DNA of 64,000 nucleotides. It comes from Atopobium sp. oral taxon 416 (GTDB taxonomy: Bacteria; Actinomycetota; Coriobacteriia; Coriobacteriales; Atopobiaceae). The notes under the pieces are model-generated. The model was not told where the DNA came from. It saw nothing but the letters and a program-made list of their open reading frames with translations, and ran no database searches. Each line of letters starts with the position of its first letter. Position 1 is the stretch's first letter. Location: positions 372,001 to 436,000 of the forward strand of contig NZ_CP072380.1 in NCBI RefSeq assembly GCF_018128285.1, written 5' to 3'. The position numbers and the translations under genes are program-made. This document shows, one piece after another, positions 1 to 64,000 of this stretch.

Positions 1-973
1 GCCTCTGACCAAGGACAGGTTTTAGCTCATGCTGGAGAAGAGGGCAACCTACAGCGTCTCGATGATGGAGCGCGTACTGGAGCTGAGCAGGGCTCACTTC
101 TACAGATGGCTCAAGGCCAAAGGCGGTGAGGACCTATGGGGTCCTATCAAGGAAGCCATCTGCGCGATATGGGAGGAAAGCGACAGGCGCTTTAGCTTTT
201 GCTAGGTCTGATCCAAGCTCACAGGAGATCCGAAGTTACGCAAAATTTACAGGCACGACCCGCTACCGCGTACGGAGGTGCATGGCTAAGCTGGAGATAC
301 GCGGCATCTGCCCGAATGCATCGAAGAAGACGACGGTGCCCGATCCGGACGCCCCCGAGCATCCCGACCTCATCGGACGGGACTTCTCGTGTCCCGTTCC
401 GACAGCCAAGCTCGTGGGCGATACAACCTATCGCAGGACCACGGCAGGCTTTATATATCTCGCCGTCGTAGACGATCTGTGCACGCGCATGGTAGTGGGC
501 TGAAGTATTCGGGACAACATGAGGGCAGGGCTTGTCGTCTTTGCCCTGAAGATGGCATATTCGCGCGGATACGTGGCTGGAGGGGCCATATTCTAAGCAG
601 CCCAGGCAGCCAGTACATAAGCTCAAAGCTGACCGCCTGCTCAGCCGTACACGACGTGAGGCTCTCCGTGGGGAGAACCGGAAGCTGCCACGACAATGCT
701 GTAGCCAAATCCTTCTTCGCCACGCTCAAGAACGAATGGTACTACCACAAGCGCCTCTCGGATGCAGCAACGACCAAGCACAAGGCACACGAGTTTATCG
801 AGTCGTACTACAACCGCTTCCGCCCGCATAAGTCCATAGGAGATCGCGTACCCGCAGAGGTGATGCAGGAGTTCTTTGAGCGCCTCGAGAGAGGCCTTGC
901 GTCCCGATCCGGAGGTGATGCAGACCGCATAAAAAATCTGAGATTTCTCTGTCCATTATATTGACAGGGCTCA
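1..973 (+). pseudogene. IS3-family transposase (orfB), decayed copy 1
   Basis: This is the orfB (DDE integrase) part of an IS3-type element, cut by the window edge. It is recognised by the HTH_21-like start (MLEKRATYSV at about 30) and the C-terminal block GSCHDNAVAKSFFATLKNEW followed by FIESYYNRFRPHKSIG. The frame is broken by in-frame stops around 200-300 and by frame changes, so no full protein can be made. Compared with the second copy at 26682-28087, the second catalytic Asp region (HSDRGSQY) has become SSPGSQY and the catalytic Glu (NAVAESFF) has become Lys. The right end is taken at 973 because the last 24 bases (950-973) are identical to the right terminal repeat of copy 2. Confidence 0.85.
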
Positions 974-1495
974 CGTCGCGCGCAACGTCTCCGACGCGGC
1001 CCCCAAGCGGCTGCGGGCGGGGCTTTGCTTAGAGCTCGTGGAGATGTTCAACTGCGCCACGCTTAAGGAGGCCAGGGCCCGCCGCGACGAGATCGCCGAG
1101 GAGGCGCCCGAGGCGGTGGCGCGCCTGGACGCCGGGTTCGAGGATGCGATGACGGTCATGGCCCTTCCACCGGCGATGCGCAGGTGCACCAGGACGTCGA
1201 ACTACCTCGAGAGGCTCAACACAGAGGGGATGCGCCGGGCGAAGGTCATCAGCGTGTTCCCGAGCGAAGGCTCGCTAATAAGGCTCGTGGGGACCTACCT
1301 CATCGAGGAGAACGACAGGTGGGCCGCCAAGAGCAAGCAGTACTACCTGCCGGCGGTCGAGGAGCTATGAGAGGAGGAAGGGGGATCTCGAGGAGATAGC
1401 CCGCACACAGCGGCGGATGAGGTTCGCTTCGTGACGGCTCGCAGGGGCGTTTGCTTATGAGGCAATTTACACACGATTTCGGACTTGACTTGACT
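974..1495 (+). pseudogene. IS256/mutator-family transposase, C-terminal fragment
   Basis: Directly after the IS3 end the sequence enters the middle of an IS256-type transposase. It reads through LEERAR-like helices into RRCTRTSNYLERLN and ENDRWAAKSKQYYLPAVEEL, then a stop at 1368-1370. About 130 C-terminal residues remain; the catalytic N-terminal two thirds are missing. The 3' non-coding part (1371 to about 1495) ends in a sequence whose complement (GTCAAGTCCGAAATCGTGTG) recurs at 26354 and, with changes, near 48824, so it is probably the element's right terminal repeat. The same fragment occurs in opposite orientation at 26336-26681. Confidence 0.85.
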
Positions 1496-1506
1496 GAGCC
1501 ATGACA

Positions 1507-1562
1507 GGGGAATGATTCCCCCATAGTGCCCTATTGACAGTTTGGCAAGGCGAGTATAGCGT
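1507..1562 (+). promoter_or_regulatory. Candidate promoter and palindromic operator of the polysaccharide locus
   Basis: A perfect inverted repeat GGGGAAT-G-ATTCCCC lies at 1507-1521, immediately before a consensus -35 box TTGACA at 1534-1539. Possible -10 boxes are TATAGC (15-bp spacer) or TAGCGT (17-bp spacer), both weak. The first gene starts about 235 bp downstream, giving a long leader (1563-1795) in which no gene is seen. The palindrome position suggests an activator or repressor site; this is inference. Confidence 0.4.
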
Positions 1563-1795
1563 TATAAAATAGACTCTGGTACACGTCTCCCAGAAGATGG
1601 CGATATAAGGACATGTATTTCGGCTGGGGCTGGCTGTGCCTATATTTTTTCGTGGGTGAAACACAGTGCTGTTCTTTTTTGTATGCATATTGCTATGGTC
1701 TTTAGTGGGGGTTGGGGTTCTGTTGAGACGGCCTGACAATCACATCGTGTCGTTTGACGGGCGAGAATAGACAGAAGGGCAATCATACTCTCATC

Positions 1796-2473
1796 ATGAA
1801 GTTCGAGGATTCTGTGACTAAGCTTGAAAACTGTGGGGACACGCTTGTCGTGGCGCATAATGGATCCCATGGTGCCTACGAAGTGGGCAAGCGTACCTTT
1901 GACGTCCTGTCCCCCCTCTTTGTGATTGTGGAGTTCTCGTGGCTCTTCGCTCTGATAGCCCTTGCCATCAAGTTGGATGATTCCCAGGGGGTCGTTATCT
2001 TCAGGCAGACACGCGTGGGAAAGAAAGGGGACAGGACCTTCAGTATGTGGAAGTTTCGTTCCATGTGTTCCGATGCGAAGGAGCGGCTTGCGGGGCTCAT
2101 GCGTTACAACGAGAAGGATGGTCCCGCCTTCAAAATGGCGCACAACCCTAGGGACACACGTGTCGGTCACTTCATATGTAAGACATCCTTGGACGAGCTC
2201 CCCCAGTTCTTCAACGTACTCTTTGGACAGATGCCAATCGTGGGGTCTCATCGGGCGCTACCCAGCGAGGTTGCCCAGTACGCGCCTTACCAGCCCCACC
2301 GCCTCCTCTGCGATGCTGGTATCACCAGCTACTGGCAAGTCCAGCGCAACCGTGACAGTCTTACCTTCAATGAATGGGTCGGCCTCCTCTACGTGAAGAC
2401 CCGATCCTTCTTCACCGACTTGAAACTCATATTTCGGACAGTGGGCATGATCCTCATTGCGCGGGGATGCTAG
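1796..2473 (+). CDS. Priming sugar-phosphate transferase (polyprenyl-phosphate phosphoglycosyl transferase)
   Basis: This 225-residue bacterial sugar transferase (PF02397) would start polysaccharide synthesis by moving a sugar-1-phosphate from a nucleotide sugar to undecaprenyl phosphate at the inner face of the membrane. Visible features are one N-terminal membrane segment (about residues 29-51), the FRQTRVGKKG and MWKFRSM motifs, the catalytic DELPQFFNVLFGQM region and a C-terminal motif beginning ITSYWQVQ. It lacks the extra N-terminal multi-pass domain of WbaP/WcaJ enzymes, so it is of the short, PglC-like type. In the usual MSIVGPRP stretch it reads MPIVGSHRALPSE. The ATG at 1796 was chosen over an upstream TTG at 1754, which adds only 14 residues of no family character. 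It is the first gene of the locus; the sugar is not predictable. Confidence 0.88.
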   Translation: MKFEDSVTKLENCGDTLVVAHNGSHGAYEVGKRTFDVLSPLFVIVEFSWLFALIALAIKLDDSQGVVIFRQTRVGKKGDRTFSMWKFRSMCSDAKERLAGLMRYNEKDGPAFKMAHNPRDTRVGHFICKTSLDELPQFFNVLFGQMPIVGSHRALPSEVAQYAPYQPHRLLCDAGITSYWQVQRNRDSLTFNEWVGLLYVKTRSFFTDLKLIFRTVGMILIARGC

Positions 2474-2486
2474 CTGGCCTGTGGGT

Positions 2487-4919
2487 ATGAGGATTGCCAT
2501 GCTGGGACATAAACGCGTGCCATCGCGCGAGGGTGGCGTGGAAGTTGTAGTGACAGAGCTTGCCACGCGGATGGCCGCCCTCGGCCACGATGTGACCGTC
2601 TACAATCGCCAGGATCATGACGTGGCCGGCAGAGGCCTGGATCCCGTGGCGCCGGAGGAGTACGAAGGCGTTCGGATCAAGACGGTGCCCACTGTCGACG
2701 TGAGGGGACTTGCCGCTGCAAGTTCTTCGTACTTCGCGGTCCGCGCTGCCGTCGCCGACAGGCCAGACGTCATCCACTTCCATGCGGAGGGCCCCTGTGT
2801 CATGATTCCTCTGGCCCGTCGCGCGCACATCCGCAGCGTTGCCACGATACACGGACTCGACTGGCAACGTGCCAAGTGGGGCAGGCTCGCCTCGGGCTAT
2901 CTGAGGCATGGGGAGCGTCTCGCCGCCGCCCAGGCCGATGAGCTTATTGTCCTCAGTAGGAACGTCCAGGACTACTTCCGTGACACCTACGGTCGCGAGG
3001 CGCACTACATCCCCAACGGAGTGACGGTGAAGGCACCGGTTCCTGTGCAGACCATCGCGTCCAAGTATGGTCTCTCGGCAGCCTCCTACGTCCTTTTCGT
3101 GGGACGCATCGTTCCCGAGAAGGGCGTCCACTACCTCATAGAGGCCTGGCGAGGCGTGCGGACGGACAAGCGTCTTGTTATCGCTGGTGGCCCATCCGAC
3201 TCCCAGGCGTACTTCAACCGGATGAGGGACCTTGCGGGTGATGACCCTTCCATCCTCTTCACGGGCTTCGTGCAGGGTCGCGAGCTCGAGGAGCTCTACA
3301 GCAACGCCTACCTATACGTGCTTCCCTCAGATCTCGAGGGCATGCCTATGAGTCTCCTCGAGGCGATGTCATATGGCAACTGCTGTCTCACAAGCGACAT
3401 AGCGGAGTGCGCCGAAACCCTCAGTAGTGCGGGAGCCATGTTTCCGAGGGGGGACGTGGTGGCGCTGCGGAGCTCCCTCATTCAACTACTCAAGAATCCG
3501 GCGCACGTCTCTTCGCTAGGCATCCAGGCGCGCATGTACGTGTCGTTTGCCTATGGGTGGGACGCCGTTGTAGCACGGACGCTTGCCCTCTATCGGGGGG
3601 GGGGGGGGGGGGGGGGGGGGGGTGAGCTCCTCGCCTATATGAGAGTGCTGCTCGTGAACAAGTTCCACTATCCTAAGGGAGGGGCAGAGACCTATTACTT
3701 CGCACTCGGCGAGCGACTGGAGCAGATGGGCCATGATGTGGCCTACTTCTCCATGCGGCACCCTTCGAACGTGCCCTGTGCGCAGGATGCGTACTTTGTC
3801 ACCCAGCGTGAGTACAATGAGGCCCAAAACCCCATCAAGACATTACGGGACGGATGGTCGTTGGTGTATTCCCGCGAGGCTCGCAACAGCTTTGACGCGC
3901 TCCTGCGGGACTTCAGACCTGATGTGGTCCACCTGAACAACGTGCATCGCCAGATCACCCTCTCGATACTCGATGCACCCTCGCTTGGGGCCACTCCCGT
4001 TCTCTATACGGCACACGATTACATCACCGTGTGCCCCAATTACCTCATGCTCGATGGCGCCGGCGAGGTCTGCGACGCCTGCCTTGGTGGCCGTTTCGGC
4101 CAGTGCGTAGCACGATGTTGTATCAAGGGGTCGCGTGCGAAAAGCGTCCTCGCCGCCGTCGAGGCCAAGTACATTCAGCTCCACAGGCTCAACGAGAGAA
4201 TCGACAGGGTTATTGCTCCCTCGCGCTTCATGCGGTCGAAGCTGGTCGAGGGGGGATGGCCCGATGACAAGGTCGTATGGATGCAAAACTTCGCGAGCGA
4301 TGCCATCTACGACCAAGCTCGGGCACAAGGTGCCGACAACACGGACTACGAGCATCCCTACCTGCTCTTCTTCGGGCGCATCTCAAAGGAGAAGGGCGTG
4401 GACGTCCTTGTCAGGGCGTTTCAGGGCGTCATCGACACGCTTCCGGACAGCTGGCACATGGTCATCGCGGGCGAGGGTCCCGAGCGGACGGCGGTTGAGG
4501 CACTGTCCAAGAACATGCCAGGGGCCAATCGCGTCGAGTTCGTTGGCTTTCAGCAGGGAGATGCCTTGCGCGTAAATATAGAGAGAGCCTCCCTTGCCGT
4601 CACCGCCTCGCGTTGGCGCGAGAATATGCCCTATTCGGTCATCGAGGCATTTGGGGCGGGCACACCGGTCATCGGTTCGCGCATCGGCGGCATACCCGAA
4701 CTCGTGATGGACGGTAAGACGGGTCTGCTCTGCGAGCCCGGTGACGTACGGTCGCTTGCGGACGCCATCATGCGAGGCGTGCAGCTCTGTTCGGACATCG
4801 TCGACTACCATGCCATGCAACAGCGTTGTAAGGACTATGTGCTCGACCATTGCTCGCAGGATGCGTACATGGAGTCCCTAGTCCATCTGTATGAAGGGCT
4901 TATCGATGCCGAGAGTTAG
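2487..4919 (+). CDS. Two GT4 glycosyltransferases fused in frame through a G28 tract
   Basis: As read, one 810-residue protein. Residues 1-370 are a GT-B family 4 glycosyltransferase (starts MRIAMLGHKRVPSREGG; VGRIVPEKGVHYLIEAW; EGMPMSLLEAMSYGN acceptor/donor loop). Residues 371-379 are nine Gly from a run of 28 G at 3595-3622. Residues 385-810, beginning at the ATG at 3639, are a second GT4 enzyme (MRVLLVNKFHYPKGGAET; a Cys-rich insert CDACLGG...CVARCC; FFGRISKEKGVDVLVRAF; ENMPYSVIEAFGAGTPVIG). Both halves have family-normal length, so they are naturally two genes. With 29 (or 26) G the first gene stops at the TGA right after the tract; with 27 or 30 G it stops at a TGA overlapping the second ATG. 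Start ATG 2487 was chosen because the family N-terminus begins there. They would add successive sugars to the lipid-linked repeat unit in the cytoplasm. Confidence 0.85.
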   Translation: MRIAMLGHKRVPSREGGVEVVVTELATRMAALGHDVTVYNRQDHDVAGRGLDPVAPEEYEGVRIKTVPTVDVRGLAAASSSYFAVRAAVADRPDVIHFHAEGPCVMIPLARRAHIRSVATIHGLDWQRAKWGRLASGYLRHGERLAAAQADELIVLSRNVQDYFRDTYGREAHYIPNGVTVKAPVPVQTIASKYGLSAASYVLFVGRIVPEKGVHYLIEAWRGVRTDKRLVIAGGPSDSQAYFNRMRDLAGDDPSILFTGFVQGRELEELYSNAYLYVLPSDLEGMPMSLLEAMSYGNCCLTSDIAECAETLSSAGAMFPRGDVVALRSSLIQLLKNPAHVSSLGIQARMYVSFAYGWDAVVARTLALYRGGGGGGGGGELLAYMRVLLVNKFHYPKGGAETYYFALGERLEQMGHDVAYFSMRHPSNVPCAQDAYFVTQREYNEAQNPIKTLRDGWSLVYSREARNSFDALLRDFRPDVVHLNNVHRQITLSILDAPSLGATPVLYTAHDYITVCPNYLMLDGAGEVCDACLGGRFGQCVARCCIKGSRAKSVLAAVEAKYIQLHRLNERIDRVIAPSRFMRSKLVEGGWPDDKVVWMQNFASDAIYDQARAQGADNTDYEHPYLLFFGRISKEKGVDVLVRAFQGVIDTLPDSWHMVIAGEGPERTAVEALSKNMPGANRVEFVGFQQGDALRVNIERASLAVTASRWRENMPYSVIEAFGAGTPVIGSRIGGIPELVMDGKTGLLCEPGDVRSLADAIMRGVQLCSDIVDYHAMQQRCKDYVLDHCSQDAYMESLVHLYEGLIDAES
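3595..3622 (+). repeat. Homopolymeric G tract (28 G)
   Basis: Twenty-eight consecutive G lie between the end of the first glycosyltransferase domain and the ATG at 3639 of the second. No other homopolymer of comparable length was noticed in the window. Tracts of this kind are known slipped-strand contingency sites in surface-polysaccharide genes, but long homopolymers are also prone to sequencing and assembly error, so the exact count should not be trusted. Confidence 0.9.
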
Positions 4920-5943
4920 TGTCGTGGTGCCCATATTCAATACCAGACAGTATCTTCCCCAGTGCGTGGACAGCCTGCTCGGCCAGACGCTCGACGACAT
5001 TGAGATTATCCTGGTCGATGACGGTTCTCCCGATGGCGCAGGGGAGGTCGCTGACGCGTATGCATCGTGCCATAGGAACATCAGGGTTGTCCATCAGCCC
5101 AACGAGGGCCTTGGTCCCGCGAGGAACGTGGGCATTCGCCGGTGCATGGGCGACTACGTCGCCTTTGTCGACTCCGACGACTGGGTCGAGCCCACGATGT
5201 ACGAGCGCCTTTACGGCAAGGCGATGGAGTTGGGGTCGGACATCGTGGTGAGCGGACACTGTGATGTGACCAATGGACGCAAGACCTTTGTCAAGCCTCA
5301 TCCCCTTGCGGGCAGGACGCTGGAGGACAAGCAGGACATTCTTGGTGTGCGCAGGGAGCTCTACGGGCACGCTCCCGGTGATGCGGCTGTCGAGTCATTC
5401 CCGATGTCCGTGTGCATGTCACTGTACAGAAGATCCCTCATCGAGTCCTGCGGGCTCGCCTTCAGAAACGCGCTTTCCGAGGACACGTTATTCAACCTTG
5501 ATGCATATGGATCTGCCCGGAGGATTTCGTTCGTGGGATCGACCGACTACTGCTACCGAAAGGATGACCAGAGCTCCATTACCAAAACGTTCTCACGGGA
5601 GAAGCTGGGCCTCTATTCAGACTTTGTCGACGCCCTTGCCGCCCTCGCCCGCATGGAGCCCGATAGCGAGGACTGCATGCTGCGCGTAAGACGGACGGCG
5701 GTCGATTATGCCCGTCTGTACGTGGGCCTCGTGGCCACCAGCGACCTGGCGCCCCGAGAACAGCGCAGCGAGGTCCTCGGACTCATCGACTCGACGATGT
5801 TCCGGAGTTATTGCATGGACTTTCCCATCGATACCCTCCCCGTCCAGCAGCGTATCTTCCAGAGGAGCCTTGTCGGGAGGCACACGCGCACGGCGCTGTT
5901 TCTGCTGAGGATGAGACTTGCGATAAAGAAAGGCGGACGATGA
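4906..5943 (+). CDS. Family 2 glycosyltransferase
   Basis: A 345-residue GT-A enzyme. The N-terminus is typical: VSVVVPIFNTRQYLPQCVDS, then ILVDDGSPDG (nucleotide-binding Asp), NEGLGPARNVG and the metal-binding DSDDW. The ATG at 4906 was chosen because it places VSVVVPIFN four residues in; it overlaps the preceding gene by 14 bases, so the two are probably translationally coupled. The C-terminal 120 residues are helical and basic (ends LAIKKGGR), consistent with membrane association. It should transfer one sugar of the repeat unit; donor and acceptor cannot be read from the sequence. Confidence 0.87.
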   Translation: MPRVSVVVPIFNTRQYLPQCVDSLLGQTLDDIEIILVDDGSPDGAGEVADAYASCHRNIRVVHQPNEGLGPARNVGIRRCMGDYVAFVDSDDWVEPTMYERLYGKAMELGSDIVVSGHCDVTNGRKTFVKPHPLAGRTLEDKQDILGVRRELYGHAPGDAAVESFPMSVCMSLYRRSLIESCGLAFRNALSEDTLFNLDAYGSARRISFVGSTDYCYRKDDQSSITKTFSREKLGLYSDFVDALAALARMEPDSEDCMLRVRRTAVDYARLYVGLVATSDLAPREQRSEVLGLIDSTMFRSYCMDFPIDTLPVQQRIFQRSLVGRHTRTALFLLRMRLAIKKGGR

Positions 5944-6956
5944 TGGCAGGTCATATGAATCTCAGACGAGTATCCCATCGCGTTGCCGAGGAACTTCATG
6001 CGACACGCGCCATCGCCGGCGAGACCTCATGGCGAGATGCCCTCGACACGCTACGTGCCAAGGTGGACATCCAGGTGATGAACCGCAACGGGTTTCAGGA
6101 GCCCCCCGCAGTCCGCAACCGTCTCATACGTAAGCATGAGACGGTACTCGAGTATCTCGAGGCGAGATCCCACGGCTACTACGAGTCGTATGAATATGCG
6201 GCAGAGTTACCGCCGGGCGACCCAGACTTGGAGGGAAGAATCTGGCTGTGCTGGTGGCAGGGCATCGAGTGTGCCCCTGCCATCGTGAGAGCCTGCGTTG
6301 AATCCATATGCCGCAATGCGGACGGGCATACTGTGACCATCATTACGGACAGGAACTATCGCGATTATGTGCATATCCCCGACTGGGTGATGAGAAAGGT
6401 GGCGGAGGGGATCATTACGAGGACCAACCTCTCCGACCTCTTGAGGCTCAGTCTGCTGGCGGAGCACGGAGGCCTCTGGCTCGACGCTACCTTCTTCTGC
6501 TGCGGCCCGTTGGGGGACCTGGCCTTTGGACAACCCCTATTCTCGATCAAACGGCCTGACTACCTGCACGCCTCCGTCGCTTCGGGCTATTTTGCGGGCT
6601 ATTCGCTCGCCTGTAACACGGCGCACAGGAGGGTGTTCGCAACCATCAGGGACTTCTTCCTCGAGTACTGGCAGAAAAACGACTTCATGGTCGACTATCT
6701 CCTGGTCGACTACATGATCGTCCTGGCACAGAGGCATGACCCCTCCATAGCCGGGGCTTTCGATGCCATACGGCCGAACAACCCTCTCTGCGATGAGCTG
6801 GGCAAATGCTTGGGAGAGCCCTTCGACAGACAGAGATGGCGGGAGCTTTCGAGCAACACGAGCCTATTCAAGCTCACGTGGAAGCAATCGTTCCCCGTCC
6901 GCAAAGGCGAGGTACAGACATTCTATGGAGCTTTGCTAGGGGGAGATCTTACATGA
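5940..6956 (+). CDS. Capsular polysaccharide synthesis glycosyltransferase (PF05704-like)
   Basis: A 338-residue protein resembling the Caps_synth/mannosyltransferase OCH1-like group. Signatures are IWLCWWQGIECAP, IITDRNY, LSDLLRLSLLAEHGGLWLDA (the LWLDA corresponds to the DxD-type metal site) and a later SIKRPDY region. Two ATG codons, 5940 and 5943, overlap the TGA of the previous gene (ATGATG), so coupling is likely; either start is possible. The N-terminal 80 residues precede the conserved core and have no recognised domain. It is expected to act on the growing lipid-linked unit in the cytoplasm. Confidence 0.82.
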   Translation: MMAGHMNLRRVSHRVAEELHATRAIAGETSWRDALDTLRAKVDIQVMNRNGFQEPPAVRNRLIRKHETVLEYLEARSHGYYESYEYAAELPPGDPDLEGRIWLCWWQGIECAPAIVRACVESICRNADGHTVTIITDRNYRDYVHIPDWVMRKVAEGIITRTNLSDLLRLSLLAEHGGLWLDATFFCCGPLGDLAFGQPLFSIKRPDYLHASVASGYFAGYSLACNTAHRRVFATIRDFFLEYWQKNDFMVDYLLVDYMIVLAQRHDPSIAGAFDAIRPNNPLCDELGKCLGEPFDRQRWRELSSNTSLFKLTWKQSFPVRKGEVQTFYGALLGGDLT

Positions 6957-7025
6957 ACGTTTATTTATTAGAATAATCTGGTTGGCCTTGCACCGTTGGC
7001 CCGCTGCACCACTGAGGGGGATATC

Positions 7026-7730
7026 TTGATTGCCGGAATACATCAGCCATACTTCATGCCGTACCTTGGTTACTGGCAGCTGATAAACGTGGTCGATGTC
7101 TTTGCGTCCGCAGACAACTACAACTTTATCAGGGGAGGCTGGATACACCGGAACAGGATTCTGCGCCAGGGCAACATATGCTACTTCAACGTCACCATAA
7201 GCCACATGTCTCAGAACAGGTATATCTGTGACCACATGATTAAGCCTCTTGACGTGGGGGAGAGGCTTGGTATCCTGCGCGAGTACTATCGCAAGGCCCC
7301 CAACCTCGAGACGGGCCTGGACGTCATGCGCGATGCCTTGACCTGTGACACCCTTAACCTGGCGGATTTCCTATTTCATACCATCTCGGTTGTCTGTACC
7401 TACCTCGGCATCACTACGCGATTGGTGAAGACGTCTGACTATCCGCAGGATCCTACCTTGCGCAAGGAGGGTAGGATCTTCGATTACTGCAGGCAGCTGG
7501 GGGCTGACACCTACTACAACGCCATCGGGGGGCGGGAACTCTACACTTTTGACAGCTTCAGAGAGCATGGCCTGGCCCTCGGCTTTCTGGAATGCATCCC
7601 CGTCGCCTATCGGCAGCAAGCCCAGGAGTTTGTGCCTCGCCTCTCCATTATCGACGTCATCATGAACACCTCCCAGAAAGAGTCACAGGATATGCTTGCA
7701 AGCTGCAGGATCATCACGGAGCGCAACTAG
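7026..7730 (+). CDS. WbqC-family protein
   Basis: This 234-residue member of the WbqC-like family (PF08889) has the hallmark N-terminus IHQPYFMPYLGYWQL followed by FASADNYNFIRGGWIHRN. The family occurs in O-antigen and capsule loci, usually with amino-sugar genes; a role in sugar N-modification has been suggested but the reaction is not established. The start is a TTG at 7026 (MIAGIHQPYF) because a strong GAGGGGG ribosome site lies at 7014-7020; the longer TTG start at 6996 has none. The aminotransferase and acyltransferase genes downstream fit a modified amino sugar in the repeat unit (inference). Confidence 0.8.
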   Translation: MIAGIHQPYFMPYLGYWQLINVVDVFASADNYNFIRGGWIHRNRILRQGNICYFNVTISHMSQNRYICDHMIKPLDVGERLGILREYYRKAPNLETGLDVMRDALTCDTLNLADFLFHTISVVCTYLGITTRLVKTSDYPQDPTLRKEGRIFDYCRQLGADTYYNAIGGRELYTFDSFREHGLALGFLECIPVAYRQQAQEFVPRLSIIDVIMNTSQKESQDMLASCRIITERN

Positions 7731-7733
7731 CTC

Positions 7734-9041
7734 ATGGGCGAACGGTACATTGACGTCTCCTATGACGAGGACAACGGCATCCGGTTGGGTGACGCCTTCA
7801 GGGTCGTGGGCAAGCATCTGCTCGTGTGCCTGCTAGCGGCTGCCACCTTGGGGATGCTCACCTTCGCGTACACGACGAGGCAGATTACCCCGCACTACCA
7901 GTCTTCCTTCACGGTGTATATCACCAACCGTCCTGCCAACCAGCAGGTGGCCACGGAGTCTCCCACCACTAACTACCTGAGCAGTGGTGACGTCGACGCC
8001 TCGAGCGCCCTGGCAAACACATACGCCTTCATCTTCGAGAGTAGTGAGATGGTCTCGAGGGCCGTCAAGGGCGCGGGCCTGGACGGCTATGATTCTCGGA
8101 TACTCGATGGCACGCTTGTCGCCACCAAAGTCGAGCAGAAGACTCCCCTCGTGACCGTGACCGTGACAGCCGATTCCCCCCAGGATGCCTATGACATTGC
8201 GGTGTCCCTTATCGATATCGCACCAGACTACATCTCGGGTATCATCAAGGAGAGCTCAATGGCGGTAGTGGAGTCGCCAAGGGTGAGTACTACGCAGAGC
8301 TCGCCCTCCCTCCTGCTCAACACGGTGGCCGGCTCCCTCGTTGGGTTTGTAGTGGCGGCTCTCGTTGTCGTGGGTAAGGACGGCAAGAACAAGAACGTCG
8401 GGAGCAAGGAGGAGTTGAAGGAGCGCTTTGGGATACCCTCCGTCGTCGACGTTGGCGAGCTCTTGCCCCTGCTGCCGCGCCATGCCTCACGCACGATTGG
8501 AGTGATGGACGTTGACGGCAAGGGTTTGGCCGCATCGAATGCCATCGCGCTTGCGACGTCGTTTGCTGCGAGGGGCGCGCGGGTTCTCCTCATCGACTGT
8601 GATGTCAGTAGCGATGCCTGCAGCAAGGCGCTGGGGGCGAGACGGTTCGGCGGGCTGACGGATCTTCTCCTCAAGCATGGCCAGGCCTCCGAAGTCGTGC
8701 AGGAGGTAGGACAGGGGATTGACTTCCTTGCGTCGGGAAGGCCGATTGACGGCTTTGGAAGGCGCGTCCAGGATGAGCGCATGGCGTTGCTGCTTAGGGG
8801 GTTCGAAAAGAGCTACGACTATGTCGTTGCGGTCGTCCCCTCCGCTCTCTCAGATGACAGCGCCTTGGTCTTGGCGGACTTGTTCGGCAAGGTCTTTCTC
8901 TCGGTCTGTGCGGGAAAGACGAGGAAGGCCGACGTTGCCGAGACGCTGAGGCGCCTGCGGCTCGCAGACGTGCAGATTGTCGGCTTCATATACGGCGAGC
9001 GTCACCAGCGTGCCGGACACGTACCCTTACACCAGCGCTAG
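7734..9041 (+). CDS. Wzz chain-length regulator fused to a degenerate tyrosine-kinase-like domain
   Basis: A 435-residue protein. Residues 1-220 are a Wzz/CpsC-type co-polymerase: first membrane helix about 24-46, an extracellular region (YQSSFTVYITN...), second helix about 196-217. Residues 230-435 resemble CpsD/BY-kinase ATPases: the Walker A' motif (ARVLLIDCD) is present and the fold order matches. The P-loop, however, reads DVDGKGLAASNAIALA, with Gly where Ser/Thr is required, the Walker B region (YDYVVAVVPSAL) lacks the usual D-x-P pattern, and there is no C-terminal tyrosine cluster. It therefore probably controls chain length without kinase activity. No CpsB-type phosphatase is seen nearby. 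The start ATG 7734 follows the previous stop by 3 bases. Confidence 0.83.
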   Translation: MGERYIDVSYDEDNGIRLGDAFRVVGKHLLVCLLAAATLGMLTFAYTTRQITPHYQSSFTVYITNRPANQQVATESPTTNYLSSGDVDASSALANTYAFIFESSEMVSRAVKGAGLDGYDSRILDGTLVATKVEQKTPLVTVTVTADSPQDAYDIAVSLIDIAPDYISGIIKESSMAVVESPRVSTTQSSPSLLLNTVAGSLVGFVVAALVVVGKDGKNKNVGSKEELKERFGIPSVVDVGELLPLLPRHASRTIGVMDVDGKGLAASNAIALATSFAARGARVLLIDCDVSSDACSKALGARRFGGLTDLLLKHGQASEVVQEVGQGIDFLASGRPIDGFGRRVQDERMALLLRGFEKSYDYVVAVVPSALSDDSALVLADLFGKVFLSVCAGKTRKADVAETLRRLRLADVQIVGFIYGERHQRAGHVPLHQR

Positions 9042-9043
9042 CC

Positions 9044-10423
9044 ATGGCGGATGGTATGCACAGCGCTGGTGTCGAGCTACGATCATCACCCAGGAGGATG
9101 GAGGGTGCGGGTCGGTGGCTGACCATGCGCCGTCTGAGGGATGTCTGGATTGGGAGGAAGAGCGGGACCCTGATCTGGGGTGAGGCGTGCCTGCTGGCAA
9201 CCTTTGGGTTCCTGCGTGATATCCTCGGCGCCCCAGCGATGATTACTTATCTTTTCGACGTCATCAATGTGTTCCTCTTCGTCGCTATCCTCGTGCGGAA
9301 GAAGTACGACAACAACGGGAGGTACTATCGTTCTGCTTTTGCACTCGTACTGGTGTTCCTGTTCCTTACGCTGCTAAGAGCCCTCACGGTTGGTGGTTCT
9401 GCGGTGCTGTATCTGTGGGGCCTCAGGAATACGTTCCGGTTCTATGTGTTCTTCACCTGCTGCGTGGCACTTTGGGGCGCTCGGGATGTCCTGCGTATAT
9501 CTGACTTCCTCAAGGTCCTCTTCTTCCTGAACGTGCCCCTCTGCATGCTCGAATACGCCATGGGTTACTCCGGGGACTACATCGGCGGCTCCTTTGGCGT
9601 GCAGCAGGGGGGTAACGGTTATCTCAACATCCTGCTCGTCATCACGACGACCATCTATGTTACGGAGTATCTGGCAGGAAGGACGTCCATCTTCAAGCTC
9701 TCATTAGTGCTTGCCCTATCCTTCTATATGATGGCCGTCGCGGAACTCAAGGTATACTTCCTTGAACTGATGATTGTCGTGTTCGTGGCGACCCTCAGCG
9801 AAAGCCTGACCGTGCGTTCGCTGACCCTTGCCCTTGTTATGCTGGCGGGCATTATCGTCGGTCTGTATATCATGCAGTTCTTCTTCAGTGGCTCGGGCAT
9901 CGACTTCTTCACAAGTGACGCGCTGGCGGCCTACATGGGAGACGCAGGCTACACAGGCACAGGTGACCTCAGTCGCATGAATGCACTGTCGCGTATCACG
10001 TCGATGTTTTTCTCGGGAGACCCGATGAGGTTCCTCTTTGGCTTTGGTCTTGGCAACTGCAGCTATTCCTCGAACTTCGCGATGCTAACGAGCTCTTTCT
10101 ACCATTACTTCAGCTGGCTACATTATGCGTGGTTCTCGGATGCATACGTGTACCTCGAGACAGGGCTCGTTGGCCTTGTGTGTTTCGAGGCGTTCTTTGT
10201 CCTCGTTCTCGTCGTGAGCCGACTCAGGCGATACAGGGACTCGGGCTTGAGAACAGCGGTCAATTGTACCAGCGTCATTGCGCTGATGGCGATATTGCTC
10301 TCGGTCTACAACAGCTCCCTGACCGTGGAGTCGGGCTATCTGGTATATATGTTCCTTGCTGTGCCATTCATCTTGGACAAATACAGAAAGACGGGAGATG
10401 CTACGCATGGTTCCAGCGTTTAG
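9044..10423 (+). CDS. Wzy-like polysaccharide polymerase (membrane protein)
   Basis: A 459-residue protein that is almost entirely hydrophobic, with about 10-12 predicted membrane helices and a larger loop around residues 285-345 (GSGIDFFTSDALAAYMGD... and the FGFGLGNCSYSS region), the layout of O-antigen ligase/polymerase proteins. It would join lipid-linked repeat units on the outer face of the membrane. Polymerases have little sequence conservation, so the assignment rests on topology and on being flanked by Wzz and Wzx. The ATG at 9044 is two bases after the previous stop; later internal starts (ATG 9101, ATG 9125) are possible because the first 40 residues are not membrane-like. Confidence 0.72.
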   Translation: MADGMHSAGVELRSSPRRMEGAGRWLTMRRLRDVWIGRKSGTLIWGEACLLATFGFLRDILGAPAMITYLFDVINVFLFVAILVRKKYDNNGRYYRSAFALVLVFLFLTLLRALTVGGSAVLYLWGLRNTFRFYVFFTCCVALWGARDVLRISDFLKVLFFLNVPLCMLEYAMGYSGDYIGGSFGVQQGGNGYLNILLVITTTIYVTEYLAGRTSIFKLSLVLALSFYMMAVAELKVYFLELMIVVFVATLSESLTVRSLTLALVMLAGIIVGLYIMQFFFSGSGIDFFTSDALAAYMGDAGYTGTGDLSRMNALSRITSMFFSGDPMRFLFGFGLGNCSYSSNFAMLTSSFYHYFSWLHYAWFSDAYVYLETGLVGLVCFEAFFVLVLVVSRLRRYRDSGLRTAVNCTSVIALMAILLSVYNSSLTVESGYLVYMFLAVPFILDKYRKTGDATHGSSV

Positions 10424-11039
10424 TGGCGGCGTCTGGTATATGGTCGCCTATATTATCGGAGACGTCCTCACATCAATCTACCAGCCATTCCTGTTTGCGT
10501 TGACACTCACGGTTTTCGTCATGTTCTTCTTCATCTATACCCACGAGCACGGGTGGTCCCTGCATGAGTCCGCATCACGTGGGGCGAGGACGTGGATCGA
10601 GGCGTTCCGGACGTCGAAGCTCTTCAGGATAGAGTTCCTCCTTGTGCTGTTCGTCGTGCTGGTGCTCTTCAAGACACTGTATTCACGCGATATCTGGTTC
10701 GACCCGCTCTCCGACGTCTTAGGTGGTTGGGGGCTGTACGACAGAGACGGCAAGTTCACGGCCGAGGCGGTCGAGAACTTCATCCTGTTCGTGCCGTTTG
10801 GTCTGCTGCTCTCCGACGTGTTGTGCAGGAGGGGGAGTGTCGCCGGCACAGAGGCCCGCGCCTCTGCATTCATGAAGTCGGTCCAGGCCTCGGCGCTCCT
10901 CTCCCTCTTCATTGAGTGTTCCCAGTTGCTGTTCCACCTGGGAACCTTCCAGCTCTCCGACCTCGCGTACAACACGGCAGGCGGGCTTGTGGGTGCGGGC
11001 GCTTACTATCTCGTCTCCAGGCGGAGAGAGGGCCGTTAG
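10407..11039 (+). CDS. VanZ-like membrane protein
   Basis: A 210-residue protein with four to five membrane helices. The C-terminal half fits the VanZ-like family (PF04892): ENFILFVPFGLLLSDVL, then FIECSQLLFHLGTFQLSDLAYNTAGG, where the E-x-x-Q and SDxxxNTxGG residues are the family hallmarks. The N-terminal half adds two helices. Function in polysaccharide loci is not known; VanZ itself gives low-level teicoplanin resistance by an unknown route. The ATG 10407 was chosen because GGGAG at 10393-10397 is well placed; ATG 10398 is an alternative. It overlaps the polymerase gene by 17 bases. Confidence 0.78.
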   Translation: MVPAFSGGVWYMVAYIIGDVLTSIYQPFLFALTLTVFVMFFFIYTHEHGWSLHESASRGARTWIEAFRTSKLFRIEFLLVLFVVLVLFKTLYSRDIWFDPLSDVLGGWGLYDRDGKFTAEAVENFILFVPFGLLLSDVLCRRGSVAGTEARASAFMKSVQASALLSLFIECSQLLFHLGTFQLSDLAYNTAGGLVGAGAYYLVSRRREGR

Positions 11040-11108
11040 CGTGGTTGTGGCAGCCGCGGAGAGCAGACGCGAAGAGGCTTGTCGTCGGACAGGAAGACGG
11101 AGGAGCGC

Positions 11109-12563
11109 GTGAAAGAGGAACAGCTCTCACCAAAGATATCGCTGGCCACCAACGCAGCGTTCAACGTTCTGTACAAGGTGCTCAACGTGGTCTTTCCGCT
11201 TATCTCGGCCGTGTACCTCGCCCGCGTGCTACTGCCTGCGGGCGTCGGCAAAATCTCGTATGCGCAGAACATCGTCTCGTACATGGTGCTGCTGGGCGCC
11301 TTGGGAATCCCGACGTATGGCGTGAGGGAGGTCGCCAAGCGGAGGAACAGCCGGGAGGCTACGGACAAGCTGTTCAGCGAGGTGCTGGTCATCAACTTCT
11401 GCTCGACAAGTGTTGCCCTCCTGCTCTACGCGTATCTGGTGGTCACGTACTTCTCCAGTGACGTCCCACTCTATGTGGCTTGCGGTCTGCCCATCGTCTT
11501 TAACTACATCAATGTTGACTGGTTCTACCAAGGCAAGGAGGAGTATGTCTACATCGCCGTCAGGAGCATCCTGATCAAAGGACTCTCTGTCGTGGCAATC
11601 CTCCTCTTCGTGCGCAGCCAGAGTGACTACGTGACGAGCGCCCTTATCTCATCGCTCGCGATTTGCGGAAACTACGTCTTCAACATCGTGCGTGCTCGCA
11701 GATATGTCACATTCACGTTCCATGGGTTACAGCTCAGGCAGCATCTGCGTCCCATCTTCGTCCTGGTGGCCTGCGCTGCCGGTGCCCAGCTTTACAACAA
11801 CATCGACGTGCTCATGCTGGGCGCCTCCCAGAGCTCCAACGTGGTCGGCTGGTACAACAACGCACAGAAGGTCATCGGGTTGGTACTGACGCTCGCTACG
11901 GCCATATCCGAGGTTTTCCTGCCCAGGATTAGTTATCTGTACGAGACGGACAAGGAGCGCTTTGACAGGCTCGTCTCTATGGGCTTCCGGATTGTGCTCT
12001 TCTTTGCCCTGCCGCTGACCGTTGGAACCGTGCTTGTTGCCAACGATTTGGTGGTGGTCATGTTCGGAGAGCCCTTCAGGCCTGCTGCACTCACGATACA
12101 GCTGCTGGCGCCTCTGGTCCTCATCAAGGGACTTGGGGATATTGTGTCATACCAGGTTATTATCAGCTCCGGCCAGGAAAACAGACTCCTCGCTGCATAC
12201 TTCCTAGCGGCGGCGGTCAACGTGGCGCTAAACATGGTGCTGATACTCCGATTCGCGCAGAACGGGGCTGCCCTCGCCTCCGTTGTCACCGAGCTCCTGG
12301 TAAACGCCATTCTGCTGCACTACTCGAGAAGGATTCTCAAGGTGAGCCTGGACTGGCCGTTCATGATAGGCACGTTCTTGGCATGCGTCGCCATGGCCGT
12401 GCCCATGCTCGTCGCAAACTTCCTTGTGCACAATGTCTTTGTCGGGCTTTTCGTGGACGTGGTTCTGGCCGTCATCACCTACTTCGCCTTCTGCCTGGTA
12501 ACCAAGAACGAGGTTCTCCTCATGATTATGGACCTGGTCAGAAAGAAGAAGAGGCCCGCATGA
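11109..12563 (+). CDS. Wzx-type polysaccharide flippase
   Basis: A 484-residue MATE/MOP superfamily flippase with about 14 helices. The opening ATNAAFNVLYKVLNVVFPLISAVYLARVL and GKISYAQNIVSYMVLLGALGIPTYG are typical of RfbX/Wzx proteins, as is INVDWFYQGKEEY. It would move the undecaprenyl-linked repeat unit to the outer leaflet. The start is a GTG at 11109, with GGAGG at 11099-11103 giving a 5-base spacer; the TTG at 11079 has no ribosome site. The gene ends ATGA-overlapped with a possible longer start of the next gene. Confidence 0.9.
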   Translation: MKEEQLSPKISLATNAAFNVLYKVLNVVFPLISAVYLARVLLPAGVGKISYAQNIVSYMVLLGALGIPTYGVREVAKRRNSREATDKLFSEVLVINFCSTSVALLLYAYLVVTYFSSDVPLYVACGLPIVFNYINVDWFYQGKEEYVYIAVRSILIKGLSVVAILLFVRSQSDYVTSALISSLAICGNYVFNIVRARRYVTFTFHGLQLRQHLRPIFVLVACAAGAQLYNNIDVLMLGASQSSNVVGWYNNAQKVIGLVLTLATAISEVFLPRISYLYETDKERFDRLVSMGFRIVLFFALPLTVGTVLVANDLVVVMFGEPFRPAALTIQLLAPLVLIKGLGDIVSYQVIISSGQENRLLAAYFLAAAVNVALNMVLILRFAQNGAALASVVTELLVNAILLHYSRRILKVSLDWPFMIGTFLACVAMAVPMLVANFLVHNVFVGLFVDVVLAVITYFAFCLVTKNEVLLMIMDLVRKKKRPA

Positions 12564-12616
12564 CGGAGGGCTTGGAATCTACGTGCGTTGCGGGGAAAAG
12601 GAGAAGTGAGGGAAGA

Positions 12617-13624
12617 ATGGAGTACGGCGAGGTGGTGGTCACAGTCCTTTGCGTTTGCTACAACCACGCAAGGTCACTGCGACGCGCGCTGGAGAGTCTC
12701 GTGTCGCAGAAGACGGACTTCGCGTACGAGTTGCTCGTCCACGATGACGCGTCGACGGACGGCTCGCAGGATATCATCAGGGAGTTCCAGCGTAGATATC
12801 CCCAGATAGTGCGTCCCATGTTGGAGGAGGAGAACCAGTACGGGCAGGGCCGGAACTTCCTGGGCAAGATGCTCGCCGAGGCACGGGGGAGCTACATCGC
12901 CTACTGCGAAACTGACGACTTTTGGTCCGACTCCCTCAAGCTCCAGCTGCAGGTCGATGCTCTCAGGACCCATCCGGAGTGCTCGTTCTGCGTACACAAC
13001 ACCCAGGGAGTTAATATCAGGGGCGACCGGCTTCCGCAGCACTTCCCGCCCATCAGGGTAGACGCCGGCGCTATCACGCCCGAGGAGTATCTCCACCACG
13101 AACTGTTCGAGGACAAGTGGATGTTCCAGCTCAGTAGCTTCATGTCTCGGCGCGAGACGATGGTGGAGTACGAGGAAATCTCCGCTAGCGAGTTTCCCAG
13201 CAAATACTACCAAGTGGGCGACCAGCCGCTGTTCCTGTTCTGCCTGACGAAGGGGTCCGCCTGGTACATCGATAGGGACATGTCGTGCTACACTGTAGAT
13301 AGCGGCGGGTTCATGACGAGCCTGGGGAAGGGCGGCTCGTTCTGCGAGAGGGTGCAGCTCGGATATATACAGGGCCTTGAGGCGTTTGATGCCTATAGTC
13401 ATGGAAGATTTGCCACTGCGATACAGCGGGCCGTCCTTAGGCGCAAGTTTCTGTACGACCTCGCGACGCACAACTACCGTGCGATCTCTAATGGAAAGTA
13501 CAAGGATCTCAACAGCGAGCTCGGCAGCCTCCGGAGGCTGCGCTACCGCTTCCTCGGCCGTTTGCGCCACGGTCGACTCCAGGACCATTCCGCCGAGGAA
13601 CCCCCACACGAGATCGTAAGATAG
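12617..13624 (+). CDS. Family 2 glycosyltransferase
   Basis: A 335-residue GT-A enzyme. The core reads VTVLCVCYNHARSLRRALES, LLVHDDASTDGSQDI, then CETDDFW as the metal-binding Asp pair. The middle (HELFEDKWMFQLSSFMSRR; YYQVGDQPLFLFCL) is typical of rhamnosyl/galactosyl-type GT2 enzymes that act on cell-surface glycans. ATG 12617 was chosen for its GAGGG site 5-6 bases upstream and because GT2 cores start within ten residues; ATG 12560, overlapping the flippase stop, would add 19 residues. It completes the set of four visible glycosyltransferase genes plus the PF05704 enzyme. Confidence 0.85.
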   Translation: MEYGEVVVTVLCVCYNHARSLRRALESLVSQKTDFAYELLVHDDASTDGSQDIIREFQRRYPQIVRPMLEEENQYGQGRNFLGKMLAEARGSYIAYCETDDFWSDSLKLQLQVDALRTHPECSFCVHNTQGVNIRGDRLPQHFPPIRVDAGAITPEEYLHHELFEDKWMFQLSSFMSRRETMVEYEEISASEFPSKYYQVGDQPLFLFCLTKGSAWYIDRDMSCYTVDSGGFMTSLGKGGSFCERVQLGYIQGLEAFDAYSHGRFATAIQRAVLRRKFLYDLATHNYRAISNGKYKDLNSELGSLRRLRYRFLGRLRHGRLQDHSAEEPPHEIVR

Positions 13625-13655
13625 CGACAAGGACGATTTGGAAGTACGATGTCAT

Positions 13656-14774
13656 ATGGACAACAAGACGTTGGTCACGCGCCCCTCTATACCCACGCTC
13701 GACGAGTACGTCGAGGAGATACACGACATCTGGGACTCGCGGTGGCTGACGAACATGGGCGAGAAGCACGAGCGGCTGCGAGGACTCTTGCGAGACTACC
13801 TGAGCGTGTCGCACATCGACCTGCTCACGAACGGGCATATGTCACTGGAGTTAGCGCTGCAGGCCTTGAAGCTCTCCGGCGAGGTCATCACGACCCCGTT
13901 CACCTTTGCCTCGACTACACACGCGATTGTCCGGAACAACCTAACCCCCGTCTTCTGCGACATCGATCCTACAGACTTCACGATTGACACGGCAAGGATT
14001 GAGGACCTCATCACTGACCAAACGAGTGCGATTATGCCCGTTCATGTGTATGGGAACGTCTGCGACGTGGAGGAGATTCAGCGTATCGCGCGCAAGTACG
14101 GCCTGAAGGTCATCTATGATGCTGCACACGCCTTTGGGGTCCGCTACGGGGGGAAGGGCATCGGCAGCTTTGGTGACGTCTCCTGTTTCAGCTTTCACGC
14201 AACTAAAGTGTTCAATACCATAGAGGGCGGTGCCGCCTGCTACGATGACGAGGACTTTGGTCTGGAACTCTACCGTCTCAAGAATTTCGGCATTCGCGGA
14301 CCAGAGAGAGTGGATGGCGTCGGGGCCAACGCAAAGATGAACGAGTTCTGCGCGGCTATGGGCATCTGCAACCTGAGGCACATCGATGACGAAATAGCCA
14401 AGAGGGGCGTGATCGTGGAGCGCTACCGAAGTCACTTGGCTGACGTAGGGGGCATCCAGCTGAACCCCGTCCAGGAGGGTGTCACGCCCAACTATGCCTA
14501 CTTCCCCATCGTCGTGGACGAACGGGCTTTTGGTGCAAGCAGGAACGAGATTTTCGACGAACTCCAGCGTAACGGGGTCATGGCGCGCAAGTATTTCTAT
14601 CCCATCACGAGTTCGTATGACTGTTACCACGGTCGCTTTAACTCCAATCTCACCCCCGTCGCCCTCCACGTGAGTAAGCGAGTGCTCACCCTGCCGCTCT
14701 ATGCTGACATCAGGCTTAAAGAAGTGGATAGAATCTGTGACATCATCTGCGGTCTCCGCAGGATGTGCTACTAA
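13656..14774 (+). CDS. DegT/DnrJ/EryC1/StrS-family sugar aminotransferase
   Basis: A 372-residue PLP enzyme. It has LLTNGHMSLELALQAL (phosphate-cup region), ITTPFTFASTTHAI, VYDAAHAFGV with the pyridine-binding Asp, and the Schiff-base lysine at about residue 184 in SFHATKVFNTIEGG. Family members transfer an amino group from Glu or Gln to a nucleotide 4-keto or 3-keto sugar. No dehydratase gene is visible in the window, so the keto-sugar must be made by enzymes coded elsewhere. Its place next to an acyltransferase and a WbqC protein points to an N-acylated amino sugar (inference). Confidence 0.9.
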   Translation: MDNKTLVTRPSIPTLDEYVEEIHDIWDSRWLTNMGEKHERLRGLLRDYLSVSHIDLLTNGHMSLELALQALKLSGEVITTPFTFASTTHAIVRNNLTPVFCDIDPTDFTIDTARIEDLITDQTSAIMPVHVYGNVCDVEEIQRIARKYGLKVIYDAAHAFGVRYGGKGIGSFGDVSCFSFHATKVFNTIEGGAACYDDEDFGLELYRLKNFGIRGPERVDGVGANAKMNEFCAAMGICNLRHIDDEIAKRGVIVERYRSHLADVGGIQLNPVQEGVTPNYAYFPIVVDERAFGASRNEIFDELQRNGVMARKYFYPITSSYDCYHGRFNSNLTPVALHVSKRVLTLPLYADIRLKEVDRICDIICGLRRMCY

Positions 14775-14887
14775 TCCGTCCACAATTGAATAGGTGTCAG
14801 TGTCCCCTGAAGGGGAATGGCTTACCCCTGGATGCGTGTCTATTGTGCACGCCGAGGGTCCACAGACGATTTGAACGGAGCACGACC

Positions 14888-15631
14888 ATGTTCTTGACCG
14901 AGCTTGCAAAGCGTGTCGTCCTTCGTGAGAGGCGCAGCTCCGATGCGTACTGCGACTTCCTAAGGGACAAGGGTATACGGGTGGGGAGGGGGACCGAATT
15001 CTTCTCTCCCGGCAGTGTGCTTGTCGACCTCACGAGGCCTTACATGATTTCCATCGGGGACAATGTCCAAATCACCAGCAACGTGACCATCCTCACCCAC
15101 GACTACAGCTGGTCGGTGATCAAGGGAATGTACGGCGACGTCTTAGGATCCTGTGCTGAGGTCTCCATAGGCAGTAATGTCTTCATCGGCATGAACACTA
15201 CCATCCTGAAGGGGACCCACATTGGCGACAACGTGGTTATTGGCGCGGGGTCTTTGGTCAACCATGACATAGCCTCGGGGTGCGTCGCGGCGGGATCGCC
15301 CTGCGAGCCCATCTGCACCATCGAGGAGTACGCTGAGAGGTATCGTGCGCGACAGGTTGACGAGGCCTACTACCAATACCGCGGATACGTCTTGAGGTAC
15401 GGTCGCCCCGCCCGCAAGGAGGAGTTCAGGGAGTTTTTCTGGCTCTTTTGCGATAGGGGGGAGGTCGTCGCCACGCCCGAGTTCGATGCGGTGATGGATC
15501 TTGTCGAGGGTTCGCGTCCCCTGAGCGAAAGGCGCTTCAACATCGTCGCGCCCACCCGCCCCTTTGAAACGTTCGAGGACTTTGTGGCATACTGTGATAG
15601 CCGCATGGCCGAGGAACTCCGCGGCGCATAG
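14888..15631 (+). CDS. Hexapeptide-repeat acyltransferase
   Basis: A 247-residue left-handed beta-helix acyltransferase. Hexapeptide turns are seen around residues 40-150 (ISIGDNVQITSNVTIL, VSIGSNVFIGMNTTILKG, IGDNVVIGAGSLV), with a catalytic-type His in ILTHDYSW and the AAGSPCEPI end typical of the maltose/galactoside acetyltransferase group. An extra 100-residue C-terminal helical part (EEFREFFWLF...) is present. ATG 14888 was chosen with CGGAG 7 bases upstream; an earlier in-frame TTG at 14765 overlaps the aminotransferase gene and has no family character. Likely O- or N-acetylates a sugar of the repeat unit. Confidence 0.85.
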   Translation: MFLTELAKRVVLRERRSSDAYCDFLRDKGIRVGRGTEFFSPGSVLVDLTRPYMISIGDNVQITSNVTILTHDYSWSVIKGMYGDVLGSCAEVSIGSNVFIGMNTTILKGTHIGDNVVIGAGSLVNHDIASGCVAAGSPCEPICTIEEYAERYRARQVDEAYYQYRGYVLRYGRPARKEEFREFFWLFCDRGEVVATPEFDAVMDLVEGSRPLSERRFNIVAPTRPFETFEDFVAYCDSRMAEELRGA

Positions 15632-15707
15632 GTGCTTGCTAATTTGATAGGTGACGAGTCCGGGGCTGACGGGGAGGTTCTCAGTTCCGATCCAGGAAGG
15701 ATGTACG

Positions 15708-17033
15708 TTGAAGAAACTGCTGATGCTAGGCACATCTTTGGGAAGCCTTGATATCGTCCGTACGGCACAGGCCCTGGGTTGCCATGTCATCGTGACCGAC
15801 TACCTGCCACCCGAACTCTCACTAGCCAAACGGGGGGCGGATGAGCAGTGGATGATCAGCACGGGGGCGGTGGACGAGCTTGAGCTGCGATGCCGCAAAG
15901 AGGGCGTTGATGCCGTGTTCGCGGGCGTAAGTGAGTTCAATCTCGATCGCGTGCTCGACCTGTGCGAGAGGCTGGGTCTGCCTTGCTACTTTGACCGAAA
16001 CGCTTGGGAGTATGCCCGCAATAAGGCGAGGTTTAAAGAGCTGTGCCGTGTGACGGGCGTGCCTGTTGCGGGCGAGTTCAGGCTCGACGAGGGTGATATT
16101 ATCGCTCTGCACGCCGGTTCTCCGGAGGCACCCGACGCGTCGCTACGCTTCCCCGTTGTGGTCAAGCCCGTGGACGGCTGTGGCAACCAAGGCGTGAGTT
16201 TCTGCCATGACAGGACGGAGCTCCTCGAGGCATGGCAGCTGGTGAGAGAGGTCTCGGACAATCCGCGCGTGCTCGTCGAGGAGTACGTGAGCGGCGTGGA
16301 GTACTGCAACGTCTACGCCTTAGCCGACGGCGAGGCATCACTGCTGTGTGTGCGTACGGGATTCAAACAGCCTGGTTATCCCACCAACCTGTACATCCTT
16401 GGCACGACCGTCGCGGAACATGTGGAGGAATACGTGCGTGACATCAACCCCGCCGTGACCCGCATGCTCAAGGAGGCTGGCTGTCATGACGGCCTTGCCT
16501 GGATACAGACCATCCGTGATAATGAGGGCAGGTACAGCGTCCTCGAGATGGGTCATCGCCTCAGTGCGGACATGGTGTTCGATAAGATGGTTACCATGAC
16601 AGGCTTCGATGCCGTGAGGTGGATGGTGGAGTGCCAGCTCGGGGTGAGGCATACTGCCGACCAGCTCCCCCAGTCGCAGGAGCATGCGTTCAGGGACTGT
16701 GCGAGCGCCTACTTACTGTTTGCGGAACGGGCAGGGGTCGTCTCTCAGATAGTGGGTGTAGAGACAGTTGCCAACTGGGCGGGGCCCTTGACCCGCCAGG
16801 AGGAGTCCGTCTCCGTGGAGCTGCTCATCCATCCCGGTGACGCGGTGAAACAGCACCAGCTTGTGGGGAAGGTCACTTTCCACTCGGTGGACTGTGACGG
16901 GCTTTGCGAGATGGTGCGGTTCATCAACCGTGAGTTGAGGATTGTCGATGATGACGGGCACAACATGTTCGTTCGCTTCACCGATCTTGGGCGTGTGTCC
17001 GCGACCTACGAGAGGTCCCTGGAGTCTTGGTAG
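15708..17033 (+). CDS. ATP-grasp carboxylate-amine ligase
   Basis: A 441-residue ATP-grasp enzyme. The N-terminal Rossmann-like part (KKLLMLGTSLGSLDIVRTAQ) is followed by the ATP-grasp core: FPVVVKPVDGCGNQGVSF, LVEEYVSGVEYCN and the metal-binding SVLEMGHRLSADM. Such enzymes join a carboxylate to an amine using ATP; in polysaccharide loci they may add an amino acid or other acid to a sugar. The substrate is unknown. The start is a TTG at 15708, with a strong AGGAAGG site at 15694-15700 and the family start immediately after it; the ATG-less upstream extension from 15651 is not supported. It is the last intact gene of the polysaccharide locus; no T-rich terminator was noticed after it. Confidence 0.85.
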   Translation: MKKLLMLGTSLGSLDIVRTAQALGCHVIVTDYLPPELSLAKRGADEQWMISTGAVDELELRCRKEGVDAVFAGVSEFNLDRVLDLCERLGLPCYFDRNAWEYARNKARFKELCRVTGVPVAGEFRLDEGDIIALHAGSPEAPDASLRFPVVVKPVDGCGNQGVSFCHDRTELLEAWQLVREVSDNPRVLVEEYVSGVEYCNVYALADGEASLLCVRTGFKQPGYPTNLYILGTTVAEHVEEYVRDINPAVTRMLKEAGCHDGLAWIQTIRDNEGRYSVLEMGHRLSADMVFDKMVTMTGFDAVRWMVECQLGVRHTADQLPQSQEHAFRDCASAYLLFAERAGVVSQIVGVETVANWAGPLTRQEESVSVELLIHPGDAVKQHQLVGKVTFHSVDCDGLCEMVRFINRELRIVDDDGHNMFVRFTDLGRVSATYERSLESW

Positions 17034-17720
17034 ATTATCCTACGCTTGCCAGTCACAGGCGGGTCTGCCATCTGCCATGGCGGCCCTCTCCCGGATTGAG
17101 GGCGCTGATGTGCTCAAACTCTGTCGAGAGCCAGTGTTCGCCGTCCTGGGGCGGCCATATCTGATTTGCGCGGCGCTCCAAATCATGCGTACTTCCGCGA
17201 CCTCGTGCGGAAGCTCTTCTTGTAAGATGCACAGATATCAAGTGCGCTGCCACGGTGCTGGAGTCTGTATGGGCTTCGGTGCCGCTTGGCGTGGAGTGGT
17301 GCTGAACCCTCGAAAAGTGGCAAGCTGGACTACTCACTACGCTAGCTGCACCTTCTCCCGTGCGATTCGCGGGCTGTCAAGTGAGCCAACTGCATTGCTG
17401 CTAAACTTGACACAGATATATGAGTGCGTAGCCAACCTTGGACAGGGGCGATGGACATTCGACGCACGCTTATGGGTAGGCTCCGCACGCACGAGTGGCG
17501 GGAGTCGCTTTCTCTTTGGATGCCTTGGGGTGAAAGAGTTCCGTACGGGAGACGAGAAGGCTTCCAAAACCGATGGTGCCGTCATCCACGCGTCCGACGG
17601 GCATCTGCATTTCCAGTTTGCCTGTGAGCCATAGGGGGCTGACGGCTGGTGGAAGTGCGCCTTTGCGCCCAGCCCGGCGGCGCCACACCGGAGTGCAGGG
17701 CGCTCGTGCTTGCACGTTTC
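17034..17720. other. Stretch without a recognisable gene
   Basis: About 690 bp between the polysaccharide locus and the surface-protein remnants. Open frames exist on both strands, including a + frame running from the end of the ATP-grasp gene to 17634, but none has a good start, a ribosome site or a recognisable motif. It is most likely decayed coding sequence. Confidence 0.5.
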
Positions 17721-17731
17721 CGCAATGTATC

Positions 17732-17940
17732 CGCAGACCCTTCTCGCCCGAGGCGACGCTCTCGGGTGTGGGACGTCAGCACCAGCCGGATGAGCATTTG
17801 TGGTATCGGCGAACGTTCGATGCGTCCCCTTGGGACGAACGAGTGGCTATTGCTTCACTCTGATGCTGTTGACTACGCTTGCGCCTGCTTTGTAAACGGA
17901 CGTTTTGCTGGTACGCATACTAGTGGCTACCTGCATCTCT
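17732..17940 (+). pseudogene. Glycoside hydrolase family 2 N-terminal fragment, frameshifted
   Basis: Two overlapping frames together spell part of a GH2 sugar-binding domain. The first frame gives PFSPEATLSGVGRQHQPDEH then LWYRRTFDAS and stops at 17861. Another frame takes over at about 17845 with LLLHSDAVDYACACFVNGRF then AGTHTSGY. In intact GH2 enzymes these motifs (VPFSPES.LSGVGR, LWYRRTF, FGAVDYEA.VWVNG, G.HxGGY) follow one another at this spacing. The start of the enzyme and the whole catalytic barrel are missing, and the reading continues directly into MBG-type repeats, so this is a scar of deletion or recombination. Confidence 0.7.
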
Positions 17941-18801
17941 ACGTAGTGACCGACTCCGCTACGAAGGTCTACGACGAAACACTGCTCACGAGCGATACGG
18001 CACAATTCGAGTTCGACCTGCCTGCAGTCGATGGCCTCTCTGCCAAGGCGACAGGATTCATCACCGATGTCGGCCTAGCGCCCGTATCGTCGATTACGGA
18101 ATGGGACGCTCCACCGACTATGAGACTATGGCGTGATAGACGGTAAGGTCGGCACGCTCGAAGTGACGCTGGCGGCCGCTGCCGTGACGGCCGAATCTGC
18201 CACGAAGCCCTATGATGGCACGCCTCTTATGGCAGGTACTACGCTTGAAGGCTTCGCCGGCGGCGAGTCTGTGACGGTTGCTACAACAGGATTTCAGACC
18301 GATGTCGGGTCGAGCACCAACACCTATTCTGTAGATTGGAACGGCACAGCAAAGGAGAAGAACTACATGCTTTCCGAGAGCCTGGGCACGCTGACAGTGG
18401 AGAAGAATTCGTCGCTTGTGGTCATCGTAGTACCGACGCTTACGAAGAGCGGAGGACCACTTACAGCAACTGAAGCGGTCGCAGAAGGACTCTCCGATGT
18501 CCGTAGTGCCAAGACTACCTTTTCTGGTTCGCAGACCGATATCGGATCATCTGAAGTCGCTGCCGAGGGCTATCAGATCCTCGACAGTGAAGGAAAAGAT
18601 GCTATGGCAAACTTCACGAATGTCTCTACGGAAATGAGTTTGCTCACGGTGACGCCTGCTTCGCTCACGGCCGTGACGCCTTCTACAAGCAAGGTGCATG
18701 ACGGCGTGGCGCTCACGATGACAGAAGGATCCGAACTTTCATGCCTTGTTGCCGCAGACGAAGACAAGACGACCCTCATCATTATCGGTTCGCAGACCTA
18801 G
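17941..18801 (+). pseudogene. Surface-protein remnant with MBG-type repeats
   Basis: Three to four diverged copies of a beta-sandwich repeat of the MBG/Ig-like kind are seen: TDSATKVYDETLLTS, TAESATKPYDGTPLMAGTTL, then TPSTSKVHDGVALTM, each followed by a G-F-x-T-D-V/I-G-S-S motif. The first copy is in a different frame from the rest (shift at about 18130), and the reading stops at 18799-18801 in mid-repeat, without a wall-anchor LPxTG or other C-terminal sorting signal. No start with a ribosome site is present. It is the leftover middle of a large wall-anchored or secreted adhesin-like protein. Confidence 0.7.
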
Positions 18802-18957
18802 GGAATCCGCAGACAATGCATTGTCGAAACCCTAAAGCTCGGAGAGGCCCCCAGGGGCTGTTTCTCACTGCAATGGGATTGCAGCTTCCTTTCCGTAGGG
18901 CCAAATAGCGCAGGAGAGTGGAGTGGAAGCGAAATAGGGTTTGGATTGTGCGGATGC
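18801..18957. repeat. MITE-like element: imperfect inverted repeat with nested hairpins
   Basis: The two ends of this 157-bp segment are imperfect inverted repeats: the left arm has ATCCGCAGACAAT...AAACCCTA and the right arm TAGGGTTTGGATTGTGCGGAT. A 14-bp perfect palindrome GACAATGCATTGTC (18812-18825) interrupts the left arm. Inside are CTGCAA/TTGCAG and GCTTCC/GGAAGC pairs. There is no coding capacity. It may be a miniature inverted-repeat element or the abutted ends of a lost insertion sequence. Confidence 0.45.
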
Positions 18958-19244
18958 CTCACGTTGGACGACGCTTTGCTCCCACGCGTCTTTCCGGAAT
19001 CTAGAAGAACATCATCAGTTGCAGATGGGCAACGTCTGCTTATTTCTATGGTGCAGAGCAAGCACTTTCATGCCGAACAACAACGATTTACTACCGTTTA
19101 CAGAAAAGCGATCCAAAGGGTAGCGGTAGCCCAAAAATCCGCTTGAAACGCAAGCTCAATGAGTGTAGAAATGTACCTAAGCGGTAATTGTACGGACAAC
19201 CGAACAATCAGTAATCGTATCAATAAACATGCGATGATGAGTGG
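18958..19244. other. Intergenic region before the aldolase operon
   Basis: No gene is seen. A small hairpin GCTTG-AAACG-CAAGC lies at 19141-19155, and an inverted repeat TTGT-ACGG-ACAA near 19188-19199 could be an operator. AT-rich sequence at 19200-19235 may hold the promoter, but no convincing -35/-10 pair was found. Confidence 0.3.
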
Positions 19245-20102
19245 ATGGAACGGAAGGACATGTACACCACACTAAAGAATGTTCTTGCCGAAGCGTCAGA
19301 GCTGAATATGGCAATTGGTGCTTTTAACACGCATAACCTTGAGATGGTTCAGGCGATTGTTAAGGCTGCAAACAACCAAAAGACCCCTGTCATCATCCAA
19401 ACTTCCGAGGGAACCGCCATGTATGTTGGAATGAAGACTCTCGTTGCGGTGTGCAAGTCTCTCGCAGATGAGTATGGGGTCGATGTCGACCTTCACCTCG
19501 ATCACGCCAAGAAATGGGACAACATTCGCGAGGCTGTGGATGCTGGCTTTGGCTCTGTTATGTATGACGGATCCGCGCTTCCCTTCAAGGAAAATGTCCT
19601 TGGCACTAAGCGTGTTGTTGAGTACGCCCACGCTGCTGGTGCTTCGGTTGAGGCTGAGCTTGGTACGGTTGGTGGGACCGAGGATGGCGTCGTTGTAGAC
19701 TCGGACGCTGTTCGCCTCACCGAGCCGTCCCAGGCAGTCGAATTCATTGACAAGACTGATATCGATGCTCTTGCAGTTGCTATTGGTACGAATCACGGTC
19801 AGTACAAGTCCAAAACTCACATCAACTTTGAAGTTCTAAAGTCGATCTATGAGGTGGCCAAGCGTCCGCTGGTCATTCACGGCGGAACTGGCGTTTCAGA
19901 CGAGGACATTCATCACGTGATTGATCTTGGCATCCGTAAGTTCAATGTTGGCACTGAGCTCCTGGTGCAGTGGAACAGGAAGTCCAAGGAGCTCTATGAC
20001 ACCAACAAGGAGAACACCTCAAACAGGAATAATGTCATTCCTGCCCTTGAGGCGATCACCAAGGTTGTCGAGTATAAGATCAGCCTGTTTAAGAATATCT
20101 AG
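19245..20102 (+). CDS. Class II ketose-bisphosphate aldolase (GatY/KbaY/Fba type)
   Basis: A 285-residue zinc-dependent aldolase. It shows the conserved AFNTHNLEMVQAIV, HLDHAKKWD (zinc and catalytic residues), VEAELGTVGGTEDG, TNHGQYK and VIHGGTGVSDEDI (zinc His and phosphate-binding loop) motifs. Family members split fructose- or tagatose-1,6-bisphosphate, or related ketose phosphates, into dihydroxyacetone phosphate and an aldehyde. It heads an operon with a sugar kinase and an ascorbate-type PTS, so it probably carries out the last step of that pathway. ATG 19245 or ATG 19260 are both possible; a GGAAGG lies just 2 bases before the second, too close to decide. Confidence 0.9.
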   Translation: MERKDMYTTLKNVLAEASELNMAIGAFNTHNLEMVQAIVKAANNQKTPVIIQTSEGTAMYVGMKTLVAVCKSLADEYGVDVDLHLDHAKKWDNIREAVDAGFGSVMYDGSALPFKENVLGTKRVVEYAHAAGASVEAELGTVGGTEDGVVVDSDAVRLTEPSQAVEFIDKTDIDALAVAIGTNHGQYKSKTHINFEVLKSIYEVAKRPLVIHGGTGVSDEDIHHVIDLGIRKFNVGTELLVQWNRKSKELYDTNKENTSNRNNVIPALEAITKVVEYKISLFKNI

Positions 20103-20147
20103 TTGGTGCTGGTGCAAGCGGAGAACGGAAACTTTGGGGATGGAAAC

Positions 20148-21068
20148 ATGAGCATTTTCTGCGTCGGCCAAGCTGCGTATGACATTACTGCGCGGGTAGA
20201 TGAAGACATCGTCCCTGACCAAAAATACCGCCTTACGACGCACACTGAGTGCCCAGGTGCTCCAGCTCTCAATGGCGCATGTGTTTGTGGCAAGTGGGGT
20301 GCGTCTTCCTATCTGGTTGCTCGCATCGGCGAGGATGCTTGCGGTACGATAATTAAGAATCAGGTGCGTAGCTGCGGCGTCAATCTCGACTATCTGCTTG
20401 ATGCGCCAGGAGTGTCGACTTCGTTCAGCTTCATCGTTGCTAATGGTAAGACGGGAACCCGCACCATTTTTAACTTCCCGTCCCAGTCAATCGAGGCAAA
20501 CGTTCGGTTCCCAGAGGAAGCGCCAGACGTTATTCTCTGCGATGGACACGAGCCAGAGGCAACCATTGCATTTACGAAGCGGTTCCCTCAGGTAGCGGTA
20601 GTGGTTGACGCGGGGACTTGCTGTGAGTCCACGATGCAGACCGCGTGTGTATCAGATTACATTGTCAGCTCCAGGGCATTTGTCGAGCAGTACACAGGTA
20701 AGTCGCTCCCTCAAGACGACGAGGGGATTGTAGAGGTTCTGCATGCCCTGGGGGAGATCAATCCAGGATGCAAGGTAGCGGTGACGCTTGGTCCTGAGGG
20801 GCTTGTCTACCTCGAGGACAACGAGCTTGTTCGGATGCCGGCGTTCCCGGCAAACGCTGTCGATTCTACTGGCGCAGGCGACATCTTCCACGGGGCGTTT
20901 GCATACGGGCTTTCACGCGGACTGAGTTTTGCCGATTGCCTGACTCTGGGATCGATGACGGCTTCCATCTCCGCCGCGAAGATGGGTAGTCAGCGTTCGA
21001 TTCCCGAGCTTGACGAAGTGCTTGACGCCCTTGAAGCGCACGGTATTGCTATCGCAGGGCTTCGCTAA
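20148..21068 (+). CDS. PfkB-family carbohydrate kinase
   Basis: A 306-residue ribokinase-fold enzyme. The C-terminal signature VDSTGAGDIFHGAFAYGL carries the catalytic Asp and anion hole; VALTLGPEGLVYLED-like sequence and a GAPALNGACVCGKWGA substrate loop are present. It would phosphorylate the sugar phosphate delivered by the PTS to make the aldolase substrate (inference from neighbours). The ATG at 20148 was chosen with GGGGA at 20136-20140; 45 bases separate it from the aldolase stop. It is diverged from the second kinase of this family at 55654, consistent with a different substrate. Confidence 0.9.
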   Translation: MSIFCVGQAAYDITARVDEDIVPDQKYRLTTHTECPGAPALNGACVCGKWGASSYLVARIGEDACGTIIKNQVRSCGVNLDYLLDAPGVSTSFSFIVANGKTGTRTIFNFPSQSIEANVRFPEEAPDVILCDGHEPEATIAFTKRFPQVAVVVDAGTCCESTMQTACVSDYIVSSRAFVEQYTGKSLPQDDEGIVEVLHALGEINPGCKVAVTLGPEGLVYLEDNELVRMPAFPANAVDSTGAGDIFHGAFAYGLSRGLSFADCLTLGSMTASISAAKMGSQRSIPELDEVLDALEAHGIAIAGLR

Positions 21069-21116
21069 TTCCATCTCTACCAGGACTTATGAGAAAAGAC
21101 TGAAAGGACGAGATTC

Positions 21117-21587
21117 ATGTCGGATAAGTTTGACATGAAGGACATGGTTAGGCTCCAGAATATCCAGATTATGGACTCTGTGGATACTTGGGAAGATGCC
21201 GTGAGGGCGAGCCTAAAGCCCCTCGTAGACGGAGGGTATGCCGAGCCGCGTTATGCAGAGAATGTTATTGCTGACATCGAGAGCGTGGGCCCATACATTG
21301 TCCTGACTGATGACATTGCACTGATTCATGCGCGTCCCGAGGAAGGGGCAATTAAGACCCAAATGGGTCTGACACTCCTTCGCAATCCCATCCGGTTTGA
21401 AGGGTCTGACAGTGACGTGACTTTGCTGTTTGCACTTGCGGCACAGGACTTCACATCACACGTTGACGCGATTCGCGTCCTTGCCAATCTCTGTATGGAC
21501 GAGTCAAAGGTAGAGCAGCTCAAGTCCTGCTCTACTCAAGAAGAAATCTTTAATCTGCTCATGGACGAGTCTGAATCTAGCAACTGA
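21117..21587 (+). CDS. PTS EIIA component, mannitol/fructose-ascorbate type
   Basis: A 156-residue EIIA of the PTS_EIIA_2 family (PF00359). The phosphorylated His is about residue 71 in the motif IALIHARPEEGAIKTQMGLT, followed by LLFALAAQD and LANLCMDE. It passes phosphate from HPr to the EIIB coded next. The H-A-R-P-x-x-G motif is that of UlaC/SgaA-like proteins. The gene lies 48 bases after the kinase with a GAAAGGACGAG ribosome site. Confidence 0.9.
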   Translation: MSDKFDMKDMVRLQNIQIMDSVDTWEDAVRASLKPLVDGGYAEPRYAENVIADIESVGPYIVLTDDIALIHARPEEGAIKTQMGLTLLRNPIRFEGSDSDVTLLFALAAQDFTSHVDAIRVLANLCMDESKVEQLKSCSTQEEIFNLLMDESESSN

Positions 21588-21639
21588 GCGGGGCTGACCT
21601 TGCTAATAGAGATCGATTAGATACGAAGGGAGGTACATC

Positions 21640-21939
21640 ATGGTAAGAATCGTGGCAGTGTGTGGCGCTGGCCTTGGTAGCAGCTTTGCCTGCCAGATGG
21701 CAATCGAGCAGGCGATGCAGGCCCTTGGCGTAAACGCGAAGGTTAGTCACACCGATACTTCGACAATTTCTGCAATCATCGATGACGCAGATGTTGTTGT
21801 CTCTGGTAAGAACTACCAGAAGCTCATGGAAAAGAAGAACCTTCATAAGCCTGTGGTTTTCCTTGATCGTCTGGTCGACAAGGTCGAGATTACTGAGAAG
21901 CTCACTCCGATCCTTAAGGAGATGAGGGAGCTCAAGTAG
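21640..21939 (+). CDS. PTS EIIB component, ascorbate type
   Basis: A 99-residue EIIB of the lactose/ascorbate fold (PF02302). The phosphocysteine is residue 8 in IVAVCGAGLGSSFACQM, the UlaB-type P-loop. The second half (DADVVVSGKNYQKL... PVVFLDRLVD) is typical of the family. It phosphorylates the sugar during uptake through the EIIC coded downstream. A GGGAGG ribosome site precedes the ATG. Confidence 0.92.
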   Translation: MVRIVAVCGAGLGSSFACQMAIEQAMQALGVNAKVSHTDTSTISAIIDDADVVVSGKNYQKLMEKKNLHKPVVFLDRLVDKVEITEKLTPILKEMRELK

Positions 21940-22003
21940 TGTAGCCAGAAGGTCTTCGTTTTTTGATTGCAAGCTCTCATTTTACTAGAAGAAAGAGGAT
22001 GAA

Positions 22004-23311
22004 ATGGCTGTCCTGAATTGGATTGTTAGCAACATTTTGACTCAGGCGTCAATCATCATCGCCCTCATCGCCTTCCTTGGTCTTGTGCTTCAGAAGAAGC
22101 CTGCCAACGAGGTATTCGCGGGTACGATGAAGACGCTCTTCGGCTTCATGATCCTGTCTGCCGGCTCCAGTGTACTTCAGGGTTCGCTGCAGTACTTTGG
22201 CAACGTGTTCAATTCTGCGTTCCAGATTGGTGCAAGCGGAGGGGCAGTAGTTGCTTCGATTGAGGGCATTAACGGCCAGGCTATGACCAATCTTGGCCTG
22301 GGTTCCGAGATTTCGATCGTTCTGCTCGGTATCTTCATTGTGAACCTGATTATTGCTAGGTTCACCAGGTTCAAGTACATCTTCCTAACCGGACAGGCCC
22401 TGCTCTGGGAGTCTACGCTCGCGGTTGTCTTTACATGGTTCCTTGGTCTGCGTGGTCTGCCCCTGATTCTCCTCGCCTCTCTCGTTGGCGGCTGCTTCGC
22501 AACCTTTATGCCGGCAATCGCTCAGCCGGTGGTTCGTAAGATCACAGGTAGTGATGACATTGCCCTTGGCCACTTCTGCACCATTGGCTACATGGTTACT
22601 GCTGGCGTCGCAAAGCTCTTTGGCGATTCGAGCCACTCCGCCGAGGACGTGAAGATTCCCGAGAAGCTGGACTTCCTGAATGATACGTACCTCGCTGTCT
22701 TTACCATCATGCTGCCGTTCTATATCATCGCTGCAGCAATTGCCGGTCCTGAGGCCTGCACAAGCGTAGCGGCTGATCTTGGCCTTTCGACCAGTCTTAA
22801 CTTCATCGTCCAGGCATTCCTCGAGTGTTGTACCTTCGTTATTGGCCTCTATATCCTGATGATGGGCGTCCGGCAGCTCCTCGATAACATCGTGCCTGCC
22901 TTCCAGGGCATCTCGATGAAGCTCGTCCCTGGTGCCAAGCCCGCTCTGGACTGTCCCGTGCTATTCCCCTATGCTCCGAACAGTGTCATCCTCGGCTTTA
23001 TCTTTACTACCATCGGCTCCATCATCGGCATGCTCATCTCTCCGGTTACTGGCTATTTCGTAATCCCCGGCGTCATGTCGAACTTCTTCGCTGGTGGCAC
23101 TGCAGGCATCTTCGGCAACGCTGCCGGTGGTCGCCGTGGTCTGGTCATCGGCTGCATCGTGCATGGTATCTTCATCATGCTCATGCCCGCCCTTCTCACC
23201 CCGATGCTCGCGCAGATTGGTTTTGTCAATCTCACCTGTACCGACGTGGACACCGTGTCCACTGGTTTCCTGCTTTACGGCATCAAGTGCCTCGTTGGGC
23301 TCTTTGCCTAG
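22004..23311 (+). CDS. PTS EIIC permease, ascorbate (UlaA/SgaT) family
   Basis: A 435-residue membrane permease with about 11-12 helices belonging to the AG superfamily UlaA group: early QKKPANEVFAGTMKTLFGF, the glycine-rich NLGLGSEISIVLLG region, and GGRRGLVIGCIVHGIFIML near the C-terminus. It translocates the sugar with phosphorylation by the EIIB. In the ascorbate pathway the downstream enzymes are a lactonase, decarboxylase and epimerases; here they are replaced by a kinase and an aldolase, so the substrate is probably a different sugar or polyol. Confidence 0.92.
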   Translation: MAVLNWIVSNILTQASIIIALIAFLGLVLQKKPANEVFAGTMKTLFGFMILSAGSSVLQGSLQYFGNVFNSAFQIGASGGAVVASIEGINGQAMTNLGLGSEISIVLLGIFIVNLIIARFTRFKYIFLTGQALLWESTLAVVFTWFLGLRGLPLILLASLVGGCFATFMPAIAQPVVRKITGSDDIALGHFCTIGYMVTAGVAKLFGDSSHSAEDVKIPEKLDFLNDTYLAVFTIMLPFYIIAAAIAGPEACTSVAADLGLSTSLNFIVQAFLECCTFVIGLYILMMGVRQLLDNIVPAFQGISMKLVPGAKPALDCPVLFPYAPNSVILGFIFTTIGSIIGMLISPVTGYFVIPGVMSNFFAGGTAGIFGNAAGGRRGLVIGCIVHGIFIMLMPALLTPMLAQIGFVNLTCTDVDTVSTGFLLYGIKCLVGLFA

Positions 23312-23380
23312 TTTTATCTGTAGGGGGCTGGTCGCAATTCATGGCCAGCTCCCTCTTCCCGTTTTGGAGGTTTGAGTGAA

Positions 23381-23773
23381 ATGATTTTTTCCCGCAGGAA
23401 GAGCAAGGAGTTCAAGCCCGAGGAGCCCGCCACCGAGGCTGAATCCAAGCCTGATCACGACGAGTTAGTTCGCCAGGCGGATGACTTGATTTCTCAAATA
23501 GAGAATGTAGGCGGAGTAGAGAAGTGCAACTTGCTTGAACGTCGTGGCGAGGCTCTCATGTCTGCAGGTGAGGACGATGCTGCTATCGAGGCGTTCGAAG
23601 GATGTATCAAGGCCGGAAGGCGCATGGGTGTTCCGTACCGTTCTCTCACAGCACTTTACAACCGCAAGCGCAGGATTGCAGCGGAGCAGGGAGACGAGGA
23701 AGGTGCAAAGCTCTACCTTGACAAGTTGCAGAGCCTCATGCAGAGTTCGAAGGACTTGTTGCGTGGCAAGTAA
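23381..23773 (+). CDS. Small TPR-like protein of the PTS operon
   Basis: A 130-residue soluble protein without a recognised family. After an acidic, charged first 30 residues it is helical with a tetratricopeptide-like pattern (NLLERRGEALMSAGEDDAAI then EAFEGCIKAGRRMG; YNRKRRIAAEQGDEEGAKLY). The ATG 23381 has GGAGG 10 bases upstream, while the TTG at 23372 is too close to it. It lies between the permease and a P-loop kinase in the same direction and probably shares their transcript; a role in regulation or protein binding is only a guess. Confidence 0.75.
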   Translation: MIFSRRKSKEFKPEEPATEAESKPDHDELVRQADDLISQIENVGGVEKCNLLERRGEALMSAGEDDAAIEAFEGCIKAGRRMGVPYRSLTALYNRKRRIAAEQGDEEGAKLYLDKLQSLMQSSKDLLRGK

Positions 23774-23815
23774 CACGTAATTAGACATCAGTATGAAAAT
23801 GAGGATGGGCATTGA

Positions 23816-24430
23816 ATGAGAAAGATGCTGATTCTTCTCGCGGGTTATCCGGCAACGGGTAAGTCGACGTTCTGTAAGGAGCTGCTTGGAAGGCATCCCG
23901 AACTGCCTGTGATTGCTCCCGATGATATTAAGGAGCAGGTTTGGGATGAGTTTGGCTTTGATACGGCAGAGGAGAAGGCCAAGCTGGAAAAAGTGGTATG
24001 GGAGCGTTACTACAAGAAGCTCGAAGAATGTATGCCACAGGGGGAGAGCCTTGTTAGCGACTATCCCTTCTCCGATAAGCAAAGGCCGACGTTGGCCAAG
24101 CTCGTTGCTAAGTATGGTTACCACGCCATCACGGTGCGTTTTGTGGGGGGCTTGGACGAGATTTACAAGAGGTCGCTAAAGCGCGACCTGTCTCAGGAGA
24201 GACACCTGGGGCATCTTATGAACCATTACCGTAAGGGCGATTACCTTGCGGATAGAACAAAGGCAGATGCGCTGGTAACGCGCGAGCTGCTGGAACGCCG
24301 TTGCATAGAAAAAGGCTACAGTTCATTTGTGCTAGGGGATTTGGTTGAAGTGGACGCAACTGATATCGCCTCGGTTGACGAGGCGGCCGTGGTTGATCAA
24401 GTTGAGGCGCTTGCAGAGAAGTATGCATAG
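23816..24430 (+). CDS. P-loop kinase (AAA_33/zeta-toxin-like)
   Basis: A 204-residue predicted nucleotide-binding kinase. The Walker A GYPATGKST lies at residues 10-18, followed by APDDIKEQVWDEFGF, a typical pattern in AAA_33 kinases for small molecules. A helical lid (QERHLGHLMNHY) follows. Members phosphorylate sugars, nucleosides or polynucleotide ends, or act as zeta toxins. No antitoxin partner is seen, and the operon position suggests a metabolic kinase. It is the last gene before a GC-rich gap. Confidence 0.78.
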   Translation: MRKMLILLAGYPATGKSTFCKELLGRHPELPVIAPDDIKEQVWDEFGFDTAEEKAKLEKVVWERYYKKLEECMPQGESLVSDYPFSDKQRPTLAKLVAKYGYHAITVRFVGGLDEIYKRSLKRDLSQERHLGHLMNHYRKGDYLADRTKADALVTRELLERRCIEKGYSSFVLGDLVEVDATDIASVDEAAVVDQVEALAEKYA

Positions 24431-25140
24431 ACTGATATGCCCCATGCGTTTTATATGCCCATCAGCCTGCCAATCGGCAATGGCGTCCCAGATCCGGATG
24501 GTTGGTCCGGATCTGGGGCCAGGGCATGTCTGCAGCCGTGGCATGCAGCCTTTCTGCTCTCGCGGACTCCGTGTCGCCATCTCCGCATTTGCGGATACAG
24601 CGAGAAATGCGCTCTCGGGGCCCACGTCCGTGAGGCAGGAGAGCGGGGTCGCATGGGGCTTCCATCTTGTTCCGGATCCGGAGGCGAGTGCCTGGTCGCC
24701 GAGCTATGTAGCCCATGGCACGCGGCCGCCGGCGCACTTCCGGAGAGCGGCGTTGCGTCCGTCCCATATAGCGAGGCGGCGCTCCCACCGAGCCATGTAT
24801 CGTGCTGCTTGCTCCATGCAGGCCTGAGATTCCCGCTTGGACGGCTCCTGTTCGCAGGGCGTGTAGGGTTTGCTCCGAAGTCCCCGGCGCTGCCCATTCC
24901 GCTGCATCCGATGCTCCAGGACTGCCGGAGAGCCTTCCCAGGGCTGTCTCGCCGGCCTTCGTGCCAAGAGCCGCGATAGCTATCAATCTAGCATGCACAT
25001 CTATCGCCGCGGAGTTGCCATGGCCGGCGGCGCCGAACCTGCCCATCCGACACCTTCCGCCTCGCCGGTCCCAACCATATCTCCGGTGCAAGGGGGTGGG
25101 ATGGCATCGGGACCGGATGCTGATGGACATATCGTCTACT
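24431..25140. other. GC-rich, structure-rich stretch without a recognisable gene
   Basis: About 710 bp that is clearly richer in GC than its surroundings. Because of this, long open frames appear on both strands, but none has a family motif or ribosome site. It contains several perfect inverted repeats, including one at 24487-24517 and TCCGCA-TT-TGCGGA at 24582-24595. It did not match the conserved cores of RNase P RNA or tmRNA by eye. It could be a decayed foreign insertion or a structured RNA. Confidence 0.4.
24487..24517. repeat. Perfect 12-bp inverted repeat (hairpin) after the PTS operon
   Basis: CCCAGATCCGGA, a 7-base loop, and its exact complement TCCGGATCTGGG. It lies 57 bases after the kinase stop, where a terminator is expected, but no T run follows. 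It may stop transcription weakly, protect the mRNA 3' end, or be the mark of an inserted element. Confidence 0.6.
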
Positions 25141-25191
25141 GGACTTATACTTGTATATTATGCTTGTAAATTAAAGATATCTGAGTATTGA

Positions 25192-25226
25192 TTGGTACAT
25201 GGTTAACCAACTGGAAGTTTGATAAT
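25192..25226 (+). promoter_or_regulatory. Candidate operator and -10 box upstream of the GntR regulator
   Basis: An inverted repeat TTGGT-(9)-ACCAA spans 25192-25210, with the perfect palindrome GGTTAACC at its centre-right (25201-25208). A -10-like GATAAT follows at 25221-25226, 63 bases before the regulator start. The arrangement suits autoregulation by the GntR protein, but no second copy of the motif was found before the aldolase operon. Confidence 0.35.
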
Positions 25227-25288
25227 ACAGCTGTAGTGTACAAAAGCATTTGTATTCCATAAGTCGAAAATGTAAGCGAGCATGCATC

Positions 25289-26053
25289 ATGGGAATAGCA
25301 ATAACTGAGACAAGGTCCCTCGATCCAACTTCTCATGAGCAGCTGTACTACCAGCTGTATGACATACTCTTCCAGGAGATAACGGGGGGTTCTCTGGCGG
25401 TTGGCGACTTTGTCCCGTCAGAGACAAAGCTCGTAGAGCAGTTTGGAATTAGCCGAGAAACGGCTCGTAAGGCCATGCAGATGCTGGTGGAAGATGGCCT
25501 TATTGAGCGCAGGCGTGGAGTTGGATCGGTTGTTGTTGCAACTCGCCCCAAGACAGCCCTTAACTGGGCCTCTTCTGCTCTTAAATTGATAGATGACCAG
25601 CCTACCAATGCAGTCGGGAAAGTTGAGAAGCACATATTGAGTTCTGGCGTGGTTCTTGCGGACTCCAAAGCCTCAGGGGCCCTCAATCTTCCTCTTGATA
25701 CGCCGCTCTTTCGCCTTGATCGAGTTAGATGCAAGGGGGAAACGCCATACTATCGCGAGACCGTTTGCTTGGAGGCAGGCTATGTCCCTAATGCACCTGA
25801 GCACGACTTCTCAAAGGAGTCGCTTCGTGCGTATTACAAGAACGTGCTTCATGTATCTTGGACTCGAGCTACCCAGATAATGAGGTCCACGGGGGCCGAC
25901 GAGGAGACGGCAGTAATTCTGCATGTAGAACCCGGCTTTCCTCTTCTTGTTGTTACACGTGTCTCCTTTGATGCTAATGGCATTCCTCGTGAGTACGGTG
26001 TGTGGAAGTATCGCTCGGACCTGTACTATCTTGAAATGTCTCTAGTTAAGTAA
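25289..26053 (+). CDS. GntR-family (HutC subfamily, UTRA) transcriptional regulator
   Basis: A 254-residue regulator. The N-terminal winged helix (residues about 10-80) reads QLYYQLYDILFQEI, GDFVPSETKLVEQFGISRET then ARKAMQMLVEDGLIERRRGV, the classic GntR pattern. Residues 95-250 are a UTRA ligand domain (PLFRLDRVRCKGETPYYRE; VTRVSFDANGIPREYG). HutC-type regulators bind sugar phosphates or similar effectors, so it probably controls the PTS-aldolase operon upstream. ATG 25289 gives the usual short N-terminal arm; an earlier in-frame TTG at 25250 is unlikely. Confidence 0.9.
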   Translation: MGIAITETRSLDPTSHEQLYYQLYDILFQEITGGSLAVGDFVPSETKLVEQFGISRETARKAMQMLVEDGLIERRRGVGSVVVATRPKTALNWASSALKLIDDQPTNAVGKVEKHILSSGVVLADSKASGALNLPLDTPLFRLDRVRCKGETPYYRETVCLEAGYVPNAPEHDFSKESLRAYYKNVLHVSWTRATQIMRSTGADEETAVILHVEPGFPLLVVTRVSFDANGIPREYGVWKYRSDLYYLEMSLVK

Positions 26054-26335
26054 AGCGACATGCCATAGCTCTGTAGGTAGGTATCTGACAACTAGAGAAA
26101 CGATGGTTAATTCAGCTCGATGAGGTCGCTGGGGTCACACGCTGTATGTCGCTGGCTCAAAATGTTTCGAACCGTGCAGTTCCCATACCCACATAGATAC
26201 CTATCTGTCTTCTGGATATGGTATAGCTACATCCAGCATATCCAAAAGGCAGATATGGACAGCCAGATGAGCGTTTAAGACCTTAAATCCTAAGGTCTGA
26301 GGAGAAAGACCCGGCGAGAGACATTCCTGGAGCGG
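26054..26335. other. Intergenic region with several hairpins
   Basis: No gene. Inverted repeats include TAGGTATCT (26078-26086) with AGATACCTA (26195-26203), GGATATG with CATATCC near 26214-26243, and a perfect stem AGACCTTA-AATCC-TAAGGTCT at 26278-26298. None is followed by a T run. These may be ends of lost mobile elements or a weak terminator for the regulator gene. Confidence 0.4.
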
Positions 26336-26681
26336 ATGGATGCAATCGTTGAGTCAAGTCCGAAATCGTGTGTAAATTGCCTCATAAGTAAACGCTCCTG
26401 CGAGCCGTCACGAAGCGAGCCTCATCCGCCGCTGCGTGCGGGCTATCTCCTCGAGATCCTCTTTCCTCCTCTCATAGCTCCTCGACCGCCGGCAGCCAGT
26501 ACTGTTTGCTCTTGGCAGCCCACCTGTCGTTCTCCTCGATGAGGTAGGTCCCGACGAGCCTTATTAGCGAGCCCTTGCTCGGGAACACGCCGATGACCTT
26601 CTCCTGGCGCTTCACCTCTGCGTTGAGCCTCTCGAGGTAGTTCGACGTCCTGGTGCACCTGCGCATCGCCGGCGGGAGGGC
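26336..26681 (-). pseudogene. IS256-family transposase, C-terminal fragment
   Basis: The - strand reads PPAMRRCTRTSNYLERLNAE then VKRQEKVIGVFPSKGSLIRL, ENDRWAAKSKQYWLPAVEEL and a stop, nearly identical to the fragment at 974-1495 but inverted. The stop is followed by about 120 bases of element end, with the terminal sequence GTCAAGTCCGAAATCGTGTG at 26354. The coding sequence is cut at 26681 by the left end of an IS3 element. Only about 70 residues of the transposase remain. Confidence 0.85.
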
Positions 26682-28087
26682 TGAGCTGTAATCTTTTGGT
26701 GGACAGTGGGATTCAGGGACTGGCAACAGATATGCTCTGTCCAGATACCCACCTACCAACACCAGCAGATTGAAGAGATGAGATGTCGCTAAGCGCAAGC
26801 GAGATAGAGAAGGCAAAGTCCCGCACGAAGCCGGAAACACCCAAACACTACACTGAAGAAGTATTGCCTCGAGGCTATCGACTACTACAGCAAGGCACGT
26901 AAGGCCAACCCGAAGAAGAGCATCAGGGAGTGCGCCGCGAAGCTTGAGGCCAACGACAAGACCTTAAACGACTGGATCATCAAGCACTCAAAGACCAAAA
27001 GGCTGACCCAGGTAAGGACCGACGAGCACAAGCAGCTCGACGCAGTGAACAGGCGCATACACGAGCTCGAGAGCGAGAATAAGTTCCTAAAAAAGCGGCA
27101 GCCTTCTTCGCCGGAAGCCTCTGACGAAGGACAGGTTTTAGCTCATGCTGGAGAAGAGGGCAACCTACAGCGTCTCGATGATGGCACGCGTACTGGAGGT
27201 GAGCAGGTCCGGCTTCTACAGATGGCTCAAGGCCGGAGGCGGTGAGGACCTATGGGGTCCCCTCAAGGAAGCCATCTGCGCTATATGGGAGAAGAGCGAC
27301 AGGCGCTTTAGCTTTCGCAAGGTATGGACCAAGCTCACAGGAGATCCGAAGTTACGCAAAATTTACAGGCACGACCCGCTACCGCGTGCGCAGGTGCATG
27401 GCTGAACTGGGATAGGCGGCATCTGATCCAATGCATCGAAGAGAACGACGCTGCCCGCACCTGATACCCCCGAGCGCCCCGACCTCACCCGGCGCGGCTT
27501 TTCGTGTCTTGTGCCGACAGCCAAGCTCGTGGGCGACACAACCTATCGCAGGACCACGGCAGGCTTTATATATCTCGCCGTCGCGCACGATCTGTGCACA
27601 CACATGGTGGTGGGCTGAAGCATACAGGACAACATGAGGGCAGGGCTTGTCGTCTTTGCCCTGAAGATGGCATATTCGCGCGGATACGTGGCCAAAGGGG
27701 CCATATTCCACAGTGACCGTGGCAGCCAGTACACGAGCTCAGAGCTGACCGCCTGGGCAGCCGTACCCGACGTGAGGCTCTCCGTGGGGAGAACCGGAAG
27801 CTGTCACGACAATGCTGTAGCCGAATCCTTCTTCGCCACGCTCAAGAACGAATGGTACTACCTTAAGCGCCTCTTAGATGCATCCACGACCAAGCACAAG
27901 GCACACGAGTTTAATCGAGTCGTACTACAACCGCTTCTGCCCGCATAAGTCCATAGGAGATCGCGTACCCGCAGAGGTGATGCAGGAGTTCTTCGAGCAC
28001 TTCGAGAGAGGCCTTGCATACGATCCAAAGGTGATGCAGACCGCATAGAATCTGAGATTTCTCTGTCCATTATATTGACAGGGCTCA
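26682..28087 (+). mobile_element. IS3-family insertion sequence, copy 2 (complete ends, decayed genes)
   Basis: A 1406-bp element delimited by 24-bp imperfect terminal repeats: the left end TGAGCTGTAATCTTTTGGTG plus GACA (26682-26705) and the right end (28064-28087) whose complement also starts TGAGC and ends TGGACA. Inside are remnants of orfA (26790-27120; leucine-zipper-like HELESENKFLKK) and orfB (from about 27146). orfB begins intact (MLEKRATYSVSMMARVLEVS) and keeps the catalytic HSDRGSQY and DNAVAESFFATLKNE, but stops at 27403, changes frame, and has an extra A near 27914 compared with copy 1. The flanking three bases do not match (no target duplication). Confidence 0.88.
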
Positions 28088-28645
28088 GAGCGCGAGCCTA
28101 TCACGTGGCCGTCTGTGGCCACCTCCCCCGAGCACGGCTCGACGAGGGCCTGCTCGAAGGAGATGAGCGGCCCCTGCCTCCTGCCGAGGTCCCCGTAGAG
28201 GCCCGATAGCGCATCGTATCCCATCTTCAGCCTGGGCATCCTAAAGCGAGAGCACGCTCATCTCGTAGAGCCTCGCGAGCGCCCCCATGCGCTGGAAGCC
28301 TTCGACGAAGTGGATGAGGGCGCAGGCATATATCCTGTCGGCGTCCGCACGCGCGAAATGCTTCTTGAGCAGGGTAAGGGTCCCCTGTAAGCAGTCCATC
28401 GCGACTGCATACTGGCCGGACTCGACGCAGGCAAGCTCGCTGTTTGCGACCTTAGTCCCCGCATTGCTGAGGTAGCCCTCCGCCTCCGTGATCCTGCCGA
28501 TGCAGCGGCCCATCTTTGTCCTGCGCCTTCCGCCCTCTCGCACGCTTCGGTACTCGCAGACGTAGTAGTGGCCCGATATCGCCTTGACCATCGTGCCCTT
28601 CGGCTTCATCGCGCGGATCTTTGCCGGCACGGAATACCTACCCAT
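28088..28645 (-). pseudogene. IS1634-like transposase, N-terminal fragment
   Basis: The - strand reading starts MGRYSVPAKIRAMKPKGTMV then KAISGHYYVCEYRSVREGGR and RRTKMGRCIGRITEAEGY, the N-terminus of IS1634/IS4-like transposases. It continues through FVEGFQRMGALARLYEMSVL to a stop at 28241, and in the next frame MPRLKMGYDALSGLYGDLGR then RQGPLISFEQALVEP up to the IS3 end. Thus the gene is frameshifted and cut off by the IS3 copy; the catalytic DDE region is gone. Confidence 0.78.
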
Positions 28646-28800
28646 GGAGCCTTACAGCATACCTATACCACAGCGGCGGAAAGGCAGGAAACCGAGACAG
28701 AAAGAGGGAGGAATACCTGGTAGATGGGGCACTCCTCCCTCGATGCGGCTGGGCATGCTGTATTCGGTAACCTAAGAATCCGGATTGTTGTGGCTAGACT

Positions 28801-28974
28801 GTTAGAAAGATATTGAATGCGAATCTCAAAGCTTTGGAAAAGGACCAGCTGGTGCATCGCGAAGAGTACCCGCAGACTCCTCCGAAGGTGGAATACAGTC
28901 TCACAGAGCGCGGGAAGCCGCTCACACAGATCTTGGATGTAATGTGCGATTGGGGAGAGGAGTACCAGCTTTAG
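28801..28974 (+). pseudogene. HxlR-type regulator, C-terminal remnant
   Basis: The frame from 28801 to the TAG at 28972-28974 reads ILNANLKALEKDQLVHREEY, PQTPPKVEYSLTERGKPLTQ then ILDVMCDWGEEYQL, a textbook winged-helix end of HxlR regulators (L-K-x-L-E...GLV.R..Y...P.VEY.LT..G). The first half, including the recognition helix, is missing and a stop lies directly upstream. It overlaps tail to tail by 4 bases with the acyltransferase gene, which an intact version may once have regulated. Confidence 0.75.
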
Positions 28975-30113
28975 CGCCTCTGTGATGAGCGTGTGTGTTT
29001 GCGAATGAGGTTAAAGAGCGGAATACGGATCAGCTGATCGAAGAGGGTTGCCACTGCGATAAAGGCGGCTGAGAAGAGGATGCCGATCCCGAAGAAGCTG
29101 CCCCAGGAGGCCGGAGCTGAGGCTAGGATACTGGCCAAGACAGCCCCGATGAAGGCTTGCCAACTGGTCCAGCTGAGTGACTGAATGATATAGAACGCTA
29201 AGGTTGACTGTGCGGTCTTCAGAATGATAGTGGTTCCAACAGATTGTTTCGGCTGGTTTGTATAGGTCCGTGCGAAGCAGAAAGCTGTGAGTGCGAGCAG
29301 AAATGAGATCAGCGAGGTCGATTTGTAGGAGAGTGCGATGAGCACGTCAATACTGTTGCTGACAGCGTAGATACCACATACCACAATGCTGAATGCTGCT
29401 ACAACGATCAGGGCTGTTCGGCATTTGCGGCGTGAAAGCGGACGTTTTCTAGTCCAGTCAGAAAGTGCGGCTCCTCCGACATAGGTCATACAGTAGGTCC
29501 AGCCGCTCATCAGTTTCTTCCAGGAGAGGAGTGAGCGCGCCGCATCATCCGGTGAGACGAAGGCGATGTAGCCGTTGATCAGATAGGTAAGCACGAAGAG
29601 CATGAGAACAATCATGCTGCGATGCTTTGGAGCGGCCTGCCACAGGAGCGCTACGATCGGCGTGATCGCTATGAACACGATATAGAGCCAGATAAATTCC
29701 AGGTTCATGCCGAGCCAGGAGAGCGAAGCTGCTGAGATTTCGGGAAGCGGGACGATCCAGGTGCTGATCGCAAGCAGGATCAGGGCATAGAAGAGCAGGA
29801 TTGCTAAGAGCCTGAGGGCGCGGCCAAAGCTTTTGGCGCACTGCACTCTGAAGGCTGCCCATGAGGGATGCGTGAGGGCCTGTGCACAGCGGGGAATCAG
29901 GAAGTATCCTGAGATCAGGAAAAAGACGTGGTTGCCTGCGGCTCCGAGAAACCCGATCCAGCCCAGTGCGGTGAGTGCCCCTCCGTTATAGATATGTGAG
30001 AGTGCCTCTGCCGTCTCGTTATAGGGCAGGAAGGTATGGAAGATTGCGATAGCGGTGATCGCAACCGCGCGGAGCAGCTCTATAGAATATTGACGGGTGG
30101 AACGCTGGGCCAT
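28971..30113 (-). CDS. Membrane acyltransferase (acyltransferase 3 family)
   Basis: A 380-residue integral membrane protein with about 10 helices. The N-terminus STRQYSIELLRAVAITAIAI with FHTFLPYN carries the conserved catalytic-type His, and NHVFFLISGYFLIPR is the second family motif (PF01757). Such enzymes transfer acetyl or succinyl groups to surface polysaccharides or cell-wall glycans. It could modify the polysaccharide coded upstream, but it lies outside that locus, beyond the IS cluster, and runs opposite to all neighbours. The ATG is at 30111-30113 with TCATTTC-like weak ribosome sequence (GGAAGTC). Confidence 0.85.
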   Translation of the reverse strand: MAQRSTRQYSIELLRAVAITAIAIFHTFLPYNETAEALSHIYNGGALTALGWIGFLGAAGNHVFFLISGYFLIPRCAQALTHPSWAAFRVQCAKSFGRALRLLAILLFYALILLAISTWIVPLPEISAASLSWLGMNLEFIWLYIVFIAITPIVALLWQAAPKHRSMIVLMLFVLTYLINGYIAFVSPDDAARSLLSWKKLMSGWTYCMTYVGGAALSDWTRKRPLSRRKCRTALIVVAAFSIVVCGIYAVSNSIDVLIALSYKSTSLISFLLALTAFCFARTYTNQPKQSVGTTIILKTAQSTLAFYIIQSLSWTSWQAFIGAVLASILASAPASWGSFFGIGILFSAAFIAVATLFDQLIRIPLFNLIRKHTRSSQRR

Positions 30114-30176
30114 GAAATGACTTCCTCAAGTTGTGGTGGGTCCATGTAGGATGGATACGCCTGGGTGCGTGGTATT

Positions 30177-30205
30177 TTGACAACAGCGGCCGAGGATCGT
30201 AAAGT
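30177..30205 (+). promoter_or_regulatory. Candidate promoter of the str operon
   Basis: TTGACA at 30177-30182 and TAAAGT at 30200-30205 with a 17-bp spacer, 91 bases before rpsL and the first good promoter after the divergent acyltransferase gene. It is expected to drive rpsL-rpsG-fusA-rpsJ. Confidence 0.6.
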
Positions 30206-30295
30206 ATCTGCTTGCGCCTATTCTGGGCGATGTCGTGCTGTATCGCCTCTATCATAAGCGTGATGACAATCTTAGGTTCAAGAAGGAGAACAACT

Positions 30296-30670
30296 TTGCC
30301 TACTATTAATCAGCTTGTTCGCCAAGGTCGCGCGAGCGTTAAGAGTAAGTCGAAAAACGCTGCATTGCAGCACAATCCTCAGAAGCGTGGTGTGTGCACC
30401 CGTGTGTTCACCACGACCCCGAAGAAGCCGAATTCTGCGCTTCGTAAGGTTGCCCGTGTCCGCCTTGTCAACGGCATCGAAGTAACCGCCTACATTCCGG
30501 GTGAGGGCCACAACCTGCAGGAGCACTCGATCGTCCTCGTCCGTGGTGGACGTGTCCGTGACCTCCCAGGTGTCCGTTACAAGATCATCCGCGGTGTCTA
30601 TGACTGCGCGGCAGTGCAGAACCGTATGAAGGCACGTTCCCGCTATGGTGCTAAGCGCCCGAAGGACTAG
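30296..30670 (+). CDS. rpsL: 30S ribosomal protein S12
   Basis: A 124-residue S12, the decoding-centre protein. It starts with TTG at 30296 ([12 protein letters not shown]), 7 bases after AAGGAG. The decoding loop [12 protein letters not shown] (Lys43) is conserved. The second loop reads [12 protein letters not shown]: position 88 is Arg (codon CGT at 30557-30559) where most bacteria have Lys. In Escherichia coli and Mycobacterium tuberculosis the K88R change is associated with streptomycin resistance. First gene of the str operon, 43 bases before rpsG. Confidence 0.97.
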
Positions 30671-30713
30671 AACGTACCCGGGCTATCTGAAAATCGATTG
30701 AAGGAGATATACC

Positions 30714-31184
30714 ATGCCGCGTCGTGCAGCAGCTAACCACCGCGAGGTTCAGCCAGATGCGAAATACAATAATCGCTTCGTGACTCAGTTGATCAACAAA
30801 GTTCTTCTTGAAGGCAAGAAGGCAACCGCAGAGCGCATCGTCTATGGTGCGTTCGATATCGTTGCCGACAAGACCGGTCAGGACGCTTTGACCGTGTTCA
30901 AGAAGGCGATGGACAACATTCGCCCGACCCTCGAGGTCAAGCCTCGCCGTGTCGGCGGCGCAACCTATCAGGTGCCTATGGAGGTCAACTCCCGCCGTGC
31001 AACCACCCTCGCGATCCGTTGGATGGTGAACTTCTCACGCGCCCGTAAAGAGAAGACCATGGCAGAGCGTCTCGCAAACGAGATCGTCGACGCTTCTAAT
31101 GGTGTGGGCGCTTCCGTCAAACGCCGTGAGGACCTCTTCAGAATGGCAGAGGCAAACCGTGCGTTCTCTCACTATCGCTACTAG
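30714..31184 (+). CDS. rpsG: 30S ribosomal protein S7
   Basis: A 156-residue S7 of normal length ([54 protein letters not shown]). It nucleates assembly of the 30S head by binding the 3' domain of 16S rRNA. The ribosome site AAGGAGATATACC precedes the ATG. In related bacteria S7 is the translational repressor of this operon; no clear binding structure was sought here. Confidence 0.98.
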
Positions 31185-31213
31185 TTGAGAGTCAAGGAGC
31201 TAAAAGATAGATT

Positions 31214-33316
31214 ATGGCAAAAAAGGTTAAGTATAAACTCGAAGACCTACGTAACATCGGTATCATTGCCCACATCGATGCAGGCAAGACTACGACGACC
31301 GAGCGTATCCTGTACTACACTGGCAAGACCCACAAGATCGGCGAGGTCCATGACGGTGCAGCCACGATGGACTGGATGCCGCAGGAGCAAGAGCGTGGCG
31401 TGACTATCACCTCCGCTGCAACCACCTGCTTCTGGAAAGATCACATCATTCAGATCATCGATACCCCGGGCCACGTTGACTTCACCGCTGAGGTCGAGCG
31501 CTCCCTGCGTGTTCTCGACGGTGCAGTCGCTGTCTTCGACGCCGTCGCTGGTGTACAGCCGCAGTCCGAGACGGTGTGGCGCCAGGCTGAGACCTACCAC
31601 GTACCGCTAATCGCTTTCATCAACAAGTACGACCGTGTCGGCGCTGACTTCTTCCACGCTATCGACACCATGAAGGACCGCCTGGGTGCCAACGCTGTCG
31701 CCGCTCAGATCCCGATGGGCTGCGAGGCGAACTTCTGGGGCCTCATCGACCTTGTCACCATGAAGGCGTGGGACTTCAAGGAAGACGACAAGGGCATGAT
31801 TTACCCCGAGGTTATGGACGAGATCCCTGACGAGTTCAAGGACACAGCTAACGAGAAGCGCGAGGAGCTCCTTGAGGCTGCTACCAACTACGACGACGAC
31901 CTGATGGAGAAGGTCCTCGAAGACCAGGAAGTCCCGGTACCGCAGCTCAAGGCTGCGCTTCGTAAGGGCGTCCTGAAAAACGAGCTCAACCTCGTCTTCG
32001 TCGGCTCTGCCTACAAGAACAAGGGCATCCAAGAGCTGCTCGATGCTGTCGTCGACTACCTGCCGAGCCCGCTCGATATCGGTAAGACTGAAGGCACCGA
32101 CCCGAGAACCGGCGAGAAGATCTACCGTAAGGCTGACTTCTCTGAGCCGTTCTCGGCACTGGCCTTCAAGATCATGACCGACCCCTACGTCGGCAAGCTG
32201 ACTTACATCCGCGTCTACTCCGGACAGGCTGAGGCTGGCTCCTACGTCTACAACGTTAACAAGGACACCCGTGAGCGCTTGGGCCGCATCCTTGAGATGA
32301 ATGCAAACGACCGCGTCGACCGTGACGAGTGCTCCGCAGGCGATATCGTTGCCTGCGTCGGCCTCAAGAACACCGCAACCGGCAATACCCTCGCCGACGA
32401 GAAGCACCCGATCCTGCTTGAGTCCATCACCTTCGCGAAGCCGGTTATCGACGTCGCCGTTGAGCCGAAATCCAAGGCTGAGCAGGAGAAGATGGCTGTC
32501 GGCCTTGAGAAGCTGGCTGAGGAGGACCCGACCTTCCAGGTCCACACCGATCAGGAGACCGGCCAGACCATCATTGCCGGTATGGGTGAGCTGCACCTCG
32601 AGATCATCATCGACCGTCTGCGCCGTGAGTTCCACGTCGACTGCAACGTCGGTAAGCCGCAGGTCGCCTACCGTGAGACCGCAGGACACGCCGTCAAGCA
32701 TGCCCAGGGCAAGTTCGTCCGTCAGTCCGGCGGCCGTGGCCAGTACGGTGACGCAATCATCGATATGGAGCCCAACGAGGAGGGCAAAGGCTATGAGTTC
32801 GTCGACGCAACCGTCGGTGGATCCATCCCTAAGGAGTACATCCCCTCTGTTGATAAGGGTATTCAGGAGGCGCTGCAGTCCGGAGTTATCGCCGGCTACC
32901 CGGTTGAGGACATCAAGGTCACGCTCGTCGATGGCTCCTACCATGAGGTCGACTCCTCTGAGGCGGCATTCAAGATCGCCGGTTCCATGGCGATCAAGAA
33001 GGCCCTCGAAGAGTCCGATCCGGTGCTGCTTGAGCCGATCGAGCGCGTCGATGTCGAGACCCCTGAGCAGTACATGGGCGATGTGATGGGCAACCTTTCC
33101 AGCCGTCGCGGTAAGATTGAGGGCATGGAAGACCGCAGCAACACCAAGGTCATCCGTGCGAAGGTGCCCTTGGCTGAGATGTTTGGCTACGCGACAGACC
33201 TTCGTTCTGAGACGCAGGGCCGTGCGAGCTATACGATGCAGTTTGATAGCTACGAGCCGGTTCCGAAGAACATCAAGGATGAAATCGTAGCGAAGAATGC
33301 AGGAAAGACCGAGTAA
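31214..33316 (+). CDS. fusA: Elongation factor G
   Basis: A 700-residue translocase GTPase. G1 [12 protein letters not shown], switch [14 protein letters not shown] and the G4 motif NKYDRVG (Tyr instead of the usual Met) are visible, followed by domains II-V including [14 protein letters not shown] and the domain [12 protein letters not shown] motif. It drives movement of tRNA and mRNA on the ribosome. A tuf gene normally follows fusA in this operon; here rpsJ comes next after 39 bases. Confidence 0.98.
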
Positions 33317-33355
33317 TAGACTCGTGCGTCTATGCTCTAAAATGGAGGTACCACC

Positions 33356-33664
33356 GTGGCAAACGAAAAGATTAGGATTCGCCTGAAGGGCTATGATCAC
33401 GAAGTGGTCGATCAGTCCTCAAAGCTGATCGTGGACACTGCACAGAAGACGGGCGCCCGGGTTTCCGGCCCTATCCCCCTGCCCACTGAGCGCTCTCTGT
33501 ACACCGTCATCCGCTCACCGCACAAGGATAAGGATTCCCGTGATCAGTTTGAGATGCGCACCCACAAGCGTCTGATCGATATCCTCGATCCGACCAACTC
33601 GACCGTCGATTCCCTGATGAGGCTTGAGCTGCCGGCGGGCGTTGAGATTGAGATCAAGCTCTAA
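33356..33664 (+). CDS. rpsJ: 30S ribosomal protein S10
   Basis: A 102-residue S10 starting with GTG at 33356 ([40 protein letters not shown]). AATGGAGG lies 8 bases upstream. It is joined to the str operon and is cut off from the rest of the S10 operon by a strong terminator only 29 bases downstream, an arrangement that is uncommon because S10 is usually co-transcribed with L3. Confidence 0.98.
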
Positions 33665-33690
33665 CGGCTGTTCCATATAACCAGGCAGGA

Positions 33691-33727
33691 GAGAGGATCT
33701 TCCACAGGCTGGGAGATCCTCTTTTTT
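33691..33727 (+). terminator. Rho-independent terminator after rpsJ
   Basis: Perfect stem GAGGATCT (33693-33700) with AGATCCTC (33714-33721), 13-base loop, followed by TTTTTT (33722-33727). It should end the rpsL-rpsG-fusA-rpsJ transcript. Confidence 0.88.
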
Positions 33728-33755
33728 GGTGCTGGTACACGCGCCCTAGCATCTG

Positions 33756-33784
33756 TTGATTTTCTCACTTTAAATGCGTATATA
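33756..33784 (+). promoter_or_regulatory. Promoter of the rplC (S10-type) operon
   Basis: TTGATT at 33756-33761, 17-bp spacer, TATATA at 33779-33784 (TATATT two bases later also fits). It lies just after the rpsJ terminator and starts a leader of about 150 bases before rplC. The leader contains GACGT-TAGTGT-ACGTC followed by TTTT (about 33888-33907), a possible attenuator of the kind used for ribosomal protein autoregulation. Confidence 0.7.
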
Positions 33785-33942
33785 TTGTGAAACTCACAGA
33801 TTGAGTGTAAAGTAAAAAAGCTGCTGCTAGGGGACCTCTGTGTCAAGTCTCGCTGCAGCGTGAGAAGAGGATGTAGTCCGCTGGGGAGGACGTTAGTGTA
33901 CGTCTTTTGGGTCCCATGACTACCGAAGGGTAAGGATTGAGT

Positions 33943-34563
33943 ATGGTCACTACGATTCTCGGCCGTAAGCTGGGAATGACGCAGATCTTCGACGAGGATG
34001 ACAACTTCGTCCCGGTCACCGTTGTTCTCGCTGGTCCCTGCACCGTCTCTCAGGTGAAGACTAAAGGCACTGACGGCTATGAAGCCGTTCAGATCGGCTT
34101 TGGCGACATCAAGGACAAGAAGGTCAACAAGCCTATGTCCGGCCACTTTGAGAAGGCAGGTGTCAAACCGATGCGCTATCTGCACGAAGTGCGCGTAGAC
34201 GACGCAAGCCAGTACACCGCTGGCGATCAGGTTACCGTCAAGGACTTCGCCGATGTGAAGGCTGTCGACGTAACCGGAACTTCTAAGGGCAAGGGTTTCC
34301 AGGGTACCGTCAAGCGCTGGAACTTCTCACGCGGACCTATGGCCCACGGTTCTCGCAACCAGCGTGAGCCGGGCTCCATCGGCCAGTGTGCGTATCCCGC
34401 ACGTGTCCGCTTAGGCCTTCATATGTCAGGCCACATGGGCGATGAGCGCGTCACGGTCAAAAATCTCAAGCTTGTGCGTGTTGACGCTGAGCAAAATCTG
34501 ATGCTCATAAAGGGCGCTGTCCCCGGCGGCAAGAACGCTTTAGTTTCTATCCGTATGGCCTAA
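33943..34563 (+). CDS. rplC: 50S ribosomal protein L3
   Basis: A 206-residue L3 (ILGRKLGMTQIFDEDDNFVP; KGKGFQGTVKRWNFSRGPMA; HGSRNQREPGSIGQ loop that reaches toward the peptidyl transferase centre). The ATG 33943 has AAGG 7 bases upstream; the TTG at 33937 is too close. First gene of its transcript after a separate promoter. Confidence 0.97.
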   Translation: MVTTILGRKLGMTQIFDEDDNFVPVTVVLAGPCTVSQVKTKGTDGYEAVQIGFGDIKDKKVNKPMSGHFEKAGVKPMRYLHEVRVDDASQYTAGDQVTVKDFADVKAVDVTGTSKGKGFQGTVKRWNFSRGPMAHGSRNQREPGSIGQCAYPARVRLGLHMSGHMGDERVTVKNLKLVRVDAEQNLMLIKGAVPGGKNALVSIRMA

Positions 34564-34600
34564 GGCCAAAACGCCACTTTAGGCTAATAAGGAGGACAGG

Positions 34601-35227
34601 ATGTCCCGCATTGATATAAAGAATATGGCAGGAGAGAAGGTTGATGCTGCAGATCTTGCAGAGGCAGTCTTCAGCGTTGAGCCGAATATCCCTGTAATCC
34701 ATCACGTTGTGGTGTGCCAGGCAGCATCCCGCCGCCAGGGCACCCATTCTACCAAGAACCGCTCAGCCGTCTCTGGCGGCGGCGTCAAGCCGTTCCGTCA
34801 GAAGGGCACCGGCCGCGCCCGTCAGGGCACCATCCGCGCACCGCAGATGAACGGCGGTGGCGTAGTCTTCGGGCCGACCCCGCGCTCACATGAGCGTCGC
34901 GTGAACCGCAAAGAGGTCAAGCTCGCACTTCGCGGCGTGCTCTCCGGTAAGGTGAAGGACTCCGAGCTCGTGCTCGTCGACGAGTTCAAGTTTGACAAGC
35001 CTTCCACCAGGCAGGCTAAAGAGACCCTCGCAAAGCTCGGTCTTGCTGACAAGCGTGTCACCCTCGTCGTAAACGACGAGGACGTAAACACCTATCTGTC
35101 ATTCCGCAATCTGCCCAAGGTAGTAGTCATTGGTCAGACGGAGGCGAATGCGGAGTATCTTATCGACAACGATGCTCTCGTAATGCCTGTGGATGTCGCA
35201 AAGCATTTCGAGGAGGTGCTCGCGTAA
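34601..35227 (+). CDS. rplD: 50S ribosomal protein L4
   Basis: A 208-residue L4 (QAASRRQGTHSTKNRSAVSG; FRQKGTGRARQGTIRAPQ; the long loop lining the exit tunnel). TAAGGAGG precedes the ATG. In many bacteria L4 represses its own operon by binding the leader, which would fit the 150-base leader before rplC. Confidence 0.97.
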   Translation: MSRIDIKNMAGEKVDAADLAEAVFSVEPNIPVIHHVVVCQAASRRQGTHSTKNRSAVSGGGVKPFRQKGTGRARQGTIRAPQMNGGGVVFGPTPRSHERRVNRKEVKLALRGVLSGKVKDSELVLVDEFKFDKPSTRQAKETLAKLGLADKRVTLVVNDEDVNTYLSFRNLPKVVVIGQTEANAEYLIDNDALVMPVDVAKHFEEVLA

Positions 35228-35228
35228 G

Positions 35229-35546
35229 ATGGACTCTCAGTACAATGTGCTCGTCCGCCCGGTGATCTCCGAGCGTTCATTTGACCAGATGGAACAGGGG
35301 AAGTATACCTTCGAGGTCGCTCCGAAGGTCCCGAAAGAGGAGATCAAGGGTGCGGTCCAGAAGCTCTTCAATGTCCATGTGGTGAAGGTCAACACCCTGT
35401 GGGTCAAGCCGAAGACCAAGCGTGTCCGCTATCAGCCCGGCCAGACCCGCACCTGGAAGAAGGCTATCGTCACCCTAAAAGAGGGAGAGACGATCGAGCT
35501 TTTCTCCAACCAGCAGAAGCAGGACGACGATTCAGCGTCTGAGTAG
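35229..35546 (+). CDS. rplW: 50S ribosomal protein L23
   Basis: A 105-residue L23 (YNVLVRPVISERSFDQMEQG; VKVNTLWVKPKTKRVRYQPG). It sits at the tunnel exit, where signal recognition particle and trigger factor dock. The ATG 35229 follows the rplD stop by one base (TAAG-ATG), so translational coupling is likely. Confidence 0.97.
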   Translation: MDSQYNVLVRPVISERSFDQMEQGKYTFEVAPKVPKEEIKGAVQKLFNVHVVKVNTLWVKPKTKRVRYQPGQTRTWKKAIVTLKEGETIELFSNQQKQDDDSASE

Positions 35547-35698
35547 GTAATGATGCCCTCAGATATACTTGGGGGCTCAATGTTTGGTGCCGTATAGATA
35601 CGCGCGGTACCGTGGTAATCCGGTGTCAGCATGCTTTGAGGCATGAAGCCTCATTCCCTTAAGTGTGTTGGCCAACGGAACAGAAGGGAACAAGAGTT
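35547..35698 (+). promoter_or_regulatory. Leader with two stem-loops before rplB
   Basis: The 152-base gap is unusually long for this operon. It holds a 7-bp stem GCCCTCA/TGGGGGC (35555-35576, one G-U pair) and a perfect TGAGGC-ATGAA-GCCTCA (35637-35653). Neither is followed by a T run, so these are more likely RNA-processing or regulatory structures than terminators. Confidence 0.4.
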
Positions 35699-36535
35699 AT
35701 GGCTGTAAGGCACTTAAAGCCAACAAGCGCAGGCAAGCGCTTCCAGACGGTATATGACTTCAAGGACATTACCGTTAAAAAGCCCGAGAAGGCACTTCTC
35801 GAGCCACTGCCAAAGAAAGCCGGACGCAACAGCTTCGGCCGTATTACGACCCGTCACCAGGGCGGCGGACACAAGCGTCAGTATCGTGTTATCGATTTCA
35901 AGCGCCGCAAGGACGATGTCCCGGCAAAGGTCGCCGCAATCGAGTATGACCCGAACCGCTCCGCTCGCATCGCCCTGTTGCACTATGCGGATGGCGCCAA
36001 GTCCTACATCTTGGCCCCCAGTGGCCTCGAGGTCGGTGACACCGTCATCTCCGGCGATCACGATATCGATATTCAGCCGGGCAATGCGCTGCCGTTGTCT
36101 GAGATCCCCGTCGGTACTTTGGTCCACGCGGTGGAGTTCAAGCCTGGCAAGGGCGCCGCAATCGCCCGCTCCGCCGGCACCTCCATCCAGCTGATGGGCA
36201 AAGAGGGCAACTACGCGATCCTACGCATGCCCTCTTCAGAGATGCGCCGCGTGCTGCTCACCTGCCGCGCCACGATCGGTGAGGTCGGCAATGCTGACCA
36301 CTCCAACATCGTGATCGGCAAAGCGGGCCGTCAGCGCTGGAGAGGCGTTCGTCCGACGGTCCGTGGTACGGTCATGAACCCAGTCGACCACCCACACGGT
36401 GGCGGCGAGGGCAAGAACCACACTTCCGGTCGTCCGTCTGTGACCCCGTGGGGCAAGCCGACCAAGGGCTACAAGACGCGTGATCCTAAGAAGGCTTCGA
36501 ATTCTTTGATCATCCGTCGTCGTAGAACGAAATAA
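35699..36535 (+). CDS. rplB: 50S ribosomal protein L2
   Basis: A 278-residue L2 ([55 protein letters not shown] with the conserved His near the peptidyl transferase centre). ATG 35699 gives the usual [12 protein letters not shown] start with AGAAGGGA upstream; the in-frame extension from 35663 is not supported. Confidence 0.98.
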
Positions 36536-36556
36536 CCGTCGAGAAGGAGTGAATAA

Positions 36557-36820
36557 ATGAGCAGAAGTCTCAAGAAGGGACCGTTTGTGGAGACGCGCCT
36601 CCTCGAGCGGGTTACCGCAATGAATGAGTCAGGCAAGAAGGATGTTATCAAGACCTGGTCACGTTCAAGCACCATCTTCCCGGAGATGGTCGGCCACACG
36701 ATCGCGGTCCACAATGGCCGCCAGCATGTCCCTGTCTACATCACCGAGTCCATGGTCGGCCACAAGCTGGGCGAGTTCGCCCCGACCCGTACGTTCCGTG
36801 GTCACAGAGTTGCAGAGTAG
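36557..36820 (+). CDS. rpsS: 30S ribosomal protein S19
   Basis: An 87-residue S19 ([38 protein letters not shown]). It lies in the 30S head beside S13. GAGAAGGAG precedes the ATG and the spacing to neighbours is short, so it shares the operon transcript. Confidence 0.97.
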
Positions 36821-36834
36821 GAGGTCACGACTAG

Positions 36835-37191
36835 ATGAAGCAGATTGAAAACGGAGCCTTCGCCACCGCGAAATACGTGCGTATGGCTCCCCGCAAAGTC
36901 CGTTTGGTTGTTGACCAGATTCGCGATAAGTCCGTCAACCAGGCACTCGAGCTGTTGCAATTCGCAAACGTTGCCGCTGCAACCCCGGTCGAGAAAGTGC
37001 TGCGCTCAGCTGTCGCCAATGCGGAGAACAACAACAATCTTCGTGCGAACAACCTCGTAGTTACCAAGGCCTATGTGGATGAGGGACCGACGCTGCGCCG
37101 TATCCGTCCGCGCGCAAAGGGCTCTGCATCACGTATCAACAAACGCACGAGCCATATCACGATCGTTGTCGCTTTGCGAAAGGAGGCGTAA
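36835..37191 (+). CDS. rplV: 50S ribosomal protein L22
   Basis: A 118-residue L22 ([40 protein letters not shown], the beta-hairpin that narrows the exit tunnel). Changes in this loop give macrolide resistance elsewhere; the loop here looks ordinary. Confidence 0.97.
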
Positions 37192-37195
37192 GGGG

Positions 37196-37906
37196 ATGGG
37201 CCAAAAGGTACAGCCTACAGGATTCCGTTTAGGTATTACTGAGAATTGGCGTTCCCGTTGGTACGCTGGAAAGGACTACTCCAGCAAGCTTGGTAACGAT
37301 TTAGCAATCAGAGGATTCCTCGAGAAGAGACTCGCCCGCGCAGCCCTCTCCCGCGTCGAGATCGAGCGTTACGGGGACAAGATCCGCATCCAGATCTTCA
37401 CCGCACGTCCGGGCATTGTCATCGGCAAGAAAGGCTCTGAGATCGATGCCCTCCGCAATGACCTTGAGAAGGTCGCCGGCGTCAAGAAGGGCCAGATCAA
37501 CGTCGACGTCGTCGAGGTGAAGCGCCCTGAGCTCGACGCAAACCTGACCGCTCAGTCCATCGCCGAGCAGCTTGAGGGCCGTGTCGCCTTCCGCCGCGCG
37601 ATGAGAAGAGCAGTGCAGTCCGCCCGCAAGGCAGGTGCCCTGGGCATCCGTATCCAGTGTTCCGGCCGCCTCAACGGCGCTGAGATGAGCCGCCGTGAGT
37701 GGTACCGTGAGGGCCGTGTCCCTCTGCACACGATGCGCGCAAAGATCGACTTCGGTGAGGCTACCGCACACACTCAGATGGGTTCCTGCGGCGTGAAAGT
37801 CTGGATCTATCTCGGCGAGAAGCTTCCGGGACAACCGGTTCCGAACCCGGCGCTCGAAGGCCCGTCGCGTCCTCGCCGTCGGAATAACGAGAGGAGGGGC
37901 AGATAA
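37196..37906 (+). CDS. rpsC: 30S ribosomal protein S3
   Basis: A 236-residue S3 ([22 protein letters not shown] domain with [38 protein letters not shown]). It forms the mRNA entry helicase with S4 and S5. ATG 37196 was chosen with AGGAGG at 37180-37186 region; it starts 4 bases after rplV. Its stop overlaps the rplP start. Confidence 0.97.
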
Positions 37907-38319
37907 TGCTAGCTCCAAAGCGTGTAGCACACCGTAAGGTTCAGCGTGGCTCTATGAAGGGCCAGGCAAAAGGCAACACCAAGATTTATAACGGTGAGTG
38001 GGGCCTCAAAGCTCTCGAGAGACATTGGATCACCAACCGCCAGATCGAGGCTGCCCGTGTCGCAATCACCCGTTGCATGAAGCGTGGTGGCAAGATCTGG
38101 ATCACCATTTTCCCGGACAAGCCGATCACCAAGCACCCGGCCGAGGCCCGTATGGGTTCCGGCAAAGGTAACCCCGAAGAGTGGGTCGCAGTCGTCAAGC
38201 CGGGCCGCATTATGTTCGAGGTCGGCGACGTCGATGAGGCGACCGCCAAAGAGGCGCTGCATCTGGCACAGTACAAACTGCCGATCAAAACCAAGATCGT
38301 TAAACGTGGGGAGGAATAA
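37906..38319 (+). CDS. rplP: 50S ribosomal protein L16
   Basis: A 137-residue L16 ([40 protein letters not shown]), which helps place tRNA in the A and P sites. TAATG overlap with rpsC indicates translational coupling. Confidence 0.97.
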
Positions 38320-38322
38320 GAC

Positions 38323-38538
38323 ATGAAGCCAAGCGAAGTCCGCGCACTTTCAGACGAGGAGCTCTCTCAAAAGTTCCACGACGCTCGTGCCGAGCTCTTT
38401 AACCTCCGCTTCCAGATGGCGACGAGCCAGCTGGACAACACCGCACGTGTGAAGCAGGTTAAGCACGATATCGCGCGTGTCCTCACCGAGCAGCGTGCCC
38501 GTGAGCTCGCAGCACAAACGACAGCAGACAAAGATTAG
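38323..38538 (+). CDS. rpmC: 50S ribosomal protein L29
   Basis: A 71-residue L29 ([40 protein letters not shown]). It is a helical hairpin at the tunnel exit next to L23. Starts 3 bases after the rplP stop. Confidence 0.96.
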
Positions 38539-38554
38539 ATCGTAGGAGATACAA

Positions 38555-38821
38555 ATGGCTGAGACCGTTACAAGGAACTCTCGTAAGGTCCGTACCGGCG
38601 TCGTCTGCGCTATCTCTGGCGACAAGACGGTTGCTGTTGAGATGGCATACAGAAAGCGCCATCCTAAGTACGGCAAGATGATGACGATTCATAAGAAACT
38701 GCACTGCCACGACGAAAAGAACGAGTGCCACGTGGGAGATCGTGTCCGCGTCATGGAGACTCGTCCCCTGAGCAAGACAAAGCGTTGGCGCGTAGTAGAG
38801 ATCGTTGAGCGCGCTAAGTAA
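38555..38821 (+). CDS. rpsQ: 30S ribosomal protein S17
   Basis: An 88-residue S17 (RKVRTGVVCAISGDKTVAVE; GDRVRVMETRPLSKTKRWRV). It binds the 5' domain of 16S rRNA early in assembly. Last gene before the usual S10/spc operon boundary. Confidence 0.96.
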   Translation: MAETVTRNSRKVRTGVVCAISGDKTVAVEMAYRKRHPKYGKMMTIHKKLHCHDEKNECHVGDRVRVMETRPLSKTKRWRVVEIVERAK

Positions 38822-38837
38822 GCATTGTTTTGGTAGA

Positions 38838-38878
38838 TCACCCGGTGCGTCCTACAGATGAGGGCGCACCTCTGGTGA
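38838..38878 (+). promoter_or_regulatory. Two-part stem-loop at the S10/spc boundary
   Basis: TCACC (38838-38842) pairs with GGTGA (38874-38878) and, inside, GGTGCG (38844-38849) with CGCACC (38865-38870). No T run follows, so it is not a typical terminator. It lies 22 bases before rplN and may be an RNA-processing or regulatory structure. Confidence 0.5.
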
Positions 38879-38900
38879 GGTGTAATTCGGAGGAACTTTC

Positions 38901-39269
38901 ATGATTCAGATGGAGACTGTCCTCAACGTCGCCGACAACTCCGGCGCTCGTCGAGTGAAATGCATCAAAGTCATGGGCGGCTCCAAGCGTCGTTACGCAG
39001 GAATCGGAGATACCATTCGCTGCGCCGTGCAGGATGCTACGCCCGGTGGCAATGTAAAGAAGGGTGATATCGTCACCTGCGTTGTCGTCCGCACTGTCAA
39101 GGAGACACGTCGCAAGGACGGCAGCTATATCAAGTTTGATCAGAACGCATGCGTCTTGGTCCAAAATGATGGCACCCCGGTGGGCACCCGTATCTTCGGG
39201 CCGGTTGCGCGTGAGCTTCGTGACCGCAAGTACATGAAGATCGTCTCGCTCGCACCCGAGACGCTGTAA
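38901..39269 (+). CDS. rplN: 50S ribosomal protein L14
   Basis: A 122-residue L14 ([49 protein letters not shown]). Forms an inter-subunit bridge and is the docking site of RsfS. Preceded by GGAGG. Confidence 0.97.
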
Positions 39270-39281
39270 GGAGACGAAGTC

Positions 39282-39599
39282 ATGGCAAAGATGAACATCA
39301 AGAAAGGCGATACCGTCGTCGTCCTTTCCGGCAAGGATCGCGGCAAGCAGGGGGAGGTCCTGCATGCCTATCCTGCTGAGGGGAAGGTCATCGTCGAGGG
39401 CGTCGCCAACACAAAGAAGGCACAGCATCCCGATCAGCAGGGCCAGAACGGCGGCTTTGTGACGCGCGAAGCAAAGATCGACGTTTCCAACGTTGAGCTC
39501 ATCTGTCCGAGCTGCGGCAAGCCGACCCGTGTGGGCCACGATGTGGATGCCAATGGCAAGAAGGCCCGTGTCTGCAAGAGATGCGGAGCACAGTTCTAA
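39282..39599 (+). CDS. rplX: 50S ribosomal protein L24, zinc-finger type
   Basis: A 105-residue L24 with the KOW domain ([20 protein letters not shown]) and a C-terminal zinc ribbon: [11 protein letters not shown] and VCKRCGAQF supply four Cys. L24 starts 50S assembly. In most spc operons rplE follows within a few bases; here it is separated by 2.6 kb holding a terminator and two non-ribosomal genes. Confidence 0.97.
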
Positions 39600-39623
39600 G
39601 TTCGTTGCAGAGATGCTTTCAAG

Positions 39624-39662
39624 ACGCTCTGAGTGCAAATGCGCGCCGGAGCGCCTTTTTTG
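39624..39662 (+). terminator. Terminator after rplX
   Basis: CGCTC near 39634 pairs with GAGCG just before CCTTTTTTTG (T run 39656-39662); a smaller GCGC/GCGC hairpin is an alternative. It should separate rplX from the two following genes. Confidence 0.6.
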
Positions 39663-39730
39663 TTACCGAGTACGGGTGCAAGCTGATAGAGTAGGGAGAG
39701 TCATGAAGCAAGGGAAGAGGAGCACAGCGT

Positions 39731-40726
39731 ACGGCACTCAATATCTTGGTCGTTCTTCCGGTAAATGAAAAAGAAGCGCAGCGGTTTCAGGCGATGGCAC
39801 CCCAGGCGCATTTCACTTTTGCTGCTCAGGTGGAGCACCCTGAGCAGCTCTCCAAGACGCCTGATGCGGTGTTAGACGGGACAGATATCGATACTGCGGA
39901 CATTATAATCGGCAATGTAGCGTCGAGGCTCCTGACCCATGCAGATAAGCTGCAGTGGATCCAACTAGGAAGCGCAGGCGCCGATGCCTATGTGAAGCCG
40001 GGCGCGCTCCCGGATCGTACCCGCATCACCACGAGCGTGGGCGCCTATGGTCAGGCGGTCGCCGAGCATGCATTGGCGCTGCTCTTGTCACTGATCAAGA
40101 AGCTTCCCGAGTACCGCAAGATGCAGGAGGACCATGCCTGGGAAGATCTCGGACCCGTGACGACACTCGCCGATGCACAGGTGCTCGTGATGGGAGCCGG
40201 GGATATCGGCCTGCACTTTGCAAAGATGGCCCACGGGCTGGGCGCCCACTGTATCGCCTATCGTCAACACAAGCCACAGGAGCTCTTTGATGAATATACG
40301 AAGGCCTTCGACCTCACGATCACCAAGGAGCACCTCCTACACGTCCTGCCTGAGATCGACTGCGTCGCGAGCTTCCTGCCATCCACCCCTGAGACCCAGG
40401 GGCTAGTCAACAAGGAGTTCATCGATGCGCTGCCCAAGAGGGCCTATATCGTGAATGCTGGCAGGGGCGATCTGATTGTAGAGCAGGATCTGATCGACGC
40501 ATTGACGAGTGGGGATCTTGCCGGAGCTGCGCTCGATGTCACACCAGAGGAGCCGCTGCCCAAGGAAGATCCGCTCTGGGAGGCGCCGCACCTGCTGATC
40601 ACGCCGCACATCGCGGGATACTGGCACCTGCCGCAGACGCGTGAGCGCGTGGTTTCCATCGCACAGAGGAATCTCAAGTCCTATATATCGGGCAAACCGT
40701 TGCGCAACGAGGTGACCCGTGAGTGA
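39731..40726 (+). CDS. D-isomer-specific 2-hydroxyacid dehydrogenase
   Basis: An NAD(P)-dependent dehydrogenase of 326-331 residues. It has the dinucleotide motif VMGAGDIG, the catalytic Arg in VNAGRGDLIVEQ, the Glu in VTPEEPLP and the His in LLITPHIAGYWHLP. Relatives reduce 2-keto acids or act on phosphoglycerate-like substrates; this one is of the short, GyaR/YcdW-like kind. The start is unclear. In-frame there is no ATG: an ACG at 39731 lies 8 bases after AGGAG and would give xALNILVVLPVNEKE, the family-typical beginning, while the first standard codon, TTG at 39746, has no ribosome site and cuts into the first strand. It sits between rplX and rplE. Confidence 0.85.
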   Translation, partial: TALNILVVLPVNEKEAQRFQAMAPQAHFTFAAQVEHPEQLSKTPDAVLDGTDIDTADIIIGNVASRLLTHADKLQWIQLGSAGADAYVKPGALPDRTRITTSVGAYGQAVAEHALALLLSLIKKLPEYRKMQEDHAWEDLGPVTTLADAQVLVMGAGDIGLHFAKMAHGLGAHCIAYRQHKPQELFDEYTKAFDLTITKEHLLHVLPEIDCVASFLPSTPETQGLVNKEFIDALPKRAYIVNAGRGDLIVEQDLIDALTSGDLAGAALDVTPEEPLPKEDPLWEAPHLLITPHIAGYWHLPQTRERVVSIAQRNLKSYISGKPLRNEVTRE

Positions 40727-40761
40727 GCCTTACGTGGCATATCAACGTTCTCTGCACCAGA

Positions 40762-40797
40762 TAGGAGGGTTTCTCTCGGGGAGCCGCTCCTTTTTAC
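40762..40797 (+). terminator. Possible terminator after the dehydrogenase gene
   Basis: GGAG-CCG-CTCC followed by TTTTT at about 40783-40797, with an alternative longer AGGAG/CTCCT pairing from 40762. The stem is short, so efficiency is uncertain. Confidence 0.45.
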
Positions 40798-40934
40798 TAT
40801 CAAATGGGTACCAGTGATTGCTGGCGGGCGGCAGACTACGACGTATGCCCGAAGACCGATGTGGTGCTTCTTCACATTCCTGGATGATGTTTAATGGGGA
40901 TGACATTCTCTCTGATACAAAGGGGTGTTCGATC

Positions 40935-41924
40935 ATGGCAACAATGCAAGCGATCAGACTAACGGGGCCCTGCTCAACCAAGGAGCTTGTACCTACTACC
41001 GTTGAGAAGCCGACGATCAAACCAGGCTATGTCCTGATCAAGGTCAAAGCCTTTGGCGTGAACGAGTCGGAGATCACGAGCCGTAAAGGGGGATCCTCGT
41101 CGGACTTCAGCTATCCCCGCGTCCTCGGTATCGAAGGCGCAGGCGAAGTTGCTGAGGTAGGTGAAGACAGCCCCTTTCACGTCGGGCAAAAGGTGGTCAC
41201 AATGATGGGCGGCCTGGGACGCGGGATCGACGGCTCCTATGCGGAGTACACGTTGGTCAGAGAGGACAGCGTGATTCCGGTCAACGTCGATGCCCCCTGG
41301 GATCTGATTGGATCCCTTCCGGAAATGCTCCAGACCGCTTACGGGTCACTTACAGAGGGGCTTGCCGTACAGGCAGGCGACATCCTGTTTATTCGCGGTG
41401 GCTCCTCAACCGTCGGCCTCATGGGGATTATCGTCGGCAGACTGCTCGATGCCCGGGTCATTGCGACAACGCGGCAGGAGCAGAAGCTGGCACCGCTCAA
41501 GGACTATGGCGCAGAATGTGCGGTGCTCGACGACGATGAGCTGCCGGAAAAGATGGCGGCGATAGTGCCGTGTGGCGTTGACAAAGTACTTGAGCTGGTC
41601 GGATGCTCGACGCTCTTCCAGGATCTGGGCTTCATGCGGCAGGGTGGCTACGCCTGCTTTACCGGAGCGTTGGGTGGTCAGTGGACGGTACCGGACTTCT
41701 CTCCCTTCAGCATCCCTAAGGGGTGTTACCTCACGAGCTATGACGGGGCTGCGAATGATCTTCCCGCCAGCTTCTTCAACTTTGTGTTGGGTAAAGCGGC
41801 AGCAGGGGATATCAAAATCCCGATCGCGCAGGTTTACCATGGCCTCTCCGAGGTAGGCAAAGCGCAGGGGAACCTCGAATCCGGGAAATTCATCGGTAAG
41901 CACGTCGTGGTGTTGGACGACTAG
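40935..41924 (+). CDS. Quinone-oxidoreductase-like MDR-family dehydrogenase
   Basis: A 329-residue medium-chain dehydrogenase/reductase. The GroES-like part reads PGYVLIKVKAFGVNESEITS and RVLGIEGAGEVAEVG; the Rossmann part has RGGSSTVGLMGIIVGRLL. The catalytic zinc ligands of alcohol dehydrogenases are missing, so it belongs to the zinc-free NADPH:quinone reductase group. ATG 40935 has AGGGGTG about 8 bases upstream; the earlier in-frame TTG has none. It is flanked by terminators and is probably expressed alone, although it lies inside the spc gene order. Confidence 0.87.
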   Translation: MATMQAIRLTGPCSTKELVPTTVEKPTIKPGYVLIKVKAFGVNESEITSRKGGSSSDFSYPRVLGIEGAGEVAEVGEDSPFHVGQKVVTMMGGLGRGIDGSYAEYTLVREDSVIPVNVDAPWDLIGSLPEMLQTAYGSLTEGLAVQAGDILFIRGGSSTVGLMGIIVGRLLDARVIATTRQEQKLAPLKDYGAECAVLDDDELPEKMAAIVPCGVDKVLELVGCSTLFQDLGFMRQGGYACFTGALGGQWTVPDFSPFSIPKGCYLTSYDGAANDLPASFFNFVLGKAAAGDIKIPIAQVYHGLSEVGKAQGNLESGKFIGKHVVVLDD

Positions 41925-41949
41925 CTTGCAATAGCTTAAAGTGGGAAAA

Positions 41950-41987
41950 CGCGCAGCAGTGCGAAGGGCATTCGCTGTGCGTTTTTT
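41950..41987 (+). terminator. Rho-independent terminator after the MDR dehydrogenase
   Basis: CGCGCAGC (41950-41957) pairs with GCTGTGCG (41974-41981, one G-U pair), extended inside by AGTGC/GCATT, and is followed by TTTTTT (41982-41987). The next 230 bases up to rplE must hold a promoter; a -10-like TATGAT near 42097 is the best candidate but has a poor -35. Confidence 0.82.
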
Positions 41988-42221
41988 GTGTCTTGACTGG
42001 CATACCCTGTTCGCAGATTTTGGCCAAACATTGCGACAAGATGGTGAATTCTTTCTTTAGATGAGTTGCCACTAGCAATTCACGCAGCAAAACCGTATGA
42101 TAGTAGTCTGTGTCTCTGTGCTGGTATGCTCCCGGTGCATAGGCATAGCTGGCTCCTGGCACCCGGCCAGGAGGCGTGAGGTTAGAAATCCCACGCTTAA
42201 AACCCCAAGATAGGAGCCTAG

Positions 42222-42782
42222 ATGGCAGAAGAGAAATATGTTCCTCGCCTGAAGGAGAAGTATTACGCCACCGTGCGCGATGATCTTCAGAAGAAGTTCA
42301 ACTACCCCAACCCGATGATGATCCCGAAATTCGAGAAGATCGTCGTTAACATGGGCGTCGGCGAGGCAGCGACCGACTCAAAGGCGATCGATGGCGCAAT
42401 CGCCGACCTGCGCGCTATCACCGGCCAGCAGCCGATGATCACCCACGCCCGCAAGTCAATCGCTACCTTCCACCTTCGTCAGGGACAGGCAATCGGCGCT
42501 AAGGTGACCCTGCGCGGCGACCGTATGTGGGAGTTCCTGGATCGTCTGATCTCCATGGCTATCCCCCGCATCCGTGACTTCCGCGGTATCTCCCTGAAGA
42601 GCTTCGACGGTCGTGGCAACTTCTCCATGGGCGTCACCGAGCAGCTGATCTTTCCTGAGGTTGATTTCGATAAGGTTGATCACACCCGTGGTATGGATAT
42701 CACGATCGTGACGACTGCACAGACTAACGAGGAGGGCAAGGCCCTGCTCGATGAGTTCCACTTCCCGTTCAGAGAGGAGTAG
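42222..42782 (+). CDS. rplE: 50S ribosomal protein L5
   Basis: A 186-residue L5 ([60 protein letters not shown]). It contacts 5S rRNA and the P-site tRNA. ATAGGAG precedes the ATG. It restarts the spc gene series after the interruption. Confidence 0.97.
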
Positions 42783-42865
42783 GGGACTCAAAAGGACGGT
42801 TTCAGTCCGTACATTCGGTTTCAACATTCATGTGAGTACGTGAGTGTTTTTGGTTAGGAGGATTT

Positions 42866-43051
42866 GTGGCTAAGACATCGATGATCGTCAAAGCTCAGAG
42901 AACACCGAAGTTTTCTACGCGCAAGCAGTACCGCTGCCAGAGATGTGGCCGTCCACGCTCTGTGTACCGCAAGTTCGGCCTGTGCCGTGAGTGCTTCCGT
43001 GAACTCGCGAACAAAGGCGAGCTTCCTGGTGTCACCAAGGCCTCTTGGTGA
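42866..43051 (+). CDS. rpsN: 30S ribosomal protein S14, zinc-binding type Z
   Basis: A 61-residue short S14 starting with GTG ([20 protein letters not shown]), with the zinc-binding CQRCGRP and CRECF pairs. The short C+ form is the usual one in Gram-positives. TTAGGAGGA lies just upstream. Confidence 0.96.
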
Positions 43052-43138
43052 CACCAGGGCTCTCGCGGTTAGGCACGCCTGCCACGGGTGGGCATGAACC
43101 AATCGCGCAGCTTCATCTCGAACAAAGGAGAAACATCA

Positions 43139-43537
43139 ATGAAGATTACCGATCCCGTTTCAGATATGCTGACGCGTATCCGCAATGCGAATGCTGCCGG
43201 TAAACCGACCGTCAGCATGCCTTCAACCAAGGTATTGGCTGAGATCGCACGCGTTATCACTGAAGAGGGCTATGTGGAGGGCTATACAGTAGAGGACACC
43301 AAGCCTCAGAAGACCCTCACTATCACCTTGAAATATGGCAAGCGCAGGGCCCGCATTCTCCGCGGCATCAAGCGCATCTCTAAGCCGGGCCTTCGTATCT
43401 ATAGTTCAGTCAAAGACCTTCCCCGTGTCCTGGGTGGATTGGGCACTGCTGTGATCTCCACCTCCAAGGGCATGATGTGCGACCGTGACGCCCGTAAAGC
43501 AGGCGTGGGCGGCGAGGTCATCTGCTACATCTGGTAG
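43139..43537 (+). CDS. rpsH: 30S ribosomal protein S8
   Basis: A 132-residue S8 (TDPVSDMLTRIRNANAAGKP; STSKGMMCDRDARKAGVGGE). ATG 43139 was chosen with AAAGGAG upstream; an in-frame upstream ATG region from 43094 has no support. S8 is the translational repressor of spc operons in enterobacteria. Confidence 0.97.
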   Translation: MKITDPVSDMLTRIRNANAAGKPTVSMPSTKVLAEIARVITEEGYVEGYTVEDTKPQKTLTITLKYGKRRARILRGIKRISKPGLRIYSSVKDLPRVLGGLGTAVISTSKGMMCDRDARKAGVGGEVICYIW

Positions 43538-43566
43538 AACGCGACAGGAAAGAAGGGAGACGGCGT

Positions 43567-44106
43567 ATGTCCCGTATTGGTAAGCAGCCTGTCACGGTTC
43601 CATCCGGTGTCACCGTGACGATTAACGGCTCTGATGTACAGGTCAAGGGACCCAAGGGTCAGCTTGAGCGTACATTTTCAGATTTAGTGGCCATCGATCA
43701 GAAAGACAATGTTGTCACTGTCACCAGAAACGACAAGGAGGACCCTGAGTCCAACGTGATGCAAGGCCTCGTCCGTGCCCTCATCAACAACATGGTGGTG
43801 GGCGTGTCTCAGGGCTATGAGAAGAAGCTCGAGCTCACGGGCGTCGGCTACCGTGCGCAGCTCAAAGGCAAGACCCTTGAGCTCACCGTCGGCTTCTCTC
43901 ACCCCGTCGACTATGAAGCTCCTGAGAACATCACCTTTGAGGTCCCTGACAACACCCACATCACGGTCAAGGGCATCTCTAAAGAGCAGGTCGGCCAGGT
44001 CGCCGCTGAGGTCCGCATGACCCGTCCGCCTGAGCCATACAAGGGCAAGGGCATCCACTATGAGGGTGAGCACATCCGCAGAAAGCTCGGTAAGGCAGCT
44101 AAGTAG
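43567..44106 (+). CDS. rplF: 50S ribosomal protein L6
   Basis: A 179-residue L6 (SRIGKQPVTVPSGVTVTING; ending RPPEPYKGKGIHYEGEHIRR). It lies near the factor-binding site of the 50S subunit. GAAGGGAG precedes the ATG. Confidence 0.97.
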   Translation: MSRIGKQPVTVPSGVTVTINGSDVQVKGPKGQLERTFSDLVAIDQKDNVVTVTRNDKEDPESNVMQGLVRALINNMVVGVSQGYEKKLELTGVGYRAQLKGKTLELTVGFSHPVDYEAPENITFEVPDNTHITVKGISKEQVGQVAAEVRMTRPPEPYKGKGIHYEGEHIRRKLGKAAK

Positions 44107-44159
44107 TGAGCCAAAAAGACCATTACCCTGTCAGGTGATGGCATGAAGAAGGAGTATCA

Positions 44160-44528
44160 ATGGATAAGAGCCAGAAGAAAAGAGCGGGACTCAAGCGCCG
44201 TGAGCGCCGTGTCCGTGCCAAGATCTTCGGAACTGCGCAGCGCCCTCGTCTGAGCGTCCATCGCAGCAATGCTAACATCTACGCTCAGGTCATCGACGAC
44301 GCAGATTCAAAGACTATCTGCAGCGCTTCAACTCTTGACCCTGAGTTCAAAAAGTCCGGCAAGATCGGCTCCAACAGAGAGGCTGCTGATATGGTCGGCA
44401 ATCTGATCGGGAAGCGCGCCGTGGAGAAGGGCGTTACCGAGGTCACGTTTGACCGCGGTGGCCACATCTATCATGGCCGCGTCAAAGCTCTCGCTGAGGG
44501 TGCCCGCAAAGTGGGACTGAAGTTCTAG
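44160..44528 (+). CDS. rplR: 50S ribosomal protein L18
   Basis: A 122-residue L18 ([40 protein letters not shown]), a 5S rRNA-binding protein. AAGAAGGAG precedes the ATG, 53 bases after rplF. Confidence 0.97.
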
Positions 44529-44538
44529 GAGGAATCGA

Positions 44539-45060
44539 ATGCCACGTGATCGTAGACGTCAGGAGGACTCCGATCTTCAGGAGCGCGTCCTGTTTATTCA
44601 CCGTGTGTCAAAGACAGTCAAAGGCGGACGCCGTATGTCCCTGCTCGCACTTGTCGCAGTAGGGGACGGCAAAGGTAAGATCGGCCTTGGTCTCGGCAAA
44701 TCTGCTGAGGTCCCGCAGGCCATCGCCAAGGCTGTCGAAGATGCCAAAAAGCAAATGTTCAAAGTCGCCGTCACCGACGAAGGAACGGTACCCCACGAGG
44801 TTGAGGGTCACTTTGGTGCAGGCGACGTATTGATTAAACCGGCTATCGAAGGTACCGGCGTTATCGCCGGCGGACCTATTCGTCCGATCTTCGAGCTCGC
44901 CGGTGTGACGAATGTCTTGTCCAAGTCCCTGGGCACCACTAACCCGCTTAACATGGCTAAGGCGGCAGCCGTAGCCCTGCAGCAGCTGGAGCTTCCTGAG
45001 CAGACCGCTGAGCGCCGTGGCATCACCGTCTCTGAGATGTTCGCCGGAAAGGAGAACTAA
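44539..45060 (+). CDS. rpsE: 30S ribosomal protein S5
   Basis: A 173-residue S5 (ERVLFIHRVSKTVKGGRRMS; GDGKGKIGLGLGKSAEVPQA; GTGVIAGGPIRPIFELAGVT). It takes part in decoding fidelity and mRNA unwinding. Coupled closely to rplR and rpmD. Confidence 0.97.
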   Translation: MPRDRRRQEDSDLQERVLFIHRVSKTVKGGRRMSLLALVAVGDGKGKIGLGLGKSAEVPQAIAKAVEDAKKQMFKVAVTDEGTVPHEVEGHFGAGDVLIKPAIEGTGVIAGGPIRPIFELAGVTNVLSKSLGTTNPLNMAKAAAVALQQLELPEQTAERRGITVSEMFAGKEN

Positions 45061-45062
45061 GG

Positions 45063-45254
45063 ATGGCTGAAGCAGAAACACTCAAGGTCAAGCTGGTACA
45101 CAGCGCAGTCGCATCGAGGCGCAAGGACATGACGGGTACCTGCCACGCTCTGGGCCTGCGTAAGATCAATGACGTTTCCATACTGCCTGACAATCCAAGC
45201 GTTCGTGGGATGATCTTCAAGGTCAAGCACCTTGTTGAGGCAGAAGAGAACTAG
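45063..45254 (+). CDS. rpmD: 50S ribosomal protein L30
   Basis: A 63-residue L30 (LKVKLVHSAVASRRKDMTGT; LGLRKINDVSILPDNPSVRG; MIFKVKHLV). Starts 2 bases after the rpsE stop; the ribosome site lies in the end of rpsE (GGAAAGGAG). Confidence 0.95.
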   Translation: MAEAETLKVKLVHSAVASRRKDMTGTCHALGLRKINDVSILPDNPSVRGMIFKVKHLVEAEEN

Positions 45255-45264
45255 GAGTCGCCAA

Positions 45265-45707
45265 ATGCAATTACATGATCTTTATCCCGCGAAGGGCTCC
45301 AAGAAGGCTCGCAAGCGTATTGGCCGCGGAAATGGTTCCGGCCATGGTACGACCGCAGGTCGTGGCACCAAGGGCCAGCTCTCTCGTTCCGGTGGCGGCA
45401 AAGGCGCCGGTTTTGAGGGCGGCCAGACGCAGCTTGCCATGCGCCTTCCGAAGCTCCCGGGTTTCAAGGACCACAATCGTGTTGCGTATGTCCCGGTCAA
45501 TGTGTCGCGTCTCGACGCCCTGTTCAACGACGGGGACACCGTTGATCCTGAGTCCCTCGTCACAAAGGGCGTTATCAAGAAGGACTTCATCCCGGTTAAG
45601 GTCCTGGGCGATGGCGATCTGACCAAGAAGCTCACCGTGAAAGTTGATGCCGTTTCTCAGTCCGCCCAATCCAAGATTGAGGCAGCCGGTGGAAAGGTAG
45701 AAGCAGT

Positions 45708-45714
<7 letters not shown>
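45265..45714 (+). CDS. rplO: 50S ribosomal protein L15
   Basis: A 149-residue L15 (MQLHDLYPAKGSKKARKRIG; RGNGSGHGTTAGRGTKGQLS; FEGGQTQLAMRLPKLPGF). ATG 45265 has TAGGAG 8 bases upstream. Its end overlaps the secY GTG by 7 bases. Confidence 0.97.
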
Positions 45715-46994
<1,280 letters not shown>

Positions 46995-47023
46995 TCCTTT
47001 TCTAGCGAAGGTGAGGAGTCACT

Positions 47024-47650
47024 ATGAAAATCGTTCTGCTCGGTGGTCCTGGGGCCGGCAAGGGTACACAGGCTCAACGCCTGGTTGCTGAGTTCGGTGT
47101 CGCTCATATCTCAACGGGCGATCTTCTCCGTGCTGCCGTGAAGGCAGGTACCCCTTTGGGCAAGCAGGCCAAAAGCTATATGGACAAGGGACAGCTCGTC
47201 CCTGACAGCCTGGTCGTCGACCTGGTGAAGGAGCGTTTGCAGGAGGAGGATGCCCAGAGGGGCTTCATCCTCGACGGGTTCCCGCGCAACACTGCGCAGG
47301 CAGTGACACTCGACTCCGAGCTGAACACTATGGGCATCAAGCTTGATGCCGCGATTCTGATCGATGTGCACCCCGACGTCATCGTCAAGCGCTTGAGCTC
47401 CCGCCGCACCTGCAAGAAGTGCGGCTACACCGGTGGCGCGGATATGGAGGTATGTCCGCGGTGTAGTGGCGAGATGTATCAGCGCGACGACGATAAGCCT
47501 GAGACCATTCAGCACCGCCTCGCTGTGTACCAGTCACAGACTGCACCTCTGGTTGAGCACTACAAAGGCCACAGAATTCTGAAGACCGTGAACGGTGAGC
47601 AGTCGCAGGACAAGGTCTACCAAGACATTAAGGATCTGCTGAACTTATGA
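47024..47650 (+). CDS. adk: Adenylate kinase, zinc-lid type
   Basis: A 208-residue adenylate kinase (AMP + ATP to 2 ADP). P-loop GGPGAGKGTQ at residues 7-16; LDGFPRNTAQA; long lid with the zinc-binding CKKCG and CPRCS pairs, which is common in Gram-positives. GTGAGGAG precedes the ATG. The stop overlaps the map start (ATGA). Confidence 0.97.
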   Translation: MKIVLLGGPGAGKGTQAQRLVAEFGVAHISTGDLLRAAVKAGTPLGKQAKSYMDKGQLVPDSLVVDLVKERLQEEDAQRGFILDGFPRNTAQAVTLDSELNTMGIKLDAAILIDVHPDVIVKRLSSRRTCKKCGYTGGADMEVCPRCSGEMYQRDDDKPETIQHRLAVYQSQTAPLVEHYKGHRILKTVNGEQSQDKVYQDIKDLLNL

Positions 47651-48540
47651 TTACGTTGAAATCCCCCGAAGACATCAAGACGTACCGACAGAGCGCAGGG
47701 AAGCTCTCAAAAGAGGTCCTGCGTATGGTTGGTACCATGATCAAACCGGGCATTTCCACCCTCGAGCTCGATAAGGCCGCAGAAAGTTTTATCAGAGAGC
47801 GCGGCGGGGAGTCGGGCTTTAAAGGCTTCGAGGGATTTCCGTCTACCCTGTGCACCTCGGTCAACGACCAGTTGGTGCATGGTATCCCATCTCCGAAGGT
47901 CATTCTCAATGAGGGTGACATCATCTCCATAGACACCGGCGCTGACGCCGATGGGTGGGCAGGCGACAATGCCTGGACCTTCCAGGTCGGTGAGGTCTCC
48001 GACGAAGTAAAGGCGCTGTGTGAGTGCGCTCGCGATTGCTTAGCCGCCGGTATCCAACAGGCGTCGCCGGGCAATACGCTTGGTGACATCGGCCATGCGA
48101 TCCAGAGCTTAGCAAAGGAAAACGGCTATGGTGTCGTACGTGACTATGTCGGCCACGGTATCGGACACGATATGCACGAAGACCCTAATGTCTTGAACTA
48201 TGGGAAACCGGGTCGTGGCGTATGCCTGCAGGCTGGTATGCTCTTAGCGATTGAACCGATGCTGACCTTGGGGTCTGCCCGTGTCCACATGCTGAGTAAC
48301 GGTTGGACAGTAGTGACCGACGATGAAAAGCCCTGTGCTCACTTTGAGAATGTCGTTGCCGTGACTGAGGATGGACCGGTGATTCTGAGCGCTGATGAGA
48401 AAGGGCCCTGGTGCCCGATGGTTGGTGGTCCTGATGCTGAGATCGAAGTGCCGGCATCATTCAGAGAGAATGAGGAAGGTACTGAGGTTTCAGAGGAGGA
48501 GAACAGTTCCTCTGAGGCTGAAAGCACCGATCAGCAGTAA
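47647..48540 (+). CDS. map: Methionine aminopeptidase, type I
   Basis: A 297-residue enzyme that removes the initiator Met from new proteins. Metal ligands appear in order: IISIDTGADADGWAGDNAW (two Asp), GHGIGHDMHEDP (His), LAIEPML (Glu) and HFENVVAVTEDG (Glu). The core ends at about residue 260; the rest is an acidic Ser/Glu-rich tail (EEGTEVSEEENSSSEAEST) not usual for the family, where about 250-265 residues are normal. It is the last gene before the 9.3-kb interruption of the gene order. Confidence 0.95.
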   Translation: MITLKSPEDIKTYRQSAGKLSKEVLRMVGTMIKPGISTLELDKAAESFIRERGGESGFKGFEGFPSTLCTSVNDQLVHGIPSPKVILNEGDIISIDTGADADGWAGDNAWTFQVGEVSDEVKALCECARDCLAAGIQQASPGNTLGDIGHAIQSLAKENGYGVVRDYVGHGIGHDMHEDPNVLNYGKPGRGVCLQAGMLLAIEPMLTLGSARVHMLSNGWTVVTDDEKPCAHFENVVAVTEDGPVILSADEKGPWCPMVGGPDAEIEVPASFRENEEGTEVSEEENSSSEAESTDQQ

Positions 48541-48569
48541 CTGAATTTAGCAACTAAATCAACTGTTGG

Positions 48570-48602
48570 AGGCCTCGCTTTTACGAGCGAAGCCTTTCTC
48601 TT
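48570..48602 (+). terminator. Rho-independent terminator after map
   Basis: AGGC-C-TCGCT, a 6-base loop, AGCGA-A-GCCT with one internal mismatch (48570-48595), followed by TTCTCTTT. It should end the rplE-to-map transcript, so infA and the alpha genes need their own promoter. Confidence 0.8.
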
Positions 48603-48660
48603 TAGCCGACATCTACTCCACAGGTTCCTGGCTTTATGGTCTGTTGCCGGTTTCATAGCT

Positions 48661-48806
48661 GGTGAATCCACACTCTAAGTGTAACAACTAGTTACGAGGT
48701 AGCGACTCACGCACGACCTAAGTTGGTGTTTGCGGAGACATCATCTTGGAGGCAGGCATGGGCCACTACAGCTATCTTAGCGTCGAGGAGCACAAGAACA
48801 TCATGG
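48661..48806 (+). repeat. Left 146-bp direct repeat (IS30-type left end and transposase start)
   Basis: Aligned without gaps to 56825-56970 at about 86% identity (21 differences by hand count). The last 49 bases code MGHYSYLSVEEHKNIM, the N-terminus of an IS30-type transposase, with TTGGAGG as ribosome site. The transposase is cut at 48806, where an IS256-type end begins. With its partner it brackets the inserted segment between map and infA. Confidence 0.85.
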
Positions 48807-48819
48807 GATCCGGAGGATT

Positions 48820-50215
48820 CAAGTTCGAAATCGTGTGTAAGTTAGCTCATAAGCAACTACCGCCTGCAAGCCATCACGAATCAAGCCTCATCTGCCGCTG
48901 CGTGCAGGCTATCTCCGCGAGCGCCTCCTTCCTCCTCTTTAGTTCCTCGACCGCCAGCAGGCAAGTACTGTTTGCTTTTTGCCGCCCATCTGTCGTTCTA
49001 CTCGATGAGATAGGTCCCCACGAGCCTGATGAGTAAGCCCTCGCGGTTCCGTCAATAGTCTTTGGCACTTTCTCCAGCCGGGGTCCCGTCCCGGTAGTCG
49101 AAGCTAGCCCTGCTGCTTCTTGAGCACCCTCCCTGTCGTCCCATCCGTTCAGCAGGTCGGTGTCGAGGTAGCGCCTGGGGCCCCAGCTGCCCTCGGCCAC
49201 GTACTTGCACCTCGCCACCGCCAGCATCCCCGAGGCGTGTGTCTTGCGCTTTATTTGCCGGTTCAGCCGCTCTATGCCGTTGTTGGTGCAGATCCTCCTC
49301 CAAGTGCTCCGGTGGGAAGAGCACGCAGGTCAGCGTCTCTTCGACGCCGGACTCGATCAGCCCGGCAGCGGACTCGAGCTTGGACGCCTTGAGCGAGGCG
49401 GCTGCTTCCTTCCTGCTGCTTACCACCTTGTCGAGCACGTTGCGGTAGAAGTGGAGCGTGCAGCGCTGCTACATCGCGTGTGGGAAGACCTCCTGGATGG
49501 TGCTGAGCACACCCGCGGACTTGTCGCCGGTGCCATGCGCACGCCCGAAGCCCTTGCTCCCTGAGCTTGAGCAGGAAGGCTTTCCAGCTCTTCTTTGACT
49601 CCACGTAGCCCTCCTTACAGCCGATGACCTTACGGAAAGTCCCAGGCGCTGGACGCCTATGGTCACAAGCACACCCACGCCCTCCTAGGCCCCTACCCAG
49701 TTCCTCTTCATGTACGTGCCGTCCAGCTAGACGTAAAGGGGTACTTGCCCGTGAGGGGACGGCATCGCCACTCGCCGAAGGCCTCGCGCATGAGCTTTAA
49801 GAGCGTGGTGGACGAGACGCTTAAGCCCCCAGAGGATCTCTGAGACCTCCTGTATCCTTTTGGTGGAGACGCCCGCCAGCTACATCTCCATCATCGCTTG
49901 CCTGAGGAAGCTCTCCTGCCTGTGGTAGCGCTCGATGACCTTCGAGGCGAAGGTCGCACCTCTTAAAGCTTCTAGATGCTTAAGCGTCACGTCCCTTAAG
50001 GTCGTGGTGAGGTTTTGCCTGTAGTGGTCGGAGCAGCAGGCCTGCCGCTCGTAGCGGCCTGCGTTGACGATCTGGTTTGCCTGCGCATCCAGCAGAGCGT
50101 TCAGTGAGTCCTGCACGGTTTTTCTGACGAGCTCCCCGAGGTAGTCCTGAAGCTTCGGCTCGTCGAATGATACTATCTGGTGTGACATGGTCCCGCTTCC
50201 TCGTCTCGAGTGGTT
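48820..50215 (-). pseudogene. IS256-family transposase, nearly full-length but decayed
   Basis: On the - strand the N-terminus is still readable (MSHQIVSFDEPKLQDYLGEL, start at 50188), followed by YLAGVSTKRIQEV and later pieces typical of mutator transposases, but there are several frameshifts and stops. The right end at 48824 reads TTCGAAATCGTGTGTAAGTT, a diverged form of the terminal sequence at 1495 and 26354. It is a separate, more decayed copy of the same element group. Confidence 0.75.
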
Positions 50216-50284
50216 TGCTTGGTCGCTTCCAATCGTAGCGAGACGGGGCCATGTTTCTCTATGCGGCTATCCGGTTTTCAAAAG

Positions 50285-50430
50285 TGCGAAAGAAACTGTA
50301 CGTCATCGCCTTCGCTCGGGAATATAGTGATGAGCTTCGAGGTGCGCTTCACCTCGGCGTTGAGCCTCTCCAGGCAGTTTGAGGCCCTGGTGCACCTGCG
50401 TGCCGCCTGCGGGAGGGCCATGACTTCCAA
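50285..50430 (-). pseudogene. Short IS256-family C-terminal fragment
   Basis: The - strand reads MALPQAARRCTRASNCLERL then NAEVKRTSKLITIFPSEGDD, matching the C-terminal part of the IS256-type transposases seen elsewhere in the window. It is truncated on both sides and lies between the larger remnant and the RpiR gene. Confidence 0.7.
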
Positions 50431-50479
50431 TTGCGTCCTTAACCCGGTGTCCAGGCAGTTCAGCGGTGGCTGCCGTTTT

Positions 50480-51343
50480 CTATTTCCGTTCCTGGGGCTC
50501 GACGTCGCTCTTTGCGGACTTCCAGAACATGAGGTTCTTCTCCTTCACGTCCTCGGAGTCATGGGAGAGAAAGAGGAAGAGTGTCTCGATGACGAAGTTG
50601 AGGGAGTTCTGCGAAAAGCTCAGGTCTGAGAGCATTCGATCTCTGTTGGCAGTTTCGATTACGATATCTGCCCTGCTTGCAAGGTCTGACTCTGGGTTAC
50701 TCGTGATGGTAATGATCGAGGCTCCCGCGTCGTTGGCATTGTCTATGACGGGGATGAGTCGCCTAGAGTATCCCGAGCTTGATAAGACAACCAGACAGTC
50801 GTGGTTTGTGAGCTGTAGGGAGAGTTGAACGCTTCCATCTGTCGAAGCTGGGGCGGCACTGCGATAGCCAGCTTGCCAGAGCTTATAGGCTGCATTCTGT
50901 GCAATGGGAATGGTGTTTCCGACTGCGGCGAACATAGTTAGGTCGGCAGATTCGATTGCGCTGATTGCCTTCTTTAGTGTCGACTGATCCAGCATTGCCG
51001 CAGTGCTCTTGAGCTCATCCACCTTTGCTTTGAGGATGTAGTCCATCGACTCGCGAACGTTGTCTATCGAGATTTCAGTCTGAGCAGGATTTGAAGGCGA
51101 GACCGATTGCTCGTCGTGTGCCAGCGCAACTCTTAGCTGAGCAAAGTTGTCGAAGCCCAGTGAGCGCACGAACCGAGACATGGTCGCTCGCGATGTGCCT
51201 GACTTAACTGCAATCTCATAGGCATTAAGTGAAGAGACCTCATGCCGATTCTCGGCGATGAAATCCGCTATGCGCTTCTCCGAGGCGGAAAGGTTCTCAT
51301 ATCGCGAAAGGATAGCGTCGATAACGCTAACTCCACTGTCCAT
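50480..51343 (-). CDS. RpiR-family regulator (HTH and SIS domains)
   Basis: A 287-residue regulator. N-terminal HTH_6: LSASEKRIADFIAENRHEVS, AYEIAVKSGTSRATMSRFVR then SLGF. C-terminal SIS domain (about 125-260) reads TMFAAVGNTIPIAQNAAYKL, HDCLVVLSSSGYSRRLIPVI and GASIITITSN, which binds sugar phosphates. It is divergent from the PTS operon starting at 51667 and most likely controls it. ATG on the - strand at 51341-51343 was chosen with GGGAG 5 bases upstream; a longer start (51355 or 51418) is possible. The last residues run close to the IS256 fragment, so its C-terminus may have been altered. Confidence 0.88.
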   Translation of the reverse strand: MDSGVSVIDAILSRYENLSASEKRIADFIAENRHEVSSLNAYEIAVKSGTSRATMSRFVRSLGFDNFAQLRVALAHDEQSVSPSNPAQTEISIDNVRESMDYILKAKVDELKSTAAMLDQSTLKKAISAIESADLTMFAAVGNTIPIAQNAAYKLWQAGYRSAAPASTDGSVQLSLQLTNHDCLVVLSSSGYSRRLIPVIDNANDAGASIITITSNPESDLASRADIVIETANRDRMLSDLSFSQNSLNFVIETLFLFLSHDSEDVKEKNLMFWKSAKSDVEPQERK

Positions 51344-51444
51344 TGTTTCTCCCATCAGCTCGAGGAAATGGCGCGCCATACTCTGGGGTACGCCACCCTT
51401 CGAGTGCAAGCCAAACATAGCATTAAGGCACTTCTCAGCTGAAG

Positions 51445-51458
51445 TGAAATTGCATTTC
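51445..51458. promoter_or_regulatory. Candidate RpiR operator 1
   Basis: TGAAATTGCATTTC, containing the inverted repeat GAAAT-TGC-ATTTC, lies 102 bases before the RpiR start in the divergent intergenic region. It resembles the second site at 51595-51608. Confidence 0.45.
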
Positions 51459-51584
51459 GGGATTCTGAGCGCACAAACAACATCAACGGTTTGTCAGTTT
51501 AAGAAAATATGAGTTAAAACCCATTGATATAACTACGTTCAACCGAAAACTCATACCGAATACGGAAATATATTCCAAAAAATA

Positions 51585-51612
51585 TTGCTTTAAATGAAAT
51601 TAGATTTACTAT
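51585..51612 (+). promoter_or_regulatory. Promoter with overlapping candidate RpiR operator 2
   Basis: TTGCTT at 51585-51590 and TACTAT at 51607-51612 (16-bp spacer) precede the aldolase gene by 54 bases. The spacer contains TGAAATTAGATTTA (51595-51608), a near copy of operator 1. A repressor bound there would block RNA polymerase. The nearby GGAA-ATATA-TTCC (51563-51575) may be a further site. Confidence 0.5.
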
Positions 51613-51666
51613 TCCCGTAGTCGAAGAGGTACGACGGCAAGCCTCGCATAAGAGAGAGGAAGAGAA

Positions 51667-52524
51667 ATGGCATTGATAAAAGTGAAGGATCTTCTGGAGC
51701 ATGCGACCAAGCACCACTACGGGGTCCCTGCAATAAACTCCGTCAATCCCGAGACGGTTCGCTTTGCAATAGAGGCGGCCGAGCATGAGAGGCTCCCGAT
51801 TATCGTGCAGTACTTCCCGGGATTCGCTGACTATATGCCTGTGAATGTAATGGCGTTCGCTGCTTGCCAATATGCTCGCAAGGCCAGCGTTCCCGTTGCG
51901 GTTCACCTGGACCACTCAAAGGGCTACGACATTGCGGTCGGTGGCATTAAAGATGGTTTTCCCTCTGTCATGGTGGACGGGTCCTCGCTTCCCTATGAGG
52001 AAAACGTCAAGCTCACGCAGGATGTGGTGAACATCGGTAGGGTGTTCGATGTGGACGTTGAAGCGGAGCTGGGGCATGTGGGCGAGGGCTCTAGTGTGGA
52101 TGACATCAAGAACAGTGACCACTACACCAAGCCTGATCAGGCGGTTGACTTTGTGGAAAGAACCGGGTGCGGTTCGCTTGCGGTTGCAGTTGGCAATGCG
52201 CACGGACCCTATTGCACTGAGCCTAACTTGGATTTTGAGCGCATCAAGGAACTGCGCGCCGCGGTAAATATCCCCCTGGTTATGCATGGCTGCTCGGGCA
52301 TTCCCGATGATCAGTTGCAGGAGGCCGTTAACCTTGGCATGAGCAAGTTCAACATCGCCACTGAGTACTTTCGTGCCATCTATCACTCGATGGAGAGGCA
52401 CATGGCAAGTGGGAAGATCTATGACGGGGATGGAGTGAGCCTCGGGTCTTGTGCACGGGACGACGCCCATGAGTTTGTGGCGAAGAAGCTCCAGCTCCTC
52501 AACCCCAACCACTTCAGTCTCTAG
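51667..52524 (+). CDS. Class II ketose-bisphosphate aldolase (GatY/KbaY type)
   Basis: A 285-residue zinc aldolase with YGVPAINSVNPETVRFAIEA, VAVHLDHSKGYD, VDVEAELGHVGEG, GNAHGPY and VMHGCSGIPDDQLQ. It has the same length as, but clearly differs from, the aldolase at 19245, so each probably serves its own operon. It would cleave the bisphosphate made by the PTS and the ribokinase-like enzyme at 55654. AGAGGAAGAG precedes the ATG; it is the first gene of the operon. Confidence 0.9.
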   Translation: MALIKVKDLLEHATKHHYGVPAINSVNPETVRFAIEAAEHERLPIIVQYFPGFADYMPVNVMAFAACQYARKASVPVAVHLDHSKGYDIAVGGIKDGFPSVMVDGSSLPYEENVKLTQDVVNIGRVFDVDVEAELGHVGEGSSVDDIKNSDHYTKPDQAVDFVERTGCGSLAVAVGNAHGPYCTEPNLDFERIKELRAAVNIPLVMHGCSGIPDDQLQEAVNLGMSKFNIATEYFRAIYHSMERHMASGKIYDGDGVSLGSCARDDAHEFVAKKLQLLNPNHFSL

Positions 52525-52540
52525 ATGGAGGGGAAGTGCG

Positions 52541-52966
52541 ATGAGGCGGATTCTCCTAGCTTCACATGGTCACTTTGCCAGTGGCCTCAAGAGCTCAATC
52601 GACATCCTCGCTGGTGAAAGCTCTGGAGTTACTGCAATTGATGCCTATGTGGACAACAGTGACTATACAGCCGCTATTCGAGAGTTCATTGACTCCTGCA
52701 CTCCAAATGATGAGGCGGTCATCTTCACGGACATCCTCGGAGGCAGCGTCTTTCAAAAAGTTGCGCTAGAGCAGCCGGAGCATCACGGTGTCATGCATGT
52801 GACTGGAATGAACCTCGCGGTGGTCATGGAGTGTCTTCTGACTCCAGAGAAACTGACGAAGGAATCTGTCGACGAGATTTGTGCTGCTGCTGCGAGTCAG
52901 CTCCGGCGAGTGCAGGTTCTGAACGAAGAAGCCACTGACAACTCAGGAGAGGGTTTCTTTTCATAG
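52541..52966 (+). CDS. PTS EIIA component, mannose family
   Basis: A 141-residue EIIA-Man domain (PF03610). The phosphorylated His is residue 9 in MRRILLASHGHFASGL, and VIFTDILGGSVFQKVA is the conserved later motif. It takes phosphate from HPr and gives it to EIIB. The ATG 52541 has GGAGGGG 8 bases upstream. Confidence 0.92.
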   Translation: MRRILLASHGHFASGLKSSIDILAGESSGVTAIDAYVDNSDYTAAIREFIDSCTPNDEAVIFTDILGGSVFQKVALEQPEHHGVMHVTGMNLAVVMECLLTPEKLTKESVDEICAAAASQLRRVQVLNEEATDNSGEGFFS

Positions 52967-52988
52967 GGGACGACGAGAGGAGGTTCAA

Positions 52989-53480
52989 ATGATCGAACAA
53001 TTGCGCGTTGACGATCGACTCATACATGGACAAGTTGCTCTCATGTGGTCGAAGGCGCTGAATACCAGGGGTATCATCGTCGCAAATGATGGTGCTGCGA
53101 AGGATAAGATGGTTGCCTCTACCCTTAAAATGGCTTGCCCGAGCTCTCAACATCTTCTCATTAAGAGTGTTAACGATGCTGAGGAAGTCATCAACGACTC
53201 ACGCAGCAAGGCAATGCCTATCTTTGTCCTCACCAACTGCGTCAAGGATGCCCTTGCATTGGTGGAGTCATGTTCTGGGATGATCAAAGAGGTAAATATC
53301 GCAAACGTAGGAAGGTTCGTGAACAGTGAGAAGACTCGCGTGATGCCAAATGTCGAGCTGACTCCCGAAGAGGTCGAGGCCGCCCGAGAGCTATGCAAGC
53401 GTGGTATTCCAGTGTTTCACCAGGTCACCCCGAATGATGCGAAAACCGGTGTTGAGACGGCGCTGGAAGACATTAGGTAG
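52989..53480 (+). CDS. PTS EIIB component, mannose family
   Basis: A 163-residue EIIB (PF03830). The phosphorylated His is residue 13 in QLRVDDRLIHGQVALMWSKA. It transfers phosphate to the incoming sugar. GAGAGGAGG precedes the ATG. Confidence 0.93.
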   Translation: MIEQLRVDDRLIHGQVALMWSKALNTRGIIVANDGAAKDKMVASTLKMACPSSQHLLIKSVNDAEEVINDSRSKAMPIFVLTNCVKDALALVESCSGMIKEVNIANVGRFVNSEKTRVMPNVELTPEEVEAARELCKRGIPVFHQVTPNDAKTGVETALEDIR

Positions 53481-53521
53481 CTGGCCCTTCGTGGGTTGAA
53501 GATACGAGTCAAGGAGGAACA

Positions 53522-54340
53522 ATGCTTGGTACAGCTCTACTCGCTATGCTGTCTGCATTCATAAGCATCGGCAGTAATTACATGTTCGGACAATGCATGT
53601 CCGAGCGACCCCTCGTAGCCGGCATGGTTGCTGGCCTTCTCTTTGGAGACGTGACCACTGGTGTCATCGTGGGCGCTGCGCTCGAAGCAATATTCATGGG
53701 TGCCGTTAATGTTGGCGGCGCAGTTACGGCAGAGCCGGTCACTGCCACAACGCTTGCCGTGGTCTTCGTTGTGGTGATGCACATGGATCAGGGTGTGGCA
53801 ATTGCCCTTGCGGTTCCTATTGGCCTTCTCGCAGGTTTGGTGTATGAGTTTATCCACCTGTCGCTTTCCAGCCTTGGCGCGCCGTTCATCGATCGCGCGG
53901 CAGCTTCCGGCAAGGAGAGGAACATCAAGCTCGTTCACTTCTTGGGATGGGTCATAAAATATGGAATCTGCTGCATTCCCACCTTCCTGGGTGTGCTTCT
54001 CGGTGCTGAGCCTGTGAGCCAGATGATCAACCAGGTGCCTAAAAATGTTATTGCGGGATTCTCCGCCTCTGGCAACCTGCTTCCTGCTATCGGTATGGCA
54101 ATGCTCCTGAAGATGCTCTGGGACAAGAAGCTGTCCATCTACTTCTTGCTGGGCTTCATCCTGGTTTCGTATCTGGGACTCGACATGGTCGGAGTTGCGG
54201 CATTTGCCGCTGTGGTCGTTGTTGTTACTGCCCTGAGGGATAAGCAGACGCTGGATCTTCAGCATGAGTGCGAAGGCCGTAGGCCCGCGCTGGAGTCCAG
54301 TCCTGATGCAGATAATGAGGAGGAGGCGTTCTTCGCATGA
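53522..54340 (+). CDS. PTS EIIC permease, mannose family
   Basis: A 272-residue EIIC (PF03609) with about eight helices; the family motif GxxxGxxFG appears in ERPLVAGMVAGLLFGDVTTG, followed by GAALEAIFMGAVNVGGAVTA. A hydrophilic acidic tail (PDADNEEEAFFA) is longer than usual. It overlaps the EIID gene by 4 bases (ATGA), so the two membrane subunits are co-translated. Confidence 0.92.
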   Translation: MLGTALLAMLSAFISIGSNYMFGQCMSERPLVAGMVAGLLFGDVTTGVIVGAALEAIFMGAVNVGGAVTAEPVTATTLAVVFVVVMHMDQGVAIALAVPIGLLAGLVYEFIHLSLSSLGAPFIDRAAASGKERNIKLVHFLGWVIKYGICCIPTFLGVLLGAEPVSQMINQVPKNVIAGFSASGNLLPAIGMAMLLKMLWDKKLSIYFLLGFILVSYLGLDMVGVAAFAAVVVVVTALRDKQTLDLQHECEGRRPALESSPDADNEEEAFFA

Positions 54341-55215
54341 GTGACGAGATTGAGAAGACTTCCTCGCCAGACGAGATGAAAGTCAACATCAGTGCCAAGG
54401 GTCTCTCGCCCGAGGACAGGAAGATGCTCAACAGCATCTATTGGAGATCGTTCACGGAGTACTGCTTCTGGGCGGGCGAAGCTGAGGCAGGTTCGGATGG
54501 CTTCATCTATTCGCTGATGCCTGCCTTCAAGCGCTTCTACAAGAGTGATGAAGACCGCACCAAGGCAATGGTTCGCCACACCACGTGGTTCAACATGACC
54601 GAAAATGTGTCCACTTTTGTCATGGGCCTTGTCGCAGCAATGGAGCGAGAGAACAGTGAAATTGAGGATTTCGATGTCAGCTCCATCAACGCGGTGAAAG
54701 CGTCTCTCATGGGACCGCTTTCGGGCGTGGGCGATGCAGTGTTCTGGGGCGTGCTCAGGGTCATCGCAGCCGCTGTGGGTATTTCCATCGGAGCAACGGG
54801 CTCCGTGCTTGGACCCATTCTTTTCCTGCTCATCTACAATATCCCCTCGATGCTCTGCCGCTGGTGGATGCTGATTCTGGGTTACAAGCTGGGATCCTCG
54901 TTCCTCTCCAAGGCGTACGAGTCTGGAGTCATGGGAATCATCATGAAGGCGGCAAGCATTCTTGGTCTTATCATGATTGGCGCAATGTCTGCAAGCTTTG
55001 TCAAGTTCAGCTGCGCCCTTAGCATTCCGGTTCCCAATACGGATGCCGTAAAGGTCCAGACGTACCTGGATGCAATTTTCAAGGGACTCGTTCCCATTTC
55101 GCTCACCCTATTCTGCACATGGCTTCTACAGAAAAAGGTCAATGTGGTTTGGCTCATCCTTGGTATCATGGCACTTGGTCTGCTCTTCGGAATGACTGGT
55201 GTTGTTTCGGCATAG
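54337..55215 (+). CDS. PTS EIID permease, mannose family
   Basis: A 292-residue EIID (PF03613). The N-terminal cytoplasmic part has the hallmark YWRSFTEYCFWAGE and FYKSDEDRTKAMVRHTTWFN, followed by MGPLSGVGDAVFWG and C-terminal helices. With EIIC it forms the membrane channel found only in the mannose-type PTS. Confidence 0.92.
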   Translation: MSDEIEKTSSPDEMKVNISAKGLSPEDRKMLNSIYWRSFTEYCFWAGEAEAGSDGFIYSLMPAFKRFYKSDEDRTKAMVRHTTWFNMTENVSTFVMGLVAAMERENSEIEDFDVSSINAVKASLMGPLSGVGDAVFWGVLRVIAAAVGISIGATGSVLGPILFLLIYNIPSMLCRWWMLILGYKLGSSFLSKAYESGVMGIIMKAASILGLIMIGAMSASFVKFSCALSIPVPNTDAVKVQTYLDAIFKGLVPISLTLFCTWLLQKKVNVVWLILGIMALGLLFGMTGVVSA

Positions 55216-55294
55216 CATTGTTCTACGAGGTCAGGCGAGTGCGGCAATGGAGCCGTGCCCGCCTGTTTCCGATTGTTGGAAAGGGGAGATCGCG

Positions 55295-55657
55295 ATGACA
55301 GGGAAGTCAGAGTGCTCTCATATCCGTGAGACTAAGGCTAAGCCTGTAGGTGTGCCGACATACGACGAGAAGTCGGTGAAAGCTGTAGCCGACATCAAAG
55401 TTGCCTCAGTGATGCGTCGGGATCGGTCGATGCTCTGCGTCCTATGCGGATTGCTCTGCATTGCTTATGTGACCCTGTATAGGCAGACCTCAGCGATTAC
55501 ATGGGTCATACTTGCTATTGCCACGGGTGTGGCGATGGTCTGGTTTGGCATGACTGCGATGGCAGCGCGAAAGTCGGTGAAGAAAGCTGTGCTTTCGATC
55601 GATCAGTCCACTGAGGACGGAGTTGGTGCTACTACTGCAGGGGAGGGAGCTAAGTGA
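55295..55657 (+). CDS. Small membrane protein of the PTS operon
   Basis: A 120-residue protein of no recognised family. A hydrophilic N-terminus is followed by two membrane helices (about 47-64 and 68-86: MLCVLCGLLCIAYVTLY; ITWVILAIATGVAMVWFGM) and a polar tail. ATG 55295 has AAGGGGAG 7 bases upstream. The stop overlaps the next GTG start. It may be an accessory of the PTS; no function is known. Confidence 0.7.
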   Translation: MTGKSECSHIRETKAKPVGVPTYDEKSVKAVADIKVASVMRRDRSMLCVLCGLLCIAYVTLYRQTSAITWVILAIATGVAMVWFGMTAMAARKSVKKAVLSIDQSTEDGVGATTAGEGAK

Positions 55658-56649
55658 CGCGTGAAACTAATAGGGGCTTCGATGTGGAATCCCTTATCAG
55701 GGGTGTCTCCTCCTCGAACGGTATCGTTTGCGTCTTGGGTTCCATGAATGCCGACTATACCGTTACGACCGAGCGGCTCCCCCTCCCGGGGGAGACAGTC
55801 CCGGGTGGCCCCATTGCCCTGCTTCCTGGGGGAAAGTCGGGCAATCAAGCGGCATCTGCCGCGCGAATTGGTGCAAACGTAAGGATGTTTGGCGCCCTTG
55901 GCAAAGATGAAAATGCTGACTTCCTTGCTGGGAAACTCATGGAAGCTGGAGTGGACGTCTCTCATGTGGCAAGACTCGAAGGGGCCAGCGGCTCCACTCT
56001 CATAACGGTCGACGCCGCTGGAGAGAATACGATTGTCTATTCGGCAGGATCGAATGCACTTCTCTCGCCATCATATATTGACTCTGTGCAATGCGACTTG
56101 ACGGAAGGGGCGGTATTGGGGCTTTGCCTCGAGAGCCCAATGGATGCCGTTGTCGAAGCGGCTACCATCTGCCACAGCGCAGGAATGACAGTGCTCCTGA
56201 ACGACTCGCCCTTTACCGCGTCATTGCCAACTGATTTGATAGAAGCTTGTGATGTGCTGCTGGTAAACGAGCATGAGATCACTCAGTTCCTTGGTGCGGA
56301 GAAGCTGGCTGGTGTCGATACGGACTGGCATGAGATCTCTTACCGTATGGCAGAAATCGGGTTTGAACGAGAGATCATTACGTTGGGCTCCGCAGGTTCA
56401 GTGGTCATAGATTCCGGCGAGATTGAACACGTAGATCCTGTAACGGTCAAGGCGATTGATATGACTGGGTGCGGTGATGCGTATATGGGCGCCATCCTTG
56501 CTGGTCTTGTCGCTGGGTATAACTTAGGAGATTCTGCACATATGGCGTCTGCTGTCTCGGCTTTTGCTGCAACGGGAAGGGGTGCCCAGTCATCTTATGG
56601 GAGTGGGGATCAGATAATAGATGCGCTCATGGGAGGATTCAGCGCCTAG
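55654..56649 (+). CDS. Ribokinase-like PfkB-family kinase
   Basis: A 331-residue kinase. It has the ribokinase-type VLGSMNADYTVTTERLPLPG and LPGGKSGNQAASAARIGANV (substrate site), and the C-terminal IDMTGCGDAYMGAILAGL with the catalytic Asp; the anion-hole Ala of the usual GAGD is Cys here. The first 25 residues precede the ribokinase core. GTG at 55654 overlaps the previous stop; an internal start near residue 26 is not excluded. It would add a second phosphate to the imported sugar phosphate before aldol cleavage. Confidence 0.88.
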   Translation: MTRETNRGFDVESLIRGVSSSNGIVCVLGSMNADYTVTTERLPLPGETVPGGPIALLPGGKSGNQAASAARIGANVRMFGALGKDENADFLAGKLMEAGVDVSHVARLEGASGSTLITVDAAGENTIVYSAGSNALLSPSYIDSVQCDLTEGAVLGLCLESPMDAVVEAATICHSAGMTVLLNDSPFTASLPTDLIEACDVLLVNEHEITQFLGAEKLAGVDTDWHEISYRMAEIGFEREIITLGSAGSVVIDSGEIEHVDPVTVKAIDMTGCGDAYMGAILAGLVAGYNLGDSAHMASAVSAFAATGRGAQSSYGSGDQIIDALMGGFSA

Positions 56650-56824
56650 AGTGTGCAGCTGGCTTTCGTGCTGTCGGTCAAACAAATCAATGATCAACTG
56701 TGCCTGTATGTGTCGATGGTTATTGCGGTGGTCTCCTTTTGGTGGCTGCCGCTTCCCATTTGTATGCGGCTTGCGAACAAGGGAAGTGGTATGTGTTGCC
56801 CGTATAGAAAACTCTATTTTGAGG

Positions 56825-56970
56825 GGTGAATCTACGCTCTGAGTGTAACAACTAATTACGAGGTAACGACCTACGTACGACCTAAGATGGTACTTGCAAA
56901 GACATCACCTTGGAGGCAGGCATGGGCCGCTACAGCCATCTTAGCATCGAGAAGCGCGAGGACATCATGG
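56825..56970 (+). repeat. Right 146-bp direct repeat (IS30-type left end)
   Basis: Partner of 48661-48806, same length and no gaps, about 86% identical. It includes a TTGGAGG ribosome site and the transposase start MGRYSHLSIEKREDIM. The distance between the repeats is 8164 bp and encloses the IS256 remnants, the RpiR gene and the whole PTS operon. Confidence 0.85.
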
Positions 56971-57475
56971 TTTGCTGGAGGAACCAAGAGGGCATAAAGT
57001 CAGATCGCGAGGGAGGTCGGCCGTCTCCAGGTAGATCAGACGCAACGGCAGCGTGACGAGCAGCGGGCGCTGGTACAGGGCCTCCCCGGCAAGCGCAGGG
57101 TCGACACCAGGCACAACCGCTCGAGGTGGCAAAGGCTCATGGACGGCCTAGGAGGTGCTCGCTTGTCGTTTGCTCCATGCGCGATAAGCATTGGTCCTAC
57201 GAGCAGATATCGGCCCACATCAGGGCCGAGTGGCCCTCTCCGTAAGCGACACCACCATCTACCGTACCGTGGAGTCGGGCTCGCTCAACTGCGAGCTTGC
57301 CGGCCACCACAAGGCCGCTCAGACACCCAACTCAGAGGCTATCAAAATACACGCCACAGACGCCGAGGTCCAGAAGGCCTACGATTCACTCAACCGAGGG
57401 CTGCGCAAGCGTCTGGGTTAGAAGTGCCTCTGGGAGGTCTATCACCACAAGACGTTGTACTTGCTTTGAGGATTC
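56922..57475 (+). pseudogene. IS30-family transposase, N-terminal half, decayed
   Basis: The reading starts MGRYSHLSIEKREDIMVCWR, shifts frame near 57000 (SQIAREVGR in the next frame), and continues in pieces: RDKHWSYEQISAHIRAEW near 57180-57237 and AEVQKAYDSLNRGLRKRLG before a stop at 57419. These are the helix-turn-helix and the W-S-x-E-Q-I motifs of IS30 transposases. The DDE catalytic half is absent. Confidence 0.72.
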
Positions 57476-57559
57476 ATCCTCCTTCGTCCTGTTGAATATG
57501 GTGTAGGCAGCGCCAAGCAGCTCGTCTCTTCGTGAGGGTGTAAGCGACGGGTTTACGTC

Positions 57560-57653
57560 TGTGCTTTACAGTAACCTGTAAGAGTGTCTTTTGTTCCTTC
57601 GCCATCTCCAGCACGGCTGCCATCTTGAAGCTCGCACTGTATGTCTTCCTCAT
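57560..57653 (-). pseudogene. IS3-type orfA N-terminal fragment
   Basis: On the - strand from 57653: MRKTYSASFKMAAVLEMAKE then QKTLLQVTVKHR, resembling the N-terminus of IS3-type orfA (MRKxYSxEFKxxxALEAxKxxKTL). No continuation is readable. The rest of 57476-57787 holds no recognisable gene. Confidence 0.45.
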
Positions 57654-57787
57654 GGTCTTCTACATCCTTGCCGTACAATCTGTATCCTTTGGAGACATCT
57701 TTGCGGGATTTGAAAGGATGGTCAAAATCCATGTCTTAGAATTACCGGCCATATTATTGCTCTGTGGACATTCATAAAACTTTGTAT

Positions 57788-57816
57788 TTTTCAGAAGTTT
57801 TTGCTAGTATTATAAT
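57788..57816 (+). promoter_or_regulatory. Promoter of the infA-rpmJ-alpha operon
   Basis: TTTTCA (57788-57793) and the consensus -10 TATAAT (57811-57816) with a 17-bp spacer, 43 bases before infA, in an AT-rich stretch just after the IS debris. It would restore expression of the genes cut off from the spc transcript. Confidence 0.7.
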
Positions 57817-57859
57817 TCACTGTCATTGTGGAGCTATATGACGTGAAAGGTTGTGAAAC

Positions 57860-58078
57860 TTGAGTAAGCAAGATGCAATTGAGCTTGAAGGTACTATCCT
57901 CGAGCCCTTGCCAAATGCGATGTTTCGAGTTGAGCTGGAGAATAAGAAGACGATTCTGTGCACCATTTCCGGGAAGATCCGTATGAACTACATCCGTATC
58001 CTTCCGGGTGACAAGGTGACCGTGGAGATCTCTCCCTATGATCTGACTCGGGGCCGCATAACATATCGTTACAAATAG
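57860..58078 (+). CDS. infA: Translation initiation factor IF-1
   Basis: A 72-residue OB-fold protein starting with TTG ([60 protein letters not shown]). It blocks the A site during initiation. GAAAGG lies 10 bases upstream. In most relatives it directly follows map; here 9.3 kb intervene. Confidence 0.96.
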
Positions 58079-58158
58079 AGAGCAATTTTAGAGAGCAATT
58101 TTCGCCTGCGGCTGGGCGTCTATATAGAACCTGTAGGAAACAATCGAAGGGGATTGCA

Positions 58159-58272
58159 ATGAAGGTACGTCCTTCGGTAAAGAAGATGTGCGACAAATGC
58201 AAGATTGTCCGTCGCCATGGTCGGGTTTACGTTATTTGCGAAAACCCTCGTCATAAGCAGCGCCAAGGTTAA
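58159..58272 (+). CDS. rpmJ: 50S ribosomal protein L36
   Basis: A 37-residue L36: [20 protein letters not shown] then [17 protein letters not shown]. It is the zinc-binding C+ form, with ligands in CDKC, the later Cys and the His near the end. GAAGGGG precedes the ATG by about 7 bases. Confidence 0.96.
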
Positions 58273-58286
58273 GAGAGGAGCAAAAG

Positions 58287-58658
58287 TTGCCACGTATTAA
58301 TGGTGTTGACCTCCCGCGTGAGAAGCGCGTTGAAGTTGGCTTAACCTATCTTTATGGCATTGGCCGTACGTCCGCTACCAAGATTTGCAAAGAGAGTGGG
58401 ATCAATCCGGACACTCGTGTCCGCGATCTCACTGAGGGAGAAGTAACAAAGATCCGCGAGTACATCAACGCGCATTACACTGTCGAGGGCGATCTTCGCC
58501 GTGAGCGTCGTCAGAACATCAACCGTCTCATGGAGATCGGTTGCTACCGTGGTCTTCGTCACCGTAAAGGTTTACCTGTTCATGGACAGCGCACCCACAC
58601 GAACGCTCGCACCCGCAAGGGTCCGCGTCGCCAGATCGGTGCTAGGGCGAAGGCTTAA
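58287..58658 (+). CDS. rpsM: 30S ribosomal protein S13
   Basis: A 123-residue S13 starting with TTG ([50 protein letters not shown]). It bridges the subunits and contacts P-site tRNA. AGAGGAG lies upstream. Confidence 0.97.
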
Positions 58659-58668
58659 GGAGTAGTAG

Positions 58669-59067
58669 ATGCCACAGAAGAATCAGCGCACGACGCGCGT
58701 GAAGCGCTCTGAGCGCAAAAATATCGCTGTGGGCCAAGCCCACATCAAGAGCACCTTTAACAACACGATCGTCTCTATCTCCGATGCACAGGGCAATGTC
58801 ATTGCCTGGCAGTCCGGCGGCACGGTCGGCTTCAAGGGCTCCCGTAAATCCACCCCGTTCGCGGCACAGATCGCAGCTGAGCAGGCTGCCAAGGCCGCTA
58901 TGGAGCATGGTCTTCACAAGATCACCGTCTTCGTGAAGGGTCCCGGCTCTGGCCGAGAGACCGCTATTCGTTCACTTCAGGCAGCAGGCCTGGAGGTTTC
59001 AGGTATTCAGGATAAGACACCCATCGCGCACAACGGTTGCCGTCCGCGCAAGCGTCGTCGCAACTGA
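58669..59067 (+). CDS. rpsK: 30S ribosomal protein S11
   Basis: A 132-residue S11 ([53 protein letters not shown]-like basic end). TAAGGAG precedes the ATG. Confidence 0.97.
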
Positions 59068-59082
59068 GGAAGGACAGTAGCT

Positions 59083-59676
59083 ATGGCAGTAGATAGGACG
59101 CCTGTCCTTAAGAGATGCCGCCAACTCGGCATCGAGCCCACGATTATGGGCATCAATAAGAAATCGAATCGTCAGCCGAAGCAGCGCCGCCGTCAGGAAT
59201 CTGAGTACGGCCAGCAGCTCCGTGAGAAGCAGAAGGCAAAGTTCATCTACGGTGTGCTCGAAGAGCAGTTTCACGGGTATTATGAGAAGGCCCTGAGAAT
59301 TGAGGGCGTCACCGGTGACAACCTGATGATCCTGCTTGAGACCCGCCTTGACAACGTTGTGTTCCGTCTGGGCTTTGCTCGTACGCGCAAAGAGGCCCGT
59401 CAGACCGTTCGTCACGGCCACATCACGGTCAATGGTAAGCGCGTCGACATCCCCTCTTACCGCGTGAAGGCGGGGGACGTTGTGGCAGTCGCGCAGAAGG
59501 CAAAGGATCTGCTCCCGATCAAGGAGGCAATCGTCGCCTCTGAGCACATGGCCGTTCCCTCTTGGCTTGAGGTAGACATCGAGAAACTTTCTGGTACGGT
59601 GCTGACCCTCCCGACGCTGGATCAGATCGATACTGGTATTGACCCGCGGCTTATCGTCGAGCTCTACTCCAAGTAA
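59083..59676 (+). CDS. rpsD: 30S ribosomal protein S4
   Basis: A 197-residue S4 without the N-terminal zinc motif (VDRTPVLKRCRQLGIEPTIM; NKKSNRQPKQRRRQESEYGQ; S4 domain with RQTVRHGHITVNGKRVDIPS). It is an assembly initiator and, in many bacteria, the translational repressor of the alpha operon. Confidence 0.97.
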   Translation: MAVDRTPVLKRCRQLGIEPTIMGINKKSNRQPKQRRRQESEYGQQLREKQKAKFIYGVLEEQFHGYYEKALRIEGVTGDNLMILLETRLDNVVFRLGFARTRKEARQTVRHGHITVNGKRVDIPSYRVKAGDVVAVAQKAKDLLPIKEAIVASEHMAVPSWLEVDIEKLSGTVLTLPTLDQIDTGIDPRLIVELYSK

Positions 59677-59699
59677 TAGGAAACGGTTGGAGGTTATAC

Positions 59700-60641
59700 A
59701 TGTCCGATTTCATCCGGCCAACTGTGTCGGTAGAAGAGGTCAATGACAAAATTGCCCGTGTCACTGCTGAGCCGCTTGAGCGCGGCTACGGTGATACCCT
59801 CGGTAATTCTTTGAGGCGTGTCCTGCTTTCCTCACTTAAAGGAGCTGCGGCAGAGTCTATCAAGATCGACGGTGTACAGCATGAGTTCACCACGGTTCCG
59901 GGCGTCTACGAGGATGTCACGGACATTGTCCTGAACATCAAGGGTCTGGTCTTCCATTCCATGGGGATGGGCGATCATGCGATCGCGACCATCAACGTGG
60001 ACGGTCCGATGACGGTCACCGGCGGAGATCTGCAGGTCCCTGCTGAGTTCGAGGTCGTCAACCCAGACCATGTGATCTGTACGCTCGATGACGGCGCCCA
60101 TCTGAAGATGGGGATCAACATCGGCATGGGTCGTGGCTATGTCTCTGAGGCAGACCACGACAACCCTGATGACCCGATTGGCACGATCGCGGTCGATTCC
60201 CTGTATTCACCGGTGCGTCGTTGTGCGAAGGTCGTCGAGCCCTGCCGTGTCGGGCAGCGGACCGACTATGACAGATTGATCCTTGAGGTCGAAACCGACG
60301 GGTCTGTGACCCCGCAGGATGCGGTCGTTGAGGCAGCGAATATCATCGATCAGCACATGAACGCATTCATGGGCCTGGGAGAGAAGCCCGAAGACGAAGA
60401 GGACGCTTCCATCTTCGTTCAGAAGAAGGAAGATGACAACACTGAGCTCGACAAGAAGATCGAGGATCTGGACCTTTCGGTCCGTTCCTACAACTGCCTG
60501 AAGCGTGCAGGGATCCACTCTGTCCGCCAGCTTGTTGAGTTCTCTGAGAATGACCTGCTCAACATCCGCAATTTTGGTGTTAAGTCCATCGAGGAAGTCA
60601 AGGATAAGCTAGAGTCCATGGGACTCTCATTAAAGCCTTAA
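59700..60641 (+). CDS. rpoA: DNA-directed RNA polymerase subunit alpha
   Basis: A 313-residue subunit. N-terminal domain: EPLERGYGDTLGNSLRRVLL (dimer and beta contact). C-terminal domain from about 247: LDLSVRSYNCLKRAGIHSVR, LLNIRNFGVKSIEEVKDKLE, which contacts UP elements and activators. Between them is an acidic linker. GGTTGGAGG precedes the ATG. Confidence 0.98.
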   Translation: MSDFIRPTVSVEEVNDKIARVTAEPLERGYGDTLGNSLRRVLLSSLKGAAAESIKIDGVQHEFTTVPGVYEDVTDIVLNIKGLVFHSMGMGDHAIATINVDGPMTVTGGDLQVPAEFEVVNPDHVICTLDDGAHLKMGINIGMGRGYVSEADHDNPDDPIGTIAVDSLYSPVRRCAKVVEPCRVGQRTDYDRLILEVETDGSVTPQDAVVEAANIIDQHMNAFMGLGEKPEDEEDASIFVQKKEDDNTELDKKIEDLDLSVRSYNCLKRAGIHSVRQLVEFSENDLLNIRNFGVKSIEEVKDKLESMGLSLKP

Positions 60642-60677
60642 GACTCATCGAACGTTGTTAATAGGAGCATATATACC

Positions 60678-61205
60678 ATGAGACACAATAAGAAACATGG
60701 CATGAAGCTCGGGACTGATGCGAGTCATACCAAGGCCATGAAGAAGAGCCTCACCTGTGCTCTTCTGGCCAATGACCGTATCAAGACCCTCGAACCGCGT
60801 GCTAAGGCAATCCGCCCTGATGTCGATCACGTTATCACCTGGGCAAAGAAGGGCGATCTGCACTCTCGCCGTCTCGCAATCAAGACCGTCGGCGACAAAG
60901 AGGTCGTACGTGAGGTCTTCGAGAAGGCTCAGCAGGGCCTTTGGAAGGACCGCCAGGGTGGCTACACCCGCATCATGAAGCTCGGCAAGCGCAAGGGTGA
61001 CAATTCCGATGTCGTTATCATCGAGCTTGTCAACGAGGCAGTGAAGCCGAAAGCTACTGCCGATACTGTCAAGCCTGTCGCTGAGCCTGAGCCGGTTGCG
61101 GCTGAGGACAGCAAGGATGACGCTGCTGAGGCTGCGAAAGACGATGAGCCCGCAGAGGATTCTGTAGAGGATGACACTCCTGCTGAGGAAACTCCTACAG
61201 AGTAG
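60678..61205 (+). CDS. rplQ: 50S ribosomal protein L17 with acidic extension
   Basis: The first 117 residues are L17 (RHNKKHGMKLGTDASHTKAM; RAKAIRPDVDHVITWAKKGD; GGYTRIMKLGKRKGD). The remaining 58 residues are an Ala/Glu/Asp/Pro-rich acidic tail (VAAEDSKDDAAEAAKDDEPA), as seen in several actinobacterial L17 proteins. Ends the alpha operon. Confidence 0.96.
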   Translation: MRHNKKHGMKLGTDASHTKAMKKSLTCALLANDRIKTLEPRAKAIRPDVDHVITWAKKGDLHSRRLAIKTVGDKEVVREVFEKAQQGLWKDRQGGYTRIMKLGKRKGDNSDVVIIELVNEAVKPKATADTVKPVAEPEPVAAEDSKDDAAEAAKDDEPAEDSVEDDTPAEETPTE

Positions 61206-61232
61206 TCAAGCGCAACATGTGGTTATTGGCAG

Positions 61233-61263
61233 AGGCCTCGGACGTATATTCGGGGCCTTTTTG
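61233..61263 (+). terminator. Rho-independent terminator after rplQ
   Basis: AGGCCTCG (61233-61240) pairs with CGGGGCCT (61251-61258, one G-U pair), 10-base loop, followed by TTTTT. It ends the alpha operon. Confidence 0.85.
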
Positions 61264-61295
61264 CTGCACAAATATAGGACAGGGGAGGGGGATCA

Positions 61296-63719
61296 ATGCT
61301 GGCATTTCAAGACGTAGGATTCAGCTATGACAGCGATACGGACGTCTTACACGACATTAGCTTCAGCGTGGCCCCTGGATCCTGCGTTGCCGTGGTTGGC
61401 GCCAACGGTTCAGGGAAGTCGACAGTAGCCTCCCTTGCCAATGCTACCTATCTGCCGAGTATAGGGAAGGTTAGTGTCGATAAAGACTCGACTGCTGATA
61501 CTTCAGAGCTTGAGATCAAGCAGCGCGTTGCGATCGTGAGGCAGGATCCTACTACTCAGATTGTCTCGAGCCGGGTTGCCGACGAAGTGGCCTTTGGTCC
61601 GCACAACCTTGGAATGACCGGTGCAGCTCTGCGTGAGCGGGTTGACTACGCGCTCAGGGTAGTCGGGCTTGCCGACAAGGAGGATGCGGATACCGAGGGG
61701 CTCTCCGGGGGAGAGCAGGTGTGCCTTTCAGTTGCAAGCGCCCTTGCGATGAAACCCAGGTATGTGGTGCTCGACGAGGTCGGGGCCCAACTCGATGTCA
61801 CGATGCGCGAACGGGTCCGCTCACAGTGGGTCGCCGCCAAGTGTGCGGGCACCGGTATCTTGCTGATCACCCATGAACCCACCGACTTGCTCTGGGCTGA
61901 CACCGTTGTGGTTCTGCATGAGGGAAGGATTGGATGGAGCGGATCCTCCGATCAGTTCTTCTCTGATGCAAAAGCACTCACTATGGCTGAAATGGACACT
62001 CTTCCATTTGCGCAGGCGCTACATATGACTCTCGGCAATGGATTGACCTGCAGCCAATTGGCTAGTGACGATGGAACCGTGAAGATCGACGGGCTCGCTA
62101 GCTTCGCTCCTCAGCATAACCTGACTGCAAAGTTGCGTGCGTGTTTTGAACGGGCACACCACTATGAGCCCTCGCACAAGAGAACACCTCTATTGGAGCT
62201 CAAGGGCGGCTGCGCCTGCTTTGGGAAGCAGCAGGTTCTCAACTCGATTGATCTCACGATCCACTCCAAGGAGATCCTCCTCGTAGCCGGAAGATCGGGA
62301 AGCGGGAAGAGTACCCTCGCGCACTGCTGTGCAGGTGTACAACCCTTGTCATCCGGTCGCTGCACATTGAAGGGCCGGCCGGTACACGCCGGTGAGATTG
62401 GCCTCAACTTCCAGCGGCCGCACTCACAGCTCTTCTGCGATATAGTTTCTGAAGATATAGGGTTTGGCCCCACCAATATAGGTATGTCCCCCGAGCGTGT
62501 GTCTCAGGCGGTTCAGGACTCCTGTGAGAGTCTCTCTATCCCGTCCACGATGCTTCCCCGGCATCCCCTCACCCTTTCGGGCGGCTATCAGCGCCGTGTC
62601 GCAATCGCCGGTGTGGTGGCGATGCAGCCTCCTGTCTACGTGTTCGATGAGCCGGGAGCCGGACTGGACGCGGCGGGAAAATCCCAGATCCATAGGCTGC
62701 TCCACAGCCTTGCTCGACAAGGGGCGGGGATTCTTTTGGTCTCCCACGATCTAGATGAGTGGATCCCTGAGGCGGATCGGGTCGCACTCCTTGCACAGGG
62801 TACGTTGGTAGGCTTGTATCCGGCGCATGAGGTTGTTCAGCGTCCGGAACTTCTACGGCAGGCGGGGCTCGCCGTGCCCCCTGAGCTTGCATTGTGTTCG
62901 TATTTGGAGGGGCGTACAGTGCCGGCTGCTCCTGCGGCACAACCAGATGGAAAGCCTATAGTGTCAGGCCAGCTGTCTGCTCTTGAGCTTTGCGACGCTC
63001 GCATCAAAGCGCTTGCACTTATCCTGGTGACGGTGGCTACGTTTATGGCACAGGGACCAGTGGCCTTTGCGGCGCTCGCAGGAATCCTTGTTCTCGTCTG
63101 TGCACTGAGTCCGATCCATTCCTGCGATATCGCACACGGGGTCCGTCCCACCTTGATCATTCTGATCGTAGTGTTGCTGATCAACTCCCTCAGGTTTGAT
63201 AGGACGGGGGATCTGCAATTGGGGTATCTCTCGGCGAGCAGTATTGGGGCGCTGAGGGGCGCCTGTGCGGTTCTACGGATCGTTCTGATCGTCGGCTTTG
63301 CCCTCGTCGTAGCTTCGAGCACAACCCCTCCTGAGGGGGCTGACGGGGTAGCGCGGCTTCTACAGCCGCTGCGAAACCTCGAAGTTGCGGTTGACGATGT
63401 GAGCATGACGATGGCACTGGCGTTACGGTTTCTGCCGGTCAGCGCACACGAGTTTGCGCGAATCAAAGATGCGCAGGAGGCTCGGGCGCTTGATTTCAGT
63501 AAAGGAAACATCGCGGAGCGGTTGGGGCATTGGAACGCGGTTCTGGTGCCTGCGATCGTGGCACTCTTCCGGAGGTCGGACGAGGTAGCGCTTGCCCTCA
63601 ATGATCGGGCCTATGGGGCACATGCGCGGATTCCTGAGACAAAGCCGCTCGGTGTGCGTGACATTGCGCTTCTCGTGGTGAGTTGTGGTGTGGTAGTGAT
63701 AGCAGGAGGTGGGCTATAA
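61296..63719 (+). CDS. Energy-coupling factor transporter core: EcfA-EcfA-EcfT fusion
   Basis: An 807-residue fusion of two ATPases and the transmembrane coupling subunit of ECF vitamin/metal importers. ATPase 1 (residues 1-225): Walker A GANGSGKST at 35-43, LSGGEQ, VVLDEVGAQLD (Val replaces the usual Pro). ATPase 2 (about 300-520): Walker A GRSGSGKST near 331-339, LSGGYQRR, VYVFDEPGAGLD. EcfT part (about 555-807): four to five helices and the coupling-helix motifs MTMALALRFLPVSAHEFARI, DAQEARALDF and DEVALALNDRAYG. In most Gram-positives these are three genes at this same place between rplQ and truA. No substrate-binding S component is adjacent, so it is probably a shared group II module. 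AGGGGAGGGGG precedes the ATG. Confidence 0.92.
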   Translation: MLAFQDVGFSYDSDTDVLHDISFSVAPGSCVAVVGANGSGKSTVASLANATYLPSIGKVSVDKDSTADTSELEIKQRVAIVRQDPTTQIVSSRVADEVAFGPHNLGMTGAALRERVDYALRVVGLADKEDADTEGLSGGEQVCLSVASALAMKPRYVVLDEVGAQLDVTMRERVRSQWVAAKCAGTGILLITHEPTDLLWADTVVVLHEGRIGWSGSSDQFFSDAKALTMAEMDTLPFAQALHMTLGNGLTCSQLASDDGTVKIDGLASFAPQHNLTAKLRACFERAHHYEPSHKRTPLLELKGGCACFGKQQVLNSIDLTIHSKEILLVAGRSGSGKSTLAHCCAGVQPLSSGRCTLKGRPVHAGEIGLNFQRPHSQLFCDIVSEDIGFGPTNIGMSPERVSQAVQDSCESLSIPSTMLPRHPLTLSGGYQRRVAIAGVVAMQPPVYVFDEPGAGLDAAGKSQIHRLLHSLARQGAGILLVSHDLDEWIPEADRVALLAQGTLVGLYPAHEVVQRPELLRQAGLAVPPELALCSYLEGRTVPAAPAAQPDGKPIVSGQLSALELCDARIKALALILVTVATFMAQGPVAFAALAGILVLVCALSPIHSCDIAHGVRPTLIILIVVLLINSLRFDRTGDLQLGYLSASSIGALRGACAVLRIVLIVGFALVVASSTTPPEGADGVARLLQPLRNLEVAVDDVSMTMALALRFLPVSAHEFARIKDAQEARALDFSKGNIAERLGHWNAVLVPAIVALFRRSDEVALALNDRAYGAHARIPETKPLGVRDIALLVVSCGVVVIAGGGL

Positions 63720-63720
63720 C

Positions 63721-64000
63721 ATGCAGCCTGAGATGGATACAACATTGGTGTTGAAGATCGGATACCGCGGGGCCCAATTTGCGGGCTTTGCGGCGCAGCC
63801 AAACACAAGGACCGTGGCAGGGGAACTTGGCCGCGCCCTCAAGACCTTTCTGCGAAGGCCGGTCGAGCTCACTTGTGCCGGTAGGACGGATACCGGCGTC
63901 CATGCCCAGGCTCAGTATGTGAGCCTGCCGGTTACCGCACAGGAAGCGTGTATCAACGCCGGCCGCATTCAGCGTGCTCTGAATGCCCTCACCCCGGACG
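63721..64000 (+). CDS. truA: tRNA pseudouridine synthase A (partial, runs off the window)
   Basis: The first 93 residues of TruA: VLKIGYRGAQFAGFAAQPNT, then the catalytic Asp in CAGRTDTGVHAQAQ. The enzyme makes pseudouridine at positions 38-40 of tRNA anticodon arms. The ATG follows the transporter stop by one base, and the ribosome site AGGAGGTGG lies in the end of that gene, so the two are coupled. The 3' end lies outside the window. Confidence 0.95.
   Translation, partial: MQPEMDTTLVLKIGYRGAQFAGFAAQPNTRTVAGELGRALKTFLRRPVELTCAGRTDTGVHAQAQYVSLPVTAQEACINAGRIQRALNALTPD

Follow-up and report, generated by a model that had tools for sequence, protein, structure and literature searches.

A long G-tract between two capsule-locus glycosyltransferase genes of Atopobium sp. 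oral taxon 416 whose length may decide between fused and separate enzymes

Two glycosyltransferase genes of Atopobium sp. oral taxon 416 are joined by a homopolymer of 28 G residues on the plus strand (3595..3622). Does the length of this tract decide whether the two enzymes are made as one protein or as two, and is the tract a switch? All positions refer to the window, the whole stretch of 64,000 nucleotides that was analysed (contig NZ_CP072380.1, positions 372,001 to 436,000). The tract was read from the letters and counted by script, and it is the sole homopolymer of at least 8 within the 64-kb window. A pattern of ten Gs gave 19 overlapping matches, every one within the tract, against a mean of 0.07 and a maximum of 2 in 100 shuffled windows. 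The observed count was reached in 0 of the 100 shuffles, and the tract length is far beyond chance; the zero-order expectation for a G28 is ~1e-9 per genome when 28% G is assumed.

The flanking genes both encode GT4 glycosyltransferases, here called GT1 and GT2. GT1 (2487..3594, plus strand; Pfam PF13692, PF00534 and PF13439) is whole before the tract and ends in ...RTLALYR. GT2 (3639..4919, plus strand; PF00534, PF13692 and PF13439) has its own ATG at 3639 and encodes 426 aa, and the alignments of its relatives begin at residue 1. In each enzyme the N- and C-terminal GT4-type domains score above the Pfam cut-off and cover most of the length. According to the scripted frame count from the ATG at 2487, G28 leaves a single open frame that runs to the end of GT2 at 4919, a fusion of 810 aa. 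With one G more (G29) GT1 is 379 aa long and ends at a TGA immediately 3′ of the tract (3623..3625, plus strand), the state of n = 2 mod 3. With one G less (G27) GT1 is 384 aa long, and its stop, the TGA at 3640-3642, overlaps the GT2 start in an ATGA (3639..3642, plus strand), the state of n = 0 mod 3. The GT2 ATG lies 16 bases from the end of the tract. This three-state pattern recurred with a period of 3 G when tested by script from G18 to G35, and by frame count and Pfam the GT1 and GT2 domains are whole in all three frames. An initial annotation, made from the letters, had described two complete GT4 enzymes joined in one frame by G28 at this position, which proved exact by letters, script and Pfam. 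Its hand-counted frames (a TGA behind the tract at +1 G, the ATGA overlap at −1 G and the 810-residue fusion) were reproduced by the script, which also agrees for G18 to G35 that two of three tract lengths give separate proteins.

Two frames give alternative C-termini and the third gives a fusion, which is the pattern of C-terminal phase variation. Judged from the sequence, the repeat also has the corresponding place, at the 3′ end of the first gene and behind a complete predicted catalytic domain. A single assembly supplies the figure of 28. Neither this exact length nor the fused state that follows from it is reliable: a miscount of one or two would mean that the sequenced cell did not carry the fused state. 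Folding of the junction RNA was uninformative (z −0.40). G-quadruplexes lie outside the model of the folding program.

The tract lies in a polysaccharide locus; the genes given here with coordinates are on the plus strand. Upstream of GT1 is the initiating sugar-phosphate transferase (Bac_transf by Pfam/NCBIfam, 1754..2473). Behind GT2 follow, by Pfam, a glycosyltransferase of the GT2 family (4909..5943), a Caps_synth family glycosyltransferase (5937..6956), a WbqC-like protein (7002..7730) and a Wzz-like chain-length protein (7734..9041), which scores 26.6 bits for Wzz (cut-off 25.5) and has a weak AAA_31 match of 22.3, below the cut-off of 27. Next come a membrane-like protein of 459 aa (9044..10423), a VanZ-like gene and a Wzx-type flippase (Polysacc_synt by Pfam, 11079..12563). 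PF02397, PF01943 and PF02706 are above cut-off, so the initiating transferase, the Wzx flippase and the chain-length protein are present. The 459-aa ORF had zero Pfam or NCBIfam matches and is a putative Wzy polymerase by position alone. By its gene content the locus is of the Wzx/Wzy type for a capsule or exopolysaccharide, with the Wzy candidate placed by position only, and GT1 and GT2 would belong to a surface-structure locus, as is expected for a contingency locus. Broken transposase-like frames were seen by eye to the left of the locus, before ~1440.

How the two genes meet in relatives was taken from one scan of named genomes, using the best 80 of 437 loci that encode a relative. GT2 was adjacent in 49 of these loci, more than 100 bases off in 11, and without a relative in 20. 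Among the best 80 of 437 loci, the junctions of the 49 adjacent pairs were a 4-base overlap in 14, a 1-base overlap in 6 and a 20-base overlap in 2; gaps measured 0-4 bases in 11 pairs, 5-20 bases in 7 and 21-100 bases in 9. The two 20-base overlaps, L084 and L099, are not fusions. In the same 49 pairs the GT1 frames end 1-21 residues past the point where the tract starts. With G27 the two genes would meet as they most often do in these pairs, by the 4-base overlap (14/49). Upstream of GT2, at a distance of 5-20 bases, 26 of the 49 have a Shine-Dalgarno-like 5-mer, compared with 1006 of 9800 control windows inside GT1; the other 23 lack it. The longest G-run between the relatives' genes is 5, found in 4 of the 49 pairs. 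The simplest history suggested by these junctions starts from an overlapping junction with a G-rich ribosome-binding site, which then expanded into the tract. Against such an origin, the 16 bases between the tract and the GT2 start are farther than is usual for a ribosome-binding site, and the motif is lacking in 23 of the 49 pairs.

A second genome carries the tract. In Olsenella sp. Marseille-P4559, among the best 80 of 437 loci, both enzymes are 94% identical to GT1 and GT2, and a poly-G is present at the identical junction. It is counted among the 11 loci with GT2 more than 100 bases off because of debris in the junction, where the assembly is broken: G16 is followed by 113 other bases, nine Ns, a T and then G99-C-G26, so that length and frame are unreadable. 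The comparison of tract length with relatives, as the initial annotation had proposed, thus found one other genome with a junction tract and could draw no length from it. The bases flanking the tract are identical in the two genomes for 31 positions before and 42 behind; an equally long identity arose in 213 of 5000 shuffles, so the conservation of these 73 bases is not clearly exceptional. Among 140 family genomes scanned with the gene pair, 20 gave some match, and a match above 90% that included the junction was found only in the own genome and in Marseille-P4559. The two are placed in different genera in the genome collection used (g1 and g29), and the NCBI family of Marseille-P4559 is Atopobiaceae.

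The two genomes have the stretch 1494..17094 in common at 89-93% nucleotide identity. In a core control (45708-48540, by eye secY-adk-map) the identity to Marseille-P4559 is 69%, and to two genomes of the own genus 75%. From the high identity of the capsule locus against that of the core, the locus, tract included, has probably moved between genera by horizontal transfer. Between the two genomes dN is 0.030 and dS 0.255 for GT1, and dN is 0.025 and dS 0.169 for GT2; both enzymes are under purifying selection, which fits the use of both in both hosts.

These comparisons also bear on the reality of the tract. Since another genus has poly-G at this very junction, in a genome assembled separately, the tract is real and only its length is doubtful; at the level of sequence, the long G-run at the junction can be taken as confirmed. 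G14 or longer runs occur in 20 of the 140 family genomes, and some lie at the ends of contigs or within debris, which shows that assembly can by itself produce poly-G; because the poly-G junction is common to two genomes, a pure assembly product is a poor fit here, and the count is still untrustworthy. The initial annotation had named a sequencing-length error as an alternative, and had set relatives with a short junction, together with an artefactual tract, against its reading. What holds of this is that the count of 28 is doubtful and that 0 of the 49 adjacent pairs among the best 80 of 437 loci is fused; the artefact is contradicted by the poly-G of Marseille-P4559.

Other G-tracts of the same genome speak to instability. 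In 3.0 Mb there are three tracts of at least 14, G28, G16 and G21, which lie at the capsule locus and at two pilin/adhesin loci. G16 (C1:692352) and G21 (C1:995211) sit in two copies of one repeat that are ~97% identical, with 202 of 204 bases identical before the tract and 154 of 157 after it. G16 precedes, by ~110 bases, a frame of 1087 aa that has pilin-type and LPXTG domains; the frame that follows G21 at ~550 bases is 717 aa long and has von Willebrand domains. Since the flanks are the same and the lengths differ, these tracts have changed length in their own genome. By eye, the layout upstream of the pilus genes is TTGCGT-TTTC-G(n)-TAGACT, promoter-like with the tract as spacer, in which G13 would give 17 bases, and ON/OFF transcription of pili is possible. 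In a genome of the same family and another genus (G060, L178 2064-2082), a G19 followed by TAGAAT stands 44 bases upstream of a frame of 598 aa that has Cna_B and adhesin domains, an arrangement resembling that of the pilus tracts. All seven G-tracts of at least 9 in the own genome are oriented by position, the four below 1.0 Mb having G on the plus strand and the three above 2.4 Mb on the minus strand, as if G-runs kept one orientation relative to replication.

Mismatch repair was searched with the two domains MutS_I and NucS_C. The MutS_I domain was found in 0 of 6 genomes including the own one (controls positive in 11 of 14), and NucS_C likewise in 0 of 6 (controls positive in 7 of 14). Without known mismatch repair, long runs are expected to slip freely. 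The junction tract is thus probably hypermutable, as far as sequence can tell.

Similar junctions were looked for across the order. G8 followed by RTGARR within 24 bases occurs in 171 of 395 genomes. From the part of these places that was listed, 18 regions were picked by eye and the frames were counted in each; in 0 of these 18 does the assembled length join two frames of gene size. Among the 18, protein families were looked up in L205, L207 and L213 only. In L204 a G14 lies 75 codons into an open frame of 857. In L205, L207 and L212 the G-tract stands just before a start codon. L207 (G12, 2446-2457) and L212 (G11, 2500-2510), from two genomes of the order, are a like site with different tract lengths; in each a frame of 514 aa follows, its ATG 4 bases from the G12 and 6 bases from the G11. 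The frame behind the G12, looked up in L207 only, has a LuxR-type HTH domain. In L213 a G9 lies between cytidine deaminase and pyrimidine nucleoside phosphorylase, a nucleoside-metabolism pair, and short G-runs at coupled junctions can accordingly be incidental.

One junction resembles the present one. In the same-family genome G018 a G8 (L174 9390-9397) links the frames of a GT4 and a GT2-family enzyme, 702 aa in all, and G7 would give a GTGA overlap. It may be a second junction tract in a capsule locus, and we treat it as a lead only because G8 is short and because the closest relative found, in G014, is 59% identical and covers the GT4 part only. A G11 (L174 8261-8271) lies near the end of the preceding frame, which is acetyltransferase-like by eye. 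Elsewhere in this single-contig genome, ~80 bases at C1:1500686-1500757 (L124) are nearly all C and are followed by a long A-run, possibly an assembly artefact.

We lean, by somewhat better than an even chance, to the reading of a mobile Wzx/Wzy-type capsule locus in which G28 is a genuine contingency tract, derived from a binding site, altered by slippage, and setting the ending of GT1 by its length modulo 3. The tract would have arisen from a G-rich ribosome-binding site of the kind found at the GT1/GT2 junction of many relatives, and slipped-strand mispairing at replication would alter its length. This slippage would be little checked because a known mismatch-repair recognition protein was not found. 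At n = 1 mod 3 GT1 would be joined to GT2 through a glycine linker; at n = 0 mod 3 the two would share the ATGA overlap seen in relatives, with translational coupling; and at n = 2 mod 3 GT1 would stop at the tract, 13 bases upstream of the GT2 start. We infer the binding-site origin, the slippage at the junction, the protein products and any effect on the glycan from the sequence. Because both catalytic domains are intact in every state and neither enzyme is cut, a switch would act through tethering and the GT1:GT2 ratio, not through presence or absence, and any effect would come from these or from the downstream genes. A stronger form of the idea is a heritable, reversible switch between free and linked glycosyltransferases that alters substrate hand-over and the capsule repeat or its amount, the module having moved with its tract. 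We regard this form as rather unlikely, with tethering of the two enzymes as a selected function being possible.

Since the tract lies close to the ribosome-binding site, an effect on expression is a serious rival. Tract length could tune the coupling of GT2, perhaps also the passage of transcript or ribosome through G-rich RNA, and thereby move GT2 and the downstream capsule genes up or down, with the fusion as a by-product. This account, to which we give clearly less than an even chance, draws on the ribosome-binding-site-like motif at the place of the tract in 26 of the 49 pairs (best 80 of 437 loci), on the one frame that yields the commonest overlap of relatives, and on the tracts just before start codons elsewhere in the order (L205, L207, L212). 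In a published Campylobacter case, the frame state of cj0045 is thought to affect coupling to cj0044 (PMC8355987). The expression account has to contend with a frame that is open through GT2 at the assembled length, so that a fused product would form.

It is improbable, in our estimate, that the tract is real and neutral, that is, a hypermutable run which persists because every length spares both enzymes and which serves no selected switch. The wholeness of both domains in all three frames would permit this, runs could expand freely where neither MutS_I nor NucS_C was found, and ordinary genes, too, can have G-runs at their junctions (L213). However, the tract is present in two genera, and a mere three tracts of at least 14 in 3.0 Mb, placed at the capsule and two pilin/adhesin loci, are unlike free expansion. 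That a short or non-repetitive junction was misassembled as a long G-run we consider very improbable: long G homopolymers are error-prone, the Marseille-P4559 assembly breaks exactly at the junction and the count of 28 is from one assembly, but poly-G stands at the identical junction in the genome of another genus, assembled separately, and the own genome is a single contig with clean tract flanks.

If the frames act as read, the contingency tract would be a natural experiment on linking two glycosyltransferases of the same pathway, with the linker set by one repeat. It also suggests that, in Atopobiaceae, capsule and pili may both undergo phase variation through G-tracts.

The initial annotation had considered switching of architecture unusual. 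This is a fair point and not a new one, as states with fusion have already been described (PMC2823697, PMC5320596, PMC5953494). In the accessible parts of these papers, fusion to the next gene as a phase state goes under C-terminal phase variation, and the published examples of the fusion type rest on sequence data. A closer case than the systems named below was not found in the accessible parts of PMC3711429 and PMC3936762, and the words 'fusion' and 'fused' are absent from the text of PMC11868660. A search for papers naming both Olsenella and phase variation gave two, each with the latter term once.

The following comparisons likewise draw on the accessible parts of the papers cited. In Neisseria lgt and pgl, poly-G tracts in surface-glycan transferase genes give ON/OFF variation (PMC5953494). 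Those tracts switch the enzyme itself on or off, whereas the GT1/GT2 tract truncates neither enzyme in any frame. Homopolymer tracts are numerous and variable in Gardnerella (PMC11287997). In Bifidobacterium breve bbr_0113 and bbr_1889, slippage in pilus G-tracts has one length that joins two reading frames (PMC9187656). As here, these are G-tracts in an actinobacterial surface locus; in contrast to two whole enzymes, the frames are parts of one pilus gene and the outcome is ON/OFF. For Helicobacter canadensis HCAN_0660/HCAN_0661, the frame of a G-tract would decide between two proteins and one, a case called 'perhaps unprecedented' in 2010 (PMC2823697). Both are hypothetical proteins, the second of 82 aa, whereas both domains of the present pair are identifiable enzymes. 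A poly-A tract in meningococcal pglB2 is said to mediate fusion with the downstream phosphoglycosyltransferase gene (PMC5320596); the review PMC11130364 yielded no passage about this fusion. It is like GT1/GT2 in that a homopolymer fuses two glycan-pathway genes, and unlike it in being poly-A, in protein glycosylation and in a Gram-negative host.

Two further Neisseria genes come near in layout. In N. gonorrhoeae NGK_1211, described in 2016, two of the frames differ in the C-terminus they give, while the third continues into NGK_1212 as a fusion (PMC5320596), and in N. meningitidis kdtA (NMB0014) a fusion with NMB0013 at G8 was noted in 2018 (PMC5953494). The repeat lies near the 3′ end of the gene in both, as in GT1. 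Compared with these Neisseria fusions, both partners here transfer sugars and belong to a single capsule locus, the host is actinobacterial, and the tract length is 28 against 8-10 in kdtA. By sequence, the present tract, with its one assembled length, would best be filed as C-terminal phase variation with fusion. What this case adds is two whole capsule enzymes, a tract longer than in the cited examples, an Atopobiaceae actinobacterium as host and a tract-bearing locus in two genera.
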